Positions 1-43,763 of a stretch of 43,763 bases of DNA are shown here, in pieces. Both the position numbers and the translations under genes were made by a program. This DNA is from Methylococcaceae bacterium (GTDB lineage: Bacteria; Pseudomonadota; Gammaproteobacteria; Methylococcales; Methylomonadaceae), in assembly GCA_947506155.1 (NCBI GenBank), contig CANNNV010000006.1, positions 1-43,763 on the forward strand, read 5' to 3'. The notes under the pieces are model-generated. The model was not told the origin of the DNA. It ran no database searches and saw only the letters and a program-made list of their open reading frames with translations. Numbering within the stretch: the stretch's first letter is position 1; each line of letters begins with the position of its first letter.

Positions 1-95
1 ACCACCCGATCCCATCCCGAACTCGGAAGTGAAACCTCTTAGCGCCGATGATAGTGTGACAGGTTGTCATGTGAAAGTAGGGAATTGCCAAGCTC
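1..95 (+). rRNA. rrf: 5S ribosomal RNA, 3' portion (5' end outside window)
   Basis: Sequence accacccgatcccatcccgaactcggaagtgaaac...gtgaaagtagggaattgccaagct matches the conserved bacterial 5S core and 3' half. Confidence 0.93.
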
Positions 96-106
96 TTAAT
101 TAAATT

Positions 107-143
107 AACCCTGTCGAGGTCTCCCTCTTCAGGGTTTTTTTTT
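107..143 (+). terminator. Rho-independent terminator of the rRNA operon
   Basis: Inverted arms aaccctg / cagggtt followed by a run of nine T. Confidence 0.8.
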
Positions 144-175
144 GACCTGGGGTTTCGGATAAACTTCCGCAGATT

Positions 176-220
176 ATCTGCATCCGAGCGAAAATTCGCC
201 CGAATGCAGATCAGTTTTTT
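176..220 (+). terminator. Second hairpin with T-tract after 5S rRNA
   Basis: atctgcatccgagcgaa-aa-ttcgcccgaatgcagat (about 17-bp stem with two mismatches) followed by cagtttttt. Confidence 0.6.
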
Positions 221-989
221 AACATCCCGCAGTGCTTAACCAATTGGATAATGCACCCAAACCTACCATATTGCCGTTCGGCCCCATAAAATAAACTTGG
301 TTATCAACAGAAGATATACCAAGATAGCTGTTGGTATTTTTGTAAAAACGGAAATAATATGAAAACATCGTTTGCGACACACTACCGACAGGCGATAGAA
401 ATTGCGTATAATTTCTTTCGGCCCAATTGAATAAACAATCGGAACTTGATGATTGGCCGCTGGAAGAGGAATCTGCTAAAGTGATTGTTTGTGATAACAC
501 ACCATGCCCTCCAGCCATTGGAAATACCGGGTTATGCCAGGATAAATGGTACATACAGGTTTGTCCCATCAATCCCCCAGGAGAGCAATCCATATAGGCT
601 AATTGATTCATATCGGTCGCACCCAGTGTTGGATCTTGTGCGTTAAAATTAATCGTGACGTAAGCGTTGTTATTGATAGGAGGATTAGTGGCAATTGCAG
701 AAGTATTTAATTCATAGACGGTTGCATTAATGCCGCCTTTGCCATCGCTTTGCGACGATGGCGAAGGAATCTGATAATTAAGCGGTTCTATATTACCCAT
801 CAAGGTGTCGTCTAATTTTCCTTGAAGATTGGTAACTTGCTGGGTCGCTGCATCGTAATCAAACGTTCCGGTGAATTTGGTGTCATCTAAAAAGATGACC
901 GAAACGTTATAACGAACGATCCCCGCTTGCGCGATATGGATATCGGTAAGCAGCATCGATAATGCGGCAAAAAATAGTAATTTTTTCAT
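219..989 (-). CDS. Secreted protein with a C-terminal 'NWAE...YYFRFY...YLGIS' module
   Basis: 256-aa ORF with N-terminal signal peptide (MKKLLFFAALSMLLTDIHIAQA). C-terminal ~73 aa resembles those of the ORFs at 7751-8731 and 15186-16841. Confidence 0.75.
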   Translation of the reverse strand: MKKLLFFAALSMLLTDIHIAQAGIVRYNVSVIFLDDTKFTGTFDYDAATQQVTNLQGKLDDTLMGNIEPLNYQIPSPSSQSDGKGGINATVYELNTSAIATNPPINNNAYVTINFNAQDPTLGATDMNQLAYMDCSPGGLMGQTCMYHLSWHNPVFPMAGGHGVLSQTITLADSSSSGQSSSSDCLFNWAERNYTQFLSPVGSVSQTMFSYYFRFYKNTNSYLGISSVDNQVYFMGPNGNMVGLGALSNWLSTAGC

Positions 990-1073
990 GTGAGTATTCC
1001 TCAGTTTTGTACTTTTAAATATAAAATGGCAGGTTTAATCGCTTTTATGCTAAATGTTGCTTGCCGTAGTTTT

Positions 1074-3230
1074 TTAGTAGTTTACGGACAAGCCTACATA
1101 GACCGATCTTCCCATTCCCGCCAGATTTTGATTGTTGGGACGAGATGAAATGAGCGTCATCGCATTTTGGTCGCCAATATACACGCCTGAGAGCGGGTAA
1201 TAATATTGTTTGTCGAGCAGGTTATCTATGCCCACATCGATGCTTACGTTTTTCCACTCGTAGCCGGTCTTCATGTTTACTAGCATGTAGGAAGAGGTTG
1301 TTAACTCGTTTCTAACTGACTGCACCTGATCTTTAGAATCGACAAACTGTAGTTCAAAGGTGTTTTTCCAACCCTTCAATTGATGATCCAAGCTAAGTTT
1401 TAAGTTGAACGGCATCATGTGATACAAATTAACACCGTCGGTACGTTGGCCATTGACATAACTCATGATGGTGTGGGTTGAAAACTCACCATAATGTTTG
1501 TCGGTATACAAGTCAGCTTTGCCGGTGACATCGACGCCCCATAAAACAGCATCATGATTAGCAAAACTCAAGTAATAGAAGCCGTTTCCGGGTTGTTTGC
1601 AAGATGCACAGCGGTCAACATCTATGTAATTTTCAACATAGCTAAAGTAGGGAGTTAATTGGAGACTCCACGTTTCAGCTTTTGGATCGAAGAAATTTGC
1701 GGTAAAGGTAAGGTTGTGCGCCGTTTCCGGTTTTAACTTCATGTTACCGGTATAACCATTGCCGTCACCGAACCAGCCGATCATGGTCATCGGCATAGGA
1801 CTGGTACTCCAAGGATACAGTTCATGTAATGAAGGCGCACGGTTCTTGCGTGCGTAGCCAAAATCATATTCACTCCAGGAGTTTGGCATATACTGCATTA
1901 ACGCCGTCAAATCAAAGGTATCGAAGTTCCGTTCATTGTTGAGCGCGTTAAAAGCGTTCGCCTGACCAAAATCAGCCGTTACGTTGTTGTAACCTTGAAC
2001 ATTTCCAGTATCGGTCATCGTATGGTCATACCGTAAACCCAGCATTCCTTTCCATTCTGTCGACCAATATGACTCCCATTCGGCAAAAGTACCGACACGG
2101 TCGCGGGTGGCGTTATTGAGATTCAGGTAGGTGTTGGGCCCCATCATACTTGGCAATGAGGACGTGGCCGGCCAAAAATCGTTGATTAAGCTGCTGTGAA
2201 ATTCATTGCCAATGCGGATGGTGTCCTGTTCTCTAAAGGGCAATTCCACTTGCACTTTGTAGCCATGATTTCTACCGCGTGTTTCCATAGGCATAGGCTC
2301 GGGCGAATTACGGTCGGAACCGTAGTCCATGGTATGGCTGGTGTTCTCCAGATAAAGTTTGGTGTCGAGACTTCCCCAAGCAAATTCGCCTTTATAGTGT
2401 ACGTTCCCAAAAATACTGTCATTATTGGTCAAATCCATGCGCGCCGTTGGGAATCCTTGAAAAGGGATATGCTGTTGGCCGCCTTTGATTTCCAATAAAT
2501 GCTCATCGACTTTGAATGAGAGTGCCATCGCATGGTTTTGGTTTTCATAAGAGCTTGATTGAATCGTCGTACCATTAGCGTCTTTGTAATTGCTACTTTG
2601 GGTATCCGAAGCGCTGTAATCCACTCTGGCATATTCATTAGCCATCCCTACGGCAATATTGCCGCCAAAAGCATCGCCATTACTGCGATAGAATGATGAT
2701 GCCTTACCCGTCAATAGGATATCTTTGCCAGGTTCGGCAAAAACCGGTGCGGAAGATTGAACGGATATCGTGCCGCCAATACTGTCGCCGCCCATGCTGA
2801 CCGGGGTCAGGCCTTTCAAAATAGTGATACTGCCAATATTGCTACGATCAATATACGATAGCGCCGGATTCATATGATTGGGACATATTGAATTGACGGT
2901 CATGCCATTCACATCAATTTTGACGCGGGTATCGTTTAAGCCATGAATAATCGGTAATGATGAGACTCCGCCTCCTGCTTGAAGAGTCACGCCAGCGGTA
3001 TCTTCTAATAATTTTGCGGTATCGGAAACTTGCGCCTGTTTACGGGTAATTTCTTTAGACTTAATTTTATCCGGAACAATTACTTCGGGTTTTTCGCCGG
3101 TAACGGTGATTTCTTCAAGAATCAAGGCTTGTGAATCCGATGGTTTTTTTCCATCGGCAGCATTGGCGTAGCCGAATGAATAAAGCATGGTAGCCAATAG
3201 ACTTAGGGTAAATGGAATTTTTGTATTCAT
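1074..3230 (-). CDS. TonB-dependent outer-membrane receptor, OprC/NosA (copper)-like
   Basis: 718 aa with signal peptide, plug domain (EITVTGEKPEV, GVSSLPIIHGLNDTRVKIDVNGM), C-terminal barrel ending in an aromatic-rich strand (SVYVGLSVNY), and SICPNHMNPALSYID containing CxxxM. Confidence 0.85.
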   Translation of the reverse strand: MNTKIPFTLSLLATMLYSFGYANAADGKKPSDSQALILEEITVTGEKPEVIVPDKIKSKEITRKQAQVSDTAKLLEDTAGVTLQAGGGVSSLPIIHGLNDTRVKIDVNGMTVNSICPNHMNPALSYIDRSNIGSITILKGLTPVSMGGDSIGGTISVQSSAPVFAEPGKDILLTGKASSFYRSNGDAFGGNIAVGMANEYARVDYSASDTQSSNYKDANGTTIQSSSYENQNHAMALSFKVDEHLLEIKGGQQHIPFQGFPTARMDLTNNDSIFGNVHYKGEFAWGSLDTKLYLENTSHTMDYGSDRNSPEPMPMETRGRNHGYKVQVELPFREQDTIRIGNEFHSSLINDFWPATSSLPSMMGPNTYLNLNNATRDRVGTFAEWESYWSTEWKGMLGLRYDHTMTDTGNVQGYNNVTADFGQANAFNALNNERNFDTFDLTALMQYMPNSWSEYDFGYARKNRAPSLHELYPWSTSPMPMTMIGWFGDGNGYTGNMKLKPETAHNLTFTANFFDPKAETWSLQLTPYFSYVENYIDVDRCASCKQPGNGFYYLSFANHDAVLWGVDVTGKADLYTDKHYGEFSTHTIMSYVNGQRTDGVNLYHMMPFNLKLSLDHQLKGWKNTFELQFVDSKDQVQSVRNELTTSSYMLVNMKTGYEWKNVSIDVGIDNLLDKQYYYPLSGVYIGDQNAMTLISSRPNNQNLAGMGRSVYVGLSVNY

Positions 3231-3282
3231 ATCCGAGCCCCAGGCAACGATTTTTCAAGGGTAAAGCTAATAGAGCGACGCA

Positions 3283-3696
3283 TTATGATTCTTCCTTGGT
3301 GATAAAGGCTAATTTGCCAATACCTGCTTTATGGACGACCGCCATGGCTTTGGCTAATTTGCCGTAAAGCACATTGGCATCGCCGTGGAATTGCACGGTG
3401 AGTTCCTCATCATTCTTTTTGAGGGTGCGCAGCGCTTCTTCCAATGTTTCAAGGGATTGCGGGGTTTCATTCAGGTTGATATTGCCTTGCATATCGATAC
3501 TGATGGTGGCGAGATGACTGAGCGGAGCAATATCGGTTTTAGTGGTTTGAGGCAAATCCACTTTTATCGCCTGGGTCAATAATGGCGCAGTAACGATAAA
3601 AACCACTAATAGCACCAACATCACATCGACCAACGGTGTAACGTTTATTTCACTCATGGGTTCTGCTTCTTCCGAAGACTGGGTATTAAAGGCCAT
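3283..3696 (-). CDS. exbD: Biopolymer transport protein ExbD
   Basis: MSEINVTPLVDVMLVLLVVFIVTAPLL is the ExbD/TolR signature. Confidence 0.93.
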   Translation of the reverse strand: MAFNTQSSEEAEPMSEINVTPLVDVMLVLLVVFIVTAPLLTQAIKVDLPQTTKTDIAPLSHLATISIDMQGNINLNETPQSLETLEEALRTLKKNDEELTVQFHGDANVLYGKLAKAMAVVHKAGIGKLAFITKEES

Positions 3697-3701
3697 CGTT
3701 A

Positions 3702-4361
3702 TTACTCCTCATTAGATTTATAAAGATTGATAATGGCTAGATTAAGAAAGTCGGTAACGAAATATTCAAAATCCGCCAGACATAATTTAATTCTGCGCAG
3801 AAAATAGTTATAAGCCAGCACGGCCGGGATGGCTGCGGCAATACCGATGGCGGTAGCAATCAAGGCCTCACCGATCGGCGCAGCGACAATATCGATGCTG
3901 GCAGATTTTGCATGACTGATGCTTTGCAACGCATGCATAATGCCCCACACGGTTCCAAATAAACCGACAAACGGCGAGGTGCTACCGATGCTGGCGAGTA
4001 AGGCTAAGCCGGTTTCGAGTTGTTTCCGTTCTTTATTAATTTGTTGGCGCATCGAACGATCCATAATCGTTTCGATATGGTTGCCTTGTTTGAGCATGGT
4101 GGAGGCGTTTTCACGGACATTCGCTAATAATTTAAATCCGACATTGGCGATTCTACCTAGCACACTTTGCTCATAGTCCAGGTGTTCAGCGTCCTGAAAT
4201 TCCTTGCAGGCCCAGAATTGTGTGCTATAGGCATGGTTGCTATGGTTTACCCGCCAAAGCACCCATACTTTGTAAATAATAATTGACCAGGTAATGATTG
4301 AAAATCCGATCAAGATGAGCAGGGTCAGTTGAACGATGTTTCCCGAAGAAAGATCTGCCAT
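3702..4361 (-). CDS. exbB: Biopolymer transport protein ExbB (MotA/TolQ/ExbB family)
   Basis: 219 aa with GLALLASIGSTSPFVGLFGTVWGIMHAL, typical of ExbB/TolQ; adjacent to exbD and tonB. Confidence 0.93.
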   Translation of the reverse strand: MADLSSGNIVQLTLLILIGFSIITWSIIIYKVWVLWRVNHSNHAYSTQFWACKEFQDAEHLDYEQSVLGRIANVGFKLLANVRENASTMLKQGNHIETIMDRSMRQQINKERKQLETGLALLASIGSTSPFVGLFGTVWGIMHALQSISHAKSASIDIVAAPIGEALIATAIGIAAAIPAVLAYNYFLRRIKLCLADFEYFVTDFLNLAIINLYKSNEE

Positions 4362-4411
4362 GAGTAATCCTTGAAATTGATAATTAAAAAAGAAATGGTT
4401 TGGGTATTGGG

Positions 4412-5275
4412 TTATTCATCAGTGTCACGTCGATTTTTTAATTTAAACGCCAATGTCTGGATCGTGCGTTGCTCAACGGCGACACCATTGACAATTTTTT
4501 GTTTAAATTTCCATTTTTGAATCGCTTCCAGTGCCGCTTCTTCGAAAATGTCACTTGGCTCGGCATTTACAATGACTGGATTATCGACACTCCCATCCGG
4601 TCGAATCACAAATTGAATGGTGACTTTCCCTTCAATGCCGCGGCGAAGCGCTTGTTTGGGATATTCAGGCGGGATTCGCTCCAATACGACGACGTTGGTA
4701 CTAAAACCTTTTGAGTCAACATCCGAAGCGCCGGTGCCACTGCCGACCCCGGTTCCTTTACCCGTCCCGACACCGCCACCTGAACCGCTGCCCGCGCCGC
4801 CGGTGATGCCAACGCCAGTTCCCGTATTGCTTTGAGCGGTTTTGGACTCGATGCCGTAACCGCCCCCGCCACCAGATGGTTCGGGGGCTTTTGGGGGCGC
4901 TGTTATGATGGGTTCCGGTTTTGGCTCAGCTTTTACTACCGGAGCAATTTTTTTAACCGCTATCGGTTTCGGTAAGGGTTTTAAAATCGGTTTAACCGGG
5001 GGGGGAGTCGGTTTAACGATCGGTTCAACGGGTTTGGGTGGCGGCGGAGGCTCAATTTTTGGAGGAGGGGGCGGCGCCTGCATAAGCGCAAATTCGAGCG
5101 ATTTAGTTTCGATAACGGCTTTGGTTTGCGCCATAAGTTGTTCGTAAAACTGCCAGACTTGAATATGCACGACACTTGACAGCGAAGCCGCCACTAAGGT
5201 GATTAGCCCTAGACGTAATTTTGCATTTGAGGGTTCCGGAGTGCTCAGAATTCTGAGGTCGTTAGTGCTCATCAT
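4412..5275 (-). CDS. tonB: Energy transducer TonB
   Basis: N-terminal TM, Pro-rich segment (PPPPPKIEPPPPPKP...), long Gly-rich linker, and C-terminal TonB domain (PPEYPKQALRRGIEGKVTIQFVIRPDGSV). Confidence 0.93.
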   Translation of the reverse strand: MMSTNDLRILSTPEPSNAKLRLGLITLVAASLSSVVHIQVWQFYEQLMAQTKAVIETKSLEFALMQAPPPPPKIEPPPPPKPVEPIVKPTPPPVKPILKPLPKPIAVKKIAPVVKAEPKPEPIITAPPKAPEPSGGGGGYGIESKTAQSNTGTGVGITGGAGSGSGGGVGTGKGTGVGSGTGASDVDSKGFSTNVVVLERIPPEYPKQALRRGIEGKVTIQFVIRPDGSVDNPVIVNAEPSDIFEEAALEAIQKWKFKQKIVNGVAVEQRTIQTLAFKLKNRRDTDE

Positions 5276-5315
5276 ATTGAAATAAAGAAGTGTAGTGCTC
5301 GACTTAGCTTAAGGT

Positions 5316-7592
5316 TCATGGGGTCAGGTAATTTTGAAAAGGTAAGAGCGGCTCATTCGAACCCTCTGCGCCTACTGCAGGGATTAATAGTAATTCGTCC
5401 TTGCCGAAATCCGGATAAGTCGCATAACTGTTGACATGATAAGTATCGCCTTCGTGGCCGTAGGGCACGTAAATTTCGGGGTGATCGAACGGTGCTCGCT
5501 GATATCGGACCCGTTCATCAGTCAGGGTTTTCAAAAATGCAATCAAATCGGAACGATTTTGTTCGGAAAAATGTAAATTTGGTAGACCAAAGACGCGGGT
5601 TACCTGTTTGGATGCATGGGCGAAGTTGCCGCCACGGGTGTAAAATTCGATGACTTGATCCAGGGTCGCCATACCCCCATTATGCATATAAGGGCCGGTC
5701 AGTTCGACATTGCGGAGGGACGGTATTTTAAAATTCGCCATGACCCCGGCGAGCATTTTTTTGCTATTCGGATTATTCAATTCCCGCAATGCCGCTTCAG
5801 TCGTTGGTAAAAATGCACTTGTTGCAGGCGGTAAATGACAATTATCGGTTGATTGCAGCTGCGGTTTAACGCCATCAATCGGCGTGAATAAGCTCACGGT
5901 CGAATAGGGCGGTTGATAATTGAGGGCAAATTCGATCTGGAAATCGCAAGGACGTACCTCGAATACTTCATTATCGACTACTTTTTGTGGACGACCTGCG
6001 AGAAATTGGAGGTATTGCTGGCTAAAAGAAAGCGGATTGCCGAAGTCATCGTTAGCGCCGAGCCCGAGATCAGCTGATTCTTGGGCAACGCCGGTCGAGG
6101 CAAAGCCCGTGTCATAAAAGGCTTCACTTGCCACCAACGGAATTCGATCAACGACATTGTAGGTTGTGCTGATCGTCAAACTCGCGTCGCTAAAAGCTTC
6201 AGGATGCGTTTTGAATAAGGCAGCATTGGCGTTGACCGAGGCAGCGGAAAAATTGGGGCCTAGATGACAGTGAGAGCATAAGTTGGCGCGAAACTGTTCC
6301 AGGCCTCTTAATTCAGCGGGGCTTAGATTGATGGGTTGATATTGTGCGTCGCGGGCGCTGTTATCGAACGGTGATTCATCGGAAATGAGGGTGCTTTCAT
6401 ACAGTTGAATAGCGAGACCAAAGAATAATGCAAAATTTGCTTCGATTTGGCTGTAAGCTCTCTCCCCGATGGGAGTGCTGAATTGTCCGAGATCGGAAGA
6501 TGACCAATATTTTGAGTTGTATGCTTGTCGAATCAAGCTGGCGTAGGTGGTATTCAGCCCCTTTTGCAAATTTCCGGAAGTGCTCAAACTTAATTTGCCG
6601 AGAACGCTGTCCTGCCAATGGACATTTTGATGTTCAAGGGGATGGCGCGGTAATAATTTACGTCCGATTTCTTTGAGACTACGCTGTGCGCAGCTCATTT
6701 CTGAGGTGTTGCTCGGGGGGGCGGTGGCTAATGATGCTAATGAAGCATTGATTAAATGAAGACGCTGTTTAATAACGTTGTGGGGACCTACTTTTACCCA
6801 CACGCCGGCGTCAGGATCGCGATCACCCCACGGGCTGCTGCCGTTGAAAACATTATTCGCTCGGCCATCCCAAAAACTGCGATGATTGAAAATGGTATTG
6901 ATAACGCTTGGCGCATTACGATGCGTTACTTTGCGGGTGCCGATCAGCCCAACGTGAAAGCTGGTGTCAGGTTGTCTTATGCACTCATCGACACTACTTC
7001 CCATTGGCGCAGTTGCAGTATATTCGCCGCCAAAGGTACCAGCGGAGCCAACGACTTGCGTAGTGTCATAAATAACCGGTGAAGATTCTTCAAACGGATT
7101 CTGGCGTTGATGTAAAGGAAAATCCCGAAGACTCAATTGATGGTTAGGGCTGAGCATATTGCCCACCAGTGAGAGCCCGAATGCGCTAGTTGTTGGAGCT
7201 GAAGACTGACCGCCCGGCGCAAGTTGGTTTTTGCTTCGACTATCCGCGCCGGCATGAAAATGACAGGAAGCGCAGGCCATGCCATCGCTGCCTACATTGA
7301 CATCCCAGAACAGTGCTTTACCTAGGGCGATTGCCGCTGCTTTATCGGTGACGATGGGATCGGGGCCATTGAGTAGACCCGGAACTTCAGGAATCGGTAA
7401 ATGTTTCAGACTGATCGGCATCGGGCCCAGATCCAATTTAGGCGCATCGGCGCTTGAAAGTGTTGCACTCAATAGCAGCATGGTTGATAAGGCATTACGG
7501 ATCAAAATACGATCCCACTTTCTAATGTTATCGATGGATATAAGTATCCGATCAGTGCTTGATAATAATACCCGGCGTGTAAATTTGGCCAT
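5316..7592 (-). CDS. Di-heme cytochrome c peroxidase / MauG-family protein
   Basis: Two CXXCH motifs (CASCH, CSHCH) and ALGKALFWDVNVGSDGMACASCHFHAG, FKIPSLRNVELTGPYMHNGGMATLDQVIEFY. The N-terminal start is uncertain. Confidence 0.85.
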   Translation of the reverse strand: MAKFTRRVLLSSTDRILISIDNIRKWDRILIRNALSTMLLLSATLSSADAPKLDLGPMPISLKHLPIPEVPGLLNGPDPIVTDKAAAIALGKALFWDVNVGSDGMACASCHFHAGADSRSKNQLAPGGQSSAPTTSAFGLSLVGNMLSPNHQLSLRDFPLHQRQNPFEESSPVIYDTTQVVGSAGTFGGEYTATAPMGSSVDECIRQPDTSFHVGLIGTRKVTHRNAPSVINTIFNHRSFWDGRANNVFNGSSPWGDRDPDAGVWVKVGPHNVIKQRLHLINASLASLATAPPSNTSEMSCAQRSLKEIGRKLLPRHPLEHQNVHWQDSVLGKLSLSTSGNLQKGLNTTYASLIRQAYNSKYWSSSDLGQFSTPIGERAYSQIEANFALFFGLAIQLYESTLISDESPFDNSARDAQYQPINLSPAELRGLEQFRANLCSHCHLGPNFSAASVNANAALFKTHPEAFSDASLTISTTYNVVDRIPLVASEAFYDTGFASTGVAQESADLGLGANDDFGNPLSFSQQYLQFLAGRPQKVVDNEVFEVRPCDFQIEFALNYQPPYSTVSLFTPIDGVKPQLQSTDNCHLPPATSAFLPTTEAALRELNNPNSKKMLAGVMANFKIPSLRNVELTGPYMHNGGMATLDQVIEFYTRGGNFAHASKQVTRVFGLPNLHFSEQNRSDLIAFLKTLTDERVRYQRAPFDHPEIYVPYGHEGDTYHVNSYATYPDFGKDELLLIPAVGAEGSNEPLLPFQNYLTP

Positions 7593-7750
7593 GATGATTT
7601 ATAAATCGTGAGTAACGCAAAAAGCCGATGATTTGCACAAGGCAAATATCGGCCGTTTACAGTGGCTTTGGCAAAGCAGTTAAAAGTCAGAATTTCATTA
7701 AACTCCCAGACTGAAACAGTTTACAAACTTTGCCAATAGGTGATGAGACT

Positions 7751-8731
7751 TTATTTGCAACCTGCAGTCGCAGCAAGATCTTTTAAAGCACCAAGATCTT
7801 TAAGGGCTCCATTGGTGCCGACTGCACTGTACAAATGGTTATCTTTTGAAGATACACCTAAGTAAGTATCCGTGGTGTTGTAATAACGATAATAATAGGT
7901 GCTCAAGGTTTGTGACGGCGCTCCTGCTGGCGTAAACTGAGTTGGATTAGTTTTTTCTTCCCAGTTAAATACGCAGTCGCTGATCGATTCAGGAAGTGCT
8001 GAAACCGTTACGTCAATTGGCGTATCGGTGCCACTGGTGTTGGTACCGCCGACGAAAATAGTGTAGAAACCTGGAGCGAGGTTTCGAAGCGTTAAACTAC
8101 CGTATTTTAAGCCACCAGTTGCGCTATAGCCTATACCGATGCTGCCATAGACACCATTTTCATATAAATTGTCGATGCTGAGATCGTAAGCACCTGCATT
8201 GACATTTCCACCGTATCGGTTCGTGTAATCCATGCCGGAGGCGTTTACATAGCCGAGCGTTTCGACAATACCATTAACCGTTGTATTACCTGCTAACGAA
8301 TTTTTGACCGAATCATCGGTTGCCCAGACAATACCCGGAGCGCCAGCTTGACCAACTTGGTTGAAACTATGGATGGCCCCGCTGATGGTTGCTTCAGAAC
8401 CGGTTCCTTTGCCGGTAAAAGCGCCATCTGTTCTATAAACAGTAAATCCCGGTGCATTTGAGACTGCAGAGGTTGCGGAAATAATGGTGGTCGTCGGTAC
8501 AAGTACTTGAAAACTCAACCAGCTTCCTTGCATACCCCAAGCATTATTAACCAGCGCGGGATTTCCGGTATAACTGTTTTTATTGGCGTTGGCTGCAATC
8601 GACTGAATTGAGGTACCTGGATCGAGAATACTGTCATCATTCACCCAGCCAGCAGCTTGAGAGGCGGCTGCAAATGTTAAGGCTCCCGTTAATAAAGTTG
8701 CTTTACAAAGGGTTTGGGTAGTCATATGCAT
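7751..8731 (-). CDS. Secreted protein with the shared C-terminal module
   Basis: 326 aa with signal peptide. C-terminus DCVFNWEEKTNPTQF...YYYRYYNTTDTYLGVSSKDNHLY... resembles the 219-989 ORF. Confidence 0.75.
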   Translation of the reverse strand: MHMTTQTLCKATLLTGALTFAAASQAAGWVNDDSILDPGTSIQSIAANANKNSYTGNPALVNNAWGMQGSWLSFQVLVPTTTIISATSAVSNAPGFTVYRTDGAFTGKGTGSEATISGAIHSFNQVGQAGAPGIVWATDDSVKNSLAGNTTVNGIVETLGYVNASGMDYTNRYGGNVNAGAYDLSIDNLYENGVYGSIGIGYSATGGLKYGSLTLRNLAPGFYTIFVGGTNTSGTDTPIDVTVSALPESISDCVFNWEEKTNPTQFTPAGAPSQTLSTYYYRYYNTTDTYLGVSSKDNHLYSAVGTNGALKDLGALKDLAATAGCK

Positions 8732-9246
8732 TGTGTAGGTCTCCTGTTATCAATCTTGTGCTTTGAACAAGATCAAAATGTGTGTTTTAAGGGTTATTCA
8801 ATCATTTAACTGTTTATCGAGTTAACCGTACTATCGGGGATACTCAAATAAAACAATATATTGGTGTTTCAAGTCAGCAGATGAGATGCTCTTGAGGATA
8901 TCGTTATAACATTCATCTTGTGCTTGCTTAATAACATTGCAGAGAATGTGCCAATAGTGGGAGTGGGTGCGATGGTTTTAAAATTAGCTATTAATATTAA
9001 TAAATTAGATGGGGATATGATTTGTTGGCGTGGTTGATCAGGACAACTGAATGGCGGGGATTAGAGGTTAATATTAAAAACTATGTTATATCCCTTAATA
9101 TATATGTGTGATATGCCACAGTTGTCATGTTTGCGAGATTTCAGAGGATAGGTAGAGATTTTGCAGCGAAATAATCCGAGTTGTTGAGGGAATGAAACTC
9201 GGTTTAGCGTAGAGGTAAAGCGGAAGGAGTGTTTTTGAGTGATTTC

Positions 9247-10854
9247 TTAGAGCGTATCCGCAAATTGTTGAGCAATCTGATCAAATTCTGCGCCTAATTC
9301 AAGAAAGGCCGCGACGAGGTCCGGATCAAAATGAGTTCCCATTCCTTCCAGAATAATGTCGCGCGCCTGTTCATGGGTAAACTTGCTTTTATAAACGCGG
9401 ACACTGGTCAGCGCATCATAAACATCGACTAGTGCTAATATTCGGGCGGACAGTGGAATTGCTGTGCCTTTTAAGCCTTGAGGGTAACCAGTCCCGTTCC
9501 ATTTTTCGTGATGACAATAGGCTATTTCCATACCGCATTTTATAAAGCTTTGCGAGGGGTATTGTTCGTAGAGGGTGCGTAAGGTGTCGCCGCCTATGGA
9601 GGCATGAGTCTTCATAATTTCGAATTCTTCAGGCGTCAGTCGACCCGGCTTTTTCAAAATTACATCTGGAATCCCGACCTTGCCGATGTCATGTAATGGT
9701 GAGGAACGCATCAAATCCAGAGTGAATTCTGGTGTGACAATCTCAGCATATTGATCGGTAGTACCTAGAAACTGACAGATTAGCGCACAGTATTTTTTCA
9801 GGCGTAATAGATGGGTGCCGGTTTCCGGATCACGATATTCGGATAATTTAGCTAATGCGGTGATAATCGCATCTTGAGCTTCTTCAAAGGCTTCTTGATG
9901 CCATTGGCTGTGTAATTTGGTGACAGTAGCATCAATCATGCCGGTCAGTGCGGCCAGAGTTTCCGTTGCAAATTTGGGTTGATCGGAACTGGCCAGATTA
10001 ACCAGACCCAATAGTCCCTGCCGACTTTTTAGCAAAATAGTCATCAGCGGCGGACCGGAAAAGAGTCGTTGTTCAAACTCATTTAACGGTATATCGGCAA
10101 GGTCGATGCATTCTGATTCTGACGAAGTTTCGAATAGCTTGGTGAGTTGGCTGTGTGTAAAAGCATCAAATGTAAACGAATGGAGCTGACTTGCTGAGGG
10201 ATATTGGCAGCTAAACGTGCCGTTGAATTGCAGGTTTAGCCAGACGTTAATCTGGTCAATCCCGGTTAATTCCTTAATCACTTCAACCAAGGCGTTGATA
10301 ATCGCCTGGGTGTCCGTCATGTGGGTCATATTGGCAACAAAATCATATTGCAGCTTGAGCGCTCGGGTTTTTTGTGCGACCAGGCTTTCGAGATGGCTGT
10401 TTAATTGATTAAGTTGCAAATTGGCGTGTTCTAATTTGAGCATTAACAACTGCTCGGATCTTTTCAGGCGGTATTGCTCCAAGCCGTCGCTGAGGGTTTC
10501 AATCAAAACTTCCTTGGGACAAGGCTTGTTTAGAAATCTTGAAATATGGGCGTTATGTAGGGCGTTAACTGCCAGATCCAGTTCGGCTCTGCCAGTGAGC
10601 ATAATCAATACGACTTGCGGATAATTGCGATGTACCGTATTTAACAAAGTAATGCCATCCATTGTCGGCATATTGTAATCCGAGACGACGATTGCAAAGG
10701 GACCGGCGTTGTGCAGAATCGCTAAGGCACTCTCACCACTGTCGGCAGTCGTAATATCAAACTCTTTACGTAATTGACGTTTGATCCCTTCAAGTAACAA
10801 GGCTTCATCATCGACGAACAAAATTTTCCTGCTGATTTCTTCTATAGTGCTCAT
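9247..10854 (-). CDS. Response regulator with REC, GAF-like and HD-GYP domains (predicted c-di-GMP phosphodiesterase)
   Basis: REC: ILFVDDE...VVSDYNMPTMDG...LNKPC. HD-GYP: SSPLHDIGKVGIPDVILKKPGRLTPEEFEIMKTHASIGGDTL...YCHHEKWNGTGYPQGLKG. Confidence 0.92.
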   Translation of the reverse strand: MSTIEEISRKILFVDDEALLLEGIKRQLRKEFDITTADSGESALAILHNAGPFAIVVSDYNMPTMDGITLLNTVHRNYPQVVLIMLTGRAELDLAVNALHNAHISRFLNKPCPKEVLIETLSDGLEQYRLKRSEQLLMLKLEHANLQLNQLNSHLESLVAQKTRALKLQYDFVANMTHMTDTQAIINALVEVIKELTGIDQINVWLNLQFNGTFSCQYPSASQLHSFTFDAFTHSQLTKLFETSSESECIDLADIPLNEFEQRLFSGPPLMTILLKSRQGLLGLVNLASSDQPKFATETLAALTGMIDATVTKLHSQWHQEAFEEAQDAIITALAKLSEYRDPETGTHLLRLKKYCALICQFLGTTDQYAEIVTPEFTLDLMRSSPLHDIGKVGIPDVILKKPGRLTPEEFEIMKTHASIGGDTLRTLYEQYPSQSFIKCGMEIAYCHHEKWNGTGYPQGLKGTAIPLSARILALVDVYDALTSVRVYKSKFTHEQARDIILEGMGTHFDPDLVAAFLELGAEFDQIAQQFADTL

Positions 10855-12080
10855 GACAACTTCAGGGCTTCGATGATACGTTTAAAATGCAGTTCACACA
10901 GCGAAATATCATCGCATTGCGGTTGTGTTTGCCGGTGAATGCTTAGTTGCTGGATGGCTTGATCAATTCTGCGCTTGCCGGGCGGCGTGTCATGCAGGAG
11001 CTCAATTAAACGCTCGCTGCCGAACATGACTTGATCAGGGTTTCGTTGTTCAGTGACGCCGTCGCTGCAGATAAACAGTGATGCCACATCTTTTAAATCG
11101 TGACAGGTCGAACTGCGCGAAAAATCATAGGCGGCGTGAATGCCTAAAGGCAGGTTGTTCGAATGGAGCGACTTGACTATTTCACCCCGGTCATTCAATA
11201 AATAAGCATCAGGCATGCCGCCCTGCCAACTGATTAATTGCTTGGAAAGCATATTTATTTTACCGAGTAACGCGGTGCAGAATAACCCGGTGGGTAGTTT
11301 ACGACACATCTTATCGTTAATCGCTTTTGCTAACTGTTCAATATCGGGCTCACGGATACATAGATCGTCGAACACTTCGGCGACTAATAATATTGCCAGC
11401 GCTGATTGCAAGCCGTGACCGGTTAAATCGCCCATCATGAAGTAAAAGCTTTGTTTTGACTCACTGGCATGCGTTAGCAAAAAATCACCGCCAATAACTT
11501 CTTTTGCTGCAATGAAGTAATCGAGTCCATCCGGACTGGCATGTCCGTACTCGGTTACTTTCATATAGACGGTTTTCGCCATTTCCAGTTCTTGTTCGAG
11601 CAGATATTTTTGTTTGGATAAGGTGTTGTTGACTTCAAGGAGTTCGCAGTTTTTTTCTTCCAACTCTAAAGTTAGGCGTTGTTTATCAATGAACAAACGA
11701 TATTGATCAAGCGCATCACTTATCACTTTACGCAAAATCTCCATTGGACAGGGTTTAGGCAGATAACGAAAAACTTTGGTTTCATTAATAGCTTGGATTG
11801 CGACATCCAGTTCAATGCTGCCAGTGAGCATAATTTGAATACTTTCGGGCGATGCTAGTTGCGCCAATTTCAAAAATTCAACCCCATTTATTCCCGGCAT
11901 GTTGTAGTCCGACAAGATCACTGCAAAATCAGGATGTTGGCTAATCAAATCCAGGGCGTTTCTGGCAGAATTGGCGGTGAATAGTTGATATTCCCGGCCC
12001 AGGGTACGACGAAATAAATGCAGGATATTTTCTTCATCATCAACGCACAGAATTTTATCGGAAAATTTTTCTTTCATCAT
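10851..12080 (-). CDS. Response regulator with PP2C/SpoIIE-type phosphatase domain
   Basis: REC: ILCVDDEENIL...ILSDYNMPGINGVEF...LPKPC. Phosphatase motifs: AAKEVIGGDF, FMMGDLTGHGLQSALA, LFICSDGVTEQRN. Start/stop overlap with the next gene. Confidence 0.9.
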   Translation of the reverse strand: MMKEKFSDKILCVDDEENILHLFRRTLGREYQLFTANSARNALDLISQHPDFAVILSDYNMPGINGVEFLKLAQLASPESIQIMLTGSIELDVAIQAINETKVFRYLPKPCPMEILRKVISDALDQYRLFIDKQRLTLELEEKNCELLEVNNTLSKQKYLLEQELEMAKTVYMKVTEYGHASPDGLDYFIAAKEVIGGDFLLTHASESKQSFYFMMGDLTGHGLQSALAILLVAEVFDDLCIREPDIEQLAKAINDKMCRKLPTGLFCTALLGKINMLSKQLISWQGGMPDAYLLNDRGEIVKSLHSNNLPLGIHAAYDFSRSSTCHDLKDVASLFICSDGVTEQRNPDQVMFGSERLIELLHDTPPGKRRIDQAIQQLSIHRQTQPQCDDISLCELHFKRIIEALKLS

Positions 12081-12087
12081 GAATCTC

Positions 12088-13317
12088 TTATTTTTTGAGG
12101 TGAGAGGTCATGACTTTAGTGGCTAAAAGTTGCCAGTCAGCCAAACGATCAGTTTTTCCCAGTCGTTCGAGATAAGCCAGATCCAGTTCAATATTGAATA
12201 AGCGTTGAAAATCTTGAGCCGAGGCGTGTTCGATTAAGCAGGTGGCAACGTGAACCGCTGTTAAGGCGTTCATTCCGTCATAATCGGTTTGATTTGGGGT
12301 ATTTTGCAATAAGATTGCTTCAATGATGCGAGGGGGGATTTTCCATAGACTCAATAGGTAGGTTGCAGCTTCAGGAGCCGTAAAGCCAAAAATAGTGGTT
12401 TCGAGTTGTCTGATCGGGATATCCGTATGTTTAACCTGCTCAATCAAGGTCTTGAGTTTATGACCGCCGCGTGACAAGAAAATCAGTAAGCCCAGATTAT
12501 GCAATAATCCGCCCAAATACGCTTGATCAGGCCGGTCTTCCTGCTGATTTTCGGCTAAAGCAATCAAGCGGGCTAATTCAGAAACCTTGGCGGCATCTTG
12601 CCAAATATATTCCATATATAAAGTCGTTTCAGGGTCTGGTGCTGGAAACTGCGCTTTTAAATGTGCCGATAACAACAGGTTATTCAGGCGTTTGATACCA
12701 ATCAGATTAATCGCTTCACTCAGGCTAGAAACAGTTCGTTTCATTCCGAAATAAGGCGAATTAATGAGTTGCAGTAACTTGGCCGAGAGTCCTGGATCCT
12801 TTGCAAAAATATCGGCAATAATGCGCGGGGTGGTATTTTCATCGGCAATTGCGGCATTCAGTTCACGGTATATTTTGGGTAAACTGGGTAATTGATTGAT
12901 ATCGCCCAGGCCTGAAATGATCTGAGGATTGTCAATACAAGTCTGAATTGTGAAAACCTGCGTGATTGCTTCATGGAGATTTTCGGGGCTGCAAGGTTTG
13001 GTTAAATACTGATGCGCGTATTCTAAAGCCTTCTGTAATGAATCCTCGCTGGTATACCCGCTAAAAATCATCCTAACGGTGGCGGGATGCTGTTCCAGCA
13101 CCTTGGCTAACAATTCATCACCGCGCATTTCGGGTAACATGATTTCGCTGATAATCAAATCAATCGGTTGCGCTGCCATCAATTCGAGGGCTTGCTGCCC
13201 GGTTTTGGCAAAAAATAACTGCCAGAAATTCCGATAGGGCCTCAGCTGACGTTGGATACCGCTGATAACATTGTCGTTGTCATCCACAAACAGGATGTTT
13301 TTTTTGTTCACTGCCAA
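12088..13317 (-). CDS. Response regulator with HDOD output domain
   Basis: REC-like: NILFVDDNDNVISG...LIISEIMLPEMRG...LTKPC. HDOD: LPSLPKIYRELNAAIADENTTPRIIADIFAKDPGLSAKLLQLINSPYFG. Confidence 0.9.
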   Translation of the reverse strand: MAVNKKNILFVDDNDNVISGIQRQLRPYRNFWQLFFAKTGQQALELMAAQPIDLIISEIMLPEMRGDELLAKVLEQHPATVRMIFSGYTSEDSLQKALEYAHQYLTKPCSPENLHEAITQVFTIQTCIDNPQIISGLGDINQLPSLPKIYRELNAAIADENTTPRIIADIFAKDPGLSAKLLQLINSPYFGMKRTVSSLSEAINLIGIKRLNNLLLSAHLKAQFPAPDPETTLYMEYIWQDAAKVSELARLIALAENQQEDRPDQAYLGGLLHNLGLLIFLSRGGHKLKTLIEQVKHTDIPIRQLETTIFGFTAPEAATYLLSLWKIPPRIIEAILLQNTPNQTDYDGMNALTAVHVATCLIEHASAQDFQRLFNIELDLAYLERLGKTDRLADWQLLATKVMTSHLKK

Positions 13318-13327
13318 GTTCTCGTTG

Positions 13328-14836
13328 CTAGCTCATGGGTAATTGGATATGAAAGGTGGTTCCTTCGCCCGAAGTGGATTCAAAAAACAATTTACCGCGA
13401 TGTTTTTCCACGATAACGGTATGCGCTAAACTCAAGCCTTGACCGGTGCCTTTGCCAACCGGTTTGGTTGTAAAAAATAGATTGAATACCTTTTCTTTAA
13501 TATCATTAGGAATACCCATGCCGTTATCTTGGATCAGTATTTCAACCATATTATCATTTTTCAATTTACAGGTAGTAATTCTAATCAGGCCGCGGGTGAT
13601 TTTCTTTTCATCAATTGCATGAGCGGCATTGATAATTAAATTCAGAAATACCTGATTAAGGTCGCTCGCATAACCTTCAATAGCGCCTAAATCCTGAGCA
13701 AAATCAGTTTCAATATCGGCAATATATTTGTAGTGATTTCGACTGATAATAATTGCACTGGTAAGCGCTTCATGCAAATTAAAGCGTTGTTTGTTTTGAC
13801 TGGCGTCAAAATGCGAAAAAACTTTCATCGCTTTGACAATTTCGGTGACTTTGCGGACACCGTCAAGCGATTGTTTAATCGCTTTCGGACTATCCTCAAG
13901 AATAAAGGCTAGATCGAACTGTTCGGCTAAGTTATCGAGTTGCGGGTGAAGGGCGGGCTCCAATTCTGCGTATAGTGCCTGTTGATAGGCAATGATATCC
14001 GTGAGGTTGGTATGCAGCGCTGCAAGATTGTCACCGATGTATTGAATAGGCGTATTGATTTCGTGAGCAACACCTGAGGCCAGTTGTCCAATCGCTTCCA
14101 GTTTTTGCGCTTGATTAAGCTGTGCTTCCAGGTGTTTAGTTTCACTAATGTCATCGATTAAGCCTGAGAAAAAAACCCCCCCATCGATATTCATCGGATT
14201 GACTCTGAATAATGCCGGAAAATTTTCACCGTTTTTGCGTTGAGCTTTTACTTCTCGTCGCTTACCTATTATAGAGGAGTGCGGATTTTCAAAATTGCGG
14301 TGCAAGAATCCATCATGTTGCGCTGCGGTCTCTTCGGGCATAAGGCAATTAACATTTTTACCAATGATCTCACTCAGCTGATAACCAAAGATTTGCTCGG
14401 CAGAATGATTAAAACTGAGGATACTGCCATGCATATCGATGGTAATAATGGCGCTGGCTGCAGAGTCGAGAATGGTATTCAATTGAGTCGTGCGATAGGC
14501 TAGACTGTCCATTTTTTGCTTTAACAGCGAACCTATCCTGCCGATAATACTGCCGAAAAATCCTAGAAAAAGTGGAGCAGTCCAGACCACAATCAAAACA
14601 TAATGCGTTCTATGCATGGCAACGACATTATCCCAAGTCAGGCTCAGTTGCTGATGCCAGAACATAAATAAGATAGTCATTATCGGAAAAAGCAAGCCTA
14701 AAAAACCCGAAAGGTAAATAGGTAATGCCATGGGGTAACGTAGCAATGCATTGATTATCATAGACTTCAATCGTAAAACGAATTTTGAGTCGGTCGAAAA
14801 ACTAAAACTAAAACTATTCGGTTTTGAAAACAGCAA
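13328..14836 (-). CDS. Membrane-bound PAS-domain sensor histidine kinase
   Basis: Two TM segments; PAS: LDSAASAIITIDMHGSILSFNHSAEQIFGY; H-box ASGVAHEINTPIQYI; N-box FLNLIINAAHAI; G-boxes DNGMGIP, GTGQGLSLAHTVIVEKHRG. Confidence 0.93.
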   Translation of the reverse strand: MLFSKPNSFSFSFSTDSKFVLRLKSMIINALLRYPMALPIYLSGFLGLLFPIMTILFMFWHQQLSLTWDNVVAMHRTHYVLIVVWTAPLFLGFFGSIIGRIGSLLKQKMDSLAYRTTQLNTILDSAASAIITIDMHGSILSFNHSAEQIFGYQLSEIIGKNVNCLMPEETAAQHDGFLHRNFENPHSSIIGKRREVKAQRKNGENFPALFRVNPMNIDGGVFFSGLIDDISETKHLEAQLNQAQKLEAIGQLASGVAHEINTPIQYIGDNLAALHTNLTDIIAYQQALYAELEPALHPQLDNLAEQFDLAFILEDSPKAIKQSLDGVRKVTEIVKAMKVFSHFDASQNKQRFNLHEALTSAIIISRNHYKYIADIETDFAQDLGAIEGYASDLNQVFLNLIINAAHAIDEKKITRGLIRITTCKLKNDNMVEILIQDNGMGIPNDIKEKVFNLFFTTKPVGKGTGQGLSLAHTVIVEKHRGKLFFESTSGEGTTFHIQLPMS

Positions 14837-15185
14837 GAAGTGATCGGTTGAGGCATATCTTTGCTATTTTAAAGTGAAAAAATTTTGGTCCAGTTCGCGC
14901 TTAAGGTGGTTTGTGTCAAAAATGCAGGGATCTTGCAGAACGTATTCTAAATTACCTGCCAAATCTCCAACTTGAACTTATAAGACCGCTATTTTTTCAT
15001 TATTCAAATCACATAGCAACAATTTATGGCGTCTTTGACCTTTGGCTTTGTTAGCGTTTATCTTCTTTGTGATGTAACTATTTGAGCTGTTGCCTATGAA
15101 TTTTACTTAAGAGTCCATTTTTACCACTTGCTTGGGTGTCTAGACAAATACCAGCTATCACAACAAGAGCGACTCGCCGATGCTA

Positions 15186-16841
15186 TTAAAAACCTTTTGC
15201 CGCCGACTGGGTAAGGTAACTATTCAATTCACCTACATCCAAGAAATTCCAGTCACGTCCATTGTGAATGATCACGCGACTGCCGTTGGTTGCCAGATAG
15301 TTATCAGTGGCTCTGTAATAGCGGTAGCGATAGCTCTCGTATGTTCCTGATATGCCGCCTTTCGGGAAGTATTGCGGGAAACTCAGTTCGGCCCACTTGG
15401 CAACTCGATCGAAAGCTGTGGGTGATTGATCGATTTCATCCGCACCAATATCCATCAGGGTTTCACGCACTTGAGCATCAAGATCGTCAGTGATTTGAGA
15501 AAGCGTAATTCCTTTGTTGATGGCTGGACTATTGGCAAGCAAATGACCATCACTCGTGACACTGATAGCCTCCGTGAAACTGTGTTGATCGCTTGTTTCA
15601 TGCGTTTGCCATTGTGAAAATGAACCGCCTTCTGCAAGCGGATTACCAGGGCGATTGTCAGCAAAATTACACGCGCCGGTTTCGTTATAAAACCAGTTGT
15701 AATCTGTGCCCGGACTGCCCGTTAAACCGAAGACACCCTCGGTGCTGATTTCATTGGCCCAACGAATCCGGGCGCAGTCACCGCCGTTTTGAATAATCAG
15801 ATTATTACGAATCAATGGATTAACGGTTGCTGGACGACCTGCGATCGGATCGAAATCCTGCAGCGTCACGCCAAAATATAAGGCGGCATGCCCCGCTTTA
15901 GCCGTGTGTACTAAAGTGTTATTGGCGATCAACGCATCTTGTGCCGCATATAAACCGATACCGGCAAAACCGGTATCGCGAACGACATTATTGCGTACGA
16001 TTCCGCGAATACTTTCGTAATAACGCGGGTTAAGCTGGGTATCGAAAAACTCCGGGCTGGTATCGAAGCCGACCATAATGCCGCCCAAGCCGGTGCGTTC
16101 AATACGGTTGCGCTGCACGATCACATCGGCAGCACCACCTTTAAAATAGAGGCCGGTTGTCGCAATGTCATGAATATAATTGTCTTCTACCAGCATGCGA
16201 CTACCATTAACATTATCAATACCTTCGGCATTTTTATCATCCAACGCGGTTCCTGGAGGGTAAATTTTGCCGGATTGGAAAATTTCGCAGCGCCGAATGG
16301 TAATGTTGTCACTTTTGGGGGTAATTTTGATCGCATCACGACCGGTATCATGGATTTTGCAATCCTCTACGATTACATTCGATGCGCCTTTGCCCTGACG
16401 ATTATCGCGCCCATCCCAATCGGTCTGAAAAAACAGCCCGTATAAATTGCCGCCCGTCACTTCAATTCTCGAAAGCCGACTACCCGAAGCATCGGGGTCA
16501 ATCTGAATGCACACGCCATCCTCCAGGTTGAGCGGGCAATTTATAATCGCCCATTCGCCTGGATACGAACGCAAGGTCAACGGCATGCGCAAGCGTACTT
16601 CGGTTTCTTGATAAATATTGTTTCCGGCCATGCCTCGCAACGTTAGGGTATCTCCCGGATTCACCAAGGCATTTTCCGGGCTTAATAGGTAGCCTAAGGT
16701 TTTATACGGATTCGCCAAACTACCGCTGCCGCTGGTATCACTGCCGGTCGGCGACAAAAACCATTCGGCGGCATTCAGGTTGCATGAAAGTGTTATCAAG
16801 ACCAAAAACAAATAACGGTAGCTCAATGAGTCGGTTTGCAT
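15186..16841 (-). CDS. Secreted right-handed beta-helix (pectate-lyase-like) protein with the shared C-terminal module
   Basis: Signal peptide; AEWFLSPTGSDTSGSGSLANPYKTLGYLL; repeated NNxI/xxNxIxxT beta-helix coils; C-terminus KWAELSFPQYFPKG...YRYRYYRATDNYLAT. Confidence 0.8.
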   Translation of the reverse strand: MQTDSLSYRYLFLVLITLSCNLNAAEWFLSPTGSDTSGSGSLANPYKTLGYLLSPENALVNPGDTLTLRGMAGNNIYQETEVRLRMPLTLRSYPGEWAIINCPLNLEDGVCIQIDPDASGSRLSRIEVTGGNLYGLFFQTDWDGRDNRQGKGASNVIVEDCKIHDTGRDAIKITPKSDNITIRRCEIFQSGKIYPPGTALDDKNAEGIDNVNGSRMLVEDNYIHDIATTGLYFKGGAADVIVQRNRIERTGLGGIMVGFDTSPEFFDTQLNPRYYESIRGIVRNNVVRDTGFAGIGLYAAQDALIANNTLVHTAKAGHAALYFGVTLQDFDPIAGRPATVNPLIRNNLIIQNGGDCARIRWANEISTEGVFGLTGSPGTDYNWFYNETGACNFADNRPGNPLAEGGSFSQWQTHETSDQHSFTEAISVTSDGHLLANSPAINKGITLSQITDDLDAQVRETLMDIGADEIDQSPTAFDRVAKWAELSFPQYFPKGGISGTYESYRYRYYRATDNYLATNGSRVIIHNGRDWNFLDVGELNSYLTQSAAKGF

Positions 16842-16927
16842 GGTGTAGTCTCCCTTTAAATAGAGAAATTCAAAGTTATAAGCTTAAACGTAAACGCATA
16901 AAAAAAGCGCGATAGCCATTAAGTCGT

Positions 16928-17566
16928 TCATGGTCCTCGTTGAAGGGTGATATTTACAACCTTGTCATACTGGGAATCCTGCCATTCGATGACTCCATTG
17001 CGCACCACACCCTCACTGCTCGAATAGCGCGAACCCTCTTCGGTTATATAACTAAAGCCGCATTTTAAGCTTAGGGTATCCTCGTGCCAATTCCCTTCGG
17101 TCGCCAAATTCAGTGAGAAATTTTTCCGAAGGAGCGTTTGTTCGTTTGCCCGAAAATTCAACTCGTTAAGCTTATGAAAATCTTCCTTGTTCACACTGCC
17201 CCAGACTTCGTAATCTTCTCGTCCGTTCGGACCATTGACTACCGCTGCGCCTTCAAAAATCTGCTTTTCCTTTCGCCCACCTAAGCCTTTTCGTTTTGGT
17301 AAGCGTTTGGCGGCTTTCTTCTGACGCTCCTCTTCAGTGACCGGAACAACAATCTCGAGCGCAAGATTTTTTTGCAAGCCATTGGGATCAATGAATGTAC
17401 CATGCCATTGCCCCACCAGCAGTTTAGCTTTAGCGTCTTCGTTATAGGCCCACGGGCGACTGTGTAGATCAGAGCGATAGCTGAAATAATACTTAAGCTC
17501 GTAAACACCCCAACTGATGCCCGCAAGGACCGTAAAACCTAAGAGTAGTAGGTGACTTTTCTGCAT
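16928..17566 (-). CDS. Hypothetical protein, N-terminal TM/signal anchor
   Basis: 212-aa ORF, 4-bp gap to the next co-directional ORF; hydrophobic N-terminus (HLLLLGFTVLAGISWGVY). Confidence 0.6.
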   Translation of the reverse strand: MQKSHLLLLGFTVLAGISWGVYELKYYFSYRSDLHSRPWAYNEDAKAKLLVGQWHGTFIDPNGLQKNLALEIVVPVTEEERQKKAAKRLPKRKGLGGRKEKQIFEGAAVVNGPNGREDYEVWGSVNKEDFHKLNELNFRANEQTLLRKNFSLNLATEGNWHEDTLSLKCGFSYITEEGSRYSSSEGVVRNGVIEWQDSQYDKVVNITLQRGP

Positions 17567-17569
17567 ACG

Positions 17570-18388
17570 CTATATTTTTATTTGGAAGGACATTTTCAAA
17601 ATATTTTTTTTGTACGGGCCGATTTTAGTGACATCGATTGATAAGTCCATTATCGGATACTTGCCGCTTCCGCCAAAGACGGAGCCTGCACTCATAGTAT
17701 AAACGAGTTCAGTGAGTCCAAAGCTTGTGGCTAACTGTTCGCTATTTCCTCCGGTTAAGGTCAATTTGCCGTATTCAATTGCGTTTCCGTTCAATTTGAT
17801 GGCATTCAAACTCCATCGATTTTCCTGGGTTTGCCCATCTTGCTGAGCAACCAGTCGGCCATCGCTAAAAAACTCCCAAGTAATATTTTTAGGTCTATGG
17901 TCTGTGTAGGTTTCAACGATTGAACCATCTTGTTTGGTAATTTCATAACCGGAACTTAACAGCAACCATTTGCCAATCAACGTTTGAAAGTTATCCGGCT
18001 TTGGGTTCACTGTCTTCAAAATATTGGTGACGGTATCGTAATAAATCGGTTTATCGCCCCTTACTAAAGCACTACCTGTAATGTAGTACACGCCGTTATC
18101 CGGTTGATACACACCCACTAGAAGATCTGCTGCAGGATAGCTTCTATAGAGCCAATCACCAGCCGTGCTGGTCGGTTGGGTTGGGCTTAGGGTTTGCGAA
18201 AATGATGTTTCCGCCCAGTTAAGTACCGTGTCGGCATCGCTTTTAATATCTGCAGTTACGCTGGTGATCGTCGCGAGCAGCATGCCTGTAAAACCTGACA
18301 TCATCAATCGTTTACTATTTTTCATATCTTTAAGTCCTGAGTGCCATTGTAAACGGTGTAAATAGTCGTGCATTTGAAAGTGGGTCAT
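17570..18388 (-). CDS. Secreted hypothetical protein with the shared module near its N-terminus
   Basis: ADTVLNWAETSFSQTLSPTQPTSTAGDWLYRSYPAADLLVGVYQPDNGVYYITG. Likely start is internal to the ORF (e.g. MKNSKRLMMSGFTGMLLATITSVTA). Confidence 0.65.
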   Translation of the reverse strand: MTHFQMHDYLHRLQWHSGLKDMKNSKRLMMSGFTGMLLATITSVTADIKSDADTVLNWAETSFSQTLSPTQPTSTAGDWLYRSYPAADLLVGVYQPDNGVYYITGSALVRGDKPIYYDTVTNILKTVNPKPDNFQTLIGKWLLLSSGYEITKQDGSIVETYTDHRPKNITWEFFSDGRLVAQQDGQTQENRWSLNAIKLNGNAIEYGKLTLTGGNSEQLATSFGLTELVYTMSAGSVFGGSGKYPIMDLSIDVTKIGPYKKNILKMSFQIKI

Positions 18389-18458
18389 TGCCCGATTAGG
18401 TTGATAACCGGAAGGTAACCCATCAGAACAACGCTAAGGGTTATTTCATTTGTTTATC

Positions 18459-19388
18459 TTATAAAGCTTTCCCGTCGGCAATAATAAACAGCCCGTTTTC
18501 ATAACGCAGCAGCAATTGAAAGCTGGTGTTAAAAGCTAGAAGCACAGGAATTACTATGGTCTTAGAATCGTCAAAATATTCCGGCAATTGGTAAGGTTGA
18601 GAGTATTGGCTTAATTGGGGTTGGATCAATTGAAATCGATAATTACCGACATTTTGAAATTGCGCTGAATACACCTGAGCGCCTACTTTTGCCGCCGTCA
18701 ACGTTAGTAATTTGGTGTTGTCATCATAAGTGGCGACATTGGCAATCGGGCGACCGTTCCGCACCGCACGAACCGAGCCGTTATTTAACTTATAGGCAAA
18801 GCTAGGGGCTCCATTTTCAAAATCAACATACCATACAGGGAGCTTGGGATCATCGACATATTCAGTCGCCGACCATGACCAAGCTGCTGTGCTGTTAGGA
18901 AAAAAAGCAGGATCAATTGCTGGGCTGGGCGACCCTTTCGCGCAATTGAATTCGGACTCGGTCAGGCGAACGCCGTTACACCGAACCAGGCTTTTTAGTT
19001 CTTCAATTCCGGCTAAACGCCAGTTTTTAGCGCCGCATAGTCCTTGCTGATTAACATCTTGAATAAACTTATCGGTATCGCAACGCCCCGGGGTTTGGCA
19101 TTTTTCGGAACCGCTCGCAACACCTTGGGCTTCGGCAGGTTTTCCGCTACTAAACCAGCTGTAGGTCCAGTCTTTATCACGTAAGCTTTTGTCGGCAGTT
19201 TTCACTTCCCAGATCAGCTTGCTCTCGCTGTCGTAGGTGCAGGCCCAATCACTAGCTTTGCTGCCTAACTGGGCGCTATCAGGCAATTCCATACCGCTAT
19301 GGGCTATTTTGATAAACTGGGCTTGCGCTAAACTGCTTGTACTGATTAGGAAAGCAGCCAGAATGCGACTGGATAATAAAGAGTACAT
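18459..19388 (-). CDS. Secreted DUF1566 (Lcl-like) domain protein
   Basis: LIWEVKTADKSLRDKDWTYSWF...GAKNWRLAGIEELKSLVRC...FPNSTAAWSWSATEYVDDPKLPVWYVDFENG...VRAVRNG. Confidence 0.75.
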   Translation of the reverse strand: MYSLLSSRILAAFLISTSSLAQAQFIKIAHSGMELPDSAQLGSKASDWACTYDSESKLIWEVKTADKSLRDKDWTYSWFSSGKPAEAQGVASGSEKCQTPGRCDTDKFIQDVNQQGLCGAKNWRLAGIEELKSLVRCNGVRLTESEFNCAKGSPSPAIDPAFFPNSTAAWSWSATEYVDDPKLPVWYVDFENGAPSFAYKLNNGSVRAVRNGRPIANVATYDDNTKLLTLTAAKVGAQVYSAQFQNVGNYRFQLIQPQLSQYSQPYQLPEYFDDSKTIVIPVLLAFNTSFQLLLRYENGLFIIADGKAL

Positions 19389-19443
19389 AAAGTCTCCTAA
19401 GATTAAAAAATAAAGTGGGTGTTGTTTTACTGATTGATTGTGT

Positions 19444-20790
19444 TTACTTAAGCTCTTCGAACTGAGCGAGTTGGAAGGTATAGTTTCCGATATTCTTCAA
19501 GAGCGCCTTAAAGTATTTTCCATTAATCACGACTCTTGGAATGGTCAAGGTTTCCGTGGCTTCATCGTATTGCGCAGGTTGATTATGCTGCTGCCAGCTA
19601 TTCGGTTTGGCGGTTTTTAAAGTCAACAGGCCGTTGGTTTGCAGTTCCAGTTGCACTTGAAAATGTTGCGATTGAAGTTGCACATCCTGGATATTGGCGA
19701 GCTTGTTGGTGTCGTCGTAAACGGCATTTTCGTAACGCATGGGATCATAGGATTGTTTGCCGCGTACGAAGCGTATCAGAAAAGTTGAGTCCTTATTTTC
19801 TACTAAGTCATCATCACCTACGGTAAAGTCTACAGCCCATTTACCCTTAGAATTAAACGAAGATGACCAAAATAGTGAACCCTTATCCATTCCGGGAAAG
19901 ACAGCAGTATTGATTGCTGGATTAAAGGTTGAATATTCTACGATAGAGGCTAATTCGTTAGCTGTGGGTAAACGCCAATCCGTTTGTTCTGCTAAACTAC
20001 TGCTAAGTTTTAAAGCCTGCTCATGGGTGTAAGTGACTGATTGCCCCAAACAGGTCTTGTCATTCCAGACCTGCCCAACTGCACAGCGTTGCCAGGTTAA
20101 GCCTGTTGCTTTATGGGTTATGGTGCCATTGCCATTATCAATAAAAGTCGAAGTATGCGTAAATTGCCCTGAAGCGTCAAGTAGCCGTCCGCTTCGCACG
20201 AGACGAACCTGACTACTCTTAGTGTCCTTGTTGCCTGCGAAGTTGCCCCCATAAAAAAAGTCCACAACCCATGCTCCTATAAGTTCAGAGGCCGGGACTG
20301 AAGAAGACCAAAACAGATGAGAAGACGTGTTAGGAAACGCAGCTGAATGAATGGTAGGATTTAGTTTTTCCCTTTCTACAATGGTTTTAAGCTCTGCAAT
20401 AGTGGGCAAGCGCCAGTCGGACTTTCCTGCAAAATTACTCATTAATGGTTTTGTTTGCTCAAAAGTAAATGTGAATGCATTCCCAGTACAGCTTTTACTG
20501 TTGCCATCCCAGCTTTGCCCCTCCGCGCAACGTTTCCAGGTCAGGCCGGTAATAGCATGGGTGACCGTGCCATCGTCATTATCGCTATATTCCAAAGATA
20601 GTATTGTGGTGGGCGGCGGGGTTATTCCAGGTACGATGGAAATATCGGGCGCATCAAAAAGATTTTTTTTAGCTTCCATCGGCTGAGTGAATTTAGGCGC
20701 CCCTGTAATGGGTGAACTTTCTATGGCATCAATGGAGGTCGCACTCAAAAGCAGAGCAAGCAAACATAGAGTTTGGGTTATTGCCAGCAT
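19444..20790 (-). CDS. Secreted protein with two tandem DUF1566 (Lcl-like) domains
   Basis: Two copies of LTWKRCAEGQSWDG...SDWRLPTIAELKTIVE...FWSSS...VRLVRSG and LTWQRCAVGQVWND...TDWRLPTANELASIVE...FWSSSF...IRFVRG. Confidence 0.8.
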   Translation of the reverse strand: MLAITQTLCLLALLLSATSIDAIESSPITGAPKFTQPMEAKKNLFDAPDISIVPGITPPPTTILSLEYSDNDDGTVTHAITGLTWKRCAEGQSWDGNSKSCTGNAFTFTFEQTKPLMSNFAGKSDWRLPTIAELKTIVEREKLNPTIHSAAFPNTSSHLFWSSSVPASELIGAWVVDFFYGGNFAGNKDTKSSQVRLVRSGRLLDASGQFTHTSTFIDNGNGTITHKATGLTWQRCAVGQVWNDKTCLGQSVTYTHEQALKLSSSLAEQTDWRLPTANELASIVEYSTFNPAINTAVFPGMDKGSLFWSSSFNSKGKWAVDFTVGDDDLVENKDSTFLIRFVRGKQSYDPMRYENAVYDDTNKLANIQDVQLQSQHFQVQLELQTNGLLTLKTAKPNSWQQHNQPAQYDEATETLTIPRVVINGKYFKALLKNIGNYTFQLAQFEELK

Positions 20791-20978
20791 TGACAGCTCC
20801 TAAAATAAGTTGGTAAAAATTAAAGGGCAAGCATGAATAATCAGTTGTATGGGCATCGTTAGAGTTATGCCGGTAACTCTAATGTCCTAAAGCTATGTAC
20901 CTTTAAGTGCTTTTTCTTTGATGTCTGGTCATAATTTTTAGGTGGGCAAAACAATTCACCCACCCTTTAGTTTATTGA

Positions 20979-23900
20979 TTAACGCGGGACAAGATCCGGA
21001 AAAATACACTGTCCGGTCCAAACGGTCTGAAATCTATAGCGAGTGATATCTGGTGATGCCACAATGACATCGACACCGCAAGAGAAAGGTTTACCCCCTG
21101 ATCCTAAGGGAATGCGAGGGATAATATAGGTGCTACTACCTTGCACATTTTCGAGCGTGTGGTTTATGTTATCGGTATCCACCCAATAGAAATGCCATCG
21201 ATAGGTGAGTGTTTCATTGCTTGGATTTTCAACGTTGACTGATACCTCATAAGGTCGAGTCACCGTGGGCTCAGGGGTTGAGCCTCCGCACGCATAGCTA
21301 CTTTCAGGTTTAGTCAGATCAATTGCGGTCCCGCTTGGAATGCGAATCCCGGTTTGACAAACCGCATCAACATCGCGGCCTATTAATCGATCAGGCTCAT
21401 GCAACCAAGCATCGGTAATTTTCGGATAAGGGTTTTCCAATGGCGGATACACTGGTATGGTAAATGTTTGGTTGGTTCTTAAGCCTTCACTGTCGGTAGT
21501 GCTTACCACAAAACTGCGATACACCACTTTGCCATCTGCTGTGTTGCCAAAAGCAACGGTTAATGTACACGAACCGTCAGCACTATAAGGAACGTCTGGC
21601 GCAGTAAAACTCCAGGTGACTCGACTACACATTGCGCCAGGATTTGTTTCGTTAATATCCTTAAGCGCAACTGTTAAGGTGGTGATTTCCTTTTGAAATA
21701 TAGCAGGTGGCGGCAACAGCTCAATTGTGGGTGCAGTGTTAATGACATCAACATTGAAGGTTTGTTGTACGCTTGCATTGCCTACCCGTGCCGTGACCTG
21801 GACACTTCGCGGGCCGGTGGTTGAAAAATAGCCGGTATAACTTGCAACCTCACCAAAAGAAGAGCTGAGCTTTATTTGATCACTCGCAACACTAGAGTTA
21901 ACCTGAATGCTAACGTCATTAATTTTTTTGTTTCTGGGTGGAATAACCTCAAATAATTTTTTGCTAATGCGTAAATCGGCGTTGAGTTGATTGCCCTCGG
22001 TCAATTTTATGGTAAGACTGCCATTACTCCATCTATCACTACGAGCAGTCCCCATCTCTAAAATACTCAGGTTAGAAAAATACTTTTTAATGTATTCTGC
22101 TGAGACGTAATAATAGCCACCGTCGCCCGTATTACCCCAGGAGTTTTTTATCACAAAAAAACCGCCGCTCGCTGGCAACCCCCCTGGAATCTGAAGCGGA
22201 ACACCACCCACGCCTAAATTCGCATTATAACTATTGATAATGGTATTGCTAATAAAGCCCACAATTAACACTTGATGCTGCCCTCTATATCCGGCGTCTG
22301 TGTCATCCGTAACAAAGCCGCGGTCAGGTTGGCTAAAACCAATGCGCACACCAAAGTCTGCCAAAATAGTGTAACCATTTAATAGGTAGGTAGCATATCT
22401 TTCGCCATCAAAAGTTTCGCCGAAAGTCCAAATGGGTACGAGCTTATTGGCGGCCACTCCTGCGCCTTGGAACTTGATGTCTTCATACGCACAAAATTTA
22501 CCTTCAGGAGAGCCTGGAGTAGGAATCGGAATATTAGTACAAGTTAACTCTTCACTTTGATGTGCGGTAGGAGAACAACTACCTGAATAATCAGAACATG
22601 CGTTTTTATATCTGGCTTCATTACTAATTCCCATAGTAAGATCCATTTTAGGGCTGGGGTTGTAGGTCCAAAAATTTTCTTCAGGTAAAACTTCATTTTT
22701 GTTTATCATTCTGTCTATAACATTGGTATAGCCATAGCCATCGCCATACGCAGTCGGATGCCAATTGAGCTTGGCACGCTTAATTAAATATTGTTCAGAT
22801 AAATCATGTAGTGTATCTTTTTGTACTAACTCCCGGCTTTCCAATGCTGCTATGGTTGCAAAGGCCCAGCATGTCCCCCGTGAGCCTTGATTTTTAACAG
22901 GCGTTAAAAAACTTTTTAATGGCCAAGAGAAACGGGCGTAAAGTTCTGTTGGATTCGTTATGCCACTATTATCCTTGCCATTGCCGGGTTTAAGCTTAGG
23001 TAAAATGGTATCAGGAGCAATAGCGCTATCGTCAAATAAGGCTTTGTGTTCACTTAAAATGCTATTGATTTTTCCAAGGGCTTGCTTGATTTCAGTCACC
23101 GACTTACCTTGTAAGGAGGCGACGGTGGGCGCATCATTTTTCAGATTATCCGGCAAGAAATCATAGCTTCGTTGATAGTTGTTCAGGGCATTTTCGGGAC
23201 TTTGCGCGAGTTTCTGAATAATGACGGCTTGGTTGATGCTGTCGCTGAGACTTAGAAGTTGCACTTGCTGACCATTGCTTAGTGTCAACACTGGCTCAAG
23301 GAATGGATTGATCGTTTTACTGGCGGATTCGAGTAACGTTGACAAATAAGGATTGGTCTCCAGGGTTTTGAGTTCCGCCAAATTTTTTTGATAATCTGCT
23401 TCGCGTTCACGTAACTGATCTAGTAATATTTTTGGCCCGGATAGAATCAAACTGCCATTTTTGACGCCTTGAATAAACTCATCACTCGGAACGATCTTTG
23501 CATCCGGGGGAGTGGCTTGACCAAAGCTATTTTCAGGTATAAAGAGCTGGGTGAGACATGCGCCAGTACAAGTATTTGTTGGTTTTTCTTTGGGAATAAC
23601 TGTAAAGTTAAAAGGTTGCGCGTTATAAATTAACAAATCGTTAACTTTGTAGCCGACCCATAATGAAAAATTGCCCGGTAAATCTGTCAGTTGCTCTTGA
23701 ATCTTAACGCTGCTCAACTCATCCAATTTTAGCGTCAATGCCGGTACTAAATGCGCCAAGCTTAGATCCCACGTCTGCCATTCCCCTCGAGTATTTTTCA
23801 TGAAGAACGCATTGTTATACTGCGCGACCAAAAAAAGCGATGCATTTTGTCCGACATCTTCAGCTGCAACCTTGATATCAGCTAACAGATCAAGGTCTTG

Positions 23901-24131
23901 CCAGGATTCCAACGTAGTGCTGAAAGTTTGTCCTGAATCGGGCGTGACGCCAAATGCGAACGATGCTGGAGTAGATAGACCATCGCTTCGGGAGCCAAGA
24001 ATCCACTGTGCTGTTGTGTCCGGAATAGTTGCGGCTGTAGCTTGAGAACTTAATACACCAACGATTACCACAAGCTCAAGCAGCAAAGAAAAATAAAAAA
24101 TTTGTTTTATCTTCAGTATCTTATATTTCAT
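20979..24131 (-). CDS. Large secreted papain-like (C1A) cysteine protease
   Basis: 1050 aa. Catalytic Cys: TPVKNQGSRGTCWAFATIAALES. His: GQHQVLIVGF. Asn: FFVIKNSWGNTGDGGYYYVS. Confidence 0.87.
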   Translation of the reverse strand: MKYKILKIKQIFYFSLLLELVVIVGVLSSQATAATIPDTTAQWILGSRSDGLSTPASFAFGVTPDSGQTFSTTLESWQDLDLLADIKVAAEDVGQNASLFLVAQYNNAFFMKNTRGEWQTWDLSLAHLVPALTLKLDELSSVKIQEQLTDLPGNFSLWVGYKVNDLLIYNAQPFNFTVIPKEKPTNTCTGACLTQLFIPENSFGQATPPDAKIVPSDEFIQGVKNGSLILSGPKILLDQLREREADYQKNLAELKTLETNPYLSTLLESASKTINPFLEPVLTLSNGQQVQLLSLSDSINQAVIIQKLAQSPENALNNYQRSYDFLPDNLKNDAPTVASLQGKSVTEIKQALGKINSILSEHKALFDDSAIAPDTILPKLKPGNGKDNSGITNPTELYARFSWPLKSFLTPVKNQGSRGTCWAFATIAALESRELVQKDTLHDLSEQYLIKRAKLNWHPTAYGDGYGYTNVIDRMINKNEVLPEENFWTYNPSPKMDLTMGISNEARYKNACSDYSGSCSPTAHQSEELTCTNIPIPTPGSPEGKFCAYEDIKFQGAGVAANKLVPIWTFGETFDGERYATYLLNGYTILADFGVRIGFSQPDRGFVTDDTDAGYRGQHQVLIVGFISNTIINSYNANLGVGGVPLQIPGGLPASGGFFVIKNSWGNTGDGGYYYVSAEYIKKYFSNLSILEMGTARSDRWSNGSLTIKLTEGNQLNADLRISKKLFEVIPPRNKKINDVSIQVNSSVASDQIKLSSSFGEVASYTGYFSTTGPRSVQVTARVGNASVQQTFNVDVINTAPTIELLPPPAIFQKEITTLTVALKDINETNPGAMCSRVTWSFTAPDVPYSADGSCTLTVAFGNTADGKVVYRSFVVSTTDSEGLRTNQTFTIPVYPPLENPYPKITDAWLHEPDRLIGRDVDAVCQTGIRIPSGTAIDLTKPESSYACGGSTPEPTVTRPYEVSVNVENPSNETLTYRWHFYWVDTDNINHTLENVQGSSTYIIPRIPLGSGGKPFSCGVDVIVASPDITRYRFQTVWTGQCIFPDLVPR

Positions 24132-24872
24132 GATTATTGATTCCTTAGTTTATACGAACTGCTTTGTTTTTTGTCAGAGCCCTCTGTTGATGGTTCTGAC
24201 CCTGGGTAAAGTGACTTTTAACTGCATCCAACACTAGGCACGGATAAACCTTCTAAACCTGCCTGAGTAAATTCCCCTGAATGAAAGATTCGAAGAAGAT
24301 ATTAGCTATGCACTTGCCTTTGGCCGCGTCAAGTTGGTCCGACCGACCAAAGTAAGAACCATAAAATCAGCTATTGCCTAACATCCACAGAAGCTAAAGA
24401 TAATAAGATTATTTTTATGAGGATTTTTGGCTTATTCAATAATGTTATTTTGAAAAATAGACCATAATAATACCATATCAAAATAAGATAAGAATTGGCT
24501 GAGACACATTTTTTGCGAATTAATGCATCAACAGTATAATTTTATCGGGTACTTATGAGGAGTTTTGTGAGGTATGGCTTTTTCGAGTAAGCTCAAGCGG
24601 AACTTGTTGAATTATGAAGCGTAGACACGAAATGAAAGTCGGAGCAAGCGTATGCCCGGTTATGATTGGTAACCATATTTTCTTACAGTCACTCACTTAA
24701 TTGTTGTTATCTCATTGAATAGTATAAAACTTATCGTCGACTGATAATGTCAAGTGAATTAGGGCTAGTTTTAATTGTGTGAACTATTTCACACTATTGA
24801 GCTTTAGATTATGGTATTTTTATGGCATTCTTATTCAGAATACCAAACCTAAATTACCACAGGAGATTAGTT

Positions 24873-27029
24873 ATGAAACCAATATTTTATCGAGGTCTTG
24901 CGTTGCTATTAGCAGGCATTTATCTCGCAGGCTCATTGGCTTTTGCCAACAATGCTTGTGAAAATCGAACGATTAGTGTGGCAGATGCTCAGACGTTTCA
25001 GCTTTCTTTAAAGCAAGTTTTAGTGGCTGATAAATTCTACGATGCTGAAGCAGAGCTTGTCAGTGCCGCGCCCAATGGACAATTTTCCTGGAAAATAACC
25101 AAAGTAACGCCGAGTGAAAACCTGCCCGCCGATTGTCAGGCATTAGGGAGCTTGGTGAACGACAAATTGGCTTTGCCTAAAGTTTTTATTTCAGATAATT
25201 CAGCTGGATATTCGGCAAATTTTGATCTGGTAGTGAGTAACGGAGCCTTTTACTTTTCCTTGAAGGAGATTAAGCCAATTGAAATCCTTCAAAATTCTGA
25301 CGGTAATATCGGTCAAATTGGTCAATCACTGACTGGGGTCGGTAGTTCATTTTGGACCGGAATTGCAATTCCGGTATGTTGGGATACTTGGAACGCAGGG
25401 GATACTCAAGCCCGGCAATGGGTCCAAACAGCAGTGAGCTCGACATGGGAAAAATATTCAGCGGTGCGTTTTTACGGTTGGGGACAATGTAACGGCTTTA
25501 CTGATGCGAATCAGGCAATACGCATCCGGGTTGCCGATGAAAATCCACGCGTGACTAAGCTCGGTAAAGAATTGAGGGGTGTTTCAGGCGGGATGATTCT
25601 TAATTTTACTTATGCGGTGTGGACGGGCGCAACTGATGGCATGGAATTATGCGCTGATGGCGGGCGCATTCCTGATGGCTTCTGGGGGAGTGGCACCTCG
25701 ACGCATCGGGAGTTTTGCTCCAAAGCGATTGCCGTGCATGAATTTGGTCACGCTTTAGGCTTTACTCATGAAGATCACCGTAGTGATCGTTTTGGTTGCG
25801 ATGAACCTCATACCGCTCAGGGGACTAAGGGTGATTATCTGATTACCGCTTATGATCTCGATTCCGTCATGAATTATTGCAACCCGAATTGGAATGGAAA
25901 TGGCCAACTTAGCTTTTCTGACCGCTGGGGCGTAATGTCTATTTATGGGGGCTGGTCGCCTGATTTTGCAATTACCCCCAATAACGCCGCCGCTACCAAA
26001 ACGTCCTTGGCAATTGCAAGCCGCGACTCTGGAGATTTAAATTTATTTTATCAAGGGTCTGATCGAGCGATTGCTACGGCCTGGAGCAATAGTAACGTTG
26101 GCAATGGTGCTTGGCAACCGCCTTCCGCTATTACGGCTTCTGGTGCTGCTCGTGCCGAAACTTCAATTGCGGCAGTACCTAGAAATGAGCAACTCCATGT
26201 GTTTTATATCGGATCGGATGGCGCGCTTGCTTCAACGTGGACTAACGGTGGGCCTTGGGCAACGCCTTTTCCAATCACGCCGCCGGGGGCAGCTCGAGCC
26301 GATTCACCTTTGGTGGCAGTTGTGCGAGGCGATCAGTTGCATGTTTTTTACATCGGTCCGGATGGCGCGTTAGCTACCACCTGGGCAGCGCCTAATGTCA
26401 ATAATGGTAACTGGAACAGTCCTTTTCCAATTAATGCACCTGGTTCGGCAATGCCCGGTTCTAAGCTCGATGCATTAGTGCGGGGAACGCAGTTGCATGT
26501 ATTCTTTGAAGGCAACGATCAGGCACTTGCTACGCTATGGGCGGCTTCCGACTTTGATAACGGTCGCTGGCAGGCAAGTTTTCCTGTAACACCACCTCGG
26601 GCGGCGATTGCAAGTTCGGCCTTGGATGCTGTCGTACATAACGGAGATTTGCATTTGTTTTATCAAGGCGCTGATGGTGCATTGGCGAGTACGTGGGCCC
26701 CTGCAGGCGGCAATTGGCAGGCACCATTCCCGATAACGCCGCCGGGTGCTGGTCGTCTGCATACTTCGATTGCAGCCATCGCTAGAAGTACTAATAAACT
26801 TGACGTGCATTTCATAGGACCGGATGGCGCCGTCGCTACCGTTTGGTCTAACGGACTTATTGACCAAGGTAAATGGCAAACCCCATTCCCAGTGACACCG
26901 CCCGCTTATGCGCGCAATAACTCGGAATTAGTTGCAACATCACGCTTTGGATCTACTATGGATGTTTTTTACACTGGGCAACTAGGTGAGCAAAAAACGC
27001 TATGGGCTAATGATCCAAAATCAAATTAA
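24873..27029 (+). CDS. Secreted metzincin-type zinc metalloprotease with C-terminal seven-repeat beta-propeller/lectin-like region
   Basis: ATG at 24873 preceded by aggag; signal peptide. HEFGHALGFTHE zinc site and SVMNYC Met-turn. Seven ~50-aa repeats FPITPPGAAR...LHVFYIGxDGALATTW from about 25965. Confidence 0.87.
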   Translation: MKPIFYRGLALLLAGIYLAGSLAFANNACENRTISVADAQTFQLSLKQVLVADKFYDAEAELVSAAPNGQFSWKITKVTPSENLPADCQALGSLVNDKLALPKVFISDNSAGYSANFDLVVSNGAFYFSLKEIKPIEILQNSDGNIGQIGQSLTGVGSSFWTGIAIPVCWDTWNAGDTQARQWVQTAVSSTWEKYSAVRFYGWGQCNGFTDANQAIRIRVADENPRVTKLGKELRGVSGGMILNFTYAVWTGATDGMELCADGGRIPDGFWGSGTSTHREFCSKAIAVHEFGHALGFTHEDHRSDRFGCDEPHTAQGTKGDYLITAYDLDSVMNYCNPNWNGNGQLSFSDRWGVMSIYGGWSPDFAITPNNAAATKTSLAIASRDSGDLNLFYQGSDRAIATAWSNSNVGNGAWQPPSAITASGAARAETSIAAVPRNEQLHVFYIGSDGALASTWTNGGPWATPFPITPPGAARADSPLVAVVRGDQLHVFYIGPDGALATTWAAPNVNNGNWNSPFPINAPGSAMPGSKLDALVRGTQLHVFFEGNDQALATLWAASDFDNGRWQASFPVTPPRAAIASSALDAVVHNGDLHLFYQGADGALASTWAPAGGNWQAPFPITPPGAGRLHTSIAAIARSTNKLDVHFIGPDGAVATVWSNGLIDQGKWQTPFPVTPPAYARNNSELVATSRFGSTMDVFYTGQLGEQKTLWANDPKSN
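25965..27029 (+). repeat. Seven tandem ~50-aa coding repeats (predicted seven-bladed propeller)
   Basis: Repeat starts: FAITPNNAAA, SAITASGAAR, FPITPPGAAR, FPINAPGSAM, FPVTPPRAAI, FPITPPGAGR, FPVTPPAYAR. Confidence 0.8.
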
Positions 27030-27352
27030 GGGTATTTGTGGTTCGCCCCTAATCATTGCAATGATTAGGGGTTCTCGGTTGGTTAAGATTGGTATGCCTA
27101 TTCAGGATTCTGTAGTAAATAGCTTTACTTTTTTGTTTCTTAAGGCTGACTTTTCCCAGACGGGGAAGTAAAGGCGTGAATGTGGAGATGATTTTCAACA
27201 AGAGCCTAACAGATCAATTATTCATTATCCACGTTATGACTGATAAGAAATATTTTTAGGTTAAATTTAGACATAGTGGATATTTTCAATTTCAACTCAA
27301 ACAAATCCAGGAAAATTAAGGAAAATGTGGGTACTATAATCATTTTTTCCTT

Positions 27353-28168
27353 ATGGTAATTAAGAATATTTTGACTGATTACAATACAATACATAATGAG
27401 AACCAGCCACCTAATGAACCGTTAACTGACTTTGTGAGTCGACTTAAGTTGAACGAACAAGCCTCTGAACCGGTTTACTTGCAATTAATGCGGCAACTTA
27501 ATACCCTGATTGAAAATGGTGAGCTTTCCCCCGGTTATAGTCTGCCGTCCGAGCGTATGCTCGCCGAAGCATTGCAAATCAGTCGGACGACCGTAAAACG
27601 TTGCTATGACGAATTGCGCAATATCCAACTTTTAAGTACTCATGGTCGCGCGGGGACGATGGTACAAGCGCCACCTCGGGTCAATCCGACCATGGGCAGG
27701 CTCAAAGGTTTTACTGAGGAAATGCGAGAACAAGGCAAAACTGCCTCAACGCGAGTGCTTGAGTATGATATTCGTAGCGAGAGAACCATTGCCTGCATTT
27801 TTAAACGCCCATCGGCTGCGACTTTTTTGCGTTTGGTCCGGGTGCGGATGGCCGATAACGTGCCAATGACCCGCGAGGTTGCTTGGTATGATTTAACTGC
27901 CGCGCCTGATTTGGAAAATTGGGACACAAATGGGTCGATTTATGCGTTTATCGAGTCCAAATGCCATATAAAACTCTCTTATGCCGACCAAACCATTGAA
28001 GCCATTTTAAGCTCACCGGAGGAATCGAAGGTATTTGGATTTGAAACCCCGGAGCCGTGCCTTTTACTTAAACGTCACACCTATTCAAGCACCGGTCAGC
28101 TTATCGAATACGTCGAGGGCACGTTTCGGGGGGATGCATATGTCTACAAACTTAAGCTTGAGACCTAA
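27353..28168 (+). CDS. GntR-family transcriptional regulator (HutC/UTRA subfamily)
   Basis: EPVYLQLMRQLNTLIENGELSPGYSLPSERMLAEALQISRTTVKRCYDELRNIQLLSTHGRAGTMV plus a UTRA-like C-terminal domain. Confidence 0.9.
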   Translation: MVIKNILTDYNTIHNENQPPNEPLTDFVSRLKLNEQASEPVYLQLMRQLNTLIENGELSPGYSLPSERMLAEALQISRTTVKRCYDELRNIQLLSTHGRAGTMVQAPPRVNPTMGRLKGFTEEMREQGKTASTRVLEYDIRSERTIACIFKRPSAATFLRLVRVRMADNVPMTREVAWYDLTAAPDLENWDTNGSIYAFIESKCHIKLSYADQTIEAILSSPEESKVFGFETPEPCLLLKRHTYSSTGQLIEYVEGTFRGDAYVYKLKLET

Positions 28169-29093
28169 CAAATTTCTGCAAAGTCGCTTGGTCCGGGAGC
28201 GCGTGTAATACTCCGAGTTTTGAAGCCGCGAGCGCTCCGCAGGCGTTGCCGCAGAGCAGGGCGGTTTCCAGCTCACTATTCTTAGCCATTTCAATGCAGA
28301 ATCCGCTGGCAAAGGCATCGCCAGCACCGGTACTGTCGATAGTGTCGACAATGAATGCGGAAGCTTGGTAGCTTTTCCCCGACCGATCAACCGCGATGCT
28401 TCCTTTACGCCCCAGCGTAACTACAATGAGCGATCCCGGCCATTGCAACCAGTAGGGTGCTAATCTTGCACTCAGTTCATGGCACCAATCTGCTAATGAT
28501 TCAGGTAGCGGAGTGCTTAAACCCAGCAATTGCGAAGCTTCGATTTCATTGATTAACAACACGTCTGTATAGTCTAACAGTTGAGTTGGCAGATCAATCC
28601 AGGGGGACACGTTTAAAACGGTACGAATGCCATGTCGACGGGCAATTTTGAATGCTCTAATGACTGCGGTTAAGGAGGTTTCCAACTGCGCGTAGACTAG
28701 CGTTGCCGTTTGAAGCGCCGTTTCGGCCTGATCTACGTGCGTTTCGGTTAACAATAGATTAGGTCCAGGAAAAATTGAAATCATGTTTTGCCCGTCGTCG
28801 GCGATAAATCCGGCCCCATGTCCCGATTTTTCGGCAAGACGCCAGACATGGGTAGTGGGAATATTTTCATGTTTCAGTAACTCCATGAGTCTATCACCGG
28901 CTGCATCCTGACCAATACCTAACAATAGCTCCACATCGGCGCCAAGACGCCGGGTACCGATGGCAACATTCAGCCCTTTTCCGCCTAGCTCAATCAATAA
29001 TTCTGAAGCTGTTAAGGTTTCACCGGGTTTTGGAAGACGAGGAACTTTCCAGCAACAGGCTTGAATAAAACTGCCTAATACTACAATGTCCAT
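28152..29093 (-). CDS. PfkB/ribokinase-family carbohydrate kinase
   Basis: MDIVVLGSFI..., ELGGKGLNVAIGTRRLGADVELLLGIGQDAAGD, and DTIDSTGAGDAFASGFCIEM. Confidence 0.92.
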   Translation of the reverse strand: MDIVVLGSFIQACCWKVPRLPKPGETLTASELLIELGGKGLNVAIGTRRLGADVELLLGIGQDAAGDRLMELLKHENIPTTHVWRLAEKSGHGAGFIADDGQNMISIFPGPNLLLTETHVDQAETALQTATLVYAQLETSLTAVIRAFKIARRHGIRTVLNVSPWIDLPTQLLDYTDVLLINEIEASQLLGLSTPLPESLADWCHELSARLAPYWLQWPGSLIVVTLGRKGSIAVDRSGKSYQASAFIVDTIDSTGAGDAFASGFCIEMAKNSELETALLCGNACGALAASKLGVLHALPDQATLQKFVRSQA

Positions 29094-29112
29094 AGAAACC
29101 TTGATAATAAAA

Positions 29113-30744
29113 TCAATCGCTTACTCCTTTGGGTGGCCAACCGCGATAACCCGAGGTGATCGGATAGCGTCGATCCCGCCCGAAAGCACGGGTGGTAATC
29201 TTAATACCGGGCGGCGCTTGGCGGCGTTTGTATTCATTTCGATCGACCAAACTAATCGCGCGTTGAACTTCTTCGGTTTTAAAACCTGCGGCGATAATTT
29301 CGGCGGCCGATTGATCCAGTTCGATATAGCGTTCGAGAATCGGATCAAGATTTTCATAAGGCGGTAGCGAATCGGCATCGACCTGATTCGGCGCAAGTTC
29401 CGCAGACGGTGCGCGAGTGAGGACGCGTTCGGGAATCACCGGTGCGAGACTGTTACGATAATGCGATAACTGATAGACCAATAATTTCGGGACATCCTTG
29501 ATCGGTGCGAAACCACCGGCCATATCGCCGTAGAGGGTCGCATAGCCGACGCTCATTTCACTCTTGTTACCGGTCGTCAACAAGATTTTGCCTTGTTTGT
29601 TCGACAAGGCCATCATGATCACACCACGGCAGCGAGCCTGAATATTTTCCTCGGTAGTGTCTTGTTGAGCACCGCTGAAAACCTCGGCCAGCATGTCGGA
29701 AAACGCATTTACGGCAGGACTGATCGGAATGATGTGATATTTGACGCCGAGCGCTTCGGTCTCGCTAATCGCATCGTCATTACTCATTACCTGGGTATAG
29801 CGAGAAGGCATCAATACCGCTTCGACTTTATCCGCGCCTAAGGCGTCTACCGCAAGTACCAGTACCAAGGCTGAATCGACCCCGCCCGAAAGCCCGAGCA
29901 GTGCGCCTTGAAAGCCATTTTTGCCGACATAATCCCGAATGCCCAACACCAAGGCTTGATAAATGCTCGGAATATCATTGTAGAACGGCGCGCACTCGCT
30001 CGCTTTAGGCCTTACGCCATCGAATTCGATGAGGGCCAGTTGTTCTTGAAATTCGGCGGCACGCAACACGATCTCCCCCTGTTGATCAACGACAAACGAC
30101 GCGCCATCGAAGACTAATTCATCTTGTCCTCCGACCAGATTGACATAGACCAGGGACACTCCTGCCGATTGGACCGCCTCACAAACAATATTTTCGCGTT
30201 GTGCCATTTTACCCGCATGAAACGGCGAGGCATTGAGGGTCAGGATGATCTCAGCACCTGCCCGCCGGTTGGCAAACAAAATTTCGGGTCGCCAGACATC
30301 TTCACAGATCGTCAGTGCCAGTAGGGTATCTTTAATAGAAAATAAATTGACCTTATCGCCGGCGAGAAAATAGCGCTGTTCATCAAAGACCCCGTAATTC
30401 GGCAGCGCTTGTTTTCGATAGCGACAGAATATTTTTCCGTCGCGCAATACCGCTGCACTATTGTATAAACCTTCAGGTGAAGACTCAGGAAAACCGACCA
30501 CGACATCAATGCCAAGCGTTTGTTGGGCGATTTCATGAATAGCCTGTTGAGCCGTTGCAATAAAGTCGGGGCGAAACAGCAAGTCTTCAGGCGGATAACC
30601 GGTAATCGTCAATTCCGGAAATACGCAAAGATCCGCGCCCAGGTGATCACGCGCCTCAATAGCAGTATCGATAATTTTTTGACGGTTGCGGGCGATGTCG
30701 CCAACGACTAAATTGATTTGGGCAAGGGCAATTTTTAAAGACAT
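29113..30744 (-). CDS. nadE: Glutamine-dependent NAD+ synthetase
   Basis: N-terminal nitrilase domain (MSLKIALAQINLVVGDIARN, CVFPELTITGYPPEDLL, LTICEDVW) and C-terminal synthetase (LLGLSGGVDSALVLVLAVDALG, TTGNKSEMSVGYATLYGDMAGGFAPIKDV). Confidence 0.96.
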   Translation of the reverse strand: MSLKIALAQINLVVGDIARNRQKIIDTAIEARDHLGADLCVFPELTITGYPPEDLLFRPDFIATAQQAIHEIAQQTLGIDVVVGFPESSPEGLYNSAAVLRDGKIFCRYRKQALPNYGVFDEQRYFLAGDKVNLFSIKDTLLALTICEDVWRPEILFANRRAGAEIILTLNASPFHAGKMAQRENIVCEAVQSAGVSLVYVNLVGGQDELVFDGASFVVDQQGEIVLRAAEFQEQLALIEFDGVRPKASECAPFYNDIPSIYQALVLGIRDYVGKNGFQGALLGLSGGVDSALVLVLAVDALGADKVEAVLMPSRYTQVMSNDDAISETEALGVKYHIIPISPAVNAFSDMLAEVFSGAQQDTTEENIQARCRGVIMMALSNKQGKILLTTGNKSEMSVGYATLYGDMAGGFAPIKDVPKLLVYQLSHYRNSLAPVIPERVLTRAPSAELAPNQVDADSLPPYENLDPILERYIELDQSAAEIIAAGFKTEEVQRAISLVDRNEYKRRQAPPGIKITTRAFGRDRRYPITSGYRGWPPKGVSD

Positions 30745-30853
30745 GGCAAAGCGCGCTCAAAAAAGCCATAAATATACTCTGTCCCGACGCTTTTCGAAAT
30801 GCCTATCGACGCATTAAAAAAAATTACTCTATTGATCCTAAAAAACGCCGTTC

Positions 30854-30987
30854 AACGCATAGAAAACCGTTCGTGCTGAGCCCAGTCGAAGCATGGACGG
30901 TTTTCTATGCGTTCACCCAGACGGTGAGACCTTAAAATCCCGTTCAACCCTTCGATAAACTCAGGGCGAACGGAATTTTAAGGTCTC
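30854..30987. repeat. Two adjacent long inverted repeats (REP/BIME-like intergenic element)
   Basis: aacgcatagaaaaccgt (30854-30870) / acggttttctatgcgtt (30897-30913) and gagaccttaaaatcccgttc (30926-30945) / gaacggaattttaaggtctc (30968-30987). Loops contain cgtgctgagcccagtcgaa and cccttcgataaactcagggcgaacgg. Confidence 0.8.
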
Positions 30988-31004
30988 AACTGCTCTTTTT
31001 AGAA

Positions 31005-31505
31005 TTATGGATATGAGAAGTCGTTATGCTCGACAGTCTCGTAGCCTGCACCTTGGGCGGCATCTTTTACAGGACCATAGGCTAAGCTGTCTTGAGGTGG
31101 AAGAATCCATTTCACCTGGAAGCGTCCTTGAATGGATATTGGTGTAGGGGCCGGTGGCTGTTTAGAAGCGGAAGGATTGCCTCCTGAGTTTTTCGCTTCA
31201 ATAGTCTCAGAGGTAATGTAGTCACCGCTGATCAGCAATTTTCCATCAACAGTTTTTGCGCCTCTTACGTAGAAATAGGCATTCTTCACCGTTTGTGGGT
31301 CTTGCGGCTTAGCATCGACGACCTTGAAAGTCCCTTTGGCAAAATTGAATTGCAGCGTAACACTCTCGTAGAAATCCTGGTCGTTGACATTTACATCTGA
31401 GACTACAAAGGATCCATTACCCGCGTTTTCACTGGTATATTTGCCGGCAGCTAAACTAAGGCTGCTAAATAGACAGACGATAAAAAATATAAGGATGTTT
31501 TTCAT
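31005..31505 (-). CDS. Small secreted hypothetical protein
   Basis: Signal peptide MKNILIFFIVCLFSSLSLAAG at an internal ATG (31505) of the 31005-31565 ORF. Confidence 0.6.
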   Translation of the reverse strand: MKNILIFFIVCLFSSLSLAAGKYTSENAGNGSFVVSDVNVNDQDFYESVTLQFNFAKGTFKVVDAKPQDPQTVKNAYFYVRGAKTVDGKLLISGDYITSETIEAKNSGGNPSASKQPPAPTPISIQGRFQVKWILPPQDSLAYGPVKDAAQGAGYETVEHNDFSYP

Positions 31506-31687
31506 AAAAACCTCACAATAGATAACTAATGGGTTGTAGGTTTGGGGGAACGATATCAGCAACACACCCTAAACGAATAGCTTCGCCAAGCTTTCTCTGA
31601 ATATCCAAGCTGAACCTGAACAGTTCTGATAAGTTGATTGTTTATTAGCTTTGGTTTATCGATCTGTTTAGGGTGTCTCGCTAAAAC

Positions 31688-32005
31688 TTATTGAACGTAG
31701 AATTTAACGCTATCTTTTCCGCACGTAGAAACAACGGTTAATACATGCCAGCCGGTAGGCGCTTTAAAATCAAAATCGACGCTTTCAGAATCGTAAAATG
31801 CGGCGCTGCCTAAGATGGTGTTGTCCAGGTACCAATCGACATTGTAATTTCCGCCTGCACAGGTGGTGGTAAAACTGGAATGAAAATAGTTAGTTACAAC
31901 AGAGCCGTTGATAGGATGTGCGATGTTCACCGGAACATTGGCCGCGTTCACCGCGTTGGTTAATAGTAACAGTGCTAATGCTAGACTGGATGTTAATGTT
32001 TTCAT
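31688..32005 (-). CDS. Small secreted protein (~105 aa), Ig-like/bacterial-surface type
   Basis: Signal peptide MKTLTSSLALALLLLTNAVNA followed by NVPVNIAHPINGSVVTNYFHSSFTTTC...VDFDFKAPTGWHVLTVVSTCGKDSVKFYVQ. Confidence 0.6.
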   Translation of the reverse strand: MKTLTSSLALALLLLTNAVNAANVPVNIAHPINGSVVTNYFHSSFTTTCAGGNYNVDWYLDNTILGSAAFYDSESVDFDFKAPTGWHVLTVVSTCGKDSVKFYVQ

Positions 32006-32176
32006 GGTAATACCCTCGTAGGTTTGTGAATTAAAGTGAATCCCTATGGGTATTAAGATAGGTTAAGCGGCGCTAAAACCATGTGATCTATTCACTAAGT
32101 TTGTGTGATTTAGTGCCGCAATTCGAAACGAGGTGCATTGTAAAGATAGTGTGGCTGACTGATGAGTTGGGGAGAG

Positions 32177-32185
32177 TTATCCACA
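32177..32185 (+). promoter_or_regulatory. DnaA box (ttatccaca)
   Basis: Consensus TTATCCACA immediately upstream of an AT-rich tract and iterons. Confidence 0.7.
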
Positions 32186-32285
32186 GGCTTTTAAAAGGCC
32201 GTTTGCTTTTTATTTATTTTGTATTATTTTAATATATTTTAGAAGTTATAGTTTATTGATTTTAAATAACTTTATGGCTAATAAA

Positions 32286-32365
32286 GGGAGAAATAGGTTG
32301 CTTTGTAGGAGAAATTGGTTGTTTTAAGGGAGAAATAGGTTGCCAATAAAGGGAGGAATTGGTTG
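32286..32365 (+). repeat. Four iterons, consensus RGGAGRAATWGGTTG, 21-23 bp spacing (plasmid replication origin)
   Basis: gggagaaataggttg at 32286, aggagaaattggttg at 32307, gggagaaataggttg at 32328, gggaggaattggttg at 32351. Confidence 0.85.
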
Positions 32366-32368
32366 TTT

Positions 32369-32398
32369 TTTAGGAGCTTTAATATTAAACTCCTAAAA
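32369..32398. promoter_or_regulatory. Dyad upstream of rep, likely rep promoter/operator
   Basis: tttaggag-c-tttaatattaaa-ctcctaaa is a near-perfect palindrome containing iteron-like aggag half-sites, just before the rep start. Confidence 0.65.
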
Positions 32399-32417
32399 TA
32401 TTTGCATTTAATTTCTT

Positions 32418-33098
32418 ATGGCTAAGCAAAAATTAACTGTTTATAAGTCAAATAAAATTATCGAGGCCGGTTATAAGTTAAGTCTTAACGAACAACGGCT
32501 TATTTTGTCTTGTATTTCTAAAGTGACATCCAGTAAACCCCTGTTAGCGACCGAGCGCTTTGAAGTCTCCGCCAAGGAGTTTGCGCTGCAATTTGGTATT
32601 AGTCGGGACAAGGCCTATCAAACCTTAAAAGAAGTTTCGGAGCAGCTTTTTGAACGCTATGTCATTATCGAAGACCCCGATCCATTAGATAAAACGTTGA
32701 AATATACTAAGACGCGCTGGGTAAGCTCGATTAATTATTATGCGGATATCGGCAAGGTCGGGTTGGTGTTTGCGCCGTTTATGATCCCTTATTTAAGTGA
32801 GTTGCGCGGTCGGTTCACGTTTTATCTGCTCGAAAATATCAGCAAGATGAGTTCTATTTATGCGATTCGTTTATATGAATTGATGATGCAATGGAAAACG
32901 ACTGGGCAACGCGAGGTTGACATCGCTTGGTTAAAACAGCGATTCCAAATTGAAGATAAATACAGTTCGATTAAAGATCTAAAAAAATACGTAATTGAAC
33001 CGGCTATCAAAGACATTAATGCTCACTCAGATTATCAAGTTTCCTGGACTCAGCGTAAAACCGGGTACAGCCGACATACGTGTAAAAATAGGACATAG
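32418..33098 (+). pseudogene. Rep_3-superfamily plasmid replication initiator, C-terminally truncated by a Tn3-family element
   Basis: MAKQKLTVYKSNKIIEAGYKLSLNEQRLILSCISKV... winged-helix Rep. The last residues (GYSRHTCKNRT) are encoded by the transposon terminal inverted repeat. Confidence 0.85.
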
Positions 33099-33115
33099 CG
33101 GCTAAACTTAGTTGA

Positions 33116-36070
33116 TTATATTGGCAATGTCGGGTCGATAGGCTCTGGAATGGCATTGGAATCGATAATGTAATCACCAAAACGCTTGATATGGCTTGTG
33201 ACGTAAGGACTTAAAGTTGCAACATCCTCCCGGTTTATCGGAAAACCCTCTTCTTTGAGCATGCGCAATATCCGCGTCTGATCCACCACGTTTTGGAAAA
33301 TAACTGCATTAGCCACCAGATCATTATACTTGATGACTTTTTCCTGCTCTTCGGGATCGTTGTCGGCGATAACGCCATCACCACCGAAAAACAGCCATTT
33401 AGAAAATCCGTTGTACGCTTCCACCTTATTTGTGGTCGCCGTAATCTGTTCGCGTAATTCCATGTCGGATATGTAATCCAAAAGGAAGATAGTACGAACC
33501 ACTCTGCCTAATTCTCTGAAAGCCTGATATAGCCTGTTTTTGCGGCTATAGTTGCTAAGCTTGCGTAACAAGGTCGATGAAGAAATCTTTCCAGCTTTGA
33601 TCGACAGAACTACCCGTAGTAAATCTTTCCAATGAGTTTCGATCAACTCCCAGTCGATGACATTCTTGAACAGGATGTCGATATGTTTGTAGGTAATGTC
33701 CTTGCTAGATCGGAAAAACACCAGATCATTCCAATTTCGGATGCGTGGCATTAGTTTTATACCCAGCAAATAAGATAAAGCAAACACTGGCGCCGACTGG
33801 CCTTGGGTATCAGCATGAACCGTATCTGGCTGTATGTCAGATGCATTTTGCAGCAAGCCTTCAATGATGTAAATAGCTTCCCATACCCCGCAAGGTATAA
33901 AATGGCTGAACAATGCCACATAGGTATCAGCAATATGGTGATAGGCAATGCCGCCATAACCGCCGTAGCGGATATGGTATTCCGCCAGCAGGTTTTGAAC
34001 GTATATTTCTAATTTCGTGCCGTCTGCGGCAACTGATTTTCCAGTACCCCAGAGTTTTGGCAATTCAAACGTATGGTAGTGGTTGATAATGTCCTTAATC
34101 GCGGCATTTAATTTATGGGTATTGGCATGTCGACGGTTGATGAAAGACAGCATGTGTGGCGTGACCGTACCGCGCAGATGACGCGAAGCTTGTGCCGGTC
34201 CTAGATTGCAACCATAGGTGAATGCGGTGAGGATATACCGCTCTCTAGGGTTTTCAATTTTCGGATCAGAACCTGATAGCGGCCCAAAATGACGATTCCA
34301 TCCAGTCCAATGGGAAACATTGCAAAGCACGTCGATGACGTTACGTTCACTCATCCGTTGCAATAAAGCTACTTCAAGCGCACGAGCCGAGGCTTTTGAT
34401 TCGCGAGGTTCGCGCCGTTTCAGAATCGGCATGCCGCTTTCATTGAGTCCCAGTGCTTTATTGTTCGGAAACCCTGCATCAACTTCTTCAGATTTCTGGG
34501 TTAACATTTCACGCAAGTTGTTTACAAATGCATGCGCGTTATTGGCAAAGCTTAGTTGTTGACAGTAGTCCTCTACCAAAGGTTCGCATTCTTCCCAACT
34601 CAAAAGTTGTTCACGATAATCGGCATACGCTTCCGACCCCCGAATAGCGACATCCCCCGATTTGATCTCCGTCGCCAATGCAGAAAATACACACACCTCG
34701 AAGTGCTGGCGGTTAATGCGTTCACCGTCATCGGCTTTCACCAGGACAGTGCGTTTCCAGCGTTCATTTGTAAAAGAGAAATCCACTTCATCATCAATCA
34801 AGAGGCTTTTCCGGTTTTCATGCTTCAGCAGAACAGCCAATGCCTGCATCAGCGATTGATCTTCAGTGGTCGATATCATGGTCTGCAAACGCAACATGCG
34901 AAACAGCGTAGAGCGATGGCTACGATAAAATCGCCATAGCAGGGGGAAATAGTTATCTCCGCTAAAAGCATTGATGGCTGTGCAATCGTCCTGTAAGGCT
35001 AAGGTTCCTCCACCTTTTGATAGCAAGGTGCGGATGGTTCGCCCGGCCGCCTCGTCTTCTGGCTGTGTTTCCAACACCTCGATAACATCCGCCATCGTTG
35101 CCACTAAATGCTCGGTTTTCTGGCGAAACCTTATCCGTAAACGCTCCAATTCATCTTTACCGCGCCGGTGAATATGGTTTATTCGCTTGATAAACATCTC
35201 GGCAAGATCGTCACGGGCCTGTATACGCGCACGATGGATTAAGCTGAGTATCAGTACATACCGCTTTGGTGGTGTAAATTTCTTTAGCTCTGCGGCATCC
35301 AACGCTTTGGCTTCTGCCGCAAAATGCTTGATTTTGGCGTATGGAATATCCAGCAAGTACTGATCACTATCCACAGTTTCGGAGAGCTTAATGATATGAT
35401 CCAGCAAATCCTGTAAATGCGCCAGGGTTGAACGTTTCGGCAGTTGCTTGATGGCAAAAAACAAAGATTTTTTCTGTAGATTGGGGCTGATTTCCAATAA
35501 GGTATCGAGTTGTTTACGCTCTAACTCCGATAACCGTTTCAACACCGTCTCGAAAATACGACTATTAACCAGGGTGCGAATTCGCCGTGAATGCCTATCA
35601 AGCGTACTAAAGGCTGGCAACTCAATACGCTGACGTACCAGCTCTTCAATAGCGACGTTGATCAGATCAGCGGGGTTGTTCATCACCCCGGCGGCTTTAG
35701 TCATAGCCTCGCTGACCAACCGCAATCCATCATCACTCCAAGCCGATACCCCTAATTGCTGCCGGATAGCTTGATGGTGTCGATACTGTGTTTTTAAGTC
35801 GGAATAAACCGGCGAAACTTCGTTACAGATTCCGCTTGCGATCCGTACATGTTGCACGATAGTCAGTGGTATATTCTCTACTTCCGGAAAGTATCCAAGC
35901 CGCTGGAATGCCTTGAGTAGCAGCAATAAGCAAAAGCGATGTTGCTCTTTGCGAGCCATACTATTGGCAAAATCCAGTTCATCTTGGGTTGGGGTATAAA
36001 GCACATCTAATTCATTGGTCAACGGGTTTTGCTTAAATCGTGGGTAGGCGGTGCGTTCAATGGATGCCAT
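33116..36070 (-). CDS. tnpA: Tn3-family transposase (DDE_Tnp_Tn3)
   Basis: ~984 aa from MASIERTAYPRF. Tn3 signatures: ILTAFTYGCNLGPAQASRHL, IAYHHIADTYVALFSHFIPCGVWEAIYIIEGLLQN, ELREQITATTNKVEAYNGFSKWLFFGGDGVIADNDPEEQEKVIKYNDLVANAVIFQNV. Confidence 0.95.
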   Translation of the reverse strand: MASIERTAYPRFKQNPLTNELDVLYTPTQDELDFANSMARKEQHRFCLLLLLKAFQRLGYFPEVENIPLTIVQHVRIASGICNEVSPVYSDLKTQYRHHQAIRQQLGVSAWSDDGLRLVSEAMTKAAGVMNNPADLINVAIEELVRQRIELPAFSTLDRHSRRIRTLVNSRIFETVLKRLSELERKQLDTLLEISPNLQKKSLFFAIKQLPKRSTLAHLQDLLDHIIKLSETVDSDQYLLDIPYAKIKHFAAEAKALDAAELKKFTPPKRYVLILSLIHRARIQARDDLAEMFIKRINHIHRRGKDELERLRIRFRQKTEHLVATMADVIEVLETQPEDEAAGRTIRTLLSKGGGTLALQDDCTAINAFSGDNYFPLLWRFYRSHRSTLFRMLRLQTMISTTEDQSLMQALAVLLKHENRKSLLIDDEVDFSFTNERWKRTVLVKADDGERINRQHFEVCVFSALATEIKSGDVAIRGSEAYADYREQLLSWEECEPLVEDYCQQLSFANNAHAFVNNLREMLTQKSEEVDAGFPNNKALGLNESGMPILKRREPRESKASARALEVALLQRMSERNVIDVLCNVSHWTGWNRHFGPLSGSDPKIENPRERYILTAFTYGCNLGPAQASRHLRGTVTPHMLSFINRRHANTHKLNAAIKDIINHYHTFELPKLWGTGKSVAADGTKLEIYVQNLLAEYHIRYGGYGGIAYHHIADTYVALFSHFIPCGVWEAIYIIEGLLQNASDIQPDTVHADTQGQSAPVFALSYLLGIKLMPRIRNWNDLVFFRSSKDITYKHIDILFKNVIDWELIETHWKDLLRVVLSIKAGKISSSTLLRKLSNYSRKNRLYQAFRELGRVVRTIFLLDYISDMELREQITATTNKVEAYNGFSKWLFFGGDGVIADNDPEEQEKVIKYNDLVANAVIFQNVVDQTRILRMLKEEGFPINREDVATLSPYVTSHIKRFGDYIIDSNAIPEPIDPTLPI

Positions 36071-36230
36071 TCTGGACCAAGTATTTAGGATTGCTAGTTT
36101 AGTTGATGTCCAGATAGAGTACACCCTATCCTGATGTCAGGACAAATACCTATATCTTGTCAGAATAGAGTGTATTTTTGTTTTTATTGACACATGTTGC
36201 TAAGAGTTATAGATTCTATCCTGACATTTT
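36071..36230. promoter_or_regulatory. tnpA-tnpR intergenic region, probable res site
   Basis: Divergent genes. Contains the tatcctgatgtcagg palindrome, related tgtcagaatagag and tatcctgacat elements. Confidence 0.6.
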
Positions 36231-36818
36231 TTGTATGTAGGAGGCGTTTTGTCGGGTCAGCGCATTGGCTATATCAGAGTCAGCTCTTTCGACCAGAATC
36301 CTGATCGGCAGCTTGAACAGATCGAAGTTGGTAAAACTTTCACGGATAAGGCATCTGGCAAGGATACGGATAGACCTGCACTGGAAGATTTACTGGATTA
36401 CGCCAGAGAGGGAGATACAGTTGTCGCTCACAGTATGGATCGTTTAGCGAGAAATTTGGATGATTTGCGTAGGTTGGTAAAGCTATTAACCAGTCGCGGT
36501 GTCAGAGTTGAATTCATCAAAGAAAATCTTGTGTTCACCGGTGAGGATTCGCCAATGGCAAATCTATTGCTATCGGTGATGGGCGCCTTTGCCGAATTTG
36601 AGCGAGCCTTAATTAAAGAACGACAACGTGAAGGTATTGCACTCGCAAAGCGACGTGGAGTCTATCGAGGCCGAAAGCAAGCACTATCGACAGAACAACT
36701 GACCGAATTGTTGAAACGCGTAACTGACGGAGAACCAAAGACACAATTAGCCCGCGAGTTCGGCATCAGTCGTGAGACGCTATACCAATATCTAAAAAAA
36801 GAATTATTGAACATGTAA
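36231..36818 (+). CDS. tnpR: Serine recombinase (Tn3 resolvase)
   Basis: RIGYIRVSSFDQNPDRQLEQIEVGKTFTDKASGKDTDRPALEDLLDYAREGDTVVAHSMDRLARNLDDL plus C-terminal HTH. Confidence 0.95.
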   Translation: MYVGGVLSGQRIGYIRVSSFDQNPDRQLEQIEVGKTFTDKASGKDTDRPALEDLLDYAREGDTVVAHSMDRLARNLDDLRRLVKLLTSRGVRVEFIKENLVFTGEDSPMANLLLSVMGAFAEFERALIKERQREGIALAKRRGVYRGRKQALSTEQLTELLKRVTDGEPKTQLAREFGISRETLYQYLKKELLNM

Positions 36819-36879
36819 TGCCAGCGATAAATCCATAAAAAGCGGCTTATATTAGACTCTATGTCCTATTTTTACATGT

Positions 36880-37119
36880 ATGTCGGCTGTACCCGTATTT
36901 CGGGCGTTGCGTCGTACTGGTATAGACGCCCCCACACAGGGCGCACATCTGCTAAGGCATTCTGCAGCAACGACTATGCTACGCGATGGTATGTCACTGC
37001 CAGCCATTGGCGCTCTCTTACGCCATACATCGATTGAGACAACCGCGATTTACGCGAAGGTGGACATCGAACTGCTCAAAGAGGTCGCGATGCCTTGGCC
37101 GGAGGGGCAGCCATGTTAA
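36880..37119 (+). pseudogene. RIT-type tyrosine recombinase A, 5'-truncated by the Tn3-family element
   Basis: Only the C-terminal catalytic part remains: GAHLLRHSAATTMLRDGMSLPAIGALLRHTSIETTAIYAKVD. The reading frame starts inside the TIR. Confidence 0.85.
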
Positions 37120-38024
37120 TCGATATCGTAAACATCTATCTATCCGTGCGTCGCGACGCGGGATTCAAACTGGATGAAGTCGAGAAGTATTTATCCAGCT
37201 ACGCAAACTTTGCAATGGCCCGTGGGGATACCTATATCGCCGGCAAAACCGCCATCGAGTGGGCATCGCAAGCCTCATCAGAGAACGAACGCTCCAGGCG
37301 CAGTGACGTGTTGATCCGGTTTGCCAGATTTGCACGAGCCGAAGATGGTCGCAATGAGATTCCTCCTGATGGTGTCTTCTATGGTCGCTGGCATCGCCGT
37401 ACACCATATATCTATACCGACGAAGAAGTGCAGAAACTGATCGTGTATGCAGAGCAGCTCAAACCTATTGGCACATTGCGCCCACATACCTACAGCACGT
37501 TGTTCGGCCTATTGGCTACTACTGGGATAAGGATTTCCGAAGCACTGTCGCTACGTTTTAATGACGTTACGCCGGAAGGATTGGTGATTCGCAAAACAAA
37601 ATTCAAAAAAAGCCGCCTCTTGCCATTGCATGATTCCACCATTGAGGCCATCAATCGCTATCTGCAATGTCGCAGGCAGTTTGCCACTGCCGACGACCAT
37701 GTGTTTATTTCGCTCCGTGGAAAAAAACTCGGTTGCGGCTATGTTGCAAAAACTTTTAAAAACGTCCTCAAGGCAGCGGGCATACAAGGTCAACCGAATG
37801 GCCCCAAACCACGATTGCACGATTTCCGTCATCGCTTTGCAGTTAAATCACTGGAGTCGTGTCACGATACCGGGGATCGCTTCGCACGCCATATGCTCGC
37901 GCTTGGGACGTACATGGGACACGTTCACCCGAAGAGTACCTACTGGTATCTTCAGAGCACCCCACTACTTATGAAAAGCATTGCTGACAAATGCGAATCA
38001 TTCATCACAGGAGATCAGTCATGA
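37113..38024 (+). CDS. RIT-type tyrosine recombinase B
   Basis: GLLATTGIRISEALSLRFNDV, LHDFRHRFAVKSL, LGTYMGHVHPKSTYWYLQ. ATG at 37113 overlaps the stop of recombinase A (atgttaa). Confidence 0.88.
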   Translation: MLIDIVNIYLSVRRDAGFKLDEVEKYLSSYANFAMARGDTYIAGKTAIEWASQASSENERSRRSDVLIRFARFARAEDGRNEIPPDGVFYGRWHRRTPYIYTDEEVQKLIVYAEQLKPIGTLRPHTYSTLFGLLATTGIRISEALSLRFNDVTPEGLVIRKTKFKKSRLLPLHDSTIEAINRYLQCRRQFATADDHVFISLRGKKLGCGYVAKTFKNVLKAAGIQGQPNGPKPRLHDFRHRFAVKSLESCHDTGDRFARHMLALGTYMGHVHPKSTYWYLQSTPLLMKSIADKCESFITGDQS

Positions 38025-39016
38025 CCCCGATTGCGCCACATATCACCGATTTCTTGCGACAACGACTGCCCGTAGAGCGCGGAGCGAGTCCCAATACCTG
38101 TGAAAGTTATGCGTATACCTATCAGTTGCTCTTCGAATTCGCCAGCCAGCGCTTCAAGGTGACACCGTCCAAGCTATTCTTGGAACAGCTTGATGCGTCT
38201 CTCGTTATGGATTTTCTCTCCTATATCGAATCTCAACGAGGCAACAGCCCTCGCACCCGCAATATCCGGTTAGCGGCGATTAAATCCTTCATGCGATTCA
38301 TGGAGCACCGCGTGCCATCTGTGCTTGACCAAAGCCTGCGTATTCTTGCGATTCCAGCAAAAAAAACAGACACACCGTTAATCAGCTATCTCACTAAAAC
38401 CGAGATGGAAGCGATCCTGAATGCGCCGGATATCCGGACTCGCTCAGGAATTCGCGACCGTGCAATGCTGCACCTTGGCTTTGCCACCGGACTTCGGGTA
38501 TCCGAACTGACTGGTTTATTGCTCAACGCGGTGACATTTCAGCCGACACCGATGATCTCAGTCATGGGCAAGGGGCGTAAGCAGAGATCGTTGCCATTAT
38601 GGAAACAAACTGCGAGTGATATTCGAGCCTGGCTGGCAGTAAGGGGCAACGTGTCGACACCCGAACTCTTCGTTAATGCACGGGGCGAGTCCATGACTCG
38701 GGTCGGATTTGCATATTTGCTCGACAAATATGTTCGGGTCGCCACGCAGATATGTCCGTCTCTGAATGGAAAAAATGTCACACCTCATGTGCTTAGACAT
38801 ACCTGCGGTATGATGATTTACCAGGCGACAGGCGATTTGAGAAAAGTTTCGTTATGGCTAGGTCACGCTTTTATGCAGACGACAGAAATGTATCTTCATG
38901 CCGATCCTATGGAGAAGATTGAAGCAATTGAGGGTGCATTACCGCCAACTCTCCGGCCTGGCAAGTTTACCGTCCCGGACAAATTGATCGCGTCGCTACA
39001 TGGCAAAGTATTATGA
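38021..39016 (+). CDS. RIT-type tyrosine recombinase C
   Basis: GFATGLRVSELTGLLLNAV, TPHVLRHTCGMMIYQATGD, VSLWLGHAFMQTTEMYLHAD. ATG at 38021 overlaps the stop of recombinase B (atga). Confidence 0.9.
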   Translation: MTPIAPHITDFLRQRLPVERGASPNTCESYAYTYQLLFEFASQRFKVTPSKLFLEQLDASLVMDFLSYIESQRGNSPRTRNIRLAAIKSFMRFMEHRVPSVLDQSLRILAIPAKKTDTPLISYLTKTEMEAILNAPDIRTRSGIRDRAMLHLGFATGLRVSELTGLLLNAVTFQPTPMISVMGKGRKQRSLPLWKQTASDIRAWLAVRGNVSTPELFVNARGESMTRVGFAYLLDKYVRVATQICPSLNGKNVTPHVLRHTCGMMIYQATGDLRKVSLWLGHAFMQTTEMYLHADPMEKIEAIEGALPPTLRPGKFTVPDKLIASLHGKVL

Positions 39017-39091
39017 AAAGCAATCAAACTCTCAGAACGTCGCTTCCTTGGGTTCAACCCACTTAGCTTTCCATAACAATTTACATTCCAT

Positions 39092-39127
39092 AAAAAGCGT
39101 AATGGAAAGCTTTCCATTACGCTTTTT
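39092..39127. repeat. Perfect 36-bp palindrome downstream of the RIT genes
   Basis: aaaaagcgtaatggaaag|ctttccattacgcttttt. Confidence 0.95.
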
Positions 39128-39591
39128 CCACCATCCTATGCCCGCCCTCCATCAGCTTTCCTCACGGTTAGCTTGCCGTATAGGCGAAGGAACGGGTTTA
39201 CCGTGTTCCGCACAAGTAACAAATATGGGTTAGGTACTGTCTCTCCTCCGATGGCCTAATGTCCCTGTGACCTGACTATAAAACAGATCAACCAGCCATG
39301 TACCTTTTGGTTAGAGCCTGTCAGCACATTTGGCTCTTTCTTTTGTAACGAAGTTTATCAACAGTTCACATATATTTACCGTACCACCAAGCCTAGCCCC
39401 CTTCCGCGTTGTGCTCACAGATTCATTTCTCCCTCGCGGGATTGATTTACCTCATAAGTGAGGATGGGTTACATTGTCCCGTCAGCTTCACACAGTTTTG
39501 TTACCAAAGCCGCGTGTGACGGTAGGCTACTGCCAAGGGAATGACAGGTTTAATTTTTATAAACAGTTACTTACGCAGCTTCACGTCGCAC
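39128..39591 (-). mobile_element. Group II intron, 5' ribozyme portion only (no RT ORF)
   Basis: Minus-strand 5' end GTGCGAC (39591-39585), then GTAGCCTACCG...GCTTTGGTAACAAAA..., ATAGTCAGGTCACAGGGACATTAGGCC, GTGCGGAACACGGTAAACCCGTTCC and GAGGAAAGCTGATGGAGGGCGGG, typical of bacterial group II intron domain I-III sequence. Boundary at 39128 is inferred. Confidence 0.65.
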
Positions 39592-39672
39592 TCACAGCTC
39601 AAAGTCATCATAGGTTTGCAGCACCTCTTCACGGGTAATGCCTAAGTAGCGTAGTGTGGAACCGGTATTGCT
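39592..39672 (-). pseudogene. 3' remnant of a small tyrosine recombinase (homologue of the 40970-41521 gene)
   Basis: Minus strand encodes SNTGSTLRYLGITREEVLQTYDDFEL*. The intact gene ends SNTSSTLRYLGITREEILQTYDDFEL. Confidence 0.88.
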
Positions 39673-39702
39673 ACGGTAATTATGGTTTATAAGTTTGTAA
39701 AA

Positions 39703-39720
39703 TATATCCAAACGGATATA
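39703..39720. promoter_or_regulatory. Putative TA operator
   Basis: Perfect inverted repeat tatatcc-aaac-ggatata nine bp upstream of the toxin ATG. Confidence 0.6.
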
Positions 39721-39728
39721 ATTAAACT

Positions 39729-40055
39729 ATGAAACCTATACGCTTTCTCGGCGACTCTCTAAAATGTTTACGCGCATTTCCAAACACCGCTAAGCAAGAT
39801 GCCGGCTACCAATTAGACAAAGTGCAACATGGACAACCGGCAGATGACTTTAAGCCCATGCCCGTGATTGGTGTCGGTGTAGAAGAAATACGTGTGTGGG
39901 ATGATACCGGTACGTTTCGCGTCATTTATACCGCACGTTTAGCGGATGCCGTGTATGTGTTACATGCTTTCCAAAAGAAAACGCAAACAACGTCAAAACG
40001 CGATATTGAAATTGCAAAAGCACGTTACACCCAATTGTTACGAGGTGACATATGA
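39729..40055 (+). CDS. RelE/HigB-like toxin (phage-derived Gp49-like)
   Basis: 108 aa: MKPIRFLGDSLKCLRAFP...VEEIRVWDDTGTFRVIYTARLADAVYVLHAFQKKTQTTSKRDIEIAKARY. Confidence 0.88.
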   Translation: MKPIRFLGDSLKCLRAFPNTAKQDAGYQLDKVQHGQPADDFKPMPVIGVGVEEIRVWDDTGTFRVIYTARLADAVYVLHAFQKKTQTTSKRDIEIAKARYTQLLRGDI

Positions 40056-40339
40056 ATAACGCAACCACCGAAACCTATACCAACGTTTGGGATGCGATTA
40101 GTGATACCCCGGAAGAAGCTGCTAATCTTCAGGTACGTGCAGAGCTGATGACAAAGATTTCCAATATTGTGACAGAAAATGGCTGGACGCAAGCAGAAGC
40201 CGCAACACGATGCGGTATAACGCAGCCACGTATAAACGATTTGGTACGTGGTCGGATATCCCGTTTTTCATTAGATGCTTTAGTGAACATTGCTGCTGCA
40301 TTGGGAATGCGGGTACACGTAGAATTGGAAGCGGCTTAA
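40052..40339 (+). CDS. XRE-family (HigA-like) antitoxin
   Basis: HTH: MTKISNIVTENGWTQAEAATRCGITQPRINDLVRGRISRFSLDALVNIAAALG. Start overlaps the toxin stop (atga). Confidence 0.9.
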   Translation: MNNATTETYTNVWDAISDTPEEAANLQVRAELMTKISNIVTENGWTQAEAATRCGITQPRINDLVRGRISRFSLDALVNIAAALGMRVHVELEAA

Positions 40340-40357
40340 TTCACTAAAGGATAATTA

Positions 40358-40960
40358 GTGCTTACCGCTGGCAATAAAGGAAAGTTGGTTCGCTGGAACG
40401 AAGAAAAAGGTTATGGTTTCATAAAACCAGATAACGGTAATGCTGATATTTTTATTCACATTTCCGCCTTAAGGGAAATGAGCCGATTACCTGTGGTTGG
40501 CGATATCATTTATTATCAAACAGGTTTTGATGATAATGGTAAGATTCGCGCAATTAACGCCAAAATTGAAGGCGTATCTTCGGTGCTGACATTGAAGCCA
40601 ATGGCCAGAAAGTCAGAAATTACACATCACAAAACACATAGTCCGTATAAGCATAGGACACCCAAGACATCGCGGTCAACAAACTTGATTTTTCCAGTAA
40701 TACTTATTCTAGTTGCTATGGCAGCATTCTATAGCAAAGTAAAAAATCAGGTATCCAACAAGGATGATTCTAAATCAACTGTAAGGGAGATAGCCGAACC
40801 AATAAAAGCTGCCACACAGTTTAAGTGTGAAGGAAAAGTATATTGTTCTGACATGCACTCTTACGAAGAAGCCTTGTTTTATGTTCGTAATTGTCCAGGT
40901 ACAAAAATGGATGGCGATGGTGATGGCGAACCATGCGAAAGACAGTTTGGTGGTTTTTAA
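40358..40960 (+). CDS. Cold-shock domain protein with TM segment and C-terminal Excalibur domain
   Basis: GKLVRWNEEKGYGFIKPDNGNADIFIHISAL (CSD); NLIFPVILILVAMAAFYS (TM); CEGKVYCSDMHSYEEALFYVRNCPGTKMDGDGDGEPCERQFGGF (Excalibur). GTG start. Confidence 0.87.
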   Translation: MLTAGNKGKLVRWNEEKGYGFIKPDNGNADIFIHISALREMSRLPVVGDIIYYQTGFDDNGKIRAINAKIEGVSSVLTLKPMARKSEITHHKTHSPYKHRTPKTSRSTNLIFPVILILVAMAAFYSKVKNQVSNKDDSKSTVREIAEPIKAATQFKCEGKVYCSDMHSYEEALFYVRNCPGTKMDGDGDGEPCERQFGGF

Positions 40961-40969
40961 ACTTAGCAA

Positions 40970-41521
40970 TCACAACTCAAAGTCATCATAGGTTTGCAGT
41001 ATCTCTTCGCGAGTGATGCCCAAGTACCTTAAGGTAGAACTGGTATTGCTGTGATTGAGTACTTTGGCAATCTTCTCAAGCGGTACCTGATGGTCGTACA
41101 GCGCTTTCCCGCGTGACTTGCGCATAGAGTGGGTATTGATGGTCAGTCCTAAAATATCCCCCACCTCGCTGAAGGCTCTACCGACCGATACCCGACTGAT
41201 GGGTTTATCTTTGGCTCGGTTGCTGTGGACTTGAAATAACCAGGTATCGTTAGGGTACTCTTGGCGTCTGCGCATAATGACCGCAAGCGCGGCAGTGTTG
41301 AGCCGAATGTGTTTGGCTTTGCCGGTTTTCGCTTCGGTCAGTTTCAGTGAGCGTTCGGTCATATCCAGATCATCATACTTCAGTTGTAACAAGTCACCGA
41401 TACGCAGGGATAAGTTGACGCCAATCTTCCAAACATCGGCATAAATCGGCGGACATTTTTTGACGAGCATCGCATGAATCATGTCTACTTCTAACTTGTT
41501 TGCTCCGTCAACCGTGTTCAT
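40970..41521 (-). CDS. Small (183-aa) tyrosine recombinase/integrase lacking an evident core-binding domain
   Basis: GVNLSLRIGDLLQLKYDDLD, NTHSMRKSRGKALYDHQVPLEKIAKVLNHSNTSSTLRYLGIT. Confidence 0.88.
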   Translation of the reverse strand: MNTVDGANKLEVDMIHAMLVKKCPPIYADVWKIGVNLSLRIGDLLQLKYDDLDMTERSLKLTEAKTGKAKHIRLNTAALAVIMRRRQEYPNDTWLFQVHSNRAKDKPISRVSVGRAFSEVGDILGLTINTHSMRKSRGKALYDHQVPLEKIAKVLNHSNTSSTLRYLGITREEILQTYDDFEL

Positions 41522-41708
41522 TTATAGGTACTTCCTGATTAAAAAAACAAAAATAAAGTACATAGACTAGTCGCCTCACACACAAAAGTCAACCGGTTCA
41601 ATGAGATGCTATGTATCACAAGTACCTTGTGTTACTTAGATTGTATAAACCCACTTTTGATAGATCATAGCACTTGCTATACGATGTATACTTTCATAAT
41701 ATACAGCT

Positions 41709-42008
41709 ATGATTGACTTATCTAAAATTACAGGCTTTGAATGGAATGAAGGTAATCGTCGCAAAAACGACAAACACCAAGTCTCTATGGCCGAATCTGA
41801 GCAGCTATTTTTTAATACGCCTTTGCTGCTTTTAGCAGATAGCAAACATAGTGAGCAAGAGCAACGATTTCATGCTTTAGGTAAAACAGATAATAGTCGA
41901 CTTTTACATATTACCTTTACGTTGCGTAATCAAGGGCAAGATATTCGTGTTATTTCCGCAAGAGATATGCATAAAAAGGAGCGTACTATTTATGAGCAAG
42001 TTACTTAA
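41709..42008 (+). CDS. brnT: BrnT-family toxin
   Basis: MIDLSKITGFEWNEGNRRKNDKHQVSMAESEQLFFN...RFHALGKTDNSRLLHITFTLRNQGQDIRVISARDMHKKERTIYE. Confidence 0.9.
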   Translation: MIDLSKITGFEWNEGNRRKNDKHQVSMAESEQLFFNTPLLLLADSKHSEQEQRFHALGKTDNSRLLHITFTLRNQGQDIRVISARDMHKKERTIYEQVT

Positions 42009-42258
42009 AACCATTCCAAATTTTGCTAATGAAATGGAAGAACAAGCATTTTGGGAAAGTCATGACTCTACAGAGTATTTAGATTGGGGAAAAGTACAAT
42101 CTGTTGTGTTACCTAACCTAAAACCCACTACCAAAACAATATCATTACGTCTACCACAGCATCTTTTGGATTCTATTAAAGCGGCAGCTAATTCTCGTGA
42201 TGTCCCTTACCAATCATTGATAAAAGTCTGGCTCCAAGAAAAAGTGCATAATTCATAA
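41992..42258 (+). CDS. brnA: BrnA/CopG-family antitoxin
   Basis: MSKLLKTIPNFANEMEEQAFWESHDSTEYLDWGK...TTKTISLRLPQHLLDSIKAAANSRDVPYQSLIKVWL. Overlaps the brnT 3' end. Confidence 0.9.
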   Translation: MSKLLKTIPNFANEMEEQAFWESHDSTEYLDWGKVQSVVLPNLKPTTKTISLRLPQHLLDSIKAAANSRDVPYQSLIKVWLQEKVHNS

Positions 42259-42384
42259 TAATCAAGCATGCTGTAGTCTTAATTAATCTCAGAGTTTATA
42301 AGAACTAATAATAAGACATGTTGTGAGACAATTCAGACTCTGATTCTGTCGTCAGTGAAAAAGTGTCTCACAGTGTATACTTTG

Positions 42385-43623
42385 CTATAATTTTTCAAAC
42401 TTCACATAACTCACCATAAAAGCCAGATCTCTATCATCATCTGATAATCCCATTTTGTAAGGATTCATAGGGTTTTTTATCTTAAACTTTAAAGAAATAG
42501 CGTCATATTGTGCGGAGTAAAAATTTGGCACATACACACTGTATGTAGAAGATATTTTATGCAATGATAGATCTCTAATAACGCCATTAAAAATATGAGA
42601 ATCATTTAAAATTAAACTAAATTCAATGAACTGGTTTTCAAGCATACAAGTCCATAAAACTTCAAAATTAACTTGTATAGCTCCATTACACGGTGTAGTT
42701 GGTGTAAATAAAATTTCACTTAAATAGCCTTTCGTCCAGGAGCCATCCTGTTCTGGTGGATAAAACCCAGACACATAGCGCCAACCATCAGCATTAACTG
42801 AAAGTATCATTTCCATACCCCAATTATAGGGAAAACCCATACGTTCACGTTTTTTAAATTTTTCGATTGAGAAATCTGTCCAATTATCTATGGGAGCAAT
42901 ATAATTAATTAATTGCAAATAACTTTGCAAGTTTGCATTACAAATACGCTCATAGCAAGGCGTACTATGCGTGGAATGAAAAGAAGATAAGTCGAAATCA
43001 TCGACATCATCCAAAAACTTAGATAATCGTTCTTCTATATTTTTCGAGTCTGTTAATAATTCATCATAAAAAATATGAAAAAAATCCTCATTATTTGCGT
43101 TTTTTATCGCATGATTCCATGCAGAAATCCAATGTAACAATATGTCATCAATATCAGAAGGTTTTATATCTTCAGTTTTAAAGTTTTTTAAAACTAATGA
43201 TAAAACAGCATCAAATGGATTTCGAGTAATATGAATATAACGATGGGAAATCCAATCTGGATAATCAGGTTGAGGCCAGCATTGATAGCCTGGAAATTTA
43301 GTACCAATAAATCTAGCGTTTTTGTTAAATACAATCTGAAAAATAGATTGAACAATATACTTTAAGTGTTTCTCTCGATTTGGAATATTATGTAATAAAA
43401 AGGTTTGTTCATCTAAATTATTTAGATTAGATAATAATCTTAATCTATCTGTTTCTTCAAACAGCACATTCACTGCTGAAAAAAAATGATCGGCGCTGTA
43501 TTCGTGAAATATACTAATATCCTTGCTTAGATTCAGGCAATACCCCATATGCGTAGTACCACTACGCGGCGCGCCACCAATAGTAAGCCAAGTCAATTCT
43601 GTTTTTTTGAAGTTATTACTCAT
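42385..43623 (-). CDS. Sulfotransferase-family protein
   Basis: 5'-PSB motif WLTIGGAPRSGTTHMGYCL and 3'-PB-like RYIHITRNPFDAVLSLVLKNF. Confidence 0.8.
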   Translation of the reverse strand: MSNNFKKTELTWLTIGGAPRSGTTHMGYCLNLSKDISIFHEYSADHFFSAVNVLFEETDRLRLLSNLNNLDEQTFLLHNIPNREKHLKYIVQSIFQIVFNKNARFIGTKFPGYQCWPQPDYPDWISHRYIHITRNPFDAVLSLVLKNFKTEDIKPSDIDDILLHWISAWNHAIKNANNEDFFHIFYDELLTDSKNIEERLSKFLDDVDDFDLSSFHSTHSTPCYERICNANLQSYLQLINYIAPIDNWTDFSIEKFKKRERMGFPYNWGMEMILSVNADGWRYVSGFYPPEQDGSWTKGYLSEILFTPTTPCNGAIQVNFEVLWTCMLENQFIEFSLILNDSHIFNGVIRDLSLHKISSTYSVYVPNFYSAQYDAISLKFKIKNPMNPYKMGLSDDDRDLAFMVSYVKFEKL

Positions 43624-43763
43624 GGTTCGCCCATTTTGACACTCAGTTTTCCTAATTCCGGCGTAAGTCCCAAGTAGGTTTCCGCCGAAAATCCTATCAA
43701 TGCCAGAATCCTTATTTGCACATCCGTTAACGGCGTCATGCAGTAGTGATCTGAATCATTAAA

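Follow-up and report, generated by a model that had tools for sequence, protein, structure and literature searches.

A shared module in four exported proteins

The window, that is, the whole stretch of 43,763 nucleotides analysed here, corresponds to contig 6 in the 90%-complete, 2.86 Mb assembly of a Methylococcaceae bacterium, which its neighbours in named collections place with Methylobacter. Four genes on its minus strand encode proteins that share a module of ~75 amino acids, and alignment of the four copies gave seven invariant columns. The proteins and their module copies are as follows.

219..989, minus strand: P0001, with a signal peptide, a body without known family, a short Ser linker and the module
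222..449, minus strand: module copy 1, C-terminal end of P0001, with a DC...GC cysteine pair
7751..8731, minus strand: P0002, with a signal peptide and a body whose homologs end in the module or in a PEP-CTERM tail
7754..7984, minus strand: module copy 2, C-terminal end of P0002, with the cysteine pair
15186..16841, minus strand: P0003, a right-handed beta-helix protein with the module at its C-terminus
15192..15416, minus strand: module copy 3, C-terminal end of P0003, lacking the cysteine pair
17570..18388, minus strand: P0004, with a likely signal peptide, the module and then a domain without Pfam match
17999..18241, minus strand: module copy 4, divergent, N-terminal in P0004, immediately behind the signal peptide

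The initial annotation had described one module recurring in four otherwise unrelated secreted proteins, three times at the C-terminus and once, in a divergent form, at the N-terminus. To avoid circularity, a profile was made of 25 module copies, all taken from genomes other than the own one, and the window was searched with it in all six frames. Exactly four matches were obtained (98.5, 87.8, 48.5 and 47.5 bits; E-values from 6e-30 to 5e-14), within a few residues of the segments first noted and all on the minus strand, and the three C-terminal positions and the N-terminal position in P0004 were borne out. Since the top profile score among 50 residue-shuffled windows was 9.3 bits, chance is excluded for the four copies. 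The remaining parts of the proteins are dissimilar, as had been proposed: P0003 is a beta-helix protein, and a Pfam scan found no credible family for P0001, P0002 or P0004. The signal peptides assigned to all four are in agreement with their N-termini, each of which is signal-like.

Other genes of the window include four signalling genes between P0002 and P0003 (9247-14836), which by their translations encode a PAS histidine kinase and three response regulators, one of HD-GYP type, one with phosphatase and one of HDOD type. The module genes are adjoined by genes for two exported proteins of the Lcl_C (DUF1566-type) kind and for a large protease of the papain family (18459-20790 and 20979-24131). 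Farther on, a Tn3-like transposase gene and a serine resolvase (33116-36818) are followed by two tyrosine-recombinase genes (37095-39016), all read from their translations.

The module represents a genome-wide family with a shared predicted fold

Outside the window, the own genome contains at least two more intact module copies, on contigs C51 and C29, as well as a copy on C82 that an insertion has broken, indicating that the four window copies belong to a genome-wide family. Many more copies were found by the profile in other genomes. Within the genus the module was patchily distributed, being present in 7 of 23 genomes with up to 12 copies each; it was found in 35 of 151 genomes of the family and in 4 of 274 in a class-wide sample. 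A scan of named genomes with a 7-row module alignment as the query yielded 105 loci, most of them from Methylococcaceae, Nitrosomonas, Sulfuricella and further Betaproteobacteria; Methylobacter and other Methylococcales were also among the hosts, as were isolated MAGs that carry the labels Acidobacteria and Desulfobacteraceae. A viral origin was rejected, since neither BFVD nor phage or plasmid sequences gave a match to the module. As a separate observation outside the window, an identical MITE-like insert of ~134 bp, whose inverted ends are imperfect (CTGACGG...CGAGGG) and which is flanked by 6-bp repeats (TTATAA, TATATC), interrupts the module in C82 (L008) and lies directly upstream of the module in C51 (L005).

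A known domain was ruled out as the identity of the module, because no Pfam, NCBIfam or significant PDB match was found; it thus did not turn out to be an already characterised domain. When 31 copies were compared with Pfam-A, in which the SLH, LysM and carbohydrate-binding module (CBM) families are included, none scored above the gathering score (the best match, with a family that is unrelated, had E 0.035), and the sole match of 31 copies to the NCBIfam sorting/anchor models (T9SS, GlyGly-CTERM, MYXO-CTERM, choice-of-anchor) was to a catechol dioxygenase at E 0.09. A literature search with the sequence motif of the module gave nothing relevant. AlphaFold predicted a helix, five strands and a helix for a typical copy (pLDDT 97), and the same order of elements with one extra short helix for the divergent P0004 copy (pLDDT 90.9), although both alignments include other module copies and the two predictions are not fully independent. 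The most divergent segment is therefore predicted to share the typical fold, not to fold differently. Foldseek searches of the PDB with both copies gave no match at E <= 0.001 (TM below 0.5), and Foldseek found no significant relative among the viral models of BFVD. The top PDB match of the typical copy was Polo-box 3 of PLK4 (E 0.048, TM 0.44, not significant), which, unlike the module, is a eukaryotic intracellular domain and which was not the top match for the divergent copy; significant structural similarity to the polo-box fold was thus not found. In a separate search, designed 'Cake' proteins ranked high, but were rejected because the match covers only an 18-residue stretch summed over repeats.

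Module carriers are diverse and nearly always exported

Among 128 non-redundant complete carriers, the module was located at the very C-terminus in 90, near the N-terminus after a signal peptide in 31 and elsewhere in 7; 17 carriers had two copies. Its partners include exported lipases, alpha/beta hydrolases, cyclophilins, PhoD phosphatases, phosphoesterases, CAP, RCC1, Sortilin/BNR and SBBP beta-propellers, a VCPO-type peroxidase and PKD arrays, and, identified by reading the sequences, amidohydrolases, a di-heme peroxidase and a PQQ-type dehydrogenase. With so many unrelated exported partners, the module is portable, as the initial annotation had supposed. In addition, in Nitrosomonas two loci (L089, L101) encode what, judged from sequence, is a cupredoxin-like exported body with a C-terminal module, possibly another copper-related carrier.

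A signal-like N-terminus, called by a simple hydrophobicity heuristic, was present in 120 of the 128 complete carriers, so that the module sits nearly always, if not in every case, on exported proteins. In 130 module copies Arg34 was invariant and Tyr36, Tyr52 and Gly66 were nearly invariant. Of the cysteines at columns 5 and 77, 104 copies had both, 21 had neither and 5 had just one (Fisher p 5.5e-19, with the qualification that related copies are not independent). This is the pattern that would be expected of a disulfide joining the two ends of the module, and such a bond would point to an oxidising, extracytoplasmic location. Together, the signal-like starts and the covariation of the terminal cysteine pair support an extracytoplasmic location well.

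The module and PEP-CTERM tails exchange on the same protein bodies

The bodies of P0002 and P0001 were used as queries with the module left out. A set of 301 genomes from the order gave 30 P0002-body homologs with a readable end. The module formed the end of 10 of these, and a PEP-CTERM tail of the VPVPAAVWLFGSALAGL...RRK type that of the other 20; none had both and none had neither, and the two kinds of end were attached at an identical junction. Homologs of the P0001 body comprised 14 with the module, about 11 with PEP-CTERM and a few with other ends. PEP-CTERM tails were identified by eye, the TIGR02595 profile being silent even in controls. In each body tree the module forms were a single clade (support 97/95 and 100/99), indicating one exchange per body family. 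Furthermore, all genomes with module-P0002 and a complete P0001 gene had module-P0001, whereas none of the genomes with PEP-CTERM-P0002 did. On contig C170 of genome G364 (L226), PEP-CTERM and module P0001 bodies occur ~3 kb apart, flanking an OprC-like receptor gene. In the N-terminal lipase family, no swap of the module for PEP-CTERM was observed. A weaker pointer to tail exchange comes from P0003, in which residues 429-469, immediately before the module, gave a sub-threshold match to NCBIfam choice-of-anchor Q. Choice-of-anchor domains (e.g. choice_anch_Q, NF041518) are, by name, bodies that precede interchangeable anchors; they would correspond to the body part, whereas the module is the anchor-like part.

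The module is nonetheless not itself a PEP-CTERM tail. None of 133 module ORFs carried such a tail, and the PEP-like motif, hydrophobic helix and C-terminal basic cluster were found neither in module ORFs nor in the tails of the window proteins. Like PEP-CTERM, the module marks diverse exported proteins C-terminally, yet it is also found N-terminally. The PEP-CTERM/exosortase (EpsH) system (PMC1569441) resembles it in being a terminal tag on unrelated signal-peptide proteins of outer-membrane environmental bacteria and in being borne, one tag or the other, by the same protein bodies. PEP-CTERM, however, is a short C-terminal motif with a transmembrane helix and a basic cluster and is presumably cleaved, while the module is a folded domain of 75 amino acids that can lie at either terminus, frequently has a cysteine pair at its ends, is sometimes in tandem and occurs also where exosortase is absent.

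Exosortase (PF09721) was absent from the own genome and from three others, G005, G011 and G020, all four having 7-12 module copies, in a search whose control was positive; G011 and G020 are 100% and 99% complete. These genomes indicate that the module does not need exosortase. Three genomes of the genus with one or two module copies each have exosortase, and a genome-wide replacement of exosortase by the module was hinted at in the genus. It was not borne out in the family, in which module genomes more often have exosortase (29 of 35 vs 70 of 116 without the module; Fisher p 0.015). Most genomes thus have the two systems side by side, and the exchange between them takes place at the level of single proteins.

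P0001 and P0002 belong to a putative copper-uptake cluster

The region at 219-8731 of the window contains, in this order, P0002, a MauG-type di-heme protein, TonB, ExbB, ExbD, a TonB-dependent receptor and P0001. The genes between the two module carriers are as follows.

1074..3230, minus strand: TonB-dependent receptor, whose only solved relatives are OprC copper receptors
3283-3696, minus strand: ExbD, assigned from its translation
3702-4361, minus strand: ExbB, assigned from its translation
4412-5275, minus strand: TonB, with a TonB_C Pfam match
5316..7592, minus strand: MauG/di-heme cytochrome c peroxidase family protein

The receptor matched OprC chains in phmmer (E 3e-15), and CPNHM in its plug aligned with CPNRM (CxxxM) of OprC, in which copper is bound by a CxxxM-HxM motif (PMC7558416); HxM motifs also occur in the receptor sequence. 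Apparently, the region is a copper-uptake cluster with its own TonB-ExbB-ExbD. Its core is conserved across Methylococcales, with ExbBD-TonB sometimes missing. The MauG-type gene was near P0002 in every examined P0002 locus, with either tail, and module-P0001 adjoined the OprC-like receptor in all examined loci that have it. In genome G023, an Lcl-like protein with a PEP-CTERM tail, judged from its sequence, adjoins the P0002 homolog.

In methanotrophs, a di-heme peroxidase gene is co-transcribed with the gene of CorA or MopE, which are surface proteins that bind copper (PMC3912023), and the CorA/CorB and MopE/SACCP copper loci thus place a surface protein beside a di-heme peroxidase, as P0002 stands beside the MauG-type gene. 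The P0001 and P0002 bodies were rejected as CorA/MopE homologs, with no sequence match to CorA or MopE in the PDB. Because they are not detectably related to those proteins, we infer a role in copper acquisition from genomic context. Their clustering with an OprC-like receptor and a MauG-type enzyme suggests that two of the four window copies, those of P0001 and P0002, probably serve to hold proteins of a copper-acquisition system at the surface.

Discussion

The initial annotation had read the module as a sorting, anchoring or ligand tag. The tag reading is supported, and among the three options anchoring is favoured, though not proven, because the module exchanges with PEP-CTERM tails. We consider it somewhat likelier than an even chance that the module is an independently folded domain by which exported proteins are kept outside the cell, either at the outer surface or within the extracellular matrix. 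According to this proposal, Sec would export the carrier, the module would fold, with a C5-C77 disulfide closing it where the cysteines are present, and it would remain uncleaved on the mature protein, where it would bind non-covalently to a component of the envelope or of the exopolysaccharide. The module would then do by binding what exosortase/PEP-CTERM is thought to do by tail processing, with no exosortase needed. PEP-CTERM proteins have been linked to exopolysaccharide and to the floc matrix (PMC1569441, PMC9850573). Precedents of the proposed kind would be the SLH, LysM and carbohydrate-binding modules, which, like the module, are small folded end domains, sometimes in tandem; these hold unrelated proteins to envelope polymers. 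The module differs from them in having no Pfam match and no significant match to a solved structure. Counting against retention are the number of swaps, two, both of them in one gene cluster, the family-level exosortase pattern, and the lack of a swap in the N-terminal lipase family. To our knowledge, experimental support for the function of PEP-CTERM itself is thin.

The likeness to carbohydrate-binding modules, small, with conserved Tyr/Trp-rich sequence and terminal or tandem placement, together with the many hydrolases among the carriers, would also suit a ligand-binding domain (e.g. carbohydrate-binding) that aims enzymes at an external substrate and does not retain them on the producer cell. 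We think this unlikely, though worth weighing: cyclophilin, lipase, phosphatases, propellers and copper-locus proteins have no common substrate, no CBM family or fold matched, and substrate targeting leaves the exchange with PEP-CTERM unexplained. That exchange is instead what a recognition tag for outer-membrane export, for example by type II secretion, would share with a sorting signal, and confinement to exported proteins at either terminus points the same way; but a folded domain at either end, and in tandem, would be an unusual transport signal, and with no NCBIfam match to T9SS-type or other sorting-tail families such a tag appears improbable. The least probable explanation is that gene fusion has spread the module just as a stabilising cap or for oligomerisation, its alternation with PEP-CTERM reflecting variable C-termini without a shared role. 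The trees, which need just one exchange per body family, are compatible with this, but variable ends do not sit well with the 30 P0002 homologs, none of which is without either tail, or with the finding that the genomes in which P0001 switched its tail are those in which P0002 did so; both observations suggest that the two tails lead to one destination.

Retention on the surface thus remains the reading that we prefer. A wider proposal, which we put forward tentatively and hold to be possible rather than likely, is that methanotrophs and nitrifiers have a new exosortase-free surface-display system, in which a terminal domain with an envelope or polysaccharide receptor took over PEP-CTERM cargo, including copper-acquisition proteins. 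Little is known about the means by which Gram-negative bacteria of the environment retain enzymes and metal-binding proteins at the cell surface or in the matrix, and the occurrence of the same body with either tail offers a direct comparison of the module and PEP-CTERM. The module may serve as a searchable mark for surface proteins of methanotrophs and ammonia oxidizers. It also points to a copper-uptake locus with partners that would be held at the surface, in hosts whose methane oxidation depends on copper.
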